The position numbers and the translations under genes were made by a program. Shown one piece after another: positions 1-55,840 of a DNA stretch of 55,840 bases. How positions within the stretch are numbered: position 1 is the stretch's first letter; the number at the start of each line of letters is the position of its first letter. The notes beneath the pieces were generated by a model, which was not told the origin of the DNA, made no database searches, and saw nothing but the letters and a program-made list of their open reading frames with translations. This stretch comes from Alcaligenaceae bacterium. GTDB taxonomy: Bacteria > Pseudomonadota > Gammaproteobacteria > Burkholderiales > Burkholderiaceae_B. The stretch lies in assembly GCA_947378965.1 (NCBI GenBank), contig CANCMG010000016.1, positions 1 through 55,840 of the forward strand, read 5' to 3'.

Positions 1-1005
1 GATCAAGATATTCGCAACATGGGTGGTTTGCGCAAGTACATGCCCATCACGTGGATCACCTTTTTGATTGGTACGCTGGCCTTGGTGGGTACGCCGTTTT
101 TCTCGGGCTTTTATTCTAAAGAGCACATCATCGAAGCTGCCGGTGCGGCCAACGTGTGGGGCGCAAGTTTTGCACATTACGCTACGTTGATCGGTGTGTT
201 TGTGACGTCACTGTATTCTTTCCGTGTGTACTTTTTAGTGTTTCATGGCAAAGAGCGTTTTGATACGCACGGCGGCGCGCACGCCGCATCGCCCGGGCAT
301 GATGACCACGCAGCCTGCGGTCACGACCATGATCACGCCCACGCCCACGCCCACGGTCATGATCATGCTGGTCACGGCGATGCCCATGGGCATGATGATC
401 ATGGTCATCACGGCGGCACGCCACACGAGTCACCATGGGTGGTGACCTTGCCGTTGGTGCTCTTGGCCATCCCGTCGATCATCATCGGTGCGATTGCAAT
501 TGATCCTTTACTGTTTGGGTCGTACTTTAAAAACTCAATTGTGATCCTCACTCAGCATCCTGCGATGGCAGAGCTTGCCAAAGAGTGGCACCACGTGCAT
601 GGTTGGGTGGGTTATGCCTTGCATGCCTTTACGACCGTGCCCTTCTGGCTAGTGGTAGCAGGCGCAGTGGTAGCGTGGTACTGCTACTTGATTAATCCTA
701 AAGTTCCAGCGGCGATCCAGTCGAATCTAACCGTTGTGAATAAGGTCCTTGAAAACAAGTACTTCTTTGACTGGTTTAATGAGCAAGTGCTGGCACGAGG
801 TTTGCGCGCACTCGGCACGAGCTTCTGGCAACGCGGCGATCGTGGTTTGATCGATGGCCTGTTGGTGAATGGCTCGGCAAAATTAGTGGGTGCTTTGGCA
901 GGTGTGACCCGTCGGTTCCAGACGGGTTACATCTATCACTACGCCTTTGCGATGATCATCGGCCTGCTGGTCGCGATCACCTACGTTATCTTTGGTACTA
1001 AATAA
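1..1005 (+). CDS. nuoL: NADH-quinone oxidoreductase subunit L, C-terminal part (5' end outside window)
   Basis: This is the C-terminal 334 codons of the large antiporter-like membrane subunit of complex I, which carries proton translocation and has the long lateral helix at its C-terminus. The reading frame is open from base 1, so the gene is truncated by the window edge. Visible family features are the segment reading GTPFFSGFYSKE, several hydrophobic helices, and a final helix near the stop. A histidine-rich hydrophilic loop (about 244-432, roughly 20 His) interrupts the membrane region before PHESPWVVTLPL. Its TAA overlaps the nuoM ATG by one base, and the order L-M-N confirms identity. 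The His loop is the only oddity. Confidence 0.96.
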   Translation, partial: DQDIRNMGGLRKYMPITWITFLIGTLALVGTPFFSGFYSKEHIIEAAGAANVWGASFAHYATLIGVFVTSLYSFRVYFLVFHGKERFDTHGGAHAASPGHDDHAACGHDHDHAHAHAHGHDHAGHGDAHGHDDHGHHGGTPHESPWVVTLPLVLLAIPSIIIGAIAIDPLLFGSYFKNSIVILTQHPAMAELAKEWHHVHGWVGYALHAFTTVPFWLVVAGAVVAWYCYLINPKVPAAIQSNLTVVNKVLENKYFFDWFNEQVLARGLRALGTSFWQRGDRGLIDGLLVNGSAKLVGALAGVTRRFQTGYIYHYAFAMIIGLLVAITYVIFGTK

Positions 1006-2504
1006 TGACAAGCGAGATGGCTTCTTTTACGACTCCGTGGCTAACGTTTGCGATTTTCGTTCCGATCGTCTGCGGCTTGTTGATTTTGGCGGTGGGCAGC
1101 GACGAGCGCCCAGCCTTGACGCGAAATCTTGCGCTGATCGGTGCGCTACTCAGTTTCTTTGTCACAATCCCTCTTTACACAGGCTTTGACAATACAACGG
1201 CCGCGATGCAGTTTGTTGAAAAGTCGACCTGGATACCCGCCTTTGCGGTGATGTATCACCTGGGCGTGGATGGGATCTCGTTGTGGTTTGTGCTACTGAC
1301 TGCCTTTATTACGATCATCGTTGTACTGGCGGGCTGGGAGGTCATTACCTCACGTATCGCGCAATACATGGCTGCCTTCTTGATCTTGTCGGGTTTGATG
1401 ATCGGCGTCTTCGTCGCGATGGACGGCTTGTTGTTCTATATCTTCTTTGAAGCCACACTGATCCCGATGTATATCATCGTAGGCGTTTGGGGTGGCCCCA
1501 ATCGAGTCTATGCCGCGTTCAAGTTCTTCTTGTATACGCTGATGGGTTCGTTACTGACCTTGGTTGCCTTTTTGTACCTCTGGAACGAAGCCGGTGGTTC
1601 ATTTGATATCCAAACCTGGCACGACTTGCCACTGGCTTACACGCCGCAGGTTTTGATCTTCTTTGCGTTTTTGGCGGCCTTTGCGGTAAAGGTACCGATG
1701 TGGCCCGTGCACACCTGGTTGCCCGACGCCCACGTTGAGGCGCCTACCGGCGGCTCGGTGGTGTTGGCGGCCATTATGCTCAAACTCGGCGCCTATGGCT
1801 TTTTGAGATTGTCGCTACCGATTGTGCCTGACGCGTCGGTGGGTATGTCAGGCATCATCATTGCACTGTCGTTGATCGCGGTGATTTATATCGGCATGGT
1901 TGCGATTGTGCAAGACGATATGAAAAAGCTCGTGGCCTATTCATCGGTCGCACATATGGGTTTTGTGACGCTAGGTTTCTTTATCTTCAACACGGCAGGT
2001 GTTGAGGGTGCGATTGTGCAGATGGTGTCGCATGGCTTTGTATCGGCCGCGATGTTCTTGTGTATTGGTGTGTTGTACGACCGTATGCACAGCCGTCAGA
2101 TTGCGGATTACGGTGGCGTCATCAACACCATGCCGCGCTTTGTGACCTTCTTTGTGTTCTTCTCAATGGCTAATGCTGGCTTACCAGCCACAAGCGGCTT
2201 TGTGGGCGAATTCATGGTCATCATGGGTGCCGTGCAGTTTAATTTCTGGATCGGTTTGTTGGCAGCAACAGCCTTGATTCTTGGGGCCTCCTATTCTCTT
2301 TGGATGGTGAAGCGGGTCGCGTTTGGTGATGTCGCCAACGATCACGTGCGCGATTTGCACGATCTGTCGAGTCGCGAATTTTTTATTCTCGGGATCATGG
2401 CGCTTGCCGTGCTCTATATGGGTATCCATCCCAAGCCCTTTACTGATGTGATGCACACCTCAGTTGAGGCCCTGTTGCAACACGTATCCAATTCAAAACT
2501 GTAA
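1005..2504 (+). CDS. nuoM: NADH-quinone oxidoreductase subunit M
   Basis: Antiporter-like proton-pumping membrane subunit of complex I, 499 residues, the usual length. Many hydrophobic helices are visible. The conserved membrane glutamate sits at about E149 ([12 protein letters not shown]) and the lysine at about K229 ([21 protein letters not shown]), the pair equivalent to E144/K234 of E. coli NuoM. The start ATG at 1005 shares its A with the nuoL stop, which implies translational coupling. An alternative in-frame ATG lies four codons downstream. nuoN follows eight bases after the stop. No abnormality was seen. Confidence 0.97.
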
Positions 2505-2512
2505 GCCCCGCC

Positions 2513-4000
2513 ATGATGCAATCTCAATTCGATTTCGGCCTGGCCGCACCAGAAATTATTCTGACAGTGATGGGCATGGTCATCCTGATTCTTGATGCGC
2601 TCAGTAGTGGTGCGCGTCGCACACTCGCCTATGGTTTGTCTTTGGTGACGTTGGCTGTATTGGCAGCGGTCTCTTTTTGGCAATGGAATATGGGTTTGGT
2701 GGGCGAAACATTCTTTGGGATGTACATCGCTGACCCGTTGGCACATTTGTTAAAAATGGCTTCGTATCTTGCGGTTGCGCTCACTTTGGTCTATGGCCGT
2801 GAATACATGCAGTCGCGCGATATGCTGCGCGGCGGCGAGTTTTATGTGCTGGTACTGTTTGCCTTGCTTGGGCAAATGGTGATGATTTCTGCTGGTAATT
2901 TCTTGACCATTTATCTGGGTCTTGAGTTAATGTCTTTGGCGCTCTACGCACTCGTTGCGATTCGCCGCGATCATGCGCAGTCAACCGAAGCCGCCATGAA
3001 GTATTTTGTTCTGGGTGCTTTGGCCTCGGGCTTTATGTTGTACGGCATGTCGATGTTGTATGGCGCCACCGGTAATCTTGATTTGCGCAATATTGCTGAT
3101 GCGGTGAACTCGGGTCAGATCGATTATCTGCCTCTCACCTTTGGTGTGGTGTTTTTGGTCGCAGGTTTGGCCTTTAAGCTTGGCGCAGTGCCGTTTCATA
3201 TGTGGGTGCCCGATGTGTATCAGGGTTCGCCAACAGCCGTCACTTTGGTGTTGGCAGCGGCACCTAAACTGGCGGCCTTTGCGATTACCTTGCGTATTTT
3301 GGTCGTAGGTTTGGGTGATTTGACCGGCGACTGGCAACCAATGTTGCTGATTTTGGCCTTTCTGTCGCTGGCAATTGGTAACCTGACTGCCATCATGCAG
3401 ACCAACTTCAAGCGGATGTTGGCCTACTCAACCATCTCGCATATGGGCTTTATCTTGTTGGGCTTGGCGTCGGGTTCGCTAGATGGTGATAAGCAGTTTG
3501 ATACTGAATCGTATGGTTCTGCTTTGTTCTACATGCTGACTTATGTGTTGACCACGCTGGCGTCGTTTGGCTTGATCATGTTGATGACACGCGAAGGCCA
3601 CGAGTGCGAAGATATCAGCGATCTGAAAGGCTTGAACCGTCGCAGCCCCTGGATGGCGGCCTTGCTTTTGCTACTGATGTGTTCGTTGGCAGGCTTGCCA
3701 CCTTTAGTTGGCTTTGATGCCAAGCTGTTGATTTTGCAGACACTGCTGAAATCAGATCGTCTCTGGATGGCTGTTGTAGCAGTATTGTTTTCGTTGATCG
3801 GCGCCTTCTATTATTTGCGTGTCATCAAGGTGATGTACTTTGATGAGCCCGAGGCGGCTACTCCGACCATTGAGACAGTGTCCTGGATTCCTCGCAGTCT
3901 GATCATCCTGAACGGCTTGGCTGTTTTAGTGCTTGGCCTGATGCCTAATGGGTTGTTGGTGCTGTGCTTGCAAGCCATGCGCGCGACCTTGGCGTTTTAA
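2513..4000 (+). CDS. nuoN: NADH-quinone oxidoreductase subunit N
   Basis: Third antiporter-like membrane subunit of complex I, 495 residues. Typical motifs are the segment [18 protein letters not shown], containing the conserved membrane lysine, and [14 protein letters not shown]. It is strongly hydrophobic throughout with about 13-14 predicted helices. It begins with ATGATG at 2513 (either could start) and is followed immediately by the DUF2818 gene. As last nuo subunit in the operon it marks the end of the complex I cluster. Confidence 0.97.
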
Positions 4001-4003
4001 TGG

Positions 4004-4312
4004 ATGAATCAAACCGCAGCGGTTTGGCTATTGATTCTGCTGGCTTTTATAGCGGCAAATGTGCCGTTTCTGAATAATCGAGTGTTGGCGGTATGGCAGC
4101 CTAAGAGTTTGCCAGCGCCAAAGGCTTTTTGGTTGCGCGCGCTAGAACTGTTTGTGCTGTACTGCCTGGTAGGCGCAATCGGCATTTCGTTTGAGCGTTT
4201 AATTGGAAACGTTTTTGCGCAGCGCTGGGAGTTCTATGCCATCACGTTTAGCCTGTTTGTCGTGATGGCGTTTCCGGGGTTTGTGTTTCGCTATTTGCTG
4301 CGCCGCGCCTAA
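4004..4312 (+). CDS. DUF2818 family small membrane protein
   Basis: A 102-residue protein with three hydrophobic stretches (about 7-21, 48-66 and 82-98). It starts three bases after the nuoN stop, so it belongs to the nuo operon. A DUF2818 protein directly after nuoN is a recurring betaproteobacterial arrangement. Function is unknown; a role in complex I assembly or stability is only inferred from position. It converges with serB across an 11-bp gap that holds the palindrome GCGATCGC but no convincing terminator. Confidence 0.85.
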   Translation: MNQTAAVWLLILLAFIAANVPFLNNRVLAVWQPKSLPAPKAFWLRALELFVLYCLVGAIGISFERLIGNVFAQRWEFYAITFSLFVVMAFPGFVFRYLLRRA

Positions 4313-4323
4313 GCGATCGCTCA

Positions 4324-5181
4324 CTAATTTTCAAACCAGTTCAACACCCCGTCAAGCCCTGCAAAATTCAACGCGTAATTTGCTTGGGCGCGTACCACGG
4401 GCTTGGCACGATACGCCACCGAATAGCCCGCTAAGCCCAGCATCTTCAGGTCGTTAGCACCATCTCCAATCGCAATGATCTGGTGCGTTTGCGCGCCAAG
4501 CGCTTGGGCAAAGGCGGTTAAGGTATCGGCCTTGCCCTGTGCATCAAGAATCCGTCCGTTGACTTTGCCCGTGAGCAGGCCGTGCTCTTGCTCGAGCACG
4601 TTGGCGTGTGCGGCATCGAGACCTAAACGGGCTTTGAGTTTCTCGGTAAAAAAGGTGAAGCCACCCGACACAAGCAACACTTTGATCCCAGCCTGTTGGG
4701 CTGTACTGACAAGTTGCTCTGCACCCGGATTTAAGCGTAATTTTTGGTTATACACCTGTTGCAGTACGTCGGCAGACAGCCCTTTTAAAAATGCCACGCG
4801 ACGCGTCAGGCTGTCAGAAAAATCTTTGATCTCGCCACGCATCGCGGCTTCAGTAATTGAGGCGACTTGCTCTTTGACTCCACCAAACGCTGCGATCTCA
4901 TCAATGCACTCAATGTTGATCAGGGTTGAGTCCATATCCATTGCCAACACTTTGCAGTCGGCTAAGCGGCTGCCGGCAGCAATATAGGCGGTATCCACTG
5001 ACACCCGCTCGCCCCACGCCAATAACTCAGCACGTGTGGTGGCGCTAGCGTTGACGTTTAACAAACGCGCTGCGGTGGTGCTAATGCGCTGTACCCCAGA
5101 GGCTTCGCTAAGCGCTGCCGCTTGTTCAATAAGGTCGCTTGCTAAGGCGGGTGATTGCACAACGAGATTAAAGGTAGTCAT
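4324..5181 (-). CDS. serB: Phosphoserine phosphatase
   Basis: HAD-superfamily enzyme of the last step of serine synthesis, hydrolysing O-phosphoserine. 285 residues. Motif I is DMDSTLI (nucleophile and acid at about D82/D84, with the DxDST signature of SerB), motif II is the serine in LLVSGGF, and motif IV is GDGANDLKML. The N-terminal ~75 residues form the small regulatory-type domain seen in proteobacterial SerB. ATG at 5181 is preferred over an in-frame TTG four codons upstream. It lies 167 bp downstream of mfd on the same strand, with a possible promoter between that I could not place. Confidence 0.95.
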   Translation of the reverse strand: MTTFNLVVQSPALASDLIEQAAALSEASGVQRISTTAARLLNVNASATTRAELLAWGERVSVDTAYIAAGSRLADCKVLAMDMDSTLINIECIDEIAAFGGVKEQVASITEAAMRGEIKDFSDSLTRRVAFLKGLSADVLQQVYNQKLRLNPGAEQLVSTAQQAGIKVLLVSGGFTFFTEKLKARLGLDAAHANVLEQEHGLLTGKVNGRILDAQGKADTLTAFAQALGAQTHQIIAIGDGANDLKMLGLAGYSVAYRAKPVVRAQANYALNFAGLDGVLNWFEN

Positions 5182-5348
5182 AAACGGATTCAAAGTATGA
5201 AAGGAGGTGTCATCAATTGAAAAAATTTTAGAAGATCAGGTACAAATGTCTTGCGAGTCATCTGATGAAAAAGGTGGCTTGTTGTTTCACACCTTTAAAA
5301 AGGGAACTCATCCTGAATACAATACACGACCTTCAAGTACAGCAAACA

Positions 5349-8300
5349 TCACCGTGCTAGCGAACGCAACAAAGTACGCACCGCCTCATAACGTGCGTTG
5401 ACGTCGAGCCCCTTGATTTCAATCCGTAGTTTATCTTGGCCGGCAAATCGAATGTTTTTTTGCTTTTGCACCAACTCAATCAGGCGCACTGGGTCAACTG
5501 TTGTGCTTTGCTTAAAGTGCAGCATGATTTGCATCTCGCTGGCGTCAATTTTTTGAATCCCCAAGGGCAAGCCTAACAAGCGGATTTTATGAGTTGAGAG
5601 CAAAGTACGGGCTGGCTCAGGGAGCTTGCCAAAACGATCGATGAGTTCTTCTTGGATCACAATCAAATCGTCTTCGTCTTTGCAACTTGATAAGCGCTTG
5701 TAAAGCGATAGCCGCGCTGGTACGTCGCCACAAAAATCAGCAGGCAGTAGGGCGGGGGCGTGTAGATTCACTTCGCACCCTGCGCTAAAGGGCGCATCCA
5801 AGTCGGGTTCAACACCGGCCTTCAAAGCTCGCACGGCTTCGTTGAGCATATCGTTGTACATCGAGAAGCCAATTTCTTGGATATTGCCCGATTGCGATTC
5901 GCCTAACACCTCACCTGTGCCACGGATTTCAAGGTCATGCATCGCCAAAAAGAAGCCCGAACCAAGTTCTTCCATCGCCTGAATCGCTTCAAGGCGTTTT
6001 TTGGCGTTCTTGGTGATTGAGTCTTCGCCTGGCGTCATTAGGTAGGCGTAGGCTTGGTGGTGCGAGCGCCCCACGCGGCCGCGCAATTGATGCAATTGCG
6101 CCAAGCCAAAGCGGTCGGCCCGATGGATGATGATGGTGTTGGCACTTGAGACGTCAATGCCGGTTTCGATAATTGTGGTGCAAAGCAAGACGTTAAAGCG
6201 CTGCTGATAAAAGCCTTTCATCACCTGTTCAAGATCGCGTTCACCCATTTGGCCATGCGCAACCGCGATGCGGGCCTCGGGCACTAGTTCTTCGAGGCGG
6301 GCGCGACGGTTATGAATGGTTTCAACTTCGTTATGCAAAAAGTAGGCTTGCCCGCCGCGCTTGAGTTCGCGCAGCAAGGCTTCTCGAATGGTGCTGTTAT
6401 CCTCACGACGCACAAAGGTTTTAATGGCTAAGCGCTTTTGTGGTGCCGTGGCAATCACTGAAAAATCGCGAATCCCTTCCAGAGACATCCCAAGCGTGCG
6501 GGGGATTGGTGTGGCCGTGAGCGTCAAGACATCAACCTCTGCGCGCAGCGACTTGAGCACTTCTTTTTGGCGCACGCCAAAGCGATGTTCTTCGTCGATG
6601 ATGACGAGCCCCAAGCGCATAAAGTTGACGTCTTTCGATAAGATCTTGTGGGTGCCGATGACAATGTCGATCGTACCGTCGTTGATCCCTATGATGGCGC
6701 TGGCGATCTCTTTGGCGGATCTGAAACGCGAGAGTTCAACCACCTTCACTGGCCAGTCGGCAAAACGATCTGAAAAGGTTTGTGCGTGTTGTTCAGCCAG
6801 CAGCGTGGTTGGGCACAAAATCGCTACCTGCTTGCCGTTGGCGATGGCCAAAAACGCGGCGCGCAACGCGACTTCTGTTTTACCAAACCCCACATCGCCG
6901 CACACCAGTCGATCCATCGGGCGCCCAGAGGTCATGTCAGCCAACACGCATTGAATGGCGGCCGCCTGATCAACCGTCTCTTCAAAGCCAAAGCCTTCAG
7001 AAAATAACTCGTAATCTCCTAAAGGCAGCTTGAAGGCGAAGCCCTGTCGTGCCGCGCGTTTGGCGTAAATATCGAGCAGTTCGGCTGCGGTGTCGCGGAC
7101 TTGCTGTGCGGCTTTGCGGCGAGCCTTCTCCCATTGGCCCGAACCAAGCTGATGCAAGGGGGCAGTGTCTGGGTCGTTGCCGCTGTAACGCGCAATCACG
7201 TGTAATTGCGCCACGGGCACGTAGAGCGTTGTCTTGTTTGCGTATTCAAGATGAAGAAACTCCATCTCGCCTTCGCCCATATCCATGTTAATTAGGCCGT
7301 GGTAACGGCCGATGCCATGTTGCGCATGCACCACCGGATCACCGATGCGCAATTCAGATAAATCGCGCACCATGGCTTCGACGTTGCTAGCGCGTTCTTG
7401 ATCGCGCTTACCACGACGGGCAGTGGTGCCGTGTCCGGGGTATAGGTCGTTTTCAGTGATAAAGACCAGTTGCTGTCCTGGCAATTGAAAGCCAGTATTG
7501 AGTTGTGCGACTGTGATGGCAAAATGCGCATCGCCTTCTAAAAATAGTGCGAGTGATTCGGTTTGCGCGTCTGGGATCAGGCCATGTTCGGCCAGCATCT
7601 GCAAGATGGTTTCACGTCGCCCGTGCGAGTCGGTGCACAAAACTAGTCGCCGCTGCGTTTGGCTTAACAGTGCACGAAGTTTTTGTACGGGGTCGTCAGA
7701 GCGGCGCGAGATCCCGATATCGGGTGCCGCTAAAAACTCAGGGTGTTCGGTCTCGGTGGTGAGTGCGACACGCGCAAAGATCTTGAGTTGTTCAAACAGG
7801 GTTTCAGCCCGTAAAAACAACGCGTCTGGCGCAAGCACCGGGCGCTCGCGATCGCTCTTTAAAAAGTTATAGCGGCTGGCCGTATCTTGGGCAAAGCGAC
7901 GCATGGCGTCGTCGATATCCCCTAACGTCACCATGATGGTGTCTTGTGTCAGGTAATCGAACAAGGTGGCGGTGCTGTCAAAAAACAGCGGCAAATAATA
8001 TTCAACGCCAGCAAACGCAATCCCACTACCAATATCGCGATAGGGCAACGCACGCGAAGGGTCGCCTTCAAACACTTCGCGAAAGCCCGAGCGAAAATGA
8101 TTACGCGCGGCTTCATCCATCGGAAACTCGCGCCCAGGCAGCAACTGCACTGAGCCGACTGGGTATAAGCTGCGCTGGGTATCAATATCGAAGGCGCGAA
8201 TCGATTCGATTTCATCATCAAATAAATCGATGCGATAGGGCACCACAGAGCCCATCGGAAACAAGTCAATCAAACTGCCACGCACACAGAATTCGCCTGG

Positions 8301-8801
8301 TACCGTCACCTGAGAAACATGGGCGTAATTGGCCAACATCAACTGCGCGCGTAAGGCGGCCTCGTTAAGTTTGTCTTTTTGCTTAAACGAAAAGGTATAA
8401 GCAGCCAAAAAACTTGGTGGGGGTAAGCGGTACAGTGCAGTGGTGATCGGCACGGTTAACACGTCGACCTCGTGCTGCATCAAGGCATGCAACGTGCGTA
8501 ACCGTTCAGAGATTAGATCTTGGTGTGGCGAAAAGCTATCGTAGGGCAGGGTCTCCCAGTCGGGCAGGGGGCGCACCTTTAGTTCGGGGGCAAAAAGAGG
8601 GATCTCATCGGCCAGGCGCTGCGCCTCAAGGGGTTCAGCCGTCAAAATCACCAGTGTTTTGCCGGCTTGACGCGCCAGCTGCGCCAGCAGCCAGGCATCC
8701 CCAGAGCCAGGCGGACGAGGATGGTGGTAGCGCAGACCCGGTTTCAGGGCGTTGAGCAGCGTTGATATTGTTGAGACGACTGAAGCGGGTGCAGCGGGCA
8801 T
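5349..8801 (-). CDS. mfd: Transcription-repair coupling factor
   Basis: Superfamily 2 translocase that removes stalled RNA polymerase and recruits UvrA. 1150 residues, full length for Mfd. In order: UvrB-homology N-terminal modules, a CarD/Tudor-like RNA-polymerase-interaction domain (around RIGDPVVHAQHGIGRYHG), a RecG-like helicase core with Walker A GDVGFGKTE, the DEEH box in VIIDEEHRFGVRQ, the motif TATPIPRTL, and motif VI QLRGRVGRS, then the C-terminal D7 domain. ATG at 8801 is chosen because the upstream 13 codons do not look like Mfd. It is divergent from ispD. Confidence 0.97.
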   Translation of the reverse strand: MPAAPASVVSTISTLLNALKPGLRYHHPRPPGSGDAWLLAQLARQAGKTLVILTAEPLEAQRLADEIPLFAPELKVRPLPDWETLPYDSFSPHQDLISERLRTLHALMQHEVDVLTVPITTALYRLPPPSFLAAYTFSFKQKDKLNEAALRAQLMLANYAHVSQVTVPGEFCVRGSLIDLFPMGSVVPYRIDLFDDEIESIRAFDIDTQRSLYPVGSVQLLPGREFPMDEAARNHFRSGFREVFEGDPSRALPYRDIGSGIAFAGVEYYLPLFFDSTATLFDYLTQDTIMVTLGDIDDAMRRFAQDTASRYNFLKSDRERPVLAPDALFLRAETLFEQLKIFARVALTTETEHPEFLAAPDIGISRRSDDPVQKLRALLSQTQRRLVLCTDSHGRRETILQMLAEHGLIPDAQTESLALFLEGDAHFAITVAQLNTGFQLPGQQLVFITENDLYPGHGTTARRGKRDQERASNVEAMVRDLSELRIGDPVVHAQHGIGRYHGLINMDMGEGEMEFLHLEYANKTTLYVPVAQLHVIARYSGNDPDTAPLHQLGSGQWEKARRKAAQQVRDTAAELLDIYAKRAARQGFAFKLPLGDYELFSEGFGFEETVDQAAAIQCVLADMTSGRPMDRLVCGDVGFGKTEVALRAAFLAIANGKQVAILCPTTLLAEQHAQTFSDRFADWPVKVVELSRFRSAKEIASAIIGINDGTIDIVIGTHKILSKDVNFMRLGLVIIDEEHRFGVRQKEVLKSLRAEVDVLTLTATPIPRTLGMSLEGIRDFSVIATAPQKRLAIKTFVRREDNSTIREALLRELKRGGQAYFLHNEVETIHNRRARLEELVPEARIAVAHGQMGERDLEQVMKGFYQQRFNVLLCTTIIETGIDVSSANTIIIHRADRFGLAQLHQLRGRVGRSHHQAYAYLMTPGEDSITKNAKKRLEAIQAMEELGSGFFLAMHDLEIRGTGEVLGESQSGNIQEIGFSMYNDMLNEAVRALKAGVEPDLDAPFSAGCEVNLHAPALLPADFCGDVPARLSLYKRLSSCKDEDDLIVIQEELIDRFGKLPEPARTLLSTHKIRLLGLPLGIQKIDASEMQIMLHFKQSTTVDPVRLIELVQKQKNIRFAGQDKLRIEIKGLDVNARYEAVRTLLRSLAR

Positions 8802-8866
8802 GACAAACCAATATAAAAAAAGACGCAGGCGCCATCCCAAAATAGGGGGCGCCGAATGAAGTGCTA

Positions 8867-8872
8867 ATTATA
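8867..8872 (-). promoter_or_regulatory. Possible -10 element for mfd
   Basis: TATAAT on the minus strand, about 66 bp upstream of the mfd ATG in the divergent mfd/ispD region. No good -35 hexamer was found at 16-18 bp, so the call rests on the -10 match and position only. Confidence 0.3.
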
Positions 8873-8999
8873 GGGCGAGGGCGACTTGTGCGACCTGTGC
8901 ACGGCAGCGTGCCATCGCGATGAGTCTTAGGAAGATGCAAGGAAGTGTCGTTGCCGTGGCGTGGTGAGCAGTCAGTCAGCCGTTTCGAGATTCTTTTCG

Positions 9000-9029
9000 T
9001 GGACTCGTTGCACACTCGACACCTATAAT
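9000..9029 (+). promoter_or_regulatory. Likely sigma-70 promoter of ispD-ispF
   Basis: TGGACT (9000-9005, four of six against TTGACA) and a perfect TATAAT (9024-9029) separated by 18 bp. Predicted start near 9036 leaves a short leader of about 16 bases before the ispD ATG at 9052. The leader carries only a weak ribosome site (GGAA at 9044-9047). Inference from sequence only. Confidence 0.5.
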
Positions 9030-9051
9030 TGGGCGCTGTCAATGGAACCCT

Positions 9052-9777
9052 ATGAGCCTGACTCAGACCACCCCGCGAATCGTTGCCCTGGTACCCTCGG
9101 CGGGAGTCGGTGCGCGCGCGCAGTCGCAAGTGCCCTCTGCGCTGTCCAAGGCGGCTATGCCTAAGCAATACCGCTTATTGGCAGGAGTGCCGATGTTGCG
9201 GCGCTCGGTGCAAGCCTTATTAAACGAGCCTCGCATTGAACAGGTGCGTGTGGTGGTCGCGCTAGGTGATTTACTGGCTGGGCAATGCCTGGCGGGTTTG
9301 CCGCGTACGGTGTGCTGCCCTTGTGGTGGCGCAACTCGCGCGCAAACGGTATTAAATGGTCTTCAAGATGCGCAATTGCGTGCAGAAGACTGGGTGCTTG
9401 TGCACGATGCGGCACGCCCTGGTTTGCCTGCAGAGGCTTTGGCGCGCCTGATCGATAGCTGTCTGCCTCACGCAGTGGGTGGTTTGCTGGCGATGCCGGT
9501 TGCCGATACGGTGAAGCGTTCGTACCCGCCGCCCTCAAAGACCGTGCTACAAACGATTGCGCGCGAGTCGTTGTGGTTGGCACAAACCCCCCAAATGTTT
9601 CGGGCCGGCTTGCTCGAGCAGGCCTTGGTCACCGCAATTGAGCGTAACGTGTCGATTACAGATGAGTCGTCTGCACTCGAAGCTGCGGGTCATGCCCCTT
9701 TACTGATACAAGGCTCGGCGTTAAATGCCAAGGTCACCTGGCCTGAAGATTTTGAATGGGTGCAATCATGGCTGTAA
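9052..9777 (+). CDS. ispD: 2-C-methyl-D-erythritol 4-phosphate cytidylyltransferase
   Basis: Third step of the non-mevalonate isoprenoid pathway, transferring CMP to methylerythritol phosphate in the cytoplasm. 241 residues, normal length. The nucleotide-binding N-terminus reads ALVPSAGVGARAQ followed by MPKQYRLL, with an insert of about 10 residues between the Gly-rich turn and the PKQY lysine. HDAARP is the metal/substrate motif, and ITDESSALEAAG and KVTWPEDF are typical. ispF follows after 31 bp on the same strand, the common ispDF pairing. Confidence 0.95.
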   Translation: MSLTQTTPRIVALVPSAGVGARAQSQVPSALSKAAMPKQYRLLAGVPMLRRSVQALLNEPRIEQVRVVVALGDLLAGQCLAGLPRTVCCPCGGATRAQTVLNGLQDAQLRAEDWVLVHDAARPGLPAEALARLIDSCLPHAVGGLLAMPVADTVKRSYPPPSKTVLQTIARESLWLAQTPQMFRAGLLEQALVTAIERNVSITDESSALEAAGHAPLLIQGSALNAKVTWPEDFEWVQSWL

Positions 9778-9808
9778 CTCACGTGTCTGATTGCAAGGAT
9801 GACTGCAA

Positions 9809-10321
9809 GTGAACCCTAACGCGTTTCGTGTCGGACAAGGATTCGATGTACACGCACTCGTGCCCGAGCGTGCTTTAATCATTGGTGGCGTGCAGATTGA
9901 GCACAGCTTAGGTTTGTTGGGGCACTCGGATGCCGATGTGTTGTTGCATGCCTTGACGGATGCCCTATTAGGCGCAGCGGGGTTGGGTGATATTGGTCGG
10001 CATTTTCCGGATACTGACCCTCAATACCGTGGCGCGGATAGTCGCGTGTTGTTACGTACGGCTTATCAACGGGTGTGCGAGGCGGGTTGGCAGGTGGTCA
10101 ATATCGATGCCACGATTCATGCGCAAGCACCAAAAATGGGCCCACATATTGTTGGGATGATTGCCAATATTGCGCACGATCTGGCGATTGCGGCTACGTC
10201 GGTCAATATCAAAGCTAAAACTAACGAAGGCCTAGGCCACTTGGGCCGGCAAGAAGGGATCGCCGCAAATGTGATTGTGCTACTAAGCGCTCACAGCCCG
10301 CCATCTGGAATAAACACATAG
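9809..10321 (+). CDS. ispF: 2-C-methyl-D-erythritol 2,4-cyclodiphosphate synthase
   Basis: Cyclises the CDP-methylerythritol phosphate product to the cyclodiphosphate. 170 residues with a GTG start. Zinc ligands are visible as D13 and H15 (GFDVHAL) and H47 ([17 protein letters not shown]), with the conserved [14 protein letters not shown] loop and [13 protein letters not shown] near the end. Its last ~31 bases overlap tail to tail with the response regulator gene on the other strand. Confidence 0.96.
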
Positions 10322-11028
10322 CCGTGACCCCACACGGTTTGAATGTACGCGGGCTTTGAGGGATTTACCTCAATCAGTTTACGCAAGCGCGAAATTTGTA
10401 CGTCAAGGCTACGGTCATACGCAGCGTATTCACGCCCACGGGCAAGCTCCATCAGCTTTTCGCGCGAGATCGGTATCTTTGGGTGACGGCCAAAGACCTT
10501 CAGTACCGAAAATTCACCGGTTGTGATCGGTACGATATGACGATCGCGGGTTAGGGTGCGCGTGGCCAGATTGAGCTCAAAGGGCCCAAAGTAGATGGCT
10601 TCGTGAGCGTAACTGGGGGCACCTGGGTGCTCGTCGCTGCCACGCCGACGCAAAATTGCTTTGATACGAGCTAAGAGTTCGCGCGGATTAAAGGGCTTGG
10701 AGATGTAATCATCTGCGCCCATTTCGAGGCCAATGATGCGATCGATTTCTTCGGCGCGGGCTGTGAGCATAATCAGCGGGGTGTTATCGTGATTGCCGCG
10801 CAGGCGACGGCAAATCGATAAGCCATCCTCGCCTGGCAGTATTAAGTCAAGCACCAATAAATCAATGTGTTCGCGATGCCAGATTTTGCTCATCTCTTGG
10901 CCATCTTCTGCTGTTAGTACGCTAAAACCTTGATCGGTAAGATATCGACGTAATAAATCACGTAGGCGCGGGTCGTCATCGACGACTAGAATTTTGCGCA
11001 CGATGGGGGAGGGTAAGATATTCATCAT
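10291..11028 (-). CDS. ompR: OmpR-family response regulator (OmpR/RisA type)
   Basis: DNA-binding response regulator of about 245 residues: receiver domain with the acidic pocket in [10 protein letters not shown], phospho-accepting Asp in [13 protein letters not shown], switch Thr in MLTARAE and Lys in [11 protein letters not shown] winged-helix output domain ends in WGHGYVF. The receiver sequence resembles Bordetella RisA. Start is one of two tandem ATGs (11028/11025); the 69 codons open further upstream lack any family similarity. No histidine kinase gene is adjacent: downstream is ispF in opposite orientation, so its sensor must be elsewhere or absent. Confidence 0.93.
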
Positions 11029-11342
11029 ATAAAACACTCGCTTTTTAAGGCAAGGGGAGACCAACAGTCGGACAGAAACTGTGCAAGACCGCACCATACC
11101 GGATTTGTTACAAGGTTTTGTAAGAGCTGAGCTATGCTTAAAGGGTTGTAACAAATAGTTACAAATGCAAGCGAGAAGGCGAGAGAAAACTTGGATGAGA
11201 TGGAGCGAGTTCACGTGCCTCCATTCAAGCTGCACGAAAGCAATTTTTAATTACGATAAAACGCGATTCACGCACTGAACCGATGATTTGCTAGCGCAAG
11301 TGGCTGACAAAGAATTTGCTCAACACGTAAGGGACAACCCAG
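11029..11342. other. Divergent intergenic region between ompR and aconitase genes
   Basis: 314 bp without a gene. It contains the TTGTAAC/GTTACAA palindrome annotated separately and a further GTTACA half-site at 11107-11112. At its end a ribosome-site-like TAAGGGA (11328-11334) lies 8 bp before the aconitase ATG. No convincing -35/-10 pair could be fixed for either gene. Confidence 0.6.
11146..11164. promoter_or_regulatory. 19-bp perfect palindrome, candidate operator
   Basis: TTGTAACAAATAGTTACAA is a perfect inverted repeat with 7-bp arms and a 5-bp centre. A related everted pair (GTTACA at 11107 and TTGTAA at about 11118) lies about 40 bp away. Position 118 bp upstream of the regulator's start suggests autoregulation or control of the aconitase gene. 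GTAACA-type half-sites are also seen in known OmpR boxes. Binding is inferred, not shown. Confidence 0.45.
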
Positions 11343-14063
11343 ATGTTTCAAGCTAGCCATTTACGTCGAACTCTTGAAGTGAGCGGAAAACAGTACGATT
11401 ATTTCAGTCTGCCCGAAGCCCAGCTGGCCGGGTTGCGCGAGCTGAATAGCCTACCCTACACCTTGCGGATTTTGCTTGAGAATTTGTTGCGACATCAGGC
11501 GCTAAACGAGTGCTCGGTTCAGTCGGTTGACGTGATGCAACTTGTGTCGCAACTGGTGTCGCGCCAAGCCGACTGTGTGATTGAGTTCAGACCCGCACGC
11601 GTGTTGATGCCTGAATCGTCTGGACTCACCTTGATGGGTGATCTAGCCGCGATGCGCGATGCAATGACTGCCTTGGGTGGTGATCCAGCGTTGATTAATC
11701 CTAGCGTCGCAATGGATTTTGTCGTTGATCATTCTGTGATGGTGGAAGACTCGGGTAAGCCGACCTCGCTTGAGCACAACATGAAGATTGAGTTTGAGCA
11801 AAATCGTGAGCGTTACGAATTTTTGCGTTGGTGTAGTCAGGCGTTTGACGGCGTGCGTGTGTTTCCGCCAGGCTCTGGGATTTTGCATCAGATTAACCTA
11901 GAGTTTTTAGGCAAAGTGGTTTGGACCAAAGAGCATCAAGGTCGCCAGTTGGCGTTTCCTGATTCGTTGATTGGGATGGATAGCCATACCGCGATGATCA
12001 ATGCCTTAGGGGTGGTGGGATGGGGTGTCGGTGGTTTTGAAGGTGGTGCAGTCGCCTTGGGTGAACCGGTCTCTGTGCCAATCCCAGAAGTTGTTGGCTG
12101 TCAATTGAGCGGTGCTTTGCAGCCCGGTGTCACCTCGACTGACTTGGTGCTGACCATCACACAACGTCTGCGTAGCGAAGAGGTGATTGGACGGTTCATT
12201 GAGTACTTTGGTGCAGGTGTGGATGCCCTGACGTTGCCTGAACGGGCAACTGTCTCAAATATGACCCCCGAGTGTGGCGCCACCATGAGTTTTTTTCCGG
12301 TGGATCAAGAGACGCTTCGTTATCTGACTGTCTCGGGGCGCAGCGCTGAACAAGTTGCCTTGGTCAAGGCCTACTGTCAGGCGCAAGGTTTGTGGCGAGA
12401 CGCTCAGACGTTGACGCCACGCTACGCTAAAGTCATTCAGATTGATTTGTCTGCAGTGGTGCCTAGCATGGCGGGCCCGAGTCGCCCAGATGCGCGGGTT
12501 GATCTCGGGGGGGTCGCTCAAGCGTTTCATCACGCGATTGCTACGAAGAAGACGTCTGCGCCTGTTCTGGTGCAAGGTCAATCGGCCTCACAGTCAGCTC
12601 AAGTAGCGGATGCGCCAGGGCATGGCGATGACCTTGACGATGGCTCGGTGGTCATCGCCGCCATCACAAGTTGCACCAACACCTCTAACCCGGCGGTGAT
12701 GATCGGTGCGGGCTTGCTCGCCCGTAACGCGCGTCGTCGTGGATTGAGGCCAAAGCCTTGGGTGAAAACGTCGTTATCCCCGGGTTCGCGTGTAGTGGCC
12801 GATTATTTAAAGGTCTCGGGTTTGCAAGCAGAGCTAGATGCCTTAGGCTTTAACGTCGTAGGCTTTGGTTGCATGAGTTGCATGGGAAACTCTGGTCCAC
12901 TGCCCGAGCCGATTTTAAAAGCAATTGAAACCCGACAGTTAGCTACAGTGGCGGTGTTGTCGGGCAATCGTAATTTTGATGCGCGCGTGCATAACAGCGT
13001 ACAAGTCAACTTTTTAGCTTCGCCGCCCTTGGTGGTGGCGTATTCACTGACGGGCTCCATACACACCGATTTAACACAACAGCCATTAGGGCACGACGAG
13101 CAAGGTGCGGCGGTATATCTGAAAGATATTTGGCCCGCTCCTGAAGACATTCGCGCCATGATCGAACGCTATGTTGAGCCTCATTTGTACCAAGAGCGCT
13201 ATCAAACTATTTTTGAAGGTTCGCCACAATGGCGAGAACTGACCAGCGCGACCGGAAAAATTTACGACTGGAATCCTGAGAGTCTATTTATTCAACGACC
13301 ACCATATTTTGATGGGATGACGCGCGAGGTACCTGCGCACGAAGATATTGTGGGCGCGCGCGTGCTTGGCATGTTTGGCGATATGCTGACAACCGACCAT
13401 ATTTCGCCGATCGGCAAGTTTTCTGTGCAGACGCCCGCTGGCGAGTATCTACAGTCTTTGGGGGTTGCCCCTGCAGATTTTGTCAATTATGGGGCGCGTC
13501 GCTTAAATCACCAAGTCATGATGCGCGGTACGTTTGCAAACGTGCGCCTGCATAATGAATTGACTCCAGACGTGCAGGGCAGTTCTACCTTGCATATGCC
13601 TAGCAAAGAGCCGATGTCAATTTACGCGGCAGCACAACGCTATCGCGAAGAGGGTGTCCCCTTAGTGATTGTCGGCGGTAAAGAATACGGCGCTGGGTCA
13701 TCGCGCGACTGGGCTGCCAAAGGTACGGGTTTGCTTGGTGTACGCGCCGTGATCGCTGAGTCACTTGAGCGGATTCATCGTTCAAATTTGGTGAGCATGG
13801 GCGTGTTGCCACTGCAATTTTTAAACGGCGATACTCGACAGTCGCTTGGTTTGAACGGCGCCGAAACCTTTGATATTCGTGGGTTAAAACAAGGCCTCAA
13901 GGCGCGCGATCAGCTCGACTGCCTAATCAGGTATGAAGATGGTCGTTCGCAAACAATCCGTTTGTTGGTGCGTCTAGAGAGCGACGTTGAAGCAGAGTAT
14001 TACCGGCATGGTGGTATTTTGCAGTGCGTGCTGAGGGCTCGTTTAGAACAGGCGTCTGTCTAG
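11343..14063 (+). CDS. acnA: Aconitate hydratase, AcnA family (divergent)
   Basis: [4Fe-4S] hydro-lyase of the citrate cycle type, 906 residues, close to E. coli AcnA. The three cluster cysteines are present: one in AAITSCTNTSNPAVM and two in VGFGCMSCMGNSGP. Other family blocks are DHSVM, PPGSGILHQINLE, SGNRNFDARVH, KEYGAGSSRDWAAKG and ESLERIHRSNL. It departs from typical AcnA in usually invariant places: MDSHTAM instead of TDSHTTM, and PESSGLT in place of the QDFTGVP block. It could therefore be a paralogue with a related substrate (for example a methylated or substituted citrate) rather than the housekeeping aconitase. Confidence 0.85.
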   Translation: MFQASHLRRTLEVSGKQYDYFSLPEAQLAGLRELNSLPYTLRILLENLLRHQALNECSVQSVDVMQLVSQLVSRQADCVIEFRPARVLMPESSGLTLMGDLAAMRDAMTALGGDPALINPSVAMDFVVDHSVMVEDSGKPTSLEHNMKIEFEQNRERYEFLRWCSQAFDGVRVFPPGSGILHQINLEFLGKVVWTKEHQGRQLAFPDSLIGMDSHTAMINALGVVGWGVGGFEGGAVALGEPVSVPIPEVVGCQLSGALQPGVTSTDLVLTITQRLRSEEVIGRFIEYFGAGVDALTLPERATVSNMTPECGATMSFFPVDQETLRYLTVSGRSAEQVALVKAYCQAQGLWRDAQTLTPRYAKVIQIDLSAVVPSMAGPSRPDARVDLGGVAQAFHHAIATKKTSAPVLVQGQSASQSAQVADAPGHGDDLDDGSVVIAAITSCTNTSNPAVMIGAGLLARNARRRGLRPKPWVKTSLSPGSRVVADYLKVSGLQAELDALGFNVVGFGCMSCMGNSGPLPEPILKAIETRQLATVAVLSGNRNFDARVHNSVQVNFLASPPLVVAYSLTGSIHTDLTQQPLGHDEQGAAVYLKDIWPAPEDIRAMIERYVEPHLYQERYQTIFEGSPQWRELTSATGKIYDWNPESLFIQRPPYFDGMTREVPAHEDIVGARVLGMFGDMLTTDHISPIGKFSVQTPAGEYLQSLGVAPADFVNYGARRLNHQVMMRGTFANVRLHNELTPDVQGSSTLHMPSKEPMSIYAAAQRYREEGVPLVIVGGKEYGAGSSRDWAAKGTGLLGVRAVIAESLERIHRSNLVSMGVLPLQFLNGDTRQSLGLNGAETFDIRGLKQGLKARDQLDCLIRYEDGRSQTIRLLVRLESDVEAEYYRHGGILQCVLRARLEQASV

Positions 14064-14123
14064 TGTCTAAGGGGCGATGACTGCTCCATGCGCATCAATT
14101 CAGGTGACACACGGTAATGAGAC

Positions 14124-14159
14124 GACGCAGCGTACTGAGAAGACGCAGCGTACTGAGAA
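14124..14159. repeat. 18-bp tandem repeat, two perfect copies
   Basis: GACGCAGCGTACTGAGAA occurs twice head to tail (14124-14141 and 14142-14159) in the 256-bp gap after the aconitase gene. The rest of this gap shows nothing I can name apart from a ribosome site AGGTGAG (about 14308-14314) before the next gene. Confidence 0.85.
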
Positions 14160-14319
14160 TTCAGTGATTTTGTAACCAACTGACATTTGTTTTTAAGGCC
14201 TTAAGCGGTGTCTGGCTAAATCGTACAGGCTTTCTAGGTCTACACTGAAGGTGTTTAGCTTACAAGGTTGCTGTGGCTTGCTTGCAGGTATTGCTTGTAT
14301 TTCGATTAGGTGAGTACAT

Positions 14320-15408
14320 ATGGGTCGGCAAACGTTTTGGTCTGCGTGTTTTGGGGTTTCGTGGCTCTTCGTGGCGAATGTGTGGGCACAAACGCCGGCT
14401 ACGCCTTTGCCGGTCGCTCAAAGCGCTGCCCCGCTGATGACGCCCCTTGCTCAAGCGCCAGGGCAACCTGTTAACCCGCCCAGCGGCCAAGTCAATATTA
14501 TCTCTCTACCCGAATTGCAAGCCTTAATCGCACCGGTGGCGTTATATCCCGATGGGTTGCTTGCCCAGATGCTGATGGCAGCGACGTACCCGCTTGAAGT
14601 TGCCGCGGCTACGATTTGGCTGCAGAACAATCGCTTAACCGGTAGTGCGTTTGAGGCGGCCCTGGCGCAGCAGCGCTGGGATAATAGTGTGAAGTCCTTA
14701 GTGCATTTTCCTGAGGCGTTAAAGCTGTTGGGTAATCAACTTGAATGGACCCACCGTTTGGGTGATGCCTATTTGGTACAGCCCTCTGAGTTGATGCAGG
14801 CAGTACAAGCGTTACGTTCACACGCGCGACAGACTGGAAATTTGCAATCGGGCACGCAGATGGTGGTCTCAACCGACCCCCTTTCAAATATCATCATCAT
14901 GCCGACCAACCCAGACATTGTGTACGTGCCTACGTACAACCCCACGGTGGTGTACGGCCCCTGGCCGTATCCAGCTTATCAGCCCTATGCGGTCTATAAC
15001 CCGGGTTGGGGGGCGATGGCCTTTGGCGTTGGCGTTGGCGTGGGGGTTGCCCTATGGGCTACGCCTTACTGGGGTTATGGCTCAATTTATATTAATAACG
15101 GCTATTACAACCGCTTTAATACCTTGTATAACGCGCCGGGCTACCGTTATCCTGCGCGCGTAGGTGGGGCGAGCTACTGGGCCTATAACGGTGCACACCG
15201 CTACAACGTCCCGTATCGTTATCCTAACCATGGCGTGACGCCCGCCGCGCAACAGCACTTGAATCAAGCGCGACAACACGCACAGCAATACGTGCCTAGC
15301 CCTGGCGGTGGCGCCCGGGCGGTTCAGGCAACGGGCAATCACAACGGCGTGCGCCCTGCGACCACGTCGAACGCAAATGGCGGGCGCAACGGTTCGCGTC
15401 GCCACTGA
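14320..15408 (+). CDS. DUF3300 domain secreted protein
   Basis: 362 residues with an N-terminal signal peptide (hydrophobic to about 20, likely cleavage after VWA). The central part carries the DUF3300 core (PELQALIAPVALYPDGLLAQMLMAATYP and later NPDIVYVPTYNPTVVYGPWPYP). The C-terminal third is rich in Tyr, Asn, Gly and Pro, and ends in a low-complexity Gln/Ala/Asn/Gly tail. It is probably periplasmic or cell-surface associated. The function of the family is unknown. It stands alone, with a good ribosome site and no operon partner. Confidence 0.8.
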   Translation: MGRQTFWSACFGVSWLFVANVWAQTPATPLPVAQSAAPLMTPLAQAPGQPVNPPSGQVNIISLPELQALIAPVALYPDGLLAQMLMAATYPLEVAAATIWLQNNRLTGSAFEAALAQQRWDNSVKSLVHFPEALKLLGNQLEWTHRLGDAYLVQPSELMQAVQALRSHARQTGNLQSGTQMVVSTDPLSNIIIMPTNPDIVYVPTYNPTVVYGPWPYPAYQPYAVYNPGWGAMAFGVGVGVGVALWATPYWGYGSIYINNGYYNRFNTLYNAPGYRYPARVGGASYWAYNGAHRYNVPYRYPNHGVTPAAQQHLNQARQHAQQYVPSPGGGARAVQATGNHNGVRPATTSNANGGRNGSRRH

Positions 15409-15488
15409 GCGCGGGTAGAATTAAGTGTGCACCCGTATAAAAAACCGTGTACCGAAAACATAAAATAATCACACCGAGACAGACAAAC

Positions 15489-16493
15489 ATGAAAAACAAA
15501 TCTCTTCAGTTATTGACAACTCTTGTGTTGCTCGTGTGTGCGAGTACCGTGCGAGCCGAAGTCAGTGAGTTACGTGTCCCTCTTGGCGCGGGTGGCTTTG
15601 GTTTTTTGCCCCTGCACATGATGAAAGCAAACAATCTGATTGAGAAGCATGCAGAGCAGGCTGGCGTTAAAGTCAAAGTGAACTGGTCAAACATTGGTGG
15701 GCCCGCCGGCATGATTGATGCCTTACTGTCGGGCTCGGCCGATTTTATTTCGGCAGGCCCGCCGTCGTTTTTGATTTTGTGGGATAAGACGAAAGGTAGC
15801 GCCAATGTGAAGGGCGTGGCCTCGATGAGTTCGATGCCAATGCGTTTGAATACTCGAGCCGAACATTTGCAGTCGATCGATAACCTCAAGGCCGGCGACA
15901 AAATCGCCGTGACCTCAGTCAAGTCGTCTATCCCTTCGATTGTGATGCAGATGTACGCAGTAAAAAAATACGGTAAAGCAGAGGCGTTTAGATTTGACCC
16001 TTACACCGTGACCATGAACCATTCTGATGCTGCGGCGGCGTTACTGTCAGGCAAAACTATTTCAGCTCACTTTGCCTCAGCGCCGCTTGATCAGCGCGAA
16101 CTCAAAGAGCCGGGTGTGCGCACGATCATGAATTCGGATGATGTGATGGGCGGCTCGACCACCTTCACAATGATCTCAACAACGCAAAAATTTCAAGACC
16201 AAAATCCCAAGGTCTATGCGGCCTTTGTGAAGGCGTTGAAAGAGGCGCAAACCCTGATCATGCAAGATAAAGACGCTGCGGTAAAGGTCTTGCTCGACTC
16301 GATGGGCGGTGGGGCAGGGTCGACTAGCGATATGTTGGCCATCTTGAACGACCCCAGCACTAAATATACGCTGCAACCCGAAAACGTCATGAAATATGCC
16401 TTATTCATGCACGAGATCGGTTCGCTTAAAAATCGGCCCGCAGCAATCGGTGATTTATTTTTAAGCGGAGCCGACGTGAGCGCGGGCAACTAA
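15489..16493 (+). CDS. NitT/TauT-type ABC transporter substrate-binding protein
   Basis: Periplasmic ligand-binding component, 334 residues from ATG 15489. A signal peptide ends near VRA at about residue 22. The mature part has the NMT1/THI5-like fold pattern (LRVPLGAGGFGFLPLHMMKANNLIEKHA, then SGSADFISAGPPSFL), as in sulfonate, nitrate and pyrimidine-precursor binding proteins. The ligand cannot be read from sequence. The gene runs toward the permease/ATPase pair on the opposite strand and ends 38 bp from the permease stop, an unusual tail-to-tail arrangement for one transporter. Confidence 0.85.
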   Translation: MKNKSLQLLTTLVLLVCASTVRAEVSELRVPLGAGGFGFLPLHMMKANNLIEKHAEQAGVKVKVNWSNIGGPAGMIDALLSGSADFISAGPPSFLILWDKTKGSANVKGVASMSSMPMRLNTRAEHLQSIDNLKAGDKIAVTSVKSSIPSIVMQMYAVKKYGKAEAFRFDPYTVTMNHSDAAAALLSGKTISAHFASAPLDQRELKEPGVRTIMNSDDVMGGSTTFTMISTTQKFQDQNPKVYAAFVKALKEAQTLIMQDKDAAVKVLLDSMGGGAGSTSDMLAILNDPSTKYTLQPENVMKYALFMHEIGSLKNRPAAIGDLFLSGADVSAGN

Positions 16494-16531
16494 GGCTAGC
16501 GGTTGCGGCAACTCAGGCATGAGGCCCTAAG

Positions 16532-17410
16532 TTAGGTCTGCATGCCCCATTTGCGGATTGTGGCGCGTTCGATCACTTTGAAGATAAAGTTTTCGACAAT
16601 GAGCCCGATAAAAATCACCATGAAGAGCCCAGCAAACACACTGGGTATTTCAAGCATATTTTTATTTTGGTAAATAAACCAACCTAAACCGCCTGAGCCA
16701 GAACTGACGCCAAAGACCAGCTCGGCAGCGATCAGGGTGCGCCAGGCAAAGGCCCAGCCCATTTTGAGCCCCGCTAAGATGCTTGGAAACGCGGCTGGGA
16801 TCAAAATACTTCGCACGTAGGCAAAGCCAGTTAACCCATAGTTGCGGCCAACCATCCGCATGGTCAGTGATACTGACATAAAGCCCGAGTGGGTATTAAG
16901 TGCAACAGCCCACAGCACAGAATGGATCAGTACAAAGACCAAGCTGCCCTCGCCCAAGCCAAACCAGATCAATGCTAGGGGCAGCAACGCAATAGCCGGT
17001 AAGGGGTTGAACATCGCGGTGAGTGTTTCAAGGATGTCGGTGCCGATGCGGGTCGTGATGGCTAATACCGTGAGCACGGCTGCCAGAGCAATCCCGCAGG
17101 CATAACCAATCAACAACACGTTGATCGATGTCCACGCTTTGGCCAGTAGGCCGCCTGACATCATGCCGGTGAATAGCGCCTGCATCGTCGCTGAAAACGT
17201 TGGAAACAGTAGTTCGTTGTTTAAGTGCTGGGCATAGATCTGCCAAACTGCGGCAAGTGCGGCTAACAATAAAACGCGACGCAAGGCCGTGTTGTTGCCC
17301 AGACGTTCAGGCAGCGACAGAGGTTTTTCAACAACTCCGACGGCGCTGTAAGGCTCAGGCGTGCGATAGATTTCTGGGCGCGTGCCCGCTTCGACCGGGT
17401 GCTTAGCCAT
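16532..17410 (-). CDS. NitT/TauT-type ABC transporter permease
   Basis: 292-residue inner-membrane permease of the SsuC/TauC class. An N-terminal hydrophilic segment of ~40 residues is followed by about six hydrophobic helices. The binding-protein-dependent transport motif (EAA-like loop) lies around GRNYGLTGFAYVRSILIPAAFPSILAGLKMG. Its start overlaps the end of the upstream ATPase gene by 8 bp, so both are co-translated. Pairs with the binding protein at 15489-16493 by location; substrate unknown. Confidence 0.9.
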   Translation of the reverse strand: MAKHPVEAGTRPEIYRTPEPYSAVGVVEKPLSLPERLGNNTALRRVLLLAALAAVWQIYAQHLNNELLFPTFSATMQALFTGMMSGGLLAKAWTSINVLLIGYACGIALAAVLTVLAITTRIGTDILETLTAMFNPLPAIALLPLALIWFGLGEGSLVFVLIHSVLWAVALNTHSGFMSVSLTMRMVGRNYGLTGFAYVRSILIPAAFPSILAGLKMGWAFAWRTLIAAELVFGVSSGSGGLGWFIYQNKNMLEIPSVFAGLFMVIFIGLIVENFIFKVIERATIRKWGMQT

Positions 17411-18206
17411 GCTGCACCTCGTGTTGTTGCGCGCCTTGGTTGGTAAACAACATATCGTTAATTTTTTCTTCTAGTTCTTTTTCAGCTGCTGCGTCTGAAT
17501 GATGTCGAGGCAAGCTGTTGATTTCAGCCTTGACCTGCCCTGGATGTGGCGTCAGCAGCAAGATGCGATTGCCCAGACGAATCGCCTCGGGGATTGAGTG
17601 TGTGACGAACAAGACGGTAAAGTGTGTGTCGTCCCACAGTTGCATCAATTCATCTTGCATTTTGCGACGGGTCAGTGAATCAAGCGCGGCGAAAGGTTCA
17701 TCCATTAACAGAATGTCTGGTTCCATCGCCATGCCGCGTGCAATCGAGACGCGTTGTTTCATACCGCCCGATAAGGTGTGTGGATAGCTATTGGCAAACT
17801 TTGAGAGATTGACTTTTTCGATGTAAGCGAGCGCACGTTCGCGCGCCGCCGCGCCCCGTAAGGTGCCACTTGCGGTCAGTGGAAACAGCACATTCTCGAG
17901 TACTGTTTTCCAGGGCAAGAGTTGATCGAACTCTTGAAACACCATCATGCGGTCTGGCCCTGGTTTGGTGACGGTCGTACCTTTGAGTTTGATCGAGCCT
18001 TCGACGGTGGGCATGTAGCCGCCCACTGCCTTGAGCAGCGATGATTTACCGCAACCAGAGGGCCCGAGCAGCACAAAGCGATCGGCCTCATAGACCTTGA
18101 GGTCAACGCGATAGGTCGCGGTCACCAAATGCTCGGTTGTTTTGTATTGCAGTGTGACGCCGTCGACTTCGAGCAGCGGCGGTTTGTGCTGGGTGCTGTC
18201 CTGCAT
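17403..18206 (-). CDS. NitT/TauT-type ABC transporter ATPase
   Basis: 267-residue ATPase of the SsuB/TauB class. Walker A GPSGCGKSS, Q-loop VFQEFDQLLPW, signature LSGGMKQR, Walker B ILLMDEPFAALD and switch His in FVTHSIPEA are all intact. First gene of a two-gene operon with the permease. Its upstream region holds the 36-bp repeat array at 18289-18434 shared with tsaB. Confidence 0.93.
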   Translation of the reverse strand: MQDSTQHKPPLLEVDGVTLQYKTTEHLVTATYRVDLKVYEADRFVLLGPSGCGKSSLLKAVGGYMPTVEGSIKLKGTTVTKPGPDRMMVFQEFDQLLPWKTVLENVLFPLTASGTLRGAAARERALAYIEKVNLSKFANSYPHTLSGGMKQRVSIARGMAMEPDILLMDEPFAALDSLTRRKMQDELMQLWDDTHFTVLFVTHSIPEAIRLGNRILLLTPHPGQVKAEINSLPRHHSDAAAEKELEEKINDMLFTNQGAQQHEVQHG

Positions 18207-18288
18207 ACAGGTCTCCCTCTTAGGCGACCAAGGTTAGCGGAAAACACGGGGGTTTGTCAGGGGTGCCCCATTTTGCTCTCGGCCAGAC

Positions 18289-18434
18289 GGTGATCTATCG
18301 GCTGTCTAGCGGCTCTTGGCTGAATCGGATTCACCGGCTGACGAGCGGCTCTTGGCTAAACCGGATCTATCGGCTGTCGAGCGGCTCTTGGCTGAACCGG
18401 ATTCACCGGCTGACGGGCAAGCTCTTGGCTGACG
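18289..18434. repeat. 36-bp tandem repeat array, about 3.8 copies
   Basis: Units begin CGGCTGTC or CGGCTGACG and contain GCTCTTGGCT. Copies lie at 18299-18334, 18335-18370, 18371-18406 and a partial, diverged copy at 18407-18434. 18289-18298 resembles the end of a preceding unit. Units 1 and 3 end in ATTCAC and unit 2 in ATCTAT, so a 72-bp higher-order period is visible. It occupies most of the 261-bp divergent gap between the ABC ATPase gene and tsaB and ends 33 bp before the tsaB ATG. Confidence 0.9.
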
Positions 18435-18467
18435 TTTCAAGCGCGTGCAAGCTAATACAATACGGAT

Positions 18468-19694
18468 ATGACACATATTTTGGCCCTTGAAACCTCAACG
18501 ACCACTTGCTCGGTTGCGTTGCTGACGGCGCAAGGCTCGAGCGTGAGCGTGGTGACGCGCGAACTTGAGGGGACGGCAGGCCATGCGGCAAACCTTTTGC
18601 CCATGGTCAGTGCCTTGCTCGCTGAGTGCGGCGTTGAGCGCAGTGCGCTGAGTGCTGTGGCGTTTGGTCAGGGCCCTGGGGCATTTACTGGCATTCGCGT
18701 GGCTTGTGGGGTTGCCCAAGGCATGGGTTTAGCGCTGACAATCCCCTTGATTCCGATCGGAGCATTGCCTGCCGTTGCCGCTCAGGCGGCGGGGCGTTTG
18801 CCTCAACATCTCATTCTTGCTGCGCTAGATGCACGCATGGATGAGGCGTACTTTGCGGCGTATGTCGACGATGTTGAGCATGGTTTAGTGATACTGCAGC
18901 CCCCCGTGTTGTTGCCTGCGGCTCAACTGCCGGCTTTCATTGCGCAGCGCCTGCCGCTATGGCACAGCCGCGCGCCTGCCGCCCTTGGGGTTTGTTATAT
19001 AGGCGAGGGCTGGGGGTTGCCAGGGGCGACAACAAGCGTACCCCTTGGCTGTGTGGCTGACGATCTTCAGGCTCGACCAACCGCCCAGTCGGTTGCTACC
19101 TTGGCCCTGCGGGATTGGCACGCGGGCCACACCGTGCTGCCCGAGCATGCTGCCCCGCTGTATTTGCGTGACCGTGTGGCGTTCACTGTCGCCGAGCGCG
19201 CCTTGGGCGAGGGGGGTAATCCCCGCGCCCTGGCGCCTGGTCAGGCGGCCTTGGTGCCCATGACGGTCGCTGACCTACCTGAAGCACTTGACATCGAACG
19301 TGCGGTACAGTCGTTTCCCTGGACACTTAAAAACTTTGAAGATGCGCTGGCGGCGGGCTATGAGGCCTGGGTATTGCGTCACGATGCTGAATTGCTGGGA
19401 TTTTGTATCGCGATGCAAGCGCCCGACGTGGCGCACATCTTGGTGATCGCCGTGGCGCGTGCCCATCAGCGCCAAGGCTACGCGCACCAGTTATTGGCAC
19501 AAATCACGCGTAGCGCCCAGGCTCAAAGCGCAGAGGGCGTGCTGCTTGAGGTTCGCCCCTCAAATCACGCTGCTCTCGCTTTTTATGCCCGCGAAGGGTT
19601 TAATCAGATTGGCGTGCGTCGCGCTTATTATCCTGCAGGTCGAGGCGAACGCGAAGATGCGTATGTCTTGAAGAAAACCTTTGACCACACTTAA
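18468..19694 (+). CDS. tsaB-rimI: TsaB-RimI fusion: t6A complex subunit plus ribosomal-protein N-acetyltransferase
   Basis: 408 residues combining two normally separate proteins. Residues 1 to about 245 are TsaB (ILALETSTTTCSVAL; FGQGPGAFTGIRV), the partner of TsaD in threonylcarbamoylation of tRNA A37. Residues from about 260 to the end form a GNAT domain of the RimI type, with the acetyl-CoA loop in ARAHQRQGYAHQLL and the catalytic region NHAALAFYAREGFNQIGVRRAYY, which acetylates S18. No internal stop or frameshift separates them. tsaB and rimI are often neighbours, and fusions occur in related bacteria. UDG follows 14 bp downstream. Confidence 0.93.
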   Translation: MTHILALETSTTTCSVALLTAQGSSVSVVTRELEGTAGHAANLLPMVSALLAECGVERSALSAVAFGQGPGAFTGIRVACGVAQGMGLALTIPLIPIGALPAVAAQAAGRLPQHLILAALDARMDEAYFAAYVDDVEHGLVILQPPVLLPAAQLPAFIAQRLPLWHSRAPAALGVCYIGEGWGLPGATTSVPLGCVADDLQARPTAQSVATLALRDWHAGHTVLPEHAAPLYLRDRVAFTVAERALGEGGNPRALAPGQAALVPMTVADLPEALDIERAVQSFPWTLKNFEDALAAGYEAWVLRHDAELLGFCIAMQAPDVAHILVIAVARAHQRQGYAHQLLAQITRSAQAQSAEGVLLEVRPSNHAALAFYAREGFNQIGVRRAYYPAGRGEREDAYVLKKTFDHT

Positions 19695-19708
19695 GCCACA
19701 CGAAAGGT

Positions 19709-20794
<1,086 letters not shown>

Positions 20795-20838
20795 GTCTCA
20801 TTCGCGCTCGTGAGCTGCAGCGCGTTGCGACGTAAGAA

Positions 20839-20860
20839 TCCCCACCCTTATAGGCGGGGA
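20839..20860. terminator. Hairpin between convergent UDG and lplT genes
   Basis: TCCCCACC and GGCGGGGA form an 8-bp stem with one A-C mismatch around a CTTATA loop, lying between the two convergent stop codons. No clear T-run follows on either strand, so intrinsic termination is only probable. Confidence 0.4.
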
Positions 20861-20865
20861 GGATG

Positions 20866-22200
20866 TCAAAGTGCTTTACCGTGCCCCTCTTGCCCGATTT
20901 GGTCGAGCAGGCCTGGATCACGTTTGAGGTTGCTTTGATTCCAGCGGATCAGCAATAGCATCACGCCAGCAACTAACAAGCCAAAGATCCCGATGATGAT
21001 GCTGATCGACAGTTGCAGCCACAACAAAAGGGTGTAAATCGCGACCATCAGCAAAATGTTCAACTGTTCATTGAAATTTTGTACCGCAATCGAATGACCG
21101 GCCGACAACAACACGTGACCACGATGTTGCAGCAGAGCGTTCATCGGCACGACAAAATAGCCAGAGGTCAGGCCAATCAAAATGAGCAGAATATAGGCGG
21201 CCCACGGTAGTTCGACGCCCAAGACGTTGATTGTCCAGGAAGACTGCACGAAGGGCATCAACAGCACAATGAAGCCCATTGCAACGCCTAGCGGCAACAC
21301 GGTTAAGGCGCGAGGTAAGGCGACTCGCCCGGCAAGCACCGCACCGAAAATGGTACCGATCGCCGTGATGCCCATCAAAATCGACGCCTGATCCAAGCGG
21401 TAGCCAAGGTGGCTGCGGCCCCACTCGATCACGATTAATTGCAATGTGGCGCCAGCGCCCCAAAACAGTGTGGTGACGGCCAGTGAGATTTGCCCAAGTT
21501 TATCTTTCCAGAGAATACGGACGTAGCCCCAAAACGCCTTGATCAGGCTAATTGGATTTTTTTGCTGTTTAGGGTAAACAATATGTGTGTTGGGAATCAT
21601 CAAGGTGCAGACCGCAGCCGCGGCATAAATCAGCGCGATCACCAAAATCGCAGCCTCGGCCGGCGTTTGAACAAAGCCGCTGAACCAGGGATGGGTCAGT
21701 AACCAGCCCGACACTTTTGGAGATACGAGCACTCCCCCCACCAAGGTGCCCAAGATGATCGAGAGAATCGTCAAACCTTCGATCCAGCTGTTGCCTTTTA
21801 CCAACTGCAACGGCGGCAGCATCTCTGTGACGATGCCGTATTTGGCGGGCGAATACGCTGCCGCACCAATCCCGACCAGGGCGTAGGCAACGCAGACCAG
21901 ATTGACTTGTGCACCCTCTGATAAACCCAAAAAGGCGTAGCAAAACATCAGGGCGCAGCCACTGACCTTAATGGCATTGGTCATAAACATGACCCTGCCT
22001 TTAGGATAAGAGTCTGAAACGGCACCGACAAAGGCTGCCAGCAGAACGTAAGACGCTGCAAACCACCACTTCATCATGGGGGCCATCCAGTCGGGGCCTT
22101 GAAGCTGCTGAATAAGCGCGATTGCGGCAATAAAAAGCGCGTTGTCGGCAAGCGAAGAAAGCGCTTGCGCCGCCATAACGGTAAAAAAGCCTCTGTTCAA
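20866..22200 (-). CDS. lplT: Lysophospholipid transporter, LplT-like (copy 1)
   Basis: Major-facilitator protein of about 444 residues with 11-12 hydrophobic helices. LplT flips lysophospholipids across the inner membrane for re-acylation. Characteristic blocks are SSLADNALFIAAIALI near the N-terminus, GAAAYSPAKYGIVTEMLPP, and GHSIAVQNFNEQLNILL near the C-terminus. Start taken at TTG 22200, where it aligns with the start of the second copy at 41521; an upstream TTG at 22233 would add 11 residues. A perfect 16-bp palindrome lies just upstream. Neither the usual acyltransferase/acyl-ACP synthetase (aas) nor another lipid gene is adjacent. Confidence 0.88.
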   Translation of the reverse strand: MNRGFFTVMAAQALSSLADNALFIAAIALIQQLQGPDWMAPMMKWWFAASYVLLAAFVGAVSDSYPKGRVMFMTNAIKVSGCALMFCYAFLGLSEGAQVNLVCVAYALVGIGAAAYSPAKYGIVTEMLPPLQLVKGNSWIEGLTILSIILGTLVGGVLVSPKVSGWLLTHPWFSGFVQTPAEAAILVIALIYAAAAVCTLMIPNTHIVYPKQQKNPISLIKAFWGYVRILWKDKLGQISLAVTTLFWGAGATLQLIVIEWGRSHLGYRLDQASILMGITAIGTIFGAVLAGRVALPRALTVLPLGVAMGFIVLLMPFVQSSWTINVLGVELPWAAYILLILIGLTSGYFVVPMNALLQHRGHVLLSAGHSIAVQNFNEQLNILLMVAIYTLLLWLQLSISIIIGIFGLLVAGVMLLLIRWNQSNLKRDPGLLDQIGQEGHGKAL

Positions 22201-22243
22201 TTGGAGCGTCTTTTTAAAAGGGGTTAAGTTCAAAAGATCGACC

Positions 22244-22259
22244 GAACCTAATTAGGTTC
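22244..22259. promoter_or_regulatory. 16-bp perfect palindrome upstream of lplT
   Basis: GAACCTAATTAGGTTC, a perfect inverted repeat 10-60 bp upstream of the possible lplT starts. A second, imperfect one (CTGTC...GACAG around GTATAC, 22282-22301) lies 22 bp further out. The first sits where an operator for a dimeric regulator would block lplT transcription. No regulator gene is adjacent. Confidence 0.5.
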
Positions 22260-22486
22260 ACAGGCTAGACCCTATTCTCGCCTGTCCGAGTATACCGACA
22301 GATCTTTTGGTGTTTAGTCAAAGCGCTGGCACGCCACAATGCGGGATTTTGAGCAAAAAGAGAATGAGGGATTGCCCTTGGTGCAGATTCGGCCAGAACA
22401 GCCATTCGCGCTGAATGTCAAGGCTAAATACGCCTCAGGCTGCGTTATGATCAAGGGTATTCCATTCCAAATTGTGTCTAACTATT

Positions 22487-25400
22487 GTGCGCCTGACCCA
22501 GATCAAACTTGCCGGCTTCAAATCTTTTGTCGATCCGACTGTGATCCCTACCCCCAGCCAGCTGGTTGGCGTTGTGGGCCCCAATGGTTGCGGCAAATCT
22601 AACATCATCGATGCGGTACGTTGGGTCATGGGCGAAAGCCGTGCGTCTGAGTTGCGCGGTGAATCGATGCAAGACGTGATTTTTAGTGGTTCGAGCCAGC
22701 GAAAAGCCTCGGCGCGCGCCTCGGTTGAATTAGTATTTGACAACAGCGATGGTCGGGCGACAGGGCAATGGGCCAGTTATGGCGAAATCGCCGTGCGCCG
22801 GGTGTTGACACGTGATGGCACCAGTAGCTATTTCATTAATAATCAACAAGTCCGTCGTCGCGATGTTTACGATATTTTTCTAGGAACAGGCTTAGGCTCG
22901 CGTGGGTACGCCATCATCGGTCAAGGCATGATTAATCGACTGATTGAAGCCAAGCCTGAAGAACTACGCGTCTACCTTGAAGAAGCCGCCGGTGTCTCGC
23001 GCTACAAAGAGCGCCGTCGTGAAACTGAAAATCGTTTATCAGATACGCGCGAAAATCTTGTGCGCGTCGAAGATATCTTGCGTGAACTTGGTTCGCAACT
23101 TGAAAAGCTTGAAGGTCAGGCAGAAGTGGCGCGCGAGTATCGTGGTCTGCAAACCGAGGGCGAGGCCAAGCAAAATGCGCTGTGGTTTTTAAAAGAGGCT
23201 GCAGCGCAAGAAGAGCGTGATCGTACGCAACAAAACATTGAGCGTGCCCACACCGAACTCGAAGCGTCAACGGCGGGCCTGCGCGCCAGCGAAGCCGCGC
23301 TTGAGTCACGCCGTCAGGCACATTATGCAGCCGGCGATGCCGTGCACGCCGAGCAGGGCGCTTTGTACGAGGCCAATGCCAAAGTCAGCAGTCTTGAGGC
23401 TGAGATCCGACACGTGGTCGAGTCGCGTAATCGGGTGCAAACCCGACGCGCGCAATTGCAAGTGCAAATCACTGAATGGGAGTCTCAACGCGAGCACTGC
23501 CAGCAACAAATTTTGGATGGCGAAGATGAACTGGCAACCAGTGCGGCACGCTCTGAAGAGGCGCGCGATTTAGCGTTGGCAGCCCAGGCCGGTTTGCCTG
23601 AGATCGAAACCCGCGTGCGCGAAGCAGCGGCCCAGCGCGAAGAGATGCGAATTGCGCTGGCGCGGGTCGAGCAAAGCCTGGCGTTGGCGGCTCAAACGCA
23701 GCGTGATTCTGATCGTCAGTTGCAAGCACTTGAGTTGCGGCGTGAGCGCTTGAAGCAAGAATTAAAAGGTGTCGAGTCACCTGATTTGGCGGCGCTTGAG
23801 CAATTGACCGGTGACAAGCTCTCGACTGAAGAGCTTCTTGAAGAGGCGCAAGGCAAACTCATTGAGCTTGAAGACCGCTTGCCGCAGGCCGATACGCAGC
23901 GCAACCAGGCGCAGCAAACCGCACTGACCGAAGCCGAGGCCTTGGCCCGCTTAGACGCCCGCTTGTCGGCCCTGGTTCGCTTGCAAGAGGATGTGCAAAA
24001 GAAAGGGGCACTCGAGCCTTGGCTGGCTAAACACGAACTTACGACGCTAGGTCGTTTGTGGCAAAAGCTGCATGTCGAAGCGGGTTGGGAGACCGCCATC
24101 GAGGCGGTGCTCAACGAGCGCATGACAGGCCTTGAGGTACGCAATCTGGATTGGGCGCGCGCCTTCGCGGCGGATGCGCCACCCGCGCGCCTGGCGTTTT
24201 ATCAATTGCCCGTGGCGGCCGCGGCTGCGGCGGCGCCTGCGGGCTTGACCCCTTTAACGTCGTTGCTGCGTATTAGTGATCCAGAGCTGCGCACCTTGCT
24301 GCAAGCGTGGCTTGGGCACGTCTTTATCGCAAAAGACCTCACCGAAGCCTTGGCCCTGCGTGCCTCGCTGCCCGCAGGTGCGTTATTGGTCGTACAGGGT
24401 GGGCACTTGGTTGACGCACACAGCGTGCGGTTTTATGCCCCAGACTCTGAACAAGCTGGTTTGCTGGCGCGGCAGCAAGAGATCGAAAACTTGCAGCGCG
24501 AAATCAAGGCGCGTCAGTTGATCGCCGATCAGTCACGCTCGGCTGTGGCTCAGGCAGAATCGGCCTGGCAACAAGTGTCACAAGCCTTGCCACCGATGCG
24601 CCAACGTGTCGGCGAAGTCACCCGTCGTCTGCACGACTTGCAACTTGAGCACACGCGCCTGCTTCAGCAGGTTGAACAAACGCGCGAGCGCTCAGGCCGA
24701 CTCGAGCAAGACCTAGCCGAAGTCGCGTCGCAACAAGAAGAATTACAAGCTACTAAAATCGAAGCCGAGACGCGTTTCGAAGAGCTCGATACTGAAATCG
24801 CCACCTTGCAAGAGGCTTACTCTGAGGCTGAGATGGCTGGTGAGGCGTTGGCAGACGAAGCGCAAACGGCTCGCGATCGCTTACGAGACCAAGAGCGCGG
24901 CGCCCAAGAGGCCGAGTTCAACGAGCGTGGTATTCGCGCTCGTATCGCCGAACTACAACGTAATCTGCAAGTCGCCACCGAACAAAACACCCGCGCCAAG
25001 CAAGAACTGCTTACGCTAGAGTCTGACCTGATGACACTCGACGCAGCGGCGGCCGAAGCCGGCTTGCAAGAAGCTCTAGAGCTGCGCGCCGAGCGCGAAG
25101 AGACTTTAGGTCGAGTACGGATCGAGATGGATACGCTAGCTGCGCAGTTACGCGAAGCCGATGAAGAGCGTTTGACGCTTGAGCGCTCTCTTGAGCCACG
25201 CCGCGAACGCATCATGCAATTGCAGTTGCAAGAGCAAGCGGCTCGCTTGGCCGCCGAACAGTTTGCCGAGCAACTCAATGAGCGTCAGGTTGATCGTCTT
25301 GCTGTGCAGGCCTCGCTGGTCGATCAGCCCGAAGAGTGGTCGCGCCCGGCCTGGTTGCAAGGTGAAGTGCAACGCATCACGAAAAAAATAGAAAGTCTGG

Positions 25401-26017
25401 GTTCAGTGAACTTGGCAGCGCTTGACGAACTCAACGAGTCGCGTGAACGTAAAGGTTACCTTGATGCACAGTTTCTTGATTTGCAAACTGCCATCAACAC
25501 GCTCGAAGATGCCATCCACAAAATCGATCGCGAAACCCGTGACCTGTTGCAGACAACCTTTAACGAAGTCAATACACATTTCGGCGAGTTGTTTCCCAAG
25601 CTGTTTGGTGGGGGCGAGGCGAGGTTGATTATGACTGGCGACGAGATCCTGGACGCGGGCGTTCAGGTGATGGCTCAGCCGCCCGGAAAACGCAACACCT
25701 CAATTCATTTGCTGTCGGGCGGAGAAAAAGCCCTGACCGCAACAGCGTTGGTATTTGCGCTATTCAAACTGAATCCAGCGCCATTCTGCTTGCTGGATGA
25801 GGTTGATGCGCCACTTGATGACGCTAACACCGAGCGTTATGCTAACTTGGTGGGCAGTATGTCAGAGCACACGCAGTTTCTGTTTATTTCGCATAATAAA
25901 ATAGCGATGCAGATGGCACGGCAATTGATTGGTGTCACGATGCAAGAACAAGGTGTCTCAAGAATTGTGGCAGTTGATATTGAATCGGCGCTGCAACTTG
26001 CAGCAGAAGTGGCTTAA
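22487..26017 (+). CDS. smc: Chromosome segregation protein SMC
   Basis: 1176-residue SMC ATPase, core of the condensin that organises and segregates the chromosome. Walker A GPNGCGKSN at about 31-39, a first coiled coil to about 500, a hinge domain (about 505-650), a second coiled coil, then signature LSGGEKALTATALVFALF and Walker B FCLLDEVDAPLDD near the C-terminus. GTG at 22487 is chosen because it gives the family start MRLTQIKLAGFKSFVD. ScpA/ScpB are not adjacent. zipA and ligA follow closely, a conserved proteobacterial order. Confidence 0.97.
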   Translation: MRLTQIKLAGFKSFVDPTVIPTPSQLVGVVGPNGCGKSNIIDAVRWVMGESRASELRGESMQDVIFSGSSQRKASARASVELVFDNSDGRATGQWASYGEIAVRRVLTRDGTSSYFINNQQVRRRDVYDIFLGTGLGSRGYAIIGQGMINRLIEAKPEELRVYLEEAAGVSRYKERRRETENRLSDTRENLVRVEDILRELGSQLEKLEGQAEVAREYRGLQTEGEAKQNALWFLKEAAAQEERDRTQQNIERAHTELEASTAGLRASEAALESRRQAHYAAGDAVHAEQGALYEANAKVSSLEAEIRHVVESRNRVQTRRAQLQVQITEWESQREHCQQQILDGEDELATSAARSEEARDLALAAQAGLPEIETRVREAAAQREEMRIALARVEQSLALAAQTQRDSDRQLQALELRRERLKQELKGVESPDLAALEQLTGDKLSTEELLEEAQGKLIELEDRLPQADTQRNQAQQTALTEAEALARLDARLSALVRLQEDVQKKGALEPWLAKHELTTLGRLWQKLHVEAGWETAIEAVLNERMTGLEVRNLDWARAFAADAPPARLAFYQLPVAAAAAAAPAGLTPLTSLLRISDPELRTLLQAWLGHVFIAKDLTEALALRASLPAGALLVVQGGHLVDAHSVRFYAPDSEQAGLLARQQEIENLQREIKARQLIADQSRSAVAQAESAWQQVSQALPPMRQRVGEVTRRLHDLQLEHTRLLQQVEQTRERSGRLEQDLAEVASQQEELQATKIEAETRFEELDTEIATLQEAYSEAEMAGEALADEAQTARDRLRDQERGAQEAEFNERGIRARIAELQRNLQVATEQNTRAKQELLTLESDLMTLDAAAAEAGLQEALELRAEREETLGRVRIEMDTLAAQLREADEERLTLERSLEPRRERIMQLQLQEQAARLAAEQFAEQLNERQVDRLAVQASLVDQPEEWSRPAWLQGEVQRITKKIESLGSVNLAALDELNESRERKGYLDAQFLDLQTAINTLEDAIHKIDRETRDLLQTTFNEVNTHFGELFPKLFGGGEARLIMTGDEILDAGVQVMAQPPGKRNTSIHLLSGGEKALTATALVFALFKLNPAPFCLLDEVDAPLDDANTERYANLVGSMSEHTQFLFISHNKIAMQMARQLIGVTMQEQGVSRIVAVDIESALQLAAEVA

Positions 26018-26032
26018 TCCTAGGGTCTACAC

Positions 26033-27079
26033 ATGAGTGAGTTGCAGATCTATCTGATTATTTTGGGCGCGGGCGTTATTTTGCTGCTGCTGGGTTTTAA
26101 TTGGATTCAAGATCTGCGTGTGCGCAAGCGCATGCAGGCTGAGCTGCCAAAGATTGATCAAGACCCTCTTTTAGGCGAGCCCACGTTCACTGAAGGTGGG
26201 CGCCGCGAGCCCGGCTTAGGGGGTGGGGCGGCGGTGCTGCCTTTTACAGGTGGCGCCCAAGGTGCGGCAGATACCGATTTGCTTGAACCTGACTCTGTTA
26301 CAGAGGCAGTGATCGAGCTGACATTTCAGGGGCCGATGACAGGCGAAGATTTGGTACCTTTGCTGATGCCTTTGCGTGTCGCGGGTCGTAAGGCAGTTCG
26401 GGTGTTTGTGCAAAACGTGCAAGGTCAGCATGCGATGCAGATTGACCCTCAAGATCAGTACATTTCAGTGCAGCTAGCCGTCTTGTTAGCTAACCGTAGT
26501 GGCCCACTAAGCGCTATTGAGTGGTCGCAAATCTTTACGCGCGCTCAAACCTTAGCGGATCAGCTCGAATGCACGCTTGAGGCGCCCGAACAACAGCAAG
26601 TCGTTGAGCTGGCGCGGCGCTTAGATCAGGTCTGCGAGGGGCTCGATACACAGGTTGGCTTGACGCTGCTGTTGGCTGGTGTGCGTTCAGTCGCGGATGT
26701 CAGTAGCGCCGCGCAAGCGATGGGGTTCGTGCCTTACATGGGGCGTTTCGCCTGGTGTGGTGATCATGGCTTTGTCTGTTTTACGCTTTCTCGCGCAGAC
26801 GAAGAATCATTTGATGCCGGCATGGCGGGTGTCGATCGTTTAAGTTTATTGCTGGATGTGCCCCGTAGCCCAGTGGATACGCGTGCGTTTGGCCGTATGA
26901 CCGAGATTGGGCAAGAACTCGCGCGGCGCTTAGGAGCCGAGCTGGTTGACGATCAGGATCGTGCGCTGCAGCCTGGCGCCGAACTGTTAATCGATGAGCA
27001 ACTAAAAACTGTTTACGTCAATCTTGAGCATGCCGGCTTTCATGCCGGTGGTGCGCGCGCCTTGCGCGTGTTTGTGTAA
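26033..27079 (+). CDS. zipA: Cell division protein ZipA-like
   Basis: 348 residues. One N-terminal membrane helix (about 5-23), a short charged stretch, a Gly-rich flexible linker (about 40-85), then a C-terminal domain resembling the FtsZ-binding ZipA fold (ending YVNLEHAGFHAGGARALRVFV). ZipA tethers FtsZ to the inner membrane at midcell. The domain is diverged from E. coli ZipA, and the assignment leans on the smc-zipA-ligA order as well as topology. Confidence 0.85.
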   Translation: MSELQIYLIILGAGVILLLLGFNWIQDLRVRKRMQAELPKIDQDPLLGEPTFTEGGRREPGLGGGAAVLPFTGGAQGAADTDLLEPDSVTEAVIELTFQGPMTGEDLVPLLMPLRVAGRKAVRVFVQNVQGQHAMQIDPQDQYISVQLAVLLANRSGPLSAIEWSQIFTRAQTLADQLECTLEAPEQQQVVELARRLDQVCEGLDTQVGLTLLLAGVRSVADVSSAAQAMGFVPYMGRFAWCGDHGFVCFTLSRADEESFDAGMAGVDRLSLLLDVPRSPVDTRAFGRMTEIGQELARRLGAELVDDQDRALQPGAELLIDEQLKTVYVNLEHAGFHAGGARALRVFV

Positions 27080-29128
<2,049 letters not shown>

Positions 29129-29148
29129 GGGCGTCTAAAAAGACGCCC
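29129..29148. terminator. Bidirectional terminator between ligA and ppiC
   Basis: Perfect 8-bp stem GGGCGTCT/AGACGCCC with an AAAA loop, starting immediately after the ligA stop. On the minus strand it is followed by a T-rich run (TTAATTTT), so it best fits termination of the ppiC-side transcript and probably also stops ligA. Confidence 0.8.
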
Positions 29149-29181
29149 TCAAGTACCAGCCATTTGCTAGCTTAAGTCAGC

Positions 29182-29967
29182 TCAATTCAGCTTAATCGCT
29201 GCTTTGCCGCGTAGTTCAGCCTGAAAGGTTGTCAGTGCGGTTTGCTTCATCATTTCTTCAAGCTGAGGGCGCACCTGCTCGAACGGAGGAAACTCAATCG
29301 GACGAACGTCGATGACTTCAATCACATGCCAGCCGTATTGTGATTGCACCGGTGCGCTAGCCAACTGCCCCTTTTTTGTGGCAGCAACCGCTTTCGCAAA
29401 GGGCTCAACGTAGTTGGTGTTAGGTGCCCAGCCAAGATCACCGCCTTTTTCAGCAGAGCCAGTGTCTTTCGACTGCTTAGCTAAGTCTTCAAATTTGGCA
29501 GATTTAGCCTTAAGCTTGGCCTGCATGTCGTTTGCAACTTTCTCGTCATCTACCAAAATATGGCGTACGTTGTATTCAAACTTACCGTCTTCAGCTTTTT
29601 TGAGTTTGTCGTATTCGGTTTTAGCGGTGGCTTCAGTGACCGGATTCTTTTTGACATAGTCGGCCATCAGAGCCTGAACCATAATCCCTTGGCGACTTAA
29701 CTCAAGTTGAATCGCAACCGTTGGATCTTTGGCGATGCCAGCTTGTTCAGCGGCTTGCACCATCACCTGGCGATTGATCAACTCTTCTTTCACTTGCTCG
29801 CGCAATTGAGGCGTATCAGTGGCGCCCTGGCCCTGACTGATCAGCAACTTGACAAATTGATCGACGCTTTCTTGAGTAATGGCTTTGCCGTTTACGGTCG
29901 CTACATTTTGTGCATATAGCGGTGCTGCAAGCGCCAACGAGGCGGCGAGCATGATGATACGTTTCAT
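29182..29967 (-). CDS. Periplasmic parvulin-type peptidyl-prolyl isomerase
   Basis: 261 residues with a signal peptide (cleavage after LYA, about 19-20), a SurA/PrsA-like N-terminal helical part, and a parvulin domain (about 128-225: VRHILVDDEK, FEDLAKQSKDTGSAEKGGDLGW, FAKAVAATKKGQL, SQYGWHVIEV). Catalyses proline isomerisation in folding of exported proteins. Its ATG overlaps the bolA-like stop (ATGA), so translation is coupled in the operon yciB-bolA-ppiC. Confidence 0.93.
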   Translation of the reverse strand: MKRIIMLAASLALAAPLYAQNVATVNGKAITQESVDQFVKLLISQGQGATDTPQLREQVKEELINRQVMVQAAEQAGIAKDPTVAIQLELSRQGIMVQALMADYVKKNPVTEATAKTEYDKLKKAEDGKFEYNVRHILVDDEKVANDMQAKLKAKSAKFEDLAKQSKDTGSAEKGGDLGWAPNTNYVEPFAKAVAATKKGQLASAPVQSQYGWHVIEVIDVRPIEFPPFEQVRPQLEEMMKQTALTTFQAELRGKAAIKLN

Positions 29968-30272
29968 GGATTTCCTTTGGAGGGCGCCCGAGTCGTGAGC
30001 GCAAGTGCGTGAATCGGGTATGGGATTAAATCGCGCAAAAGATCATACACCAGACGATGTTGCGCAACCATCGGCCGGTTAGAAAAGCATTCAGCCACAA
30101 TCGTGGCCCGAAAATGACTTGCGCCACCCTGATTGCCGGCGTGCCCGGCGTGCAGGTGAGACTCATCTTGAATCGTGAGTTCGCTGGCGTTGAGCGCGGT
30201 CAGACGCTCTTGTAATAGCGTCAAATGGGGATTGACTGGATGGGCGTCAGCGCGGGGCGATGAAGAGGTCAT
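29964..30272 (-). CDS. BolA family protein
   Basis: 102 residues with the BolA fold signature: LTIQDESHLHAGHAG, followed by SHFRATIVAECFSNRPMVAQHRLVYDLL. The conserved His and the helix-turn-helix-like segment are present. BolA proteins work with monothiol glutaredoxins in iron-sulfur metabolism. A short N-terminal extension has no known role. Overlaps its neighbours on both sides by ATGA junctions. Confidence 0.92.
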   Translation of the reverse strand: MTSSSPRADAHPVNPHLTLLQERLTALNASELTIQDESHLHAGHAGNQGGASHFRATIVAECFSNRPMVAQHRLVYDLLRDLIPYPIHALALTTRAPSKGNP

Positions 30273-30826
30273 GGCTTGGGCTCGCCCTCTTTGGTGTCAA
30301 TGTGCTTGCCTAGCCAAACCGACTGCCCGATCACAAACGCAATGAGCAAGCCCATCAGCCCAAACACCTTAAAGTTGACCCACTGGTCGGTGGTGAAGTA
30401 GCCTGAAAAGGCAACAAAGAGATTGATGGCCCCAGCGGCAATAAAGAACAACGCCCAGCTTAAGTTGAGGCGGTTCCAGGCCGCAGTCGCCATCGAAATT
30501 TTGTCACCGAGCAGTTTTTGCATCAGGTTGCGACCTAAAAACAGTTGGCTGATTAACAATACGCCGCCAAACAGCCAGTACAACATGGTCGGCTTCCATT
30601 TAATAAAGGTGTCGTCTTTAAACCAAAGGGTGGCGCCGCCAAACACCACGATCACGCCAAGATTGATCCAGTGCATGCCTTCAATGGGCTTACCTGTGAA
30701 TTTGATCCACAGAATTTGCAAGATCGCGGCGGCCATTGCAACGCCAGTGGCGACATAGATGTCGGCAAACTTGTAGGCCGCAAAAAATAAAATCAGCGGA
30801 AACAGGTCGAAGAGAAATTTTTTCAT
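30269..30826 (-). CDS. yciB: YciB/IspZ family inner-membrane protein (septation protein A)
   Basis: 185 residues with five to six hydrophobic segments. The family start MKKFLFDLFPLILFFAAYKF is clear, as are the segments LFGGVLLISQLFLGRNLMQKLLG and TDQWVNFKVFGLMGLL. The family affects cell envelope synthesis and septation. First gene of the yciB-bolA-ppiC operon; its stop overlaps the bolA start. Confidence 0.93.
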   Translation of the reverse strand: MKKFLFDLFPLILFFAAYKFADIYVATGVAMAAAILQILWIKFTGKPIEGMHWINLGVIVVFGGATLWFKDDTFIKWKPTMLYWLFGGVLLISQLFLGRNLMQKLLGDKISMATAAWNRLNLSWALFFIAAGAINLFVAFSGYFTTDQWVNFKVFGLMGLLIAFVIGQSVWLGKHIDTKEGEPKP

Positions 30827-30868
30827 GGGTTGCTTTGTAAAGCCACGCCGCTTGGGGCGTGGATAAGC

Positions 30869-31267
30869 TTAAGGTGCGAGTGGCTCAAAGGTCAGTGAAA
30901 CTGAGTTGATGCAGTAGCGCAAACCAGTCGGTGGGGGGCCATCCGGAAACACATGACCCAGATGGCTGTCGCAGACATTGCACAAGACTTCAGTGCGCAG
31001 CATGCCGTGCGTGCTGTCGGTTTCTTCACGCACGTTATCGCCGTCGATAGCTACAAAATAGCTTGGCCAGCCACAGCCTGCGTCAAATTTAGTATCAGAG
31101 GCGAACAGTGCGGTGCTACAGCCTACGCAGCGATACACGCCAGGTTCGTTGTGATCCCAATAACGGCCTGTAAACGGCCGCTCGGTCCCTTTTTGGCGAG
31201 CCACGTAATATTCTTCAGAAGAAAGCTGGGCTTTCCATTCTGCGTCGGTTTTGATGATTTTTTTCAT
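30869..31267 (-). CDS. msrB: Peptide methionine-(R)-S-oxide reductase
   Basis: 132 residues, repairs R-methionine sulfoxide in proteins. Zinc ligands C47/C50 (CVGC) and C96/C99 (CNVC), catalytic C119 in RYCINS, and the block [11 protein letters not shown] at 31267 gives the normal N-terminus; the frame is open 14 codons further without family similarity. No signal peptide, hence cytoplasmic. 42 bp upstream of yciB on the same strand, so probably part of the same transcript. Confidence 0.96.
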
Positions 31268-31476
31268 ATTGTTTGTTCGAGTACAAATATTTAAAAAAGT
31301 TCGAGGCAAATGAGTAGAAGTTTGAGCCTGCTCGGTAAAGCTTTGGAGTCACCCGGCAAAATCTGCTGTTGTGCCGCTTGTGACCCAATGACCTTTGTTC
31401 TGGCTGCAGCCCAACGGCCATGCGCATTTTACCGGAGTGCGGGTTTTCCGAGGGATATCGTGCATAATCAACCACC

Positions 31477-32154
31477 ATGTTAATCGAGTTTAAAAACGTT
31501 TCTGCCGAGCGCGAACGCCGATTGGTGCTCACCGACCTGCGCTTGAAGCTTTCCGAGCACCGTATCGGGGTGGTTGGGCCCAATGGCTCGGGCAAAAGCT
31601 CGTTGGCGAGGTTGATCAACGGCCTGCTTTTGCCCAAAACCGGTCAGGTTTGGGTGGATGGGCTCGATACTGCAAGTGAGGTCGGGGCGGTTCGCCGAAA
31701 GGTTGGGTTTGTCTTTCAGAACCCCGAGAACCAGATCGTGTTTCCGGTGGTGCACGAAGATATTGAATTTGGGCTCAAGCGGCGCGAACCTGATCCCAAA
31801 CGGCGTGCTTTGCGCGCCCGGGCTGCCTTAGAGCGCCTAGGGGTCGGTCATTTGACCGAACGCAGCGTGCACACGCTGTCGGGCGGCGAGCGTCAATTAG
31901 TGGCCCTGGCTGCCGTGCTCGCCACCGAGCCAGAGATATTGGTCTTTGACGAACCCACCACACAGCTTGATTTGCGCCTGCGTAATCGGTTTGAACAGCA
32001 TTTGGCAGGCTTGCCGCAACCCGCCTTGGTGGTGAGTCACGATCTGACCTTGATGCGGCAAATGAACCGTGTCTTGGTGATTGATCAAGGACGCTTGGCC
32101 TTTGATGGTGCACCTACCGAAGCGTTGGCCTGGTACCAAGCGCATTGCGGCTAA
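31477..32154 (+). CDS. bioM: Biotin ECF transporter ATPase
   Basis: 225-residue EcfA-type ATPase: Walker A GPNGSGKSS, Q-loop VFQNPENQIVFP with the ECF-typical PENQ, signature LSGGERQL, Walker B ILVFDEPTTQLD, and switch His in VSHDLTLM. Energises uptake together with BioN and the substrate-specific BioY encoded directly downstream. bioN follows after 3 bp. Confidence 0.93.
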   Translation: MLIEFKNVSAERERRLVLTDLRLKLSEHRIGVVGPNGSGKSSLARLINGLLLPKTGQVWVDGLDTASEVGAVRRKVGFVFQNPENQIVFPVVHEDIEFGLKRREPDPKRRALRARAALERLGVGHLTERSVHTLSGGERQLVALAAVLATEPEILVFDEPTTQLDLRLRNRFEQHLAGLPQPALVVSHDLTLMRQMNRVLVIDQGRLAFDGAPTEALAWYQAHCG

Positions 32155-32157
32155 CAC

Positions 32158-32751
32158 ATGCTTGGATCACTTTATTTGCCTGGTAACACCTGTTTGCACC
32201 GCACATCCGCTGGCCTAAAGCTGGCCGTCTTGGCGTTGAGCAGCAGTGCACTGATGTGGGTGCATTCGCCTCTGTTTTTATTGGTGGCGTGTGTCCTCGT
32301 GTGTTTATTGGTACGCTGGGCAGGTGCGTCGCTGCGGCAGGTGTGGCAGCAGCTGCGCCCGCTCGTTTGGATGTTGCTGGTGTTGGGTGGTTTGTCTGTT
32401 TGGTCTCAGGGCTTGCTGCAAGCGCTTGAGATGATCTTGCGGCTATTGACGCTGCTGCTGGCCGCGTCAGTCGTCACGATGACCACGCCGCTTACGCAAA
32501 TGATGCAAGTCGTCGTGTGGTTGCTGTGGCCGTTTCAACGATTAGGCTGGGTCGATGCCGATCGCGTTGCGCTAGGTGTTGGGCTGACGCTGCGATTGAT
32601 CCCTGAACTTGCTGTGCAGTGGCAGGATATTCGCGAGGCTCAACTCGCAAGGGGCTTAACGCCTAGCCCACTGACGATGGGTGTGCCGATGCTGCTGCGT
32701 ACCCTGAGGCGTGCCGATGAAATTGCAGAGGCGATTGATGCGCGCGGCTAA
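32158..32751 (+). CDS. bioN: Biotin ECF transporter transmembrane coupling protein
   Basis: 197-residue EcfT-type membrane protein with four to five helices. Near the C-terminus are the two coupling motifs of the family, here EAQLARGL and DEIAEAIDARG, which contact the ATPase. Short for EcfT (about 200 residues), as typical for BioN. Sits between bioM and bioY. Confidence 0.92.
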   Translation: MLGSLYLPGNTCLHRTSAGLKLAVLALSSSALMWVHSPLFLLVACVLVCLLVRWAGASLRQVWQQLRPLVWMLLVLGGLSVWSQGLLQALEMILRLLTLLLAASVVTMTTPLTQMMQVVVWLLWPFQRLGWVDADRVALGVGLTLRLIPELAVQWQDIREAQLARGLTPSPLTMGVPMLLRTLRRADEIAEAIDARG

Positions 32752-32877
32752 CAAGCAGCTGTTGGCTTGAAAAAAGCGACGCGCAGCTGCTTCATACGGT
32801 TTGGTTTGAAACCAGATGTGCGAATCACAAATAGTTGTTGGTTTAAAAAGATACTCGGATACTAAATAGAGGTTGAT

Positions 32878-33465
32878 GTGAAAACAAAAGATATTGTATT
32901 GATTGCTTTATTCACGGCGCTCATCATTGCGCTGGGCTTGGTACCTCCGATACCAATGCCGTTGGTGCCAGTGCCGGTTACGTTGCAAACCTTTGGTGTG
33001 ATGCTGGCGGGCTTAATCTTGGGCCCAACGCGGGCAGGGCTCGTGTTGTTGCTCTATGTGATGATTGCTGTGTTGGGCCTGCCGGTATTGCCAGGTGGAC
33101 GAGCCGGCTTGGCTGTGTTGGCAGGCCCAACGGCTGGGTTTTTGTTAGGCATGATTCCTGGGGCTGTCGTCACAGGATGGCTGGCGCTTGTCCTGAATCG
33201 TGATAGCAAGTTAAAGACAGACTCAAGCTCGCACGAGGCGCTTGAGTCAAATCCGAAGTGGCAGATCGTGCGTTATGCGTTGGCAGCCATGTTGGGTGGA
33301 ATCGTGTTGGTATACGCAATCGGCATCCCATGGCTGGCACTTGTCACAAAAATGGGCCTGACCAAAGCCTGCTGGGCGATGGTGGTTTTTTTACCTGGCG
33401 ATGTACTCAAGGCGCTTGTCGCCGCAGTCGTTGCGCAACGTATTCGTCGTTTGAAGATGGTTTAG
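32878..33465 (+). CDS. bioY: Biotin-specific ECF substrate-binding protein
   Basis: 195 residues, six helices, with the BioY motif PVTLQTFGVMLAGLILGP and PTAGFLLGMIPGA. Captures biotin in the membrane. GTG start, with AGAGG at 32868-32872. A hydrophilic loop of ~25 residues (about 105-128) is longer than usual. Separated from bioN by 126 bp containing an A/T-rich stretch that could hold its own promoter, but no clear hexamers. Confidence 0.94.
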   Translation: MKTKDIVLIALFTALIIALGLVPPIPMPLVPVPVTLQTFGVMLAGLILGPTRAGLVLLLYVMIAVLGLPVLPGGRAGLAVLAGPTAGFLLGMIPGAVVTGWLALVLNRDSKLKTDSSSHEALESNPKWQIVRYALAAMLGGIVLVYAIGIPWLALVTKMGLTKACWAMVVFLPGDVLKALVAAVVAQRIRRLKMV

Positions 33466-33546
33466 CGACTGAGGCACACCAGGCGTGAAGCGAGCTTGAG
33501 GTGTGGTGAAGTTCTCGCGTCACTCTGGTTTGATGGTTGGGGTTTG

Positions 33547-33564
33547 ATGACATCGTTGTGACAG
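33547..33564 (-). promoter_or_regulatory. Pho-box-like site, reversed relative to the Ugp-like operon
   Basis: On the minus strand, CTGTCAC-AACG-ATGTCAT: two heptamers at the 11-bp spacing of the PhoB consensus (CTGTCAT, 4-bp spacer, CTGTCAC), nearly all positions matching. It lies 88 bp upstream of the Ugp-like ATPase gene but faces away from it, and no -10 was seen downstream on the minus strand. Function is therefore doubtful. Confidence 0.4.
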
Positions 33565-33651
33565 CACTGTAAGAAAAAACATGCTGCAGTGCAACCCGTT
33601 CGTCACATACGCTTGCTATGGTTTGCACACTTTGTATTTTAGGTGTGCAAC

Positions 33652-34848
33652 ATGTCCGCAATCGTCATTCAAAAAATATCAAAGTCTTTTGGCGCCACGT
33701 CTGTCTTACAAGACATATCGTTAACGATCAAAGATGGCGAGTTCGTGTCTTTGCTCGGCCCCTCTGGCTGCGGCAAGTCAACGCTGCTACGGTTGATCGC
33801 GGGCCTGGATGTCGCAGAGCGAGGCTCGATTATGGTGGGCCAGCACGATGTGACTCGTCTGCATCCTAAAGACCGAGACCTAGCGATGGTGTTTCAGTCT
33901 TACGCGCTCTACCCGCATTTGAGTGTCTACGACAATATTGCTGTGCCGCTGCGGATGCGCCGCTTGAATGCCTGGCAACGCTTGCCTGGTGTGAGCTTGT
34001 TTAGTCGTCTGCAGCAACATATCGAACGAGAGATTCGTCAAGATATCCAAGACGTTGCGGCTACGCTCGGTATTCAAGCGCTCTTGCCCCGCAAGCCTGC
34101 CCAGTTATCGGGTGGTCAGCGTCAACGTGTCGCGCTCGGGCGTGCCATGGTGCGTAAACCCGAGGCGTTTTTGATGGACGAGCCTTTATCCAACCTTGAC
34201 GCAAAATTACGTGTGCATATGCGTAGCGAGCTCTCGCAGCTACATCGCACTCTTGGCGCAACTTTTTTATACGTGACGCACGATCAGGCTGAAGCACTGA
34301 CAATGTCAGATCGCATCGCGGTGATGATGGAAGGCTCAATACTTCAGTACGACACACCTGACGAAATTTATCGTAATCCGATTGATTTACGTGTTGCCGA
34401 ATTTGTAGGCAGCCCTCGTATCAATATGCTGCAAGGCTGGGTGCGCGAAGGTCAACTTGAACTCGCAGAGACCGACTACCAAGCGCTTGCCAAAAGTTGC
34501 TTTGATCTGCGCGTCGATGCACCGCATGGGCTAGGTGTTGTCGTTGCCTTCAGGAGTGAGCAGTGTGCACTGGTTTTACCAGAGCAAGCTGCACTGCGAG
34601 GGATTGTGACCCATCTTGAAAACTTAGGCTCGGACACGCTCGTACATGTGCGCACCAAACAAGCAACAGAGCCTGTCATTGTGCGTGTTGCGCCACAGGC
34701 CTCGCGTGTCACGCTCGGTGCGTTAGTTGGCGTGTCTTTGTCGACGTTGCCGCTCGTGTTTTCTGACCAAGGCCCGCGCTTGACGGTAAGGGCAACTTGG
34801 CAAGGTGTTCAGGTGAAGGTTGCAGCGCCAGCGCTCGAAACGGCATAA
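33652..34848 (+). CDS. UgpC/MalK-type ABC transporter ATPase
   Basis: 398 residues: Walker A GPSGCGKST, Q-loop VFQSYALYPHL, signature LSGGQRQRVALGRAM, Walker B FLMDEPLSNLD, switch His in VTHDQAEALT, and a C-terminal OB/TOBE regulatory domain (from about 245). Insert of ~30 residues after the Q-loop (around LNAWQRLPGVSLF) is longer than in UgpC. ATG 33652 with AGGTGT before it is preferred to a GTG three codons upstream. First gene of a five-gene set with two permeases, a binding protein and a phosphodiesterase. Confidence 0.93.
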   Translation: MSAIVIQKISKSFGATSVLQDISLTIKDGEFVSLLGPSGCGKSTLLRLIAGLDVAERGSIMVGQHDVTRLHPKDRDLAMVFQSYALYPHLSVYDNIAVPLRMRRLNAWQRLPGVSLFSRLQQHIEREIRQDIQDVAATLGIQALLPRKPAQLSGGQRQRVALGRAMVRKPEAFLMDEPLSNLDAKLRVHMRSELSQLHRTLGATFLYVTHDQAEALTMSDRIAVMMEGSILQYDTPDEIYRNPIDLRVAEFVGSPRINMLQGWVREGQLELAETDYQALAKSCFDLRVDAPHGLGVVVAFRSEQCALVLPEQAALRGIVTHLENLGSDTLVHVRTKQATEPVIVRVAPQASRVTLGALVGVSLSTLPLVFSDQGPRLTVRATWQGVQVKVAAPALETA

Positions 34849-34862
34849 AGGCGAATGCGAAT

Positions 34863-35768
34863 ATGAAGACACTGAAGCCTAGTGCTGCAAAACAGAGAAC
34901 CAAAATAAATTGGGCGCCCATGTATTTGTTGGGGCCCGCCTTGGTGTTGATGGCAATGTTTTTGCTGGGCCCACTGCTTGCTGTGTTGGGCTTGTCGTTT
35001 ACCGATTATCAATTAGGTGCAAAATCATTCAACTGGATCGGTGTTGAAAATTTTATCGAGCTTTATCACGATCAAAACTTTTGGCGTTCGTTTCGTAATA
35101 CAGCGTTTTATAGCGTGGTAGTGGTGCCAACGTCTGTGTTGCTCGGGTTGGGAGTCGCGCTGCTAATTGAAGCACAAAAAAGTTTTAAGGATTTTTACCG
35201 TACGATTTTTTTCTTGCCAGTCATGGCAACACTGATTGCCATGGCAATCTCGTGGCAATTCATTCTGCACCCCACGTTTGGCTTTTTGAATTTGTTGTTA
35301 AAAGAGTTCGGTTTGCAGACGCATAATTGGCTACGCACAGAAGGGCTCGCACTTTGGGTGCTTGCAGCGATCGGAATCTGGAATCAGTTCGGCTTCAATA
35401 TGGTCTTGTTTTTGGCTGGGCTGGTCTCGATTCCGCGACATCTCTATGATGCAGCGGCGATGGACGGCGCCTCAACTGCCTTCGAGCGCTTTCGTCTAGT
35501 GACTTGGCCGTTACTAGGGCCCGTTACGCTCTTCGTGGTGGTGATCACGGCGATCCGCTCGTTTCAGGTCTTTGACACCGTTGCAATCTTGACCAAGGGT
35601 GGGCCGAGTAAGTCAACCGAGGTGTTGCTTTACACCATGTACGCCGAAGGATTTGAATTCTTTAAGTCGGGCTACGCCTCGGCCGTGACGATTGTGTTCT
35701 TGGTGATTGTCCTGGCGTTGACCTTGATCAAAACTCGTTATCTTGAAAAGAAGGTTCACTATGCTTAG
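34863..35768 (+). CDS. Ugp/carbohydrate-type ABC transporter permease 1 (UgpA-like)
   Basis: 301 residues with six hydrophobic helices and the permease loop signature at DAAAMDGASTAFERFRLVTWPLLGP. The N-terminus has a short basic cytoplasmic segment. Starts 14 bp after the ATPase stop with AAAGGCGA upstream. Pairs with the following permease to form the heterodimeric channel. The Ugp-like assignment comes from the whole set (ATPase, two permeases, family-1 binding protein, phosphodiesterase), not from this protein alone. Confidence 0.9.
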   Translation: MKTLKPSAAKQRTKINWAPMYLLGPALVLMAMFLLGPLLAVLGLSFTDYQLGAKSFNWIGVENFIELYHDQNFWRSFRNTAFYSVVVVPTSVLLGLGVALLIEAQKSFKDFYRTIFFLPVMATLIAMAISWQFILHPTFGFLNLLLKEFGLQTHNWLRTEGLALWVLAAIGIWNQFGFNMVLFLAGLVSIPRHLYDAAAMDGASTAFERFRLVTWPLLGPVTLFVVVITAIRSFQVFDTVAILTKGGPSKSTEVLLYTMYAEGFEFFKSGYASAVTIVFLVIVLALTLIKTRYLEKKVHYA

Positions 35769-36576
35769 TCGAGCCTTGCGTCATGTGGTGCTGCTGTTAC
35801 TGGCCGCGGTCGTGTTGTTTCCGTTCGTCTGGATGGTGCTGACCTCGCTCAAACCGCCTGAAGAAATTTATGTTGATCATATTCGTTGGTTGCCCGATCG
35901 CATGTATTGGATTGAGAACTATACAAGGGCCTTTACCAAGGCACCGCTTGCCCAGTATCTGCTCAACGGAGTCATTGTCACACTCGCGATTTTTTTGTTG
36001 CAAGTGTTAGTGAACCTGCCTGCGGCCTACGCTTTGTCTAAGCTGCGCTGGAAGGGCAGAGAGTTTGTCTTTGGTCTGGTGCTCGCCTGTTTGTTAATCC
36101 CACCACACGCCGTCGCGATCCCAGTGTTCTTGCTGCTACATCAGCTGGGCTTGTTGAATAGTTATGCATCGTTGATTTTGCCTTGGACGATTTCAGTCTT
36201 TGGTATTTTTCTGATGCGACAGTTTTTTATGACCGTGCCTGACGACCTGGTTGACGCGGCTCGTATGGATGGTATCTCAGAGCTTGGCATCGTGTGGCGG
36301 GTGATGTTGCCGGTTGCCTATCCTGCGTTGACCGCGTTTGGAATCTTTTCGTTGGTTGCGCACTGGAATGATTATTTTTGGCCCTTGATTGCCGTGAATG
36401 AGCAGGCGCTTTTTACGCCACCGCTCGGTGTAGTGCATTTTCGTAACGATGATGCCGGGACTGACTTCGGTGCGTTGATGGCTGCTGCAACCGTGATCAT
36501 TACCCCGTTGCTTGTGGCATTTATCTTTTTACAACGCCGGTTTGTACAAGGTATCACCATGACCGGTATGAAGTGA
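35761..36576 (+). CDS. Ugp/carbohydrate-type ABC transporter permease 2 (UgpE-like)
   Basis: 271 residues, six helices, with the loop signature DAARMDGISELGIVWRVMLPVAYPAL. ATG 35761 overlaps the end of permease 1 by 8 bp and has AAGAAGG upstream. Ends with the family tail RRFVQGITMTGMK. Forms the second half of the membrane channel. Confidence 0.9.
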   Translation: MLSRALRHVVLLLLAAVVLFPFVWMVLTSLKPPEEIYVDHIRWLPDRMYWIENYTRAFTKAPLAQYLLNGVIVTLAIFLLQVLVNLPAAYALSKLRWKGREFVFGLVLACLLIPPHAVAIPVFLLLHQLGLLNSYASLILPWTISVFGIFLMRQFFMTVPDDLVDAARMDGISELGIVWRVMLPVAYPALTAFGIFSLVAHWNDYFWPLIAVNEQALFTPPLGVVHFRNDDAGTDFGALMAAATVIITPLLVAFIFLQRRFVQGITMTGMK

Positions 36577-36606
36577 ACTTTAGGGTGATGAATTGAATTT
36601 TTTAAG

Positions 36607-36622
36607 TGGCTCATTTGAGCCA
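36607..36622 (+). terminator. Hairpin upstream of the binding-protein gene
   Basis: TGGCTC/GAGCCA, 6-bp stem with ATTT loop, between permease 2 and the binding-protein gene. No T-run follows on the plus strand, so it more likely marks RNA processing or stability than full termination. Such hairpins often raise binding-protein levels relative to the membrane parts. Confidence 0.35.
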
Positions 36623-36660
36623 AAACCGTAGTTTGTAAGAACGTTTCTTTTGGAGTTTTT

Positions 36661-37926
36661 ATGATTTTAAAAATGCTTTCGCTGACAGTCAAAACTGCAT
36701 TGGTTGCCGTGCCTCTGTTGTCTTTTGCAGCCACTGAGGTTGTTGTTCAATATCCTTATCCTGAGTTATTTGAAGAAACACACAAACAACTCAAAGAAGC
36801 CTTCTTGAAAGTGCGCCCTGATATCACTTTGGTTTACCGCGCGCCGTATGCAAGCTACGAAGAAGGCACGCAAAAAATTCTACGTGAGGCGGTTACTAAT
36901 CAGTTGCCCGACGTCACATTTCAAGGTTTAAATCGCTTGCGCGTGTTGGTCGATCGCAAGATCGCCGTACCTCTTGATGCGTTTATCGCTGCAGAAAAAA
37001 ACTTTGATGAACAAGGCTTTCATAAGGCCATGTTTGATATTGGTACGTCACAAGACAAGGTGTATGGCCTGCCCTTTGCGATTTCGTTGCCCATTTCTTA
37101 CTACAACGTAGATTTGGTTAAAAAAGCTGGCGGTGATCCAGCAAATTTGCCAACAACCTGGCCCGAGGTCATTGCTTTAGCTAAAAAAATTAAAGCCCTG
37201 GAGGGCGGTCATCATGGCGTGACCTATGCTTGGGACATTACCGGAAACTGGCTCTGGCAAGCGCCGGTGTTTAGTCAGGCTGGCACGATGCTCAATGCTG
37301 ACGAGTCAAAGGTTGCGTTTAACGGCGATGCCGGTAAATTTGCGATCAATATGATTGCAAGTTTGGTGACTGAAGGCGGTATGCCTAACTTAGCGCAACC
37401 TGACGCACGAAGCGCCTTTGCTGCGGGTAAGACTGGTATCCACTTTACTTCGACGTCTGACTTAACCAAGATCACACAAATGATCGGTACCAAGTTTGAA
37501 CTCAAGACTCAGGTCTACCCGAGTGTCTTGCCAAATGGCAAGTTGCCGGCTGGTGGCAACCTCGTCGTGATTGTTGCGAAAACGCCTGAAAAGCAGAGCG
37601 CTTCATGGGCGTTTGTGAAATTTGTCACGGGTCCTGAGGGCGCTGCAATCATGGCGAAAACGACTGGCTATATGCCGCCTAACAAGATTGCCAACGACGT
37701 ATATCTGAAGGATTTTTATGTGCAAAATCCTAACCACTTTACCGCTGTCAAACAATTACCTTACTTGACAGGCTGGTATGCGTTTCCGGGTGAAAACGGT
37801 TTGAAAATCACTGATGTCATTAACGATCATTTGCAATCAGTCGCGTCGGGTAGCCGCGCGAAAGAGCCGCAAAAGGTGTTGGATGACATGACCGCTTCAG
37901 TTCAAAAACTTTTACCACGTCAATAA
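36661..37926 (+). CDS. Extracellular substrate-binding protein, family 1 (UgpB-like)
   Basis: 421 residues. Signal peptide ends near SFA at about residue 22. Family-1 solute-binding fold (DVTFQGLNRLRVLVDRKIAVPLDAF; YNVDLVKKAGGDPANLPTTWPEV; GNLVVIVAKTPEKQSASWAFVKFV). The conserved glycine/tyrosine-rich ligand region could fit a sugar or glycerophosphodiester. A GpdQ-like phosphodiesterase follows, which favours a phosphodiester. A weak terminator-like hairpin lies just after the stop. Confidence 0.88.
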   Translation: MILKMLSLTVKTALVAVPLLSFAATEVVVQYPYPELFEETHKQLKEAFLKVRPDITLVYRAPYASYEEGTQKILREAVTNQLPDVTFQGLNRLRVLVDRKIAVPLDAFIAAEKNFDEQGFHKAMFDIGTSQDKVYGLPFAISLPISYYNVDLVKKAGGDPANLPTTWPEVIALAKKIKALEGGHHGVTYAWDITGNWLWQAPVFSQAGTMLNADESKVAFNGDAGKFAINMIASLVTEGGMPNLAQPDARSAFAAGKTGIHFTSTSDLTKITQMIGTKFELKTQVYPSVLPNGKLPAGGNLVVIVAKTPEKQSASWAFVKFVTGPEGAAIMAKTTGYMPPNKIANDVYLKDFYVQNPNHFTAVKQLPYLTGWYAFPGENGLKITDVINDHLQSVASGSRAKEPQKVLDDMTASVQKLLPRQ

Positions 37927-37934
37927 ACTAAACG

Positions 37935-37953
37935 CCTGAGTTATTCAGGTTTT
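37935..37953 (+). terminator. Weak intrinsic terminator or attenuator
   Basis: CCTGA/TCAGG stem with GTTAT loop followed directly by TTTT, between the binding-protein gene and the phosphodiesterase gene. A five-pair stem is likely to terminate only part of the transcripts. Confidence 0.4.
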
Positions 37954-37981
37954 AAATCGGCACACTCGCTCAAGGATAAAG

Positions 37982-38791
37982 ATGAAACTCATACATTTAA
38001 CGGATACCCACTTAGTCGAACCTGACCAAATCTTGTATGGGTTGAACCCCCTTGAGCGGTTGAACCTTGCGGTGGCAAGTATTAATAGTTTGCACGCCGA
38101 CGCAGATCAAGTGGTGATTACTGGTGACTTGACGCATTTGGGGCAACTGGGGGCGTATCAAGCCCTGCATCAGAGTCTTTCGGTACTTAAGCCCGCGTAC
38201 ACATTGATTTTGGGTAATCACGACAATCGCGAATTATTTCGGAGTGTGTTTAGTGATGCCTTAGCAGATGAAAACGGTTTCGTGCAAGGTGTACAAGAGA
38301 CGGCTGTTGGGCAGTTTTTATTTTTAGATACCAATCAACCGGGCACACATTCGGGCTGGTATTGTGCGAACCGCTTGCATTGGTTACGCGAACAACTGTT
38401 ACGCTCGGGTGACACGCCAAAATATATTTTTATGCACCATCCTCCGTTTGAGGTGGCGCTAGAGTCGATGGATCGGATTGGACTGGTGCAGCGCGAGGAG
38501 TTTTTGCAAGTGCTGCGTCCGTACCTCAGTTCGGTGCGCCACTTGTTTTTTGGACACGTGCATCGGCCTATCTCGGGTAGTTGGCACGGGGTGCCATTTT
38601 CAACTCTGCGCGGCACAAACCACCAAGTTTGGCTTGATTTTGAGGCAAAAGGCGACATCCCAGGCAGCCACGAACCGCCAGCCTATGGCGTGGTGCTGAT
38701 GAATGGTGAGACGGTCTTAGTACACACCCACGATTTTCTGGATCAAAGCTTGAAGTTTTCGCTTGGTGAGCAGAGGCCGCAAGTGAGCTGA
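37982..38791 (+). CDS. GpdQ-like binuclear metallophosphodiesterase
   Basis: 269 residues of the calcineurin-like family. Metal ligands occur in family order: D8 and H10 (LTDTHL), D49 (ITGDLTH), N79 and H80 (LGNHDN), then HHPP and GHVHRP. The first positions match those of the glycerophosphodiesterase GpdQ almost number for number. Predicted cytoplasmic, no signal peptide. As last gene after a Ugp-like importer it would hydrolyse imported glycerophosphodiesters to glycerol-3-phosphate and an alcohol, like ugpQ in E. coli though by an unrelated enzyme. A cyclic-nucleotide phosphodiesterase is the alternative. Confidence 0.85.
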   Translation: MKLIHLTDTHLVEPDQILYGLNPLERLNLAVASINSLHADADQVVITGDLTHLGQLGAYQALHQSLSVLKPAYTLILGNHDNRELFRSVFSDALADENGFVQGVQETAVGQFLFLDTNQPGTHSGWYCANRLHWLREQLLRSGDTPKYIFMHHPPFEVALESMDRIGLVQREEFLQVLRPYLSSVRHLFFGHVHRPISGSWHGVPFSTLRGTNHQVWLDFEAKGDIPGSHEPPAYGVVLMNGETVLVHTHDFLDQSLKFSLGEQRPQVS

Positions 38792-38891
38792 GTTATTCTT
38801 TCTAGGTGAAGCGGGGGCGAGCTTGCGGTGATAAATCGGCTGGCTCGTTTGCTTTTGTTGCTTTGATAAGCTCAGGCTCTTTGCATTTTTC

Positions 38892-38960
38892 TAGTACATC
38901 GTGATAAGCAAATATAGTACATCGTGATAAATAAATCTAGTACATTTTGTTCAGATATCT
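38892..38960 (+). repeat. Three 23-bp iterons upstream of the barrel gene
   Basis: TAGTACATCGTGATAA begins at 38892 and 38915, and a shortened copy TAGTACATTTTG at 38938, exactly 23 bp apart. They lie 60-130 bp upstream of the ATG at 39023, in an A/T-rich region with TACAAT (39003-39008) as a plausible -10. Probable binding sites for a regulator, spaced about two helical turns. Confidence 0.7.
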
Positions 38961-39022
38961 ACTGAATTTCCGGCAATTTTTTAAAGATTATCCGACTATT
39001 TTTACAATAAAATCAATAATTT

Positions 39023-39886
39023 ATGAAAATTAGGTGCCATCGAAGTTTCCACATTATTTCTTTTTGTGGGTTACTGCTGATCAATCTGCCGGCTGCGGCC
39101 TACATGCCGCTCAATACTGACGATGCAGGTACCACAGCAAAGGGCGGGTATCAGGTTGAGCAGTTCTTTTACTCATTGCTTCAAGTGGGTCAGTCGGCCG
39201 ACAATTCTGCAGTCGCCAGCTCGGGTGAAGACTACCAAGGCTCTGGTAACGCGCAAGCCTTTCCGTTCACGTTTTCACGGGGCTTGGCTGACAACATCGA
39301 TTTGCAGTTTGCACCTACCTATTACCTACAGCCGACTGGGTCATATTCGCGAGTCTCGAACTACACTTTAAATTTGAAGTGGCGTTTTTATGGTGATGGT
39401 GAAACCGGTTTGAATTTGGCGCTACGGCCTCAGTTGATTGCACCCGCTAGCACCTCGCAGCAAGAGGCGGGGATTGGTAATGCCCGATTTAATTACGGGC
39501 TAAATTTTATTGCCTCGCAGTTTAGTGAAAATTATGAATTGCATTTCAATGCAGGCTATTCAAGTGCGCCGTACAACAACGCTTACTCGGTGGGGTTGAA
39601 TACCGACGCACGTCGTACGAATTTGTTTGCTGCATCGCTGGCTCCGGTATGGGTGATTTCGCCACAATGGAAGCTTGCGCTTGATGCCGGCGTGAACACC
39701 AACCCAACTGCAACAGACCCGACACTGACTCGTTACGCGCTTGTGGCGTTGTTGTATTACCCCATGAAGGATTTGGATGTTGGCGTGTCGTATCAACGTA
39801 ACGCCAGTAAGCTTGATGTGGCGTTTGGGGGATCGGGGCCTTATGTGAGTCGGTTGCAAGTGGGCGTGACTTATCGGTTTGATTAG
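39023..39886 (+). CDS. Predicted outer-membrane beta-barrel protein
   Basis: 287 residues. Signal peptide (cleavage near PAAA, about residue 27), then alternating amphipathic strands rich in aromatic residues and ending in a C-terminal aromatic-type strand (RLQVGVTYRFD), as in outer-membrane barrels. Resembles the transporter family first named for phenol degradation (PF13557-like), but the match is by pattern only. Stands alone between the phosphodiesterase gene and the 202-bp inverted repeat; a channel for the P-compounds handled nearby is a guess. Confidence 0.7.
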   Translation: MKIRCHRSFHIISFCGLLLINLPAAAYMPLNTDDAGTTAKGGYQVEQFFYSLLQVGQSADNSAVASSGEDYQGSGNAQAFPFTFSRGLADNIDLQFAPTYYLQPTGSYSRVSNYTLNLKWRFYGDGETGLNLALRPQLIAPASTSQQEAGIGNARFNYGLNFIASQFSENYELHFNAGYSSAPYNNAYSVGLNTDARRTNLFAASLAPVWVISPQWKLALDAGVNTNPTATDPTLTRYALVALLYYPMKDLDVGVSYQRNASKLDVAFGGSGPYVSRLQVGVTYRFD

Positions 39887-39905
39887 GGTGCTATGTTTCT
39901 TGATT

Positions 39906-40107
39906 CGTTAGGGGGCAGGTGCGCAGAGCGCCTGGGTGGGCAGATTGTCTTGGTCCGCTTTGCGGACTGCCCTCGGCGTGCTTGTCTGAGCGGCGGCGAC
40001 CCAAACTCGCTTCGCTCAAACAAGGGCCGCCTTCATCCGTCCAGCCCGCGCAAGCCTCGGCAAGACAAGACAGCCCACCCAGGCGCTCTGCGCCCCTGCC
40101 CCCTAAC
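39906..40107. mobile_element. 202-bp inverted-repeat element, MITE-like, no transposase
   Basis: Terminal arms of 35 bp (39906-39940 and 40073-40107) are complementary with one mismatch and begin GTTAGGGGGCAG. Inside, similarity continues weakly (TTGTCTTG near both arms) and a perfect small hairpin GTCCGC-TTT-GCGGAC is present. No open frame is credible. It lies between the convergent barrel and lplT2 genes, and the flanking bases show no clear target duplication. The alternative is a long extragenic palindrome acting as a bidirectional terminator. The remaining ~110 bp to 40219 hold nothing recognisable. Confidence 0.7.
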
Positions 40108-40219
40108 TCGCACTGACGATTGCTGAGGCAAACCACGTTTTACTGAATGTGCCGGAGTCGTGCTTTTGAACCGAGTGTGACGTCGCGGTGTTCTTGCACT
40201 GAATGTACCTCCGTTGTAA

Positions 40220-41521
40220 TTAAAGAGCCTGCCCTTGACCGTGCTCTCCGATCCGTGAGAGTAAGTCAGGATCTTTTTGAAGATTCGTTTGATTCCAGCG
40301 AATCAACACCAGCATCAAGAGGGCGACTGACAAGCCAAACATCACGATGATGGTGTTGATGGGTACCCCCAGCCACAACATCAAGCTATACAGTGACACC
40401 ATCAATAAAATATTGAGCTGTTCATTGAAGTTTTGTACGGCAATGGAGTGGCCTGCTGATAACAGCAAATGACCGCGATGTTGCAATAGGGCATTCATGG
40501 GCACAACAAAAAATCCAGATAAAATCCCGACTAATAACAACAGGCCATAGACAGCCCATTCGTTGTAGATCAGTGGCATGACGAGTACCACTAACCCCAT
40601 CAGTGCGCCAACTGGCAGCACACGAAGCGATTGCTTAAGTGGCACGCGAGCCGCTGCAATTGAACCCAGCACCGTACCCAAGGCAGCGATGCCCATTAAG
40701 ATTGATGCTTGATCCAGGCGATAGCCTAGTTGGCTGCGACCCCATTCGATCACGATCAGTTGCAGCGTCGCACCTGCTCCCCAAAAGAGGGTGGTGACTC
40801 CCAATGAAATTTGGCCTAACTTGTCGGTCCACAACACCTTGGTGTAGACAGCAAAGGCTTTGATCAGGCGAAGCGGGTGCTGATGTTGCTTCGGGTACTT
40901 AGCGTTTGTGTTTGGAATCAATAAATTGGTCAGCGCGGCGGCGATGTACAACAGACCGATCATTACGATCGCAACTTCGGCAGGCGTACTGGCTATTTGC
41001 TGAAGCGTGTGGTGTGACAGTAGCCAAGCCGATACCTGGGGCGATACCAGCAAGCCGCCCACAACGGATCCCATAATGATAGAAACGACCGTCATGCCTT
41101 CGATCCAGCTGTTGCCCACGACAAGTTGCTCGGGGGGCAGCATCTCGGTGATGATGCCGTACTTGGCGGGCGAATATGCGGCGGCACCCGTGCCGACAAT
41201 CGCATAGGCCACGCAGATTAAGACGATTTGTTCAGATGCTGCTAAGCCAAAGATACCGTAACTAAACATCAGGATGCAGCCTACGACTTTGAAGGCATTG
41301 GTGGTGAACATCACCTTACCCTTGGGATAAGCGTCGGCGAGCGCGCCAACAAAAGGGGCGAGTAGTACATAGCTAGCAGCAACCCCCCATTTGATGAGAG
41401 GAGGCACCCACACCGGCCCGTCTAATTGATGGATCAGCGCGATCGCAGCAATGAATAGTGCGTTATCCGCCAAGGACGAAAAGGTTTGCGCGATGATGAC
41501 GGTATAAAAGCCACGATTCAC
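40220..41521 (-). CDS. Lysophospholipid transporter, LplT-like (copy 2)
   Basis: 433-residue major-facilitator protein closely similar over its whole length to the copy at 20866-22200, sharing long identical blocks such as SSLADNALFIAAIALI and GHSIAVQNFNEQLNILLMV. GTG start overlaps the stop of the upstream decarboxylase gene (GTGA), so the two are translationally coupled. The pairing suggests flipping of the lysophospholipid or aminophospholipid made or consumed by the decarboxylase. Confidence 0.88.
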   Translation of the reverse strand: MNRGFYTVIIAQTFSSLADNALFIAAIALIHQLDGPVWVPPLIKWGVAASYVLLAPFVGALADAYPKGKVMFTTNAFKVVGCILMFSYGIFGLAASEQIVLICVAYAIVGTGAAAYSPAKYGIITEMLPPEQLVVGNSWIEGMTVVSIIMGSVVGGLLVSPQVSAWLLSHHTLQQIASTPAEVAIVMIGLLYIAAALTNLLIPNTNAKYPKQHQHPLRLIKAFAVYTKVLWTDKLGQISLGVTTLFWGAGATLQLIVIEWGRSQLGYRLDQASILMGIAALGTVLGSIAAARVPLKQSLRVLPVGALMGLVVLVMPLIYNEWAVYGLLLLVGILSGFFVVPMNALLQHRGHLLLSAGHSIAVQNFNEQLNILLMVSLYSLMLWLGVPINTIIVMFGLSVALLMLVLIRWNQTNLQKDPDLLSRIGEHGQGQAL

Positions 41522-42585
41522 GACGCGCTCGCTTTGGTATTGTCGTTTGCGGTTTTGATCGCCTGCAGGTTGAGAGCCCTGTCCGGTGCTTGACTGTTTT
41601 CCTTGTCGCTCACCCCTTTTAGTGGTGGATTGCTTTGCTGGTCGTTCAGCCCTGTTAGTGCTTGACTGCGTTGCTTGTCGCTCGCGCCCTCGAGTCCCTG
41701 ACGGCTCTGAGGCTCTGCTGGCAATTGCATCAGCGGGCTCCCCATCTTAATGTGCGCGCCGGGCAAGATTTGATCGGCTAAGGTGAAGCCGTTAGGGGCG
41801 AACACAATAATGGTCGAGCCGTGCTCAAACCAACCAAGCTCTTGCCCTTTTTCAAAGGCTACGTTGCACGCAAAATCGGTTTGTCCTTTGTAGCGTGTGT
41901 GAAATAAAGTATTCAAACCGTGCAAGCGAATGCTGGCCACCAAGATCGCCGCAACCGGTACAAGCGCCACCCTATGCTTTTGTGAACCTAGTTCAAGCGC
42001 CAACACGGCCCGCTCATTTTTACAAAACAGTTTTTCAACACGCTTTAAGGCGATGGGGTTCACATTCCAGGTATCCCCTGACAAATAATGCACGGCCTTC
42101 ATCGCGCCTGTATACGGGGCATGAAAGCGGTGATACATGGCAGAGGTAAGCCGTAACGTGACGTATTGGCCGTCGGTCCAGGCACTCGTGTCGGTGTGCT
42201 GGCCAAACAGATCGGTCAAGGTGTACGGAAACCCCTTCGCTTGAAACACTTGCCCATTGATGATCTTGCCGCAAGCACCCACGATGGCATCACAGGGGCT
42301 CGTCATCACTTCCGGATCCTGATCGACCACGCGAGCACCCTCGTGTAATTCGCGAATAAAGCAATCGTGAAGGCTGTCGAAATGTTGTTTTTTAGCTTCG
42401 CTTAAATCAAGATCGGTAAATAGTTTCCAGGTGCCAATCGAAGCGTCACGTACCCAGCCCACCTTGATTTTGCTGAACCAACCCATGAAATGCGTGACGG
42501 CGAGCCTCGGAATCCGGTTGGTCACTAAAAAATTGAGGTCTTCGTGGGCAAAGACATTGCGGACGGCTTTACTGATGTTCATCAT
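41518..42585 (-). CDS. Phosphatidylserine decarboxylase family enzyme with repetitive C-terminal tail
   Basis: 355 residues. Pyruvoyl-dependent decarboxylase making phosphatidylethanolamine from phosphatidylserine at the membrane. Catalytic Asp (about D99, SPCDAIVG), His (about H155, YHRFHAP) and the self-cleavage Ser (about S257, EHGSTI) are all present. The residue before Gly-Ser is His instead of the usual Leu/Phe-type residue. Residues ~290-355 form a hydrophilic repetitive tail (imperfect copies of a GVSDKxxSQA motif) not expected in the short alpha chain. Divergent from the aminotransferase gene (44 bp apart). May be the main Psd or a paralogue; a housekeeping psd elsewhere cannot be excluded. 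Confidence 0.82.
   Translation of the reverse strand: MMNISKAVRNVFAHEDLNFLVTNRIPRLAVTHFMGWFSKIKVGWVRDASIGTWKLFTDLDLSEAKKQHFDSLHDCFIRELHEGARVVDQDPEVMTSPCDAIVGACGKIINGQVFQAKGFPYTLTDLFGQHTDTSAWTDGQYVTLRLTSAMYHRFHAPYTGAMKAVHYLSGDTWNVNPIALKRVEKLFCKNERAVLALELGSQKHRVALVPVAAILVASIRLHGLNTLFHTRYKGQTDFACNVAFEKGQELGWFEHGSTIIVFAPNGFTLADQILPGAHIKMGSPLMQLPAEPQSRQGLEGASDKQRSQALTGLNDQQSNPPLKGVSDKENSQAPDRALNLQAIKTANDNTKASAS
41584..41700 (-). repeat. Imperfect repeats in the decarboxylase C-terminal tail
   Basis: Codes for about three degenerate copies of a 12-14-residue unit (EGASDKQRSQAL; TGLNDQQSNPPL; KGVSDKENSQAP). Hydrophilic, probably disordered, and located after the catalytic core. Confidence 0.65.
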
Positions 42586-42629
42586 TTCGTCACTTTAAAG
42601 TCATAAAAAGGAGTTTTCGAGGCAAAACT

Positions 42630-44294
42630 ATGACTGATCAAATTTTGAATGTTATGCAATACGTTGCTGCAGCGACCGTGGGTCTTTGGCTGCTGTTGCG
42701 CATCAAGCAACGTCTGCAATTGTCGGTGGCTAAATATCCGTCTTTGGGTGGGCACCTGCGTTGGGCTAAACGCATCACCCGCTGGGTGCCTGGCTACTCG
42801 TACTCTGACGACAAATGGTTTGATGCAGATGGGGCGCCACCAGAGGTTGTGACCCAGCGTCGTGCGGCACTTGCCTTGTTGGGCAATGATCTTCGTACTC
42901 GTAGCCCGTTGACTCTGGCGCATACCGCAGCGAGTAAACCCATGATTTCTGACTTGCAATTCATCAGCAACTATCGGGTGCCTTATCAGTTTCGTGACGT
43001 GTTGCAGCAGCACCTTCAACTTGGCAGCTTCTGGACGAGCAGCGATGGCGTCTGGCTGACCGACATGGACGGCAATCGCATGATTGATGTGACGGGCTCG
43101 TATGGCGTGAACTTGTTCGGACTGGATTTTTACAAGTCTTGCATCGAAGAGGGCAGCAAGCTGGTACGCGACTTGGGCCCAGTCTTGGGTTCGTATCATC
43201 CTTGCGTGCTCGACAATATTCGGCGTCTGTGTGCCATCTCTGGCAAGGATGAAGTTTCGTTTCACATGTCCGGTACCGAGGCAGTGATGCAAGCCGTGCG
43301 CCTGGCGCGCTATCAAACGGGTCGTCAAAAAATTGTTCGTTTTACAAGCGCCTATCATGGCTGGTGGGACGACGTGCAGCCGGGCCCGGGCAATCCGATG
43401 CCGCCCTCTAAGCACACGCTGACGTTGCGCGAAATGCATGAGAATACGTTGCGGGTACTTCGCAATCGTCGCGATATCGCGTGCGTCTTGGTTAACCCGA
43501 TACAAGCCATGCACCCCAACCAAGCGGCACCGACCGATTCGACTCTGGTCGATGGTGGGCGTCGGGCGCATTACGATCGAGTGGCGTATACCGCCTGGCT
43601 CAAAGAATTGCGTCAGGTGTGCGCCGAGCGCGGCATCATCTTTATTTTGGATGAAGTCTTTTTGGGCTTTAGGCTTGCCCCAGGCGGCGCCCAAGAATAC
43701 TTCGGGCTTGATGCTGACATGGTCACCTACGGCAAAACGCTGGGCGGCGGATTGCCGATTGGCATTTTGTGTGGCAAGAAAAATCTGATGGCACGTTTCT
43801 ATGCCGAGCACCCAGCCGATATCTGCTTTGCCCGCGGCACCTTCAATGCTCATCCCTATGTGATGGGCGCCATGAATGTGTTCTTGCATCGCCAAGAGAC
43901 GCCTGCAGTTCAAAAGCTTTATGCAGAGCTTGACACGACCTGGAGCACGCGCAAGACTCAACTGAACGACCTGCTCAAGCGCGAAGGGCTGCCATTGCGT
44001 GTCGAGGCCATGTCGACGGTGTGGACCGTGCTGTACGACGTGCCAAGCCGCTTTAACTGGTTGTTGCAGTTTTATTTGCGTCGCGAAGGCATTGCCCTGA
44101 GCTGGGTGGGTACGGGAAGACTGATTTTTAGTCTGAACTTTACAGATGCAGATTTTGATGATTTCTGTCAACGTTTCGTGCGTGCTGGCCATCAAATGGC
44201 TGCAGGTGCTTGGTGGTGGACGCCGCAAGGGCAAACAAACAAACAAATTCGACGCCGTATGTTGTTAGAGATGGTGCAGCAGACTAAGCTGTGA
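42630..44294 (+). CDS. Membrane-anchored class III PLP-dependent aminotransferase
   Basis: 554 residues. An N-terminal hydrophobic helix (about 7-23) precedes a full class III aminotransferase. PLP-binding features: SGTEAVM (214-220), Y242-H243-G244, DEVFLGFR (D341) and the Schiff-base lysine K369 in TYGKTLGGGLPIG. The fold is related to glutamate-1-semialdehyde aminomutase and omega-aminotransferases, but ~100 residues of N-terminal extension with a membrane helix are unusual. Substrate unknown; the neighbours (Psd-like enzyme, LplT, Mpo1-like protein) suggest a membrane-located aldehyde or keto-lipid. Ribosome site GAGG at 42619-42622. Confidence 0.85.
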   Translation: MTDQILNVMQYVAAATVGLWLLLRIKQRLQLSVAKYPSLGGHLRWAKRITRWVPGYSYSDDKWFDADGAPPEVVTQRRAALALLGNDLRTRSPLTLAHTAASKPMISDLQFISNYRVPYQFRDVLQQHLQLGSFWTSSDGVWLTDMDGNRMIDVTGSYGVNLFGLDFYKSCIEEGSKLVRDLGPVLGSYHPCVLDNIRRLCAISGKDEVSFHMSGTEAVMQAVRLARYQTGRQKIVRFTSAYHGWWDDVQPGPGNPMPPSKHTLTLREMHENTLRVLRNRRDIACVLVNPIQAMHPNQAAPTDSTLVDGGRRAHYDRVAYTAWLKELRQVCAERGIIFILDEVFLGFRLAPGGAQEYFGLDADMVTYGKTLGGGLPIGILCGKKNLMARFYAEHPADICFARGTFNAHPYVMGAMNVFLHRQETPAVQKLYAELDTTWSTRKTQLNDLLKREGLPLRVEAMSTVWTVLYDVPSRFNWLLQFYLRREGIALSWVGTGRLIFSLNFTDADFDDFCQRFVRAGHQMAAGAWWWTPQGQTNKQIRRRMLLEMVQQTKL

Positions 44295-44404
44295 TGGCTC
44301 GCTGCGTAGTAGTGATCAGAAACTTCTAGCATGGCAGTAAGGGTATTCAGAGGCTTCTATCTCGGTGGTGAGGGGTACTCAGAGACTTTTATCTTTTAAG
44401 AACT

Positions 44405-44583
44405 GAAGTCTCTGATTGAATCTGCTCGGTGTCACTGAAGCCTCTGGTTGAATTTCCTCGGTGTCACTTAAGTATCTGATTGAATCTTAAGTATCTGATT
44501 GAATCTACTCGGTGTGACTGAGGTTTCTGATTGCATCGGTTCAGTGAGGCCCAAGCCGCTCATTGACTCTGCTTAATGTGATT
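44405..44583. repeat. Degenerate 32-bp tandem repeat, about 5.6 copies
   Basis: Units resemble GAAGTCTCTGATTGAATCTG followed by CTCGGTGTCACT. Copies at 44405-44436, 44437-44468, a short one at 44469-44487, 44488-44519, 44520-44551, and a diverged one running into the end of the next gene. It fills most of the 278-bp gap after the aminotransferase gene, and the preceding ~100 bp contain looser versions. No gene or terminator is seen here. Confidence 0.75.
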
Positions 44584-45181
44584 GAATGTGTGGCATGGGG
44601 TCAATCAACTCACCACGCATTAAATAAATGGGTGAGCGACGGTACAGCATGACGTCATGAAACGGGTCTGTCAAAATCTTCAAAGCCCAGGCAAACGCCG
44701 CTTTGAAGTTTTCTTTGATGCATAGCTGAGCGACTCTGAATAACAAGCCAGCAACGCCCAAAAAGAGCCAAGCCATACCGACAATACGTACTGTCGTGTC
44801 TTCGTAAGCCTCTGGTACGGCCCAGGTAATGAGCGAGGGCTGCAAGTAAGCTATGACAGGGATCGCGGCCCAGATCGACAGCAACACAATCTTACGATGT
44901 AAGTTGTAGCCGACTTTGATGTCTTCTTTGTGCTCATGGGTCGCTTGATTGACGTGATCGTAGCCCTTGGGTTCAAAAAAGAAGTGGCCCGATTGGCGCG
45001 TGGTCATCGCCACTAACCAAGCAACCAACGACGCTGCGACTGGGTTAATGAAGAGCAGCACATAAGAGACTAAAAATGATAAAGCGCTGACCAAGTGCAG
45101 GCTTTGATTAATACGACTGTGATGATAATAACGATGGTCATCCCAGCGCTGTATTCTTAAGGTGTTTAGCAATTCTTTCAT
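44573..45181 (-). CDS. Mpo1/DUF962-like membrane protein
   Basis: 202 residues, four hydrophobic helices (about 27-60 as a pair, 98-115, 130-150) and conserved-looking histidines outside them (YYHHSRINQSLH; GHFFFEPKGYDHVNQATHEHK). Topology and His pattern resemble DUF962/Mpo1-type iron-dependent 2-hydroxy fatty acid dioxygenases, or a fatty-acid hydroxylase relative. This is a pattern-based call without search support. Divergent from the glycosyltransferase gene; the last unit of the 32-bp repeat overlaps its 3' end. Confidence 0.55.
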   Translation of the reverse strand: MKELLNTLRIQRWDDHRYYHHSRINQSLHLVSALSFLVSYVLLFINPVAASLVAWLVAMTTRQSGHFFFEPKGYDHVNQATHEHKEDIKVGYNLHRKIVLLSIWAAIPVIAYLQPSLITWAVPEAYEDTTVRIVGMAWLFLGVAGLLFRVAQLCIKENFKAAFAWALKILTDPFHDVMLYRRSPIYLMRGELIDPMPHIQSH

Positions 45182-45270
45182 CGTGAGCCCTTGTGTTGTC
45201 TGTGTCGCAAATCAAATGGATTGTGGGCGACGCCTCAGATGAGATTATTTCAGAAGCATTGAGTCAAAAG

Positions 45271-45288
45271 ATGAATTTTTAATGACAT
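45271..45288 (-). promoter_or_regulatory. Weak Pho-box-like site toward the Mpo1-like gene
   Basis: Minus strand ATGTCAT-TAAA-AATTCAT, two heptamers at 11-bp spacing with TCAT cores, ten of fourteen positions matching. About 90 bp upstream of the Mpo1-like start. Speculative. Confidence 0.25.
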
Positions 45289-45317
45289 TCGTGTTGCAAT
45301 TTATTTTCAGATACTCG

Positions 45318-45335
45318 TTGTCATCGAACGGTTAT
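45318..45335 (+). promoter_or_regulatory. Pho-box-like site toward the glycosyltransferase gene
   Basis: TTGTCAT-CGAA-CGGTTAT, 11 of 14 positions of the PhoB half-site pair at correct spacing, 46 bp upstream of the ATG. A TATAAA (45354-45359) is a plausible -10, though 18 bp away, further than usual. Confidence 0.35.
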
Positions 45336-45380
45336 ATGAATTGATTACAGTCATATAAACCTCAGTGATAAAGAGCTCAG

Positions 45381-46631
45381 ATGACAGAATACGCGCCCAT
45401 TCAAGTCGATCGAATTTATCCCGACAAGCCGAGCCTCAGGATAGCGTTGGTGACTGAAACCTACCCTCCTGATATCAACGGAGTGGCTCATACGGTATCA
45501 AAAATAGTAGAAGGCTTGCGTGCTCGCGGGCACGAATTGATGTTGGTCAGACCAAGGCATCACAGTGACATCGAGGCGGCCGCAGATTCGCGCTATCAAG
45601 AAGTATTGGTGCGTGGTGCACCGATTCCGATGTATAAGCAGTTGCGCATGGGCTTGCCGGCTCAGGGCGCTTTGCAAAAATTGTGGCTCAAGCAGCGGCC
45701 TGACCTCGTACATATTGCGACTGAGGGGCCTTTGGGTTGGTCGGCTTCGCGCGCGGCGCGTAAGCTCAAAATACCAACCAGTTCAGATTTTAGAACCAAC
45801 TTTCATGCCTATAGCCAGTTCTATGGATTTGGCTGGCTGAAGGGTGCAATTGTGGCCTACATGCGTAAATTTCATAATGCTACGCACTGTACGATGGTAC
45901 CGACGCAAGGCTTAATGGCAGAGCTATCAAAGATTGGTTTTGATCGCTTGATGGTTGTGCCTCGCGGTGTTGATACTGAGAACTTTTCGCCCGCTAAGCG
46001 CGACGAACCATTGCGCCATTCTTGGGGTGCGACTGCACAGACACAAGTCCTGTTATCTGTCGGACGCTTGGCTGTTGAAAAAAATCTTGACACCGTCGTG
46101 CGCTGCTTCAGATCACTGCAAGCGCGTGGTTTGCCAGTCAAGCTAGTGATTGTGGGTGATGGGCCGTTGCGTCACGCGCTCGAGCGCAGCGTCCCAGAGG
46201 CGACCTTCGCGGGCACGCGCACAGGCCAGGATTTGGCTAAACATTACGCGAGCGCAGATCTGTTTATTTTCCCGAGCTTGACTGAAACCTTTGGCAACGT
46301 GACGATTGAGGCCATGGCAAGCGGTCTGGCCGTGGTGGCGTACGACCATGCAGCAGCAGGGCAGCTCATCGAACACAAGCGCAATGGGATGGTGCTGGCA
46401 CCAAACCAAGACGCACAGCTGTTTGAGGCGGCTCGGCAAATCGTTGAAGACTCTGCCTTACGAATCCAAGTCAGACTCGCTGCACGTCAGACGGCGGTGG
46501 ATCGGGATTGGAGTTCAGTGATTGCGCGCACTGAGGGGATTTTTAGATCATTGATCGCAAATGAGGATCCTGCCGCTGTTGTGGTGTCTGCACACTCTAA
46601 GACGGCAGGTTTTCCTCAGGCGTTACGCTAA
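45381..46631 (+). CDS. Family 4 glycosyltransferase
   Basis: 416 residues, GT-B fold. N-terminal acceptor domain with PDINGVAHTVSKIVEGL and the C-terminal nucleotide-sugar domain with GRLAVEKNLDTVV, VIVGDGPLRHALE and the E-x7-E motif in ETFGNVTIEAMASGLAVVAYD. No signal peptide or membrane helix. The N-terminal PPDINGV pattern is shared with glycolipid-forming GT4 enzymes (SqdX/MgtA/PimB-like) that glycosylate diacylglycerol. A role in phosphate-free glycolipid synthesis fits the neighbours but is inference. Converges with the HAD gene, overlapping by 4 bp. Confidence 0.82.
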   Translation: MTEYAPIQVDRIYPDKPSLRIALVTETYPPDINGVAHTVSKIVEGLRARGHELMLVRPRHHSDIEAAADSRYQEVLVRGAPIPMYKQLRMGLPAQGALQKLWLKQRPDLVHIATEGPLGWSASRAARKLKIPTSSDFRTNFHAYSQFYGFGWLKGAIVAYMRKFHNATHCTMVPTQGLMAELSKIGFDRLMVVPRGVDTENFSPAKRDEPLRHSWGATAQTQVLLSVGRLAVEKNLDTVVRCFRSLQARGLPVKLVIVGDGPLRHALERSVPEATFAGTRTGQDLAKHYASADLFIFPSLTETFGNVTIEAMASGLAVVAYDHAAAGQLIEHKRNGMVLAPNQDAQLFEAARQIVEDSALRIQVRLAARQTAVDRDWSSVIARTEGIFRSLIANEDPAAVVVSAHSKTAGFPQALR

Positions 46632-47293
46632 AAACAAGTCTCTGAGTAGTCGACAAAGCTCGCTGCAACTGGGTACCGCTGCACCGAGTCATCGCCATAG
46701 CCGCTTCGATGAAACACAAACGGGATACCGCAGTTGCTTGCACAGAGCGCGTCGACGTGCGTATCACCAATCAACAGGCAGTCGCTAGCGTTGATTTGCA
46801 GCGCATTCATCGTGGTGAGCAGCGGCAACGCGTGAGGCTTGGGATGCGCGGTGGTATCACCACCAGTCACAACGGTAAAGTAGGTAGATAACCCGTGTCG
46901 TTCAAGCGCCTGCTGAGCTGAACTTTCAATTTTATTGGTGCATACGGCTAAATGATGCCCAGTTGAAAGCAGTTGGTCGAGCAACCTTAAGATGCCAGGG
47001 TACAGAAACGAATGGTCGTGCGCTTGGCGCGCGTAGTGCGTCAAGTACGCCTGTTGAATGTCCTCGGCAGCTACCGCGGGCGCCTGCACGAGTTGCATCA
47101 CCGAAGCCAGAATGTCAGGCAATGGGCCATATAAGTTCGGAATCACTTGCTCGGAGGCAAGCGCCTGAAAGCCGCAATCAAGCAACGCTTGATTGGCGGC
47201 TCGTCGAATGTCGGGCTCGGTATGCAACAGCGTGCCATCAAGATCAAAGACGATGGCCGCAGAGCTGTGAATATACTCTTTGGCTGTTTTCAT
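46628..47293 (-). CDS. HAD-superfamily phosphatase (Gph-like)
   Basis: 221 residues. Motif I FDLDGTLL (D17/D19), motif II Thr in CTNK, motif III Lys in HPKP, motif IV GDTHVDALCA; a helical cap lies between motifs I and II. Closest in form to phosphoglycolate phosphatases, but this subgroup has many substrates. ATG overlaps the PMH stop (ATGA), so it is coupled to that gene. In this operon it would release phosphate from a phosphomonoester produced by the upstream hydrolase. Last gene of the minus-strand phosphonate run. Confidence 0.85.
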   Translation of the reverse strand: MKTAKEYIHSSAAIVFDLDGTLLHTEPDIRRAANQALLDCGFQALASEQVIPNLYGPLPDILASVMQLVQAPAVAAEDIQQAYLTHYARQAHDHSFLYPGILRLLDQLLSTGHHLAVCTNKIESSAQQALERHGLSTYFTVVTGGDTTAHPKPHALPLLTTMNALQINASDCLLIGDTHVDALCASNCGIPFVFHRSGYGDDSVQRYPVAASFVDYSETCF

Positions 47294-48834
47294 AGCCTAG
47301 AGACCAAGCCAGCTGGCGATGCCGCATAGCCAGTCAAGGTACGGTCGGCATGTAACAGCTTCCAGTCAAGCATTTTTTGCGTCATCTTTAACAACTCGAG
47401 GGTATAGCTCGGATCTTGCGCAACATTGTGAAGTTGTGACGGATCTTTTGTCAGATCAAAGAATAGTGGCGGTAAAGCTGCGAAATGGACATACTTGTAC
47501 TGATCGTTTTGAATCACTGAAAGTGCGCACTGGTCCATCGACAGACTCAAAAAGTCTTCGGGCTTTGAATAGTAAATATTTCTAAAATCAAATTCATAAT
47601 GCACTTCAGTGCGCCAGTCGGCAGGCGCAATACCGGTTTGTACAAACGGTAACAGCGAGTGCCCGTCACAGGTTCTTGGTATCGGGCGCTCAAGCCAACT
47701 CAAGATCGTGGGCATCGTGTCAATGGTTTCGGTAAAGTGCCGAACAATATTGCCGCGCGTGGCATCCGCCTCAGGGTTCGGGTCGCGCACAATCATTGGG
47801 ATATGAAAGCTCTGATCGAAGTAGCCAATCTTACCTAACAGGTGGTGATCGCCCAATTGCTCGCCATGATCACTGGTGAGGATGATGAGAGTGTTGTCCC
47901 ACTGGCCAGTTTTCTTTAGGTAGTCAAAGACGCGTCCGATGTGATGATCAACCTCAGACATCAAGCCGTAGTAAGTGGCCCGCATTTGGCGAACTTCGGC
48001 ATCTTGCATGTCTGCGCCAAGCCCCTGGCCATTTTCAAAGAAGCGACGACGTTCAATGGCTTGAAGGTAGTACGCCAAGAGTGGATGCTGGGACGCTTCA
48101 AGATCTTTGCTCGAGGCGCGGATTGGCGACGGGCAGTCTTTCGGGTCGTACATCTCGTGGTAAGGCGCCGCAGCGCTAAAGGGTGGGTGAGGGCGGTAGT
48201 AGCCAAGATGCAAGAACCATGGCTTATTTTCTGTCCCTTGCAGGTATTCGAGCGCACGGTCGGTGAACCAAGTGGTATCGGATAAATGCGCAGGAACCAT
48301 ACTTGGTTTTGCCGTGGCGCCAATATCGGCTTCGGTAAGATCCTGCGGCAACCAAATGTCGTTAGGTTTTGTTGGCATGGCGAAGCCCTGTGAGGCAAGC
48401 CAGGCAAAGTAGGCCTCTTTATCCAAGCCCCAGGAACCGACCGGATGCCAGCCCTCCATATCTGCCCCTAACACTTTAAAGCGCGGGTCTTCGGCGGCTG
48501 TTTCACGGGGGTCGGGTGTCGTGGTGGTGTAGCCAACTAAGGCGGGCTGATAGCCGGCCTTACGCACTTCTTTTGCGATATTGGTGTGACGCGCATCGAG
48601 CGGAATCGTATTCTGTACCGCGCGATGAGTCATCATATAAAGACCGGTCAGCATTGACGCGCGACCCGGGCCGCAGGGTACGGCTTGCGTGTAATGCTTG
48701 GCAAAGGTCACACCTTCGCTGGCCAAGGTTTCGATGTTTGGGGTTTGAATGACTGGGTGTCCAAGATTTTTGAGCGTATCGCCACGCCACTGGTCGACCA
48801 CAATCAATAAGACATTTTTTTGTTTGGCTGTCAT
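47290..48834 (-). CDS. Phosphonate monoester hydrolase / phosphodiesterase (sulfatase superfamily)
   Basis: 514 residues. Begins KNVLLIVVDQWRGDTL with metal Asp D14. The nucleophile precursor is C54 within AVPCGPGRAS (CxPxR, for conversion to formylglycine), followed by the PMH-typical LTGLYMMTHRAVQNTIPLD, GYTTTTPDPR, FLHLGYYRPHPPF, TSDHGEQLGDHHLLGKIGY and the end block HADRTLTGY. These match phosphonate monoester hydrolases of Rhizobium and Burkholderia nearly block for block. They hydrolyse phosphonate monoesters and phosphodiesters and are promiscuous toward sulfates. No signal peptide, so the substrate must be imported. A formylglycine-generating enzyme must be encoded elsewhere. Confidence 0.92.
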   Translation of the reverse strand: MTAKQKNVLLIVVDQWRGDTLKNLGHPVIQTPNIETLASEGVTFAKHYTQAVPCGPGRASMLTGLYMMTHRAVQNTIPLDARHTNIAKEVRKAGYQPALVGYTTTTPDPRETAAEDPRFKVLGADMEGWHPVGSWGLDKEAYFAWLASQGFAMPTKPNDIWLPQDLTEADIGATAKPSMVPAHLSDTTWFTDRALEYLQGTENKPWFLHLGYYRPHPPFSAAAPYHEMYDPKDCPSPIRASSKDLEASQHPLLAYYLQAIERRRFFENGQGLGADMQDAEVRQMRATYYGLMSEVDHHIGRVFDYLKKTGQWDNTLIILTSDHGEQLGDHHLLGKIGYFDQSFHIPMIVRDPNPEADATRGNIVRHFTETIDTMPTILSWLERPIPRTCDGHSLLPFVQTGIAPADWRTEVHYEFDFRNIYYSKPEDFLSLSMDQCALSVIQNDQYKYVHFAALPPLFFDLTKDPSQLHNVAQDPSYTLELLKMTQKMLDWKLLHADRTLTGYAASPAGLVSRL

Positions 48835-48857
48835 GAGATGAATCCGTTAGAAATCGG

Positions 48858-49730
48858 TTAGCGAAGAGTTGGATCGAGTCTGTCACGCAGCCAGTCGCCG
48901 GTCAGGCTGATCGAGAAGGTCGTCAAAACAATGACACAACTCGGGGCGAGCAAAATCCACGGGGCAGTTTGTAAATATTCGCGGCCATAGCCCACCATAT
49001 TGCCTAGGCTAGTCATTGGTGGCTGTACACCTAAGCCTAAAAAAGAGAGTCCTGATTCAAGCAAAATCACTTCAGGAAAGGTAAGCGTCATGCTGACAAT
49101 CAGCGTGCTGGCGATATTGGGCAAAATATGCCGAAAGTAGACCCGCCAAGAACTGGCGCCCAGTGCATGCACCGCATTGGCGTAGCCTTGTTCATTGGCC
49201 GCGATGGTCAGGCTGCGCGTGATGCGAGCGCTGCGCTCCCAACCGTGGCAGCCCATCAAACAAATAAAGAGTACCAGCGTGTTGCCGAAGAAGGCTAACA
49301 CTGCCAAGGCGATGATCATGAAGGGGATCGAAGCCTGGAAATCAATCAAGGTAAGCACGACTTGCTCAAGCCAGCCTTTGAAGTGCGCGGCTAAAAATCC
49401 GAGTGCCAGACCAATCGCAGCTGAAAGTAAGGTGCTGGCAAAGGCGATCAGCAGACTAACCTGAACTGAGACCAAGAGTCGCGAAAGAACGTCACGCCCT
49501 AGTTCGTCAGTGCCAAGCAAATGCCGTGCGGTACCTCCAAGCCCGACAGGTGGTTGTAGTCGTGCTTTGAGGTCAAGCGCAGTGTAGGTGTAGGGTGCGA
49601 CGAGGTCTGCCAACGCCGCAATGATGAATATCCCAAGGATCCAAGCGATCGCCACCACGACAAGGGGCGGGTACTCTTGCCAAAAATAGCGACGTGAGGC
49701 ATTTGGAACAGAGGGCGCTAGAACTGCCAT
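48858..49730 (-). CDS. OppC/DppC-type ABC transporter permease
   Basis: 290 residues from ATG 49730 with six hydrophobic helices. N-terminal OppC-type domain, periplasmic motif HLLGTDELGRDVLSRLL, and permease loop AVHALGASSWRVYFRHILPNI. Second membrane subunit of the family-5 importer. Starts 61 bp after the other permease gene. An in-frame extension upstream lacks family features. The PMH gene follows 23 bp downstream. Confidence 0.92.
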   Translation of the reverse strand: MAVLAPSVPNASRRYFWQEYPPLVVVAIAWILGIFIIAALADLVAPYTYTALDLKARLQPPVGLGGTARHLLGTDELGRDVLSRLLVSVQVSLLIAFASTLLSAAIGLALGFLAAHFKGWLEQVVLTLIDFQASIPFMIIALAVLAFFGNTLVLFICLMGCHGWERSARITRSLTIAANEQGYANAVHALGASSWRVYFRHILPNIASTLIVSMTLTFPEVILLESGLSFLGLGVQPPMTSLGNMVGYGREYLQTAPWILLAPSCVIVLTTFSISLTGDWLRDRLDPTLR

Positions 49731-49791
49731 GGCGGTTAACTTTTTTAGAGTGAAGGCTGCGAGGATATAAAAGGGGCTCGATGGTGGGCGC

Positions 49792-50724
49792 TTACTGGTG
49801 TGCGTCAGAGTTCGCCCGTAAGCGCGGGTCAAACAAGCAGTAAATCGCATCAACGACTAAGTTGGTGGCGACCATACTGACTGTGATTAATAACAATGCG
49901 GCTTGAACGATAGCCAGATCACGATTGCCGACTGCAGAAACCGTGAGTCTGCCGACTCCTGGCCAAGAAAATACGCTTTCGACCACCACGGCGCCTGCGA
50001 TTAACCCACCAAACATGAGACCGGCGATCGTGACGATCGGCAGTGCGGCATTAGGCAGAGCATGGTGAATCACGACTTGCGACCAGCGCAGACCTTTTGC
50101 AGACGCAGCGCGAATATAGGGTTGCCCCAAGACCTCTAACATCGACGATCGTGTGTAACGTGCCAACACCGCAGCGCCGCCCACTGTCAAGGTTAATACT
50201 GGCAATATCGCGTGTTCAACTGTGCCAAACCCTCCGCTGGGTAACCAACCAAAACTCACCGCAAAAATTAACACTAGCAAAAGACCTAAAACGAAGCTTG
50301 GCAAGGTGTGTCCGGCAACAGAGAGACTCATGACAAGACGGTCGACCCATGAGTTTCGGTGTAACGCAGCAAAAATTCCGGCGGGTATACCAATGCATAG
50401 ATTCAAAACAAAGGCTGGCAGAGCAAGTGCGAGCGTAGCCGGAATCGACTCAAGCACCAGCCTCATTGCTGGGCTGCCATCGCGCATCGACACTCCGAAG
50501 TTACCATGCAGAATATTTAGCAAGTAACCCCAAAATTGCTGCCAAAGAGGCGCATCTAAGCCCCAGCTTTGACGAAAAGCAGCAATGGCCTCAGGTGGAG
50601 CATCGGCAGACAAAATCATCATCGCCGGGTCACCCGATAAGCGCAAGATCGTGAAGGCAAACCCCACCACCAAGAAAATAGTGAGCAACGCGCGCAAACT
50701 GCGAGACAGCATGTATCGACTCAT
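49792..50724 (-). CDS. OppB/DppB-type ABC transporter permease
   Basis: 310 residues. N-terminal helix with RSLRALLTIFLVVGFAFTILRLSGDP, then FVLGLLLVLIFAV, the loop RAASAKGLRWSQVVIHHALPNAALP and FSWPGVGRLTVSAVGNRDLAIVQ, all of the OppB class. ATG 50724 begins 2 bp after the stop of the ATPase 2 gene. Confidence 0.92.
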   Translation of the reverse strand: MSRYMLSRSLRALLTIFLVVGFAFTILRLSGDPAMMILSADAPPEAIAAFRQSWGLDAPLWQQFWGYLLNILHGNFGVSMRDGSPAMRLVLESIPATLALALPAFVLNLCIGIPAGIFAALHRNSWVDRLVMSLSVAGHTLPSFVLGLLLVLIFAVSFGWLPSGGFGTVEHAILPVLTLTVGGAAVLARYTRSSMLEVLGQPYIRAASAKGLRWSQVVIHHALPNAALPIVTIAGLMFGGLIAGAVVVESVFSWPGVGRLTVSAVGNRDLAIVQAALLLITVSMVATNLVVDAIYCLFDPRLRANSDAHQ

Positions 50725-50726
50725 GT

Positions 50727-51728
50727 CTAACTGTCCGACCCATGATGAATCATGGTGTGAAGATGGCAACTCACTGTATGCGATTCGCTAATCCGCGTTG
50801 TGATGGGGGCGCTCGTTTTGCAATGGGCTGTCGCGAGTGCACAACGAGGATGGAAACTACAACCGGTTGGGACATCAACCGGGTTTGGTGGCTCGCCCTT
50901 CAGGATAATGCGCCCAGAACTTGTCGCCGCATTCTTAGCCCCAGGAGTCGAAACCGCAGAGATCAAGGCCTGGGTATATGGGTGCGCAGGATGCGTGAGT
51001 ACCTCTTTTGCAGAGCCTTGCTCGATAATGCGACCTAAATACATGACGGCAACTTCGTCGCAGATATGACGAACCACACGCAGATCATGACTGATAAATA
51101 ACATCGTCAGATTCATCTGTTGACGCAAGTCGTCGAGCAGATTAATCACTTGTGCCTGCACTGAAACGTCAAGTGCAGAAATGGGCTCATCGCAGACCAG
51201 TAAGCTCGGCTTGAGCACGAGAGCGCGTGCTAAGACGACGCGCTGACGTTGTCCCCCCGAGAGTTCGTGTGGGTAGCGTTGAAACAAATTATCGGTCAGG
51301 CCGACAGCGCGCATCATATTTTGTGCCGCAACGACCGGTCGGATCTCACCGTGCTTGTCGTGTATCTGCAAGGGCTCAGTCACCTGTTCGACAGCCGTCA
51401 GGCGTCGGTCAAGTGCGCCGAGCGGGTCTTGATAGACCATTTGCATATGTCGGCGGGCGGCTCGCCAAGCTTGATTACGCTGAGCGGTGACTGGCTTGCC
51501 GTCAAACTCGACGGTACCGGCGGTCGCTGGAATCAGGCCAAGCACCAGTTTCGCCATCGTTGATTTGCCGCAACCAGACTCACCGACAAGCCCTAGAGTT
51601 TTACCGCGCTGTACGCTCAACGTGACGCCATCAACAGCGCGCAAGATCTTTTTTCCGGATAGCCAATCTTTTTTGGCTTCAACCGAGAAGTGGCGCTGCA
51701 AATCCTTGACGTTTAAAAGAGCTGTCAT
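50727..51728 (-). CDS. OppF/DppF-type ABC transporter ATPase
   Basis: 333 residues: Walker A GESGCGKST, Q-loop VYQDPLGALD, signature LSGGQRQRVVLARAL, Walker B LLVCDEPISALDVS, switch His ISHDLRVV, and the C-terminal cysteine cluster (CSFHPRCALATAHC) of the peptide-type ATPases. ATG overlaps the stop of ATPase 1 by ATGA. Works with ATPase 1 to drive the importer. Confidence 0.94.
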   Translation of the reverse strand: MTALLNVKDLQRHFSVEAKKDWLSGKKILRAVDGVTLSVQRGKTLGLVGESGCGKSTMAKLVLGLIPATAGTVEFDGKPVTAQRNQAWRAARRHMQMVYQDPLGALDRRLTAVEQVTEPLQIHDKHGEIRPVVAAQNMMRAVGLTDNLFQRYPHELSGGQRQRVVLARALVLKPSLLVCDEPISALDVSVQAQVINLLDDLRQQMNLTMLFISHDLRVVRHICDEVAVMYLGRIIEQGSAKEVLTHPAHPYTQALISAVSTPGAKNAATSSGRIILKGEPPNPVDVPTGCSFHPRCALATAHCKTSAPITTRISESHTVSCHLHTMIHHGSDS

Positions 51729-52711
51729 GCTGCTAATTTTCGTGTGCAAGCTAAGGTATGCCCGACTGCGATCGTTTTGAGGGTGGGGGCATTGGCGCGA
51801 CAATTCGCTTGAGCAAAATCGCAACGGGGCTCAAACCGACAGCCCTGAATGAGTTGGCCCGCCTGCGGAATACTGCCTCGTATGGTCGTCAGACGCTGAA
51901 CCTCGGTATCCAAGGCTGGCATTGCGGCTAAGAGCCCGATGCTGTAGGGGTGTTGCGCCTCGCTGAATAAGGTCTGGCTTGGGGCGCTTTCAACAATTGA
52001 GCCTGCATACATGACCAGCACTCGATCGCTAATTTCTGAGATCACGCCAAGGTCGTGCGAGATCGTCACAAGTGCCATGCCAGTGTCTCGGCGAATGTTA
52101 TCGAGCAACAGTAAAATTTGCGCTTGAACCGTCGCATCTAAGGCGGTCGTGGGCTCATCGGCAATGAGTAAATCAGGTTGTCCGGCTAAGGCCATGGCAA
52201 TCATGACGCGTTGATTCATACCGCCAGAGAGCTCGTGTGGATAGGCACCCATACGTCGTTTGGCATCTGGGATTTCGACGTGATCCAGTAACGCAAGCAC
52301 CTCTGCGTTGGCCTCAGCGCCACGCAAACCTCGATGTAGGATTAAGCTTTCTGCAATTTGTGCGCCAATGCGCTGGGCTGGATTGAGCGATGAGCTTGGG
52401 TCTTGAAAAATCATCGCGATCTTCCGGCCGCGGATCCGAGACAACTGTGTATCCGACAAACCCAGGAGCTCGGCCCCTTGAAATTTGACCGAACCTGTGA
52501 TGCGCGCGTGCTTACCCAGTAAACCAAGCACGCCCAACCAGGTAATGCTCTTGCCACAGCCGGATTCACCGACCAAACCAATCGACTCGCCAGCTGCAAT
52601 ATGCAGGTCGACGCCATGCAACACTTCAGACGTGTGCCCGCGTTGGTCGAACCCGATCCGCAGTTCGCTGATATTCAGCAGTGCGGGCGTATCCGATGCA
52701 GTCGAGGTCAT
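51725..52711 (-). CDS. OppD/DppD-type ABC transporter ATPase
   Basis: 328 residues: Walker A GESGCGKSI, Q-loop IFQDPSSSLNP, signature LSGGMNQRVMIAMAL, Walker B LLIADEPTTALDAT, switch His ISHDLGVI, and a C-terminal Cys pattern (GCRFEPRCDFAQANC). The last Walker A residue is Ile in place of Thr/Ser, as in many OppD proteins. ATG overlaps the binding-protein stop (ATGA). Confidence 0.94.
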   Translation of the reverse strand: MTSTASDTPALLNISELRIGFDQRGHTSEVLHGVDLHIAAGESIGLVGESGCGKSITWLGVLGLLGKHARITGSVKFQGAELLGLSDTQLSRIRGRKIAMIFQDPSSSLNPAQRIGAQIAESLILHRGLRGAEANAEVLALLDHVEIPDAKRRMGAYPHELSGGMNQRVMIAMALAGQPDLLIADEPTTALDATVQAQILLLLDNIRRDTGMALVTISHDLGVISEISDRVLVMYAGSIVESAPSQTLFSEAQHPYSIGLLAAMPALDTEVQRLTTIRGSIPQAGQLIQGCRFEPRCDFAQANCRANAPTLKTIAVGHTLACTRKLAA

Positions 52712-54378
52712 TGGTTTGGAGGTGTGAGGTTCGTGACGCGAAAATCCATGACGAAAGTTTTAGAGGGCTTCCAGACAAAGTCTTTACGCTTGGCATAAAA
52801 CACTGCGCTCTGATGCAAAACCGTGTAGGCGGGGTCTTCGCGCTCAGCAATCTCTAGCATTCGTTTAAAAGTTTGCTGCCGTTCTGCTAGGTCGACTGAA
52901 GTTTCAAGTGTGTCAGACAATTTATTGAACTCAACGTTTGTCCATTCACCGGTTTGTTGTTGCTGACCATTGGGCCCGTGTTGGTTGACCAGTGAGCTCA
53001 CCGGATCACTAAAGGGCGCTGAATTCGACCAGCCTCGAACGCCGCGAGTCGGGCCTTTCTCGAAAATTTGTGCCCAATTTTCTTTCATGGACATCTGTAC
53101 GTTCAGACCGGCAGAACGCCACATCTCGAGCATGATTTGGTCGGTTTGTGTTTGATTGGTGTAGTAATTGTTTAAGCCTCTGAAGTGAATCACCTCGCCT
53201 TTATAGCCAGCTTCAGCCAAAAGCTTTTTGGCGAGCGCAACGTCATACTTCGGCACAGTCCAGCCTTTCACGAACATGTCGCCATAGAATTCGAATTGCA
53301 AACCCGCAGGTACGCGGGTATTGCCACCCCAAATTGCCTCGACGATAGCGTCGCGATCAATGGCATGTGTCATGGCTTGACGTACTTTCGGATTGGCAAG
53401 CACGGGGTGGTTTTTGTCGAAAGTGATCAAGCGGTGATTGAGAACCGGGCCGCCAACCACCTCGAACTTGGCGTTACCTTGAATCGTTTTGAACTGGTCT
53501 GGTGGAATGTCAGTAATAAAGTCATACTGGCCAGATAACAAGCCGTTGATACGCGAAGATACCTCAGGCACCACCATATAGCGAATTTCTTTAACCAGTG
53601 GTTTGCCGCCAAAGTAGTCGTCGTGCGCAGTCAAGACCAGATACTGATCCATTTTCATTTCTTTGACTTTGAAGGGCCCCGCGCTCACCGGTGCCTGAGC
53701 CCAACTCGCCCAGTCTTTCGAAGCCATATAAGCTTTCTTTGAAACAATCTCAGAGCCCAAACGCGCAATGCGCCCCTCTAGGGTAAGGTCTGGTACGGCG
53801 TTGATCAGGCGTACGGTGTAGCGATCAACGATCTCAACGCTTTGCAATGACGGCCATAAATTACGTGCGATCGCAGTAATCTCAGGCGGGGGCAACTCCA
53901 TGCTGCCGGGCGTAGAATTTGTGGTCTTGCGCCCGATATCTACCGCAATCGTTTTGCTGTCCTGGTTGGGTTGACGGGGTGCAGAGGTTCCGAACATTCT
54001 CTCAGCACTAAAACTAAACGCAACATCTTCAGCGGTCACCTCATCGCCGTTGTGAAACTTAACACCAGGGCGCAACTTGAATTCAACCGTCTTCGCGTCA
54101 ATGCGCTTCCACGAGTCAGCAAGTGAGGGCTGCGGCGAAAGGTCTCCAACTGTATCAAGCTGGATCAGACCAGCATAAATCATGGGCAACATGCGCGTGC
54201 CGACGTTGCTTTGCTCGCGCAAGGGATCCAGAGCACCACTGGTCAGTAACTGTTGTACGGCCACGCGCACGACTGGACGGGTATCTGCGGGTTGTGCAAA
54301 GACGCTAGGGTGCGCCAGAGCACACAGCGCGAGTGTAGTGAGTTTCAGAAACCAACGTTTGGAGTGAAGCAGCTGCAT
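52708..54378 (-). CDS. Family 5 (peptide/opine-type) extracellular substrate-binding protein
   Basis: 556 residues. Signal peptide to about residue 28 (cleavage near VFA). Family-5 lobes with MIYAGLIQLD, LRPGVKFHNGDEVTAEDVAFSFSAERMFG, SAGPFKVKEM and VRQAMTHAIDRDAIVEAIWGG. Proteins of this family bind peptides, nickel complexes, and also sugar-phosphodiester opines (AccA of Agrobacterium binds agrocinopine). Here the flanking PMH, PhnZ-like and PhnDE genes make a phosphonate ester or phosphodiester ligand more likely than a plain peptide. The ligand cannot be read from sequence. Confidence 0.88.
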   Translation of the reverse strand: MQLLHSKRWFLKLTTLALCALAHPSVFAQPADTRPVVRVAVQQLLTSGALDPLREQSNVGTRMLPMIYAGLIQLDTVGDLSPQPSLADSWKRIDAKTVEFKLRPGVKFHNGDEVTAEDVAFSFSAERMFGTSAPRQPNQDSKTIAVDIGRKTTNSTPGSMELPPPEITAIARNLWPSLQSVEIVDRYTVRLINAVPDLTLEGRIARLGSEIVSKKAYMASKDWASWAQAPVSAGPFKVKEMKMDQYLVLTAHDDYFGGKPLVKEIRYMVVPEVSSRINGLLSGQYDFITDIPPDQFKTIQGNAKFEVVGGPVLNHRLITFDKNHPVLANPKVRQAMTHAIDRDAIVEAIWGGNTRVPAGLQFEFYGDMFVKGWTVPKYDVALAKKLLAEAGYKGEVIHFRGLNNYYTNQTQTDQIMLEMWRSAGLNVQMSMKENWAQIFEKGPTRGVRGWSNSAPFSDPVSSLVNQHGPNGQQQQTGEWTNVEFNKLSDTLETSVDLAERQQTFKRMLEIAEREDPAYTVLHQSAVFYAKRKDFVWKPSKTFVMDFRVTNLTPPNQ

Positions 54379-54419
54379 GTGAGTCCTGTTTGAGTGCTGG
54401 ATGAAAGAGCGACGCGATA

Positions 54420-54974
54420 TTAAAGAGCGACGCTATGCATAATTTTCAAAAAGTGGGGTAAGGTTGGCGTGATGGCTGCAGGCACTTTCGCTAAATCGTC
54501 ATAGCGACGCAGACGTACTGCTTCTTGAGCAAACGATTGCGCCTCAAACTCTACCGCTTGAGGGGGGCTGTACACGCCACCTTGCACAATGAGGCTGTGT
54601 TTAGAGGCGGTTGAAAGCGTGCTCCAGTAAGACTGGTCTGTCGCGCACAGGTAGCGCTTAGCATCGACATGTAAGCGAATTGGCTCGAGCACTGCACCTG
54701 AGAATAAGCCGCGCAAAAACGGCAAAGCAACATATTGATGCAGGTCATCGCCGCTTTCTGTGCTGGCGCTTTGCTGAACTCTTCCGGTCTTGGCTAACAA
54801 ATGCCCGATATCGTGCAACAGTGCTGCGGTGATTGTGTGAGCGGTCTCCTCTGCTTGCTCGGCTAAGGCCGCACACTGAAGTGCGTGTTCAAGCTGGCTG
54901 ACTGCTTCGCCACCATACTGGTTCTCTCCCTCAACGGTTAGCAGTTGAGTGATGTCATCTAAAGTCAAAGCCAT
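54420..54974 (-). CDS. PhnZ/TmpB-type HD-domain phosphonate oxygenase
   Basis: 184 residues. HD-domain mixed-valent di-iron oxygenase that cleaves the C-P bond of 1-hydroxylated phosphonates. The pattern of PhnZ is visible with a shift of about 4: Y20 and E23 (PhnZ gating Y24/E27), H30, H54-D55, H58, H79, H102, K106 (PhnZ substrate lysine K108), S/Q in SLIVQGG, and a final Asp in RRYDD. It requires a 2-oxoglutarate hydroxylase partner (PhnY or TmpA), which is not in this window. It starts 12 bp after phnE. TmpB-like activity on a trimethylated aminophosphonate is the alternative. Confidence 0.88.
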   Translation of the reverse strand: MALTLDDITQLLTVEGENQYGGEAVSQLEHALQCAALAEQAEETAHTITAALLHDIGHLLAKTGRVQQSASTESGDDLHQYVALPFLRGLFSGAVLEPIRLHVDAKRYLCATDQSYWSTLSTASKHSLIVQGGVYSPPQAVEFEAQSFAQEAVRLRRYDDLAKVPAAITPTLPHFLKIMHSVAL

Positions 54975-54986
54975 GTCAAACCTTAT

Positions 54987-55787
54987 TTAAACAAGTGCCC
55001 GGCGAATGCGCGCAGACAGTAAATCGATACAGGTCACCGTACCAATAATAATTAGCATGACTGCGCAGGTCTCTGCGTACTGAAAACCACGAATGATCTC
55101 CCACAACACCACGCCGATACCACCCGCTCCGACCATGCCCACAACAGTCGCTGAGCGAACGTTTGACTCAAAGCGGTACAGGGCAAAGGAAATCCAAAGC
55201 GGCATCACCTGAGGAATCACGCCATACAAGATCTCGTGCAAGGCTGAGGCACCGGTCGAGCGAATTCCCTCAACCGGCTGTGGGTCAATGGATTCAACGG
55301 CTTCAGAAAATAGTTTGGCTAAGATCCCAGTGGTGTGAATCCACAATGCCAAGACGCCGGCGAAGGGGCCTAGCCCAACTGCCACGACAAATAGCATGGC
55401 AAACACCATCTCGTTGATGGCGCGACAAGCGTCCATGACTCGACGAATAGGTTGATAAACCCAGGGCGGTACGAGATTGGCCGAACCTAAAAGGGCCATC
55501 GGGATTGCCGTGATGACGGCAAGCGCAGTGCCCCAAAGTGCAATCTGCAGGGTCACCACCATTTCTTCAACAAAGAGGCGCCACTGCGAAAAATTAGGTG
55601 GAAAAAAGTCAGCGGCGTAGGTTGCCATATTGCCGGAGTCTTTAATCAGGTCTAGCGGGCGCATATCTGCTCCCTGCCAAGAGCCTGTCAACGCAAGTAC
55701 CAGCGCTGCCCAAGACCCATACCAAAGAAGACTATGCTTGCTTGGAGGGGGGGCGGACAGCGCAGAGCCAGAGGTCGTAGCGTTCAT
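54987..55787 (-). CDS. phnE: Phosphonate ABC transporter permease PhnE
   Basis: 266 residues with a basic N-terminus and about six helices. The PhnE signature is clear: [34 protein letters not shown], with the loop [17 protein letters not shown] and [21 protein letters not shown]. Moves phosphonates delivered by PhnD, energised by PhnC. phnD lies 4 bp upstream. Confidence 0.94.
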
Positions 55788-55791
55788 GAGA

Positions 55792-55840
55792 TTACTTTTT
55801 CAGAGCGGCAAGTTTGTTATCAAGCTCAGCGAGTTTGGCC
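55792..55840 (-). CDS. phnD: C-terminal end of an upstream gene, probably phnD (partial)
   Basis: Only 15 codons and a stop lie inside the window (ending [15 protein letters not shown]). The position directly upstream of phnE and the Lys/Leu-rich helical end fit the periplasmic phosphonate-binding protein PhnD. Most of the gene lies beyond the edge, so identity rests on context. Confidence 0.6.

Follow-up and report, generated by a model that had tools for sequence, protein, structure and literature searches.

The minus-strand genes at the end of the analysed DNA (55,840 nucleotides in all, called the window here) probably form part of an operon for organophosphorus scavenging, with an ester module, consisting of a family-5 binding protein (SBP5), an OppDFBC importer, the hydrolase PehA and a HAD phosphatase, fused behind genes for C-P lyase, PhnCDE and an HD-domain oxygenase. 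The probability of this reading is put at about 0.6. The sequence-only reading had counted ten minus-strand genes with overlaps or short gaps. Indeed, nine complete genes are present, the tenth, phnD, is cut at the window end, and the gaps extend up to about 60 bp. The genes are as follows.

46628–47293, minus strand: HAD-type phosphatase, related to phosphoglycolate phosphatase (Pfam HAD_2, 123.6 bits), last gene of the module
47290–48834, minus strand: PehA, phosphonate monoester hydrolase (PMH), of the formylglycine-type alkaline phosphatase superfamily (NF045661, 921.4 bits; curated equivalog cut-off 900)
48858–49730, minus strand: OppC-like family-5 permease (BPD_transp_1, 97.1 bits), probable ATG at 49730, ORF to 49853
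49792–50724, minus strand: OppB-like family-5 permease (BPD_transp_1, 157 bits), probable ATG at 50724, ORF to 50769
50727–51728, minus strand: OppF-like family-5 ATPase (ABC_tran and oligo_HPY), probable ATG at 51728, ORF to 51824
51725–52711, minus strand: OppD-like family-5 ATPase (ABC_tran and oligo_HPY)
52708–54378, minus strand: SBP5, family-5 periplasmic binding protein with a putative AccA-like phosphoryl site (SBP_bac_5, 244.9 bits)
54420–54974, minus strand: Phn-HD, HD-domain diiron oxygenase of the PhnZ/TmpB type (TIGR03276, 223.4 bits; cut-off 214.6)
54987–55787, minus strand: PhnE, phosphonate ABC permease (TIGR01097, 299 bits; cut-off 216.7)
55792–55840, minus strand: 3′ end of phnD (last 49 bases of the window), continued on contig C179

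As the scores indicate, the identities first proposed for PhnE, the HD oxygenase and PMH all exceed curated family cut-offs. For the HAD, SBP5 and Opp proteins, all of which pass Pfam cut-offs, no equivalog model reached its cut-off (among the best 25 matches for the longest lists).

The contig of the window, C16, stops at position 55840, i.e., the window edge is a contig cut. C179, carrying phnL-phnM-phnC-phnD, shares an exact 149-bp end overlap with C16, and C149, carrying phnG-H-I-J-K, shares another exact one of 149 bp with C179; these joins are end overlaps in a draft assembly, to two small contigs outside the window. The overlaps lead from phnG to phnD, and therefore the window genes are probably the downstream section of an operon for C-P lyase. 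In two relatives, a single contig spans phnM-C-D-E-HD (L031) or phnH-I-J-K-L-M-HD (L141) through the HAD phosphatase. The contig overlaps and these relatives speak for one transcription unit, but phnM is separated from phnC/HD by a Pho-box-like site, so that there may be two. Across the three contigs the phnGHIJKLM set is complete, together with phnCDE; PhnG, PhnH, PhnK, PhnL and PhnM exceed NCBIfam cut-offs, and PhnI and PhnJ those of Pfam. In this gene set and in a divergent DUF1045 gene, the operon is like other C-P lyase operons, whereas it differs from them in that phnP was not found, phnN is located elsewhere, and HD, SBP5-OppDFBC, PehA and HAD genes are added.

Pho boxes were scored with what we take to be the consensus. 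The Pho-box-like island between phnM and the downstream half is present in 6/6 aligned members of the clade of the window. Directly before phnG no convincing box was seen (5 mismatches, a level reached in 73/200 shuffles). Eight of 22 upstream regions have a site that no more than 5% of same-locus windows reach; the combined p of 5e-6 is suggestive at most, because the loci are related and the windows overlap. Judged from these sites, the operon is probably Pho-regulated. One-mismatch Pho-box-like sites also precede two flanking genes, PlcP-like and Agt-like, which with a PS decarboxylase gene are the lipid genes in the surroundings. The habitat may be fresh water, a guess from isolate names.

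The best matches of PehA among solved structures are RlPMH from Rhizobium leguminosarum (2vqr, 704 bits) and BcPMH from Burkholderia caryophylli (2w8s, 685 bits), members of the same family with the same CGPxR motif. Cys54 of the window PehA is located within C-G-P-G-R58, corresponding to the formylglycine nucleophile motif C-x-P-x-R. In an alignment of three PehA proteins, D14, R58, N75, H216, D322, H323 and K335 are invariant, and apart from R58 these are presumably metal or active-site residues. An in-frame TGA had been suspected in PehA of three compared genomes; the aligned part is free of stops. Based on the characterised homologues, the window PehA is predicted to hydrolyse phosphonate monoesters or phosphodiesters. 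What phosphonate monoester hydrolases act on in nature is, to our knowledge, unsettled. The HAD phosphatase reaches 147 bits with TIGR01449, below the cut-off of 180, and a HAD match comes directly after PehA in 19/28 beta-proteobacterial loci; since 10 of these lie outside the phn-linked clade of the window, phosphodiesters are also pointed to as substrates. PehA of R. johnstonii is 59% identical to that of the window, and its gene on pRL9 is likewise followed by genes for an SBP, two ABC ATPases and two permeases. Unlike on pRL9, where no phn gene is annotated within 12 kb of pehA, PehA of the window is in line with C-P lyase.

The closest solved structure of SBP5 is AccA (8c6u, 286.5 bits). 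In AccA, the ligand phosphate is contacted by Asn54, Ser419, Tyr375 and Tyr376, with Asn284 at the hinge (PMC4526662). All five residues are kept in the window SBP5. The phosphate-contact set is also kept in 20/20 readable PehA-linked SBPs, a number that includes the window and several close kin and leaves aside two unreadable rows, vs 0/8 control SBPs. Because of this conservation, SBP5 is predicted to bind esters instead of peptides, and peptide-only binding, which had been named as an outcome that would speak against the operon, is unlikely. Among named peptide, nickel and opine binder models, the best of the 11 listed (NF045468) gave 141.8 bits vs a cut-off of 600. The system resembles the agrocinopine system of Agrobacterium, where a phosphodiester is imported and cleaved in the cytoplasm, in its family-5 binder with AccA phosphate contacts. 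It differs in the sugar-side residues, in having PehA instead of the AccF phosphodiesterase, and in its C-P lyase linkage. Residues of the AccA pyranose pocket (Glu510, Tyr145 and Trp178) and the gate Trp423 are replaced by Phe, Leu, Leu and Pro, respectively, and SBP5 is therefore not classed as an agrocinopine binder. Read by eye, the N-terminus of SBP5 looks like a signal peptide, and none was seen in PehA; with the AccA-like SBP5, this agrees with the original suggestion of a probably cytoplasmic PMH supplied by a family-5 importer.

The SBP-OppDFBC-PehA(-HAD) module is conserved, and in one beta-proteobacterial clade it is fused behind C-P lyase-HD genes. In this clade the gene set is present in 9 other genomes, with PehA and HD on a single contig in 6. 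There are also cases in other lineages. A Rhodospirillales MAG (L104/L137), of another class, has a same-strand array of PehA-SBP5-OppDFBC-SBP2-AP-type phosphodiesterase-HD-PhnD-C-E with phnGHIJKLM behind; the set recurs near-by in L085/L138; and L139 harbors a variant with HD, a 51% identical PehA paralogue, a different family-5 importer and a phn_lysR-like regulator. Thus, the association of a PMH importer set with phosphonate genes, claimed from the window alone, recurs in other lineages, and the idea that the set might never recur is false. PehA is found in other phosphonate clusters as well, such as phnC-D-E-E-PehA facing phnM in G062, G292 and G351, and SBP-OppBCDF-PehA-PhnD-C-E-E in G219.

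Of 399 Burkholderiales genomes, 11 carry PehA-type genes, which in 8 of these are located near phosphonate genes, and phnJ exceeds its cut-off in 7/11 PehA genomes vs 35/388 others (p = 2e-5 by genome and 5e-4 by genus). It is present in 41 of 50 picked PehA genomes, a non-random set of 28 beta loci and 22 hand-picked from the other 52. Among loci extending 8 kb or more to each side, counted by tblastn with named proteins, 24/47 have a family-5 importer near PehA and 7/47 are phn-linked; the latter count rests on arbitrary identity cut-offs, includes the doubtful L039 (PhnE-like permease 9 kb off) and misses L161 (phnDCEE). Neighbours were clustered with a GC3 filter, as antisense ORFs otherwise win in G+C-rich loci, and ORF starts are rough. 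Reyranella-type loci have PehA without phn genes and without the family-5 importer. On a PehA tree of 59 out of 95 rows (94 loci and the window; unlinked loci were left out if either side was shorter than 6 kb, and L161 was entered as linked by hand), the phn-linkage label needs 8 changes, or 7 with L039 set unlinked and 6 with L161 too. The fusion in the clade of the window is one event on this tree.

Phn-HD is a TIGR03276 member like PhnZ, TmpB and PhnHD, and matches TmpB (6npa, 97.6 bits) and PhnZ (4mlm, 80.9 bits) among solved structures. The residues of PhnZ that we take to be diiron ligands and substrate contacts are matched in the alignment. In loci spanning just ~1.5 kb to either side of the HD gene, this gene adjoins C-P lyase or PhnCDE genes in 20/30 (11/21 outside the clade of the window), and nothing named was found within this distance in 8/30.

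Taken as an organophosphorus-scavenging operon, the gene set would work as follows. SBP5 would capture a phosphodiester and/or a phosphonate monoester through its AccA-like phosphoryl site, as the conserved residues suggest, and OppDFBC, judged from its family, would import the ester, which PehA would cut in the cytoplasm. A phosphonate product would pass to the C-P lyase complex and yield phosphate, and a phosphate monoester product would be dephosphorylated by HAD. The HD oxygenase may be an accessory of the phosphonate branch, perhaps for alpha-hydroxyphosphonates, and phosphate limitation would be able to induce the genes jointly through the Pho-box-like site, which separates phnM from the downstream half.

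Or the module may handle ordinary phosphodiesters only, e.g., deacylated phospholipids such as glycerophosphodiesters, with PehA as phosphodiesterase, HAD freeing phosphate, and adjacency to C-P lyase reflecting the clustering of phosphate-starvation genes. This is less likely, though it has points in its favour. PehA modules of L057 and L085 adjoin UgpA/E/B-like genes and a metallophosphoesterase (all below curated Ugp/SpdA cut-offs), and those of L037/L039 a similar phosphoesterase; HAD follows PehA also outside the phn-linked clade, and the lipid genes around the operon, two of them with Pho-box-like sites, fit as well. RlPMH, too, is described as a phosphodiesterase, in a title cited by PMC5649143. 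However, an ordinary-phosphodiester role leaves unexplained why PMHs of different branches lie inside phn clusters (G062, G292, G351, G219 and L139), and the enrichment of phnJ among PehA genomes also speaks against it.

The sequence-only reading favoured C-P cleavage of the PehA-released phosphonate by a hydroxylase/PhnZ pair. The PhnZ/TmpB-type active site of HD and eight PhyH matches elsewhere in the genome would suit a PhnY-type partner, but none of the eight (from a search confined to PhyH-type enzymes, as distinct from TauD-type ones such as TmpA) is on C16, C179 or C149. The methylphosphonate-hydroxylase model picks up four of them, at 28.8 to 47.7 bits vs a cut-off of 500, and all four score higher with an ectoine hydroxylase model; no other PhnY-type model matched any of the eight, and no hydroxylase model matched the L023 frame (742 aa, with further domains) or the L024 fragment (161 aa). 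As the operon has the full C-P lyase set instead, and HD lies beside phnM or phnE in relatives, the PhnY/PhnZ route was discarded as improbable; of the upstream genes envisaged, phnC is indeed on C179, while a PhnY-type (PhyH) hydroxylase is absent from the operon. Even less probable is that PehA and HAD replace PhnP and PhnN by cleaving open the ribosyl cyclic phosphate that PhnJ produces, with an incidental importer. In favour of this, PehA, at the operon end, is of phosphodiesterase type, and no PhnP match exists in the whole genome at E <= 0.001. Against this, PhnN is encoded on another contig (188.6 bits vs a cut-off of 156), PehA is commoner with a family-5 importer than with phn genes in the long loci, and the DUF1045 protein encoded divergently from phnG (Pfam, 158.8 bits; TIGR03223, 241.5 bits vs 248.95) could stand in PhnP's place, an idea based on its presumed 2H-type motifs.

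No paper with the gene arrangement of the window was found, and to this extent the original view that the system is not a described one stands. The principle is not new: from genome co-occurrence in Sulfitobacter, a PMH-type enzyme 31–34% similar to RlPMH/BcPMH has been proposed to free phosphonates from marine polysaccharide esters before C-P lyase (PMC5649143). In the available portion of that paper, phosphonates of marine dissolved organic matter are polysaccharide esters whose opening before C-P lyase is a postulate, and neither an operon nor an importer, both present in the window, belongs to the proposal. PhnHD of Achromobacter adjoins phosphonatase operons, according to the part of PMC11203657 at hand, whereas HD of the window is in a C-P lyase operon, in which no hydroxylase partner of the PhyH type was found.

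As a tentative extension of the organophosphorus-scavenging reading, the PMH-importer module, and PMHs in phn clusters generally, may import natural phosphonate esters whole and free the phosphonate inside for C-P lyase. Glyceryl-2-aminoethylphosphonate from protist phosphonolipids and sugar esters of methylphosphonate are equally tentative candidates. If true, there would be a complete route from ester to phosphate, with methane released from methylphosphonate, and with a dedicated AccA-like binder for phosphonate esters. The combination of an AccA-like ester importer, PMH and C-P lyase offers named genes with which the entry of esterified phosphonates can be tested, and the same gene set also allows the link from ester uptake to methane release to be tested.

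The gene set proposed by the sequence-only reading was confirmed by ORF reading of the window: nine complete genes and a cut phnD lie on the minus strand at 46628-55840. Phosphonate monoester hydrolase (PMH, or PehA) scores 921 bits with the PehA equivalog model (cut-off 900), the HD oxygenase 223 bits with the Phn-HD model (cut-off 214.6), and the permease 299 bits with the PhnE model (cut-off 216.7). The best-matching solved structures are RlPMH (2vqr) and BcPMH (2w8s) for PehA, TmpB and PhnZ for HD, and AccA, the agrocinopine binder of Agrobacterium, for the family-5 binding protein (SBP5). The window contig, C16, terminates at 55840. The single PhnD match of the genome is on a 4.1-kb contig (C179), which shares, without a mismatch, its last 149 bases with the window end and its first 149 bases with one end of a 7.1-kb contig (C149). 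The joined order is phnG-H-I-J-K (C149), phnL-M-C-D (C179) and phnE-HD-SBP5-OppD-OppF-OppB-OppC-PehA-HAD (C16), where the phn gene families on C149 and C179 were verified by family models; phnC, which the earlier reading advised seeking upstream, is present on the overlapping C179. Because the joined contigs give phnG-H-I-J-K-L-M in line with the window genes, cleavage of the C-P bond is most simply assigned to C-P lyase. PhnN is encoded on a separate contig, no PhnP match was found in the genome at E <= 0.001, and a DUF1045 gene divergent from phnG may be a replacement for PhnP. Beyond this gene on C149 follow a metallophosphoesterase and then a glycosyltransferase-like gene with no Pfam match at 1e-5, a pair that we take to resemble the PlcP/Agt lipid-remodelling pair.

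Genes flanking the joined operon
L014:5041-5856 (+), 5939-7090 (-) and 4190-4945 (+), contig C149, upstream of phnG: PlcP-like metallophosphoesterase, Agt-like glycosyltransferase and DUF1045 gene
Window 40220-46631: MFS protein (LplT-like), phosphatidylserine decarboxylase, class-III aminotransferase, small protein without Pfam match, and GT4 glycosyltransferase

Pho-box-like sites with one mismatch are found upstream of both the PlcP-like and the Agt-like genes, and one with 3 mismatches, recurring in members of the window clade, precedes the flanking GT4 gene. Such sites also occur upstream of PehA modules in 8 of 22 regions, above expectation; immediately before phnG, no convincing one was found. 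CTGTMA-N5-TTGTCAT forms a conserved island in the phnM-phnC or phnM-HD gap of all six aligned clade members, whichever gene is downstream.

Three PehA proteins were searched against genome contigs, and of 285 confirmed loci the best 80 were kept. Nine of these carry PehA at least 93% identical to that of the window (the window clade), and six of the nine reach far enough upstream; in all six, HD adjoins SBP5, OppDFBC, PehA and HAD, with phnM also in five and phnE in the sixth. The remaining three contigs stop early, and HD adjoins SBP on another contig of the same genomes (L108, L117, L122). Three of the six (L028, L030, L035) lack phnCDE between phnM and HD. Relatives with 66-80% identical PehA have the SBP5-OppDFBC-PehA module, with or without HAD, and no adjoining C-P lyase. 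HAD directly follows PehA in 19 of 28 beta-proteobacterial loci, ten of them outside the window clade.

The association is also found in other lineages. In a Rhodospirillales MAG (L104/L137), PehA-SBP5-OppDFBC-second SBP-AP-type phosphodiesterase-HD-PhnD-PhnC-PhnE lie on one strand, which continues with phnG-H-I-J-K-L-M and DUF1045; a single PhnM-like gene between these two blocks is on the opposite strand. This gene (L137:8099-9253), the second of its kind in the phn cluster, encodes a divergent PhnM-like amidohydrolase (451.8 bits, subfamily NF011987). The second SBP, also of family 5, shares the AccA contacts and lies between OppC and HD (L104:7992-10996) together with the phosphodiesterase, an AP-superfamily protein (PF01663) with no NCBIfam match at 1e-8. 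In L085/L138, HD-phnCDE and C-P lyase genes are followed by UgpA/E/B-like genes, a phosphoesterase, PehA, SBP5 and OppDFBC, with ~19 kb from HD to PehA. The gene set that the sequence-only reading suggested seeking elsewhere thus recurs in the window clade, in L104/L137 and, at ~19 kb, in L085/L138. A different arrangement is seen in L139 (3678-12034; G015:C56): HD is divergent from a 51% PehA paralogue with, between them, a LysR-type regulator that scores highest with the aminoethylphosphonate-associated model phn_lysR (220 bits, below the cut-off of 341), and a different family-5 importer is behind HD. No C-P lyase was found in the 20 kb read, nor phnJ in G015; AccA phosphate contacts are missing from the L139 SBP.

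HD itself was surveyed in 30 loci fetched from 50 PehA genomes hand-picked from the 80 loci, covering ~1.5 kb around HD. PhnM, PhnL, PhnE, PhnD or PhnC lies within this distance in 20 of the 30; nine of these are the window clade, and outside it 11 of 21 HD loci are phn-associated. Among the other ten, one (L130) has PehA, one (L123/L142) lies within a phosphonatase operon, and for the remaining eight no named gene was found within ~1.5 kb. Probably, HD joined the PehA module together with C-P lyase, since in sister genomes HD ends the phn cluster and the PehA module is at another place (L143 with G013; L119 with G014). In another sister genome (L142:8579-18138, G011:C1), phnCDE, an alcohol dehydrogenase, TIGR03364 oxidase, phosphonatase PhnX and HD are found in place of C-P lyase and PehA, with Agt, PlcP and GT4 around. 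This looks like the same chromosomal place, at which phosphonate cassettes have been exchanged.

Linkage was also counted in 399 Burkholderiales genomes sampled without selection. Of these, 11 carry a PehA-type match (E <= 1e-120), and five of the 11 belong to one genus. phnJ is over the cut-off in 42 of the 399 (43 at E <= 0.001): in 7/11 PehA genomes versus 35/388 others (Fisher p = 2e-5) or, by genus, in 5/6 versus 22/153 (p = 5e-4), with phnJ and PehA in different genomes in two of the five. In eight of the 11 carriers, phosphonate genes lie physically close to a PehA-type gene; in G375, G055 and G260 they do not.

Carriers with PehA near phosphonate genes
Window genome: phn operon joined across contigs
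G062, G292, G351: phnC-D-E-E-PehA facing phnM-L-K-J-I-H-G
G154, G322: PehA in a phn cluster of different gene order
G219: SBP-OppBCDF-PehA-PhnD-C-E-E
G290: second, 51% PehA copy with HD; 74% copy unlinked

In L156-L158 (G292, G062, G351), apparently two PhnD-like and two PhnE-like genes are directly upstream of a 46-47% PehA. No family-5 importer was matched there in the 19-20 kb read, and PhnCDE may feed PMH. Among the 50 picked genomes, phnJ occurs in 41 (two as fragments) and a Phn-HD match in 42, of which 39 exceed 190 bits. When the linkage label is mapped on a PehA tree of 59 rows, 8 changes are required, at least 7 of them on branches with good support (mean with shuffled labels, 15.7), or 6 without two doubtful rows; therefore, linkage has been gained or lost several times, the window clade being one event. 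Nor is it universal: of the 47 loci that extend 8 kb or more to each side, seven were scored as phn-linked and 24 have a family-5 importer, and Reyranella-type loci have neither. Several PehA modules adjoin Ugp-like or phosphoesterase genes.

According to PMC4526662, AccA holds the ligand phosphate by Asn54, Ser419, Tyr375 and Tyr376 and anchors the sugar OH1 by Asn54, Glu510, Asn284 and Ser419; Glu504, also named in that paper, mismatches the aligned position, a Trp in AccA. In the alignment (AccA numbering), the window SBP keeps Asn54, Asn284, Tyr375, Tyr376 and Ser419, while Glu510, Tyr145, Trp178 and Trp423 are replaced. Each of the 19 other PehA-linked SBPs that could be read, several of them close kin (two more rows are unreadable), has the same five residues, as do all three second SBPs. 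The full set is in none of eight control family-5 SBPs picked for low identity, some of which match at single positions. From the kept phosphate contacts and the four changed residues, the ligand is predicted to be a phosphoryl or phosphonyl ester with an alcohol part unlike that of AccA's ligand. The earlier assignment to the family of AccA is sharpened by these AccA-like contacts, which define the importer better than that reading could.

The claim that this is not a described system holds in part. No report of an operon of PMH, family-5 importer and C-P lyase was found in open-licence PMC titles and abstract starts. All parts belong to known families, and PMH was already proposed as the ester-cleaving step, and linked to C-P lyase, in PMC5649143, the one paper found that treats both PMH and C-P lyase. 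The association of PMH, importer and phosphonate genes is real and recurrent, and the mechanism proposed for PMH, importer and C-P lyase is plausible; the substrates of the PMH-importer module may be phosphonate esters, phosphodiesters or both.
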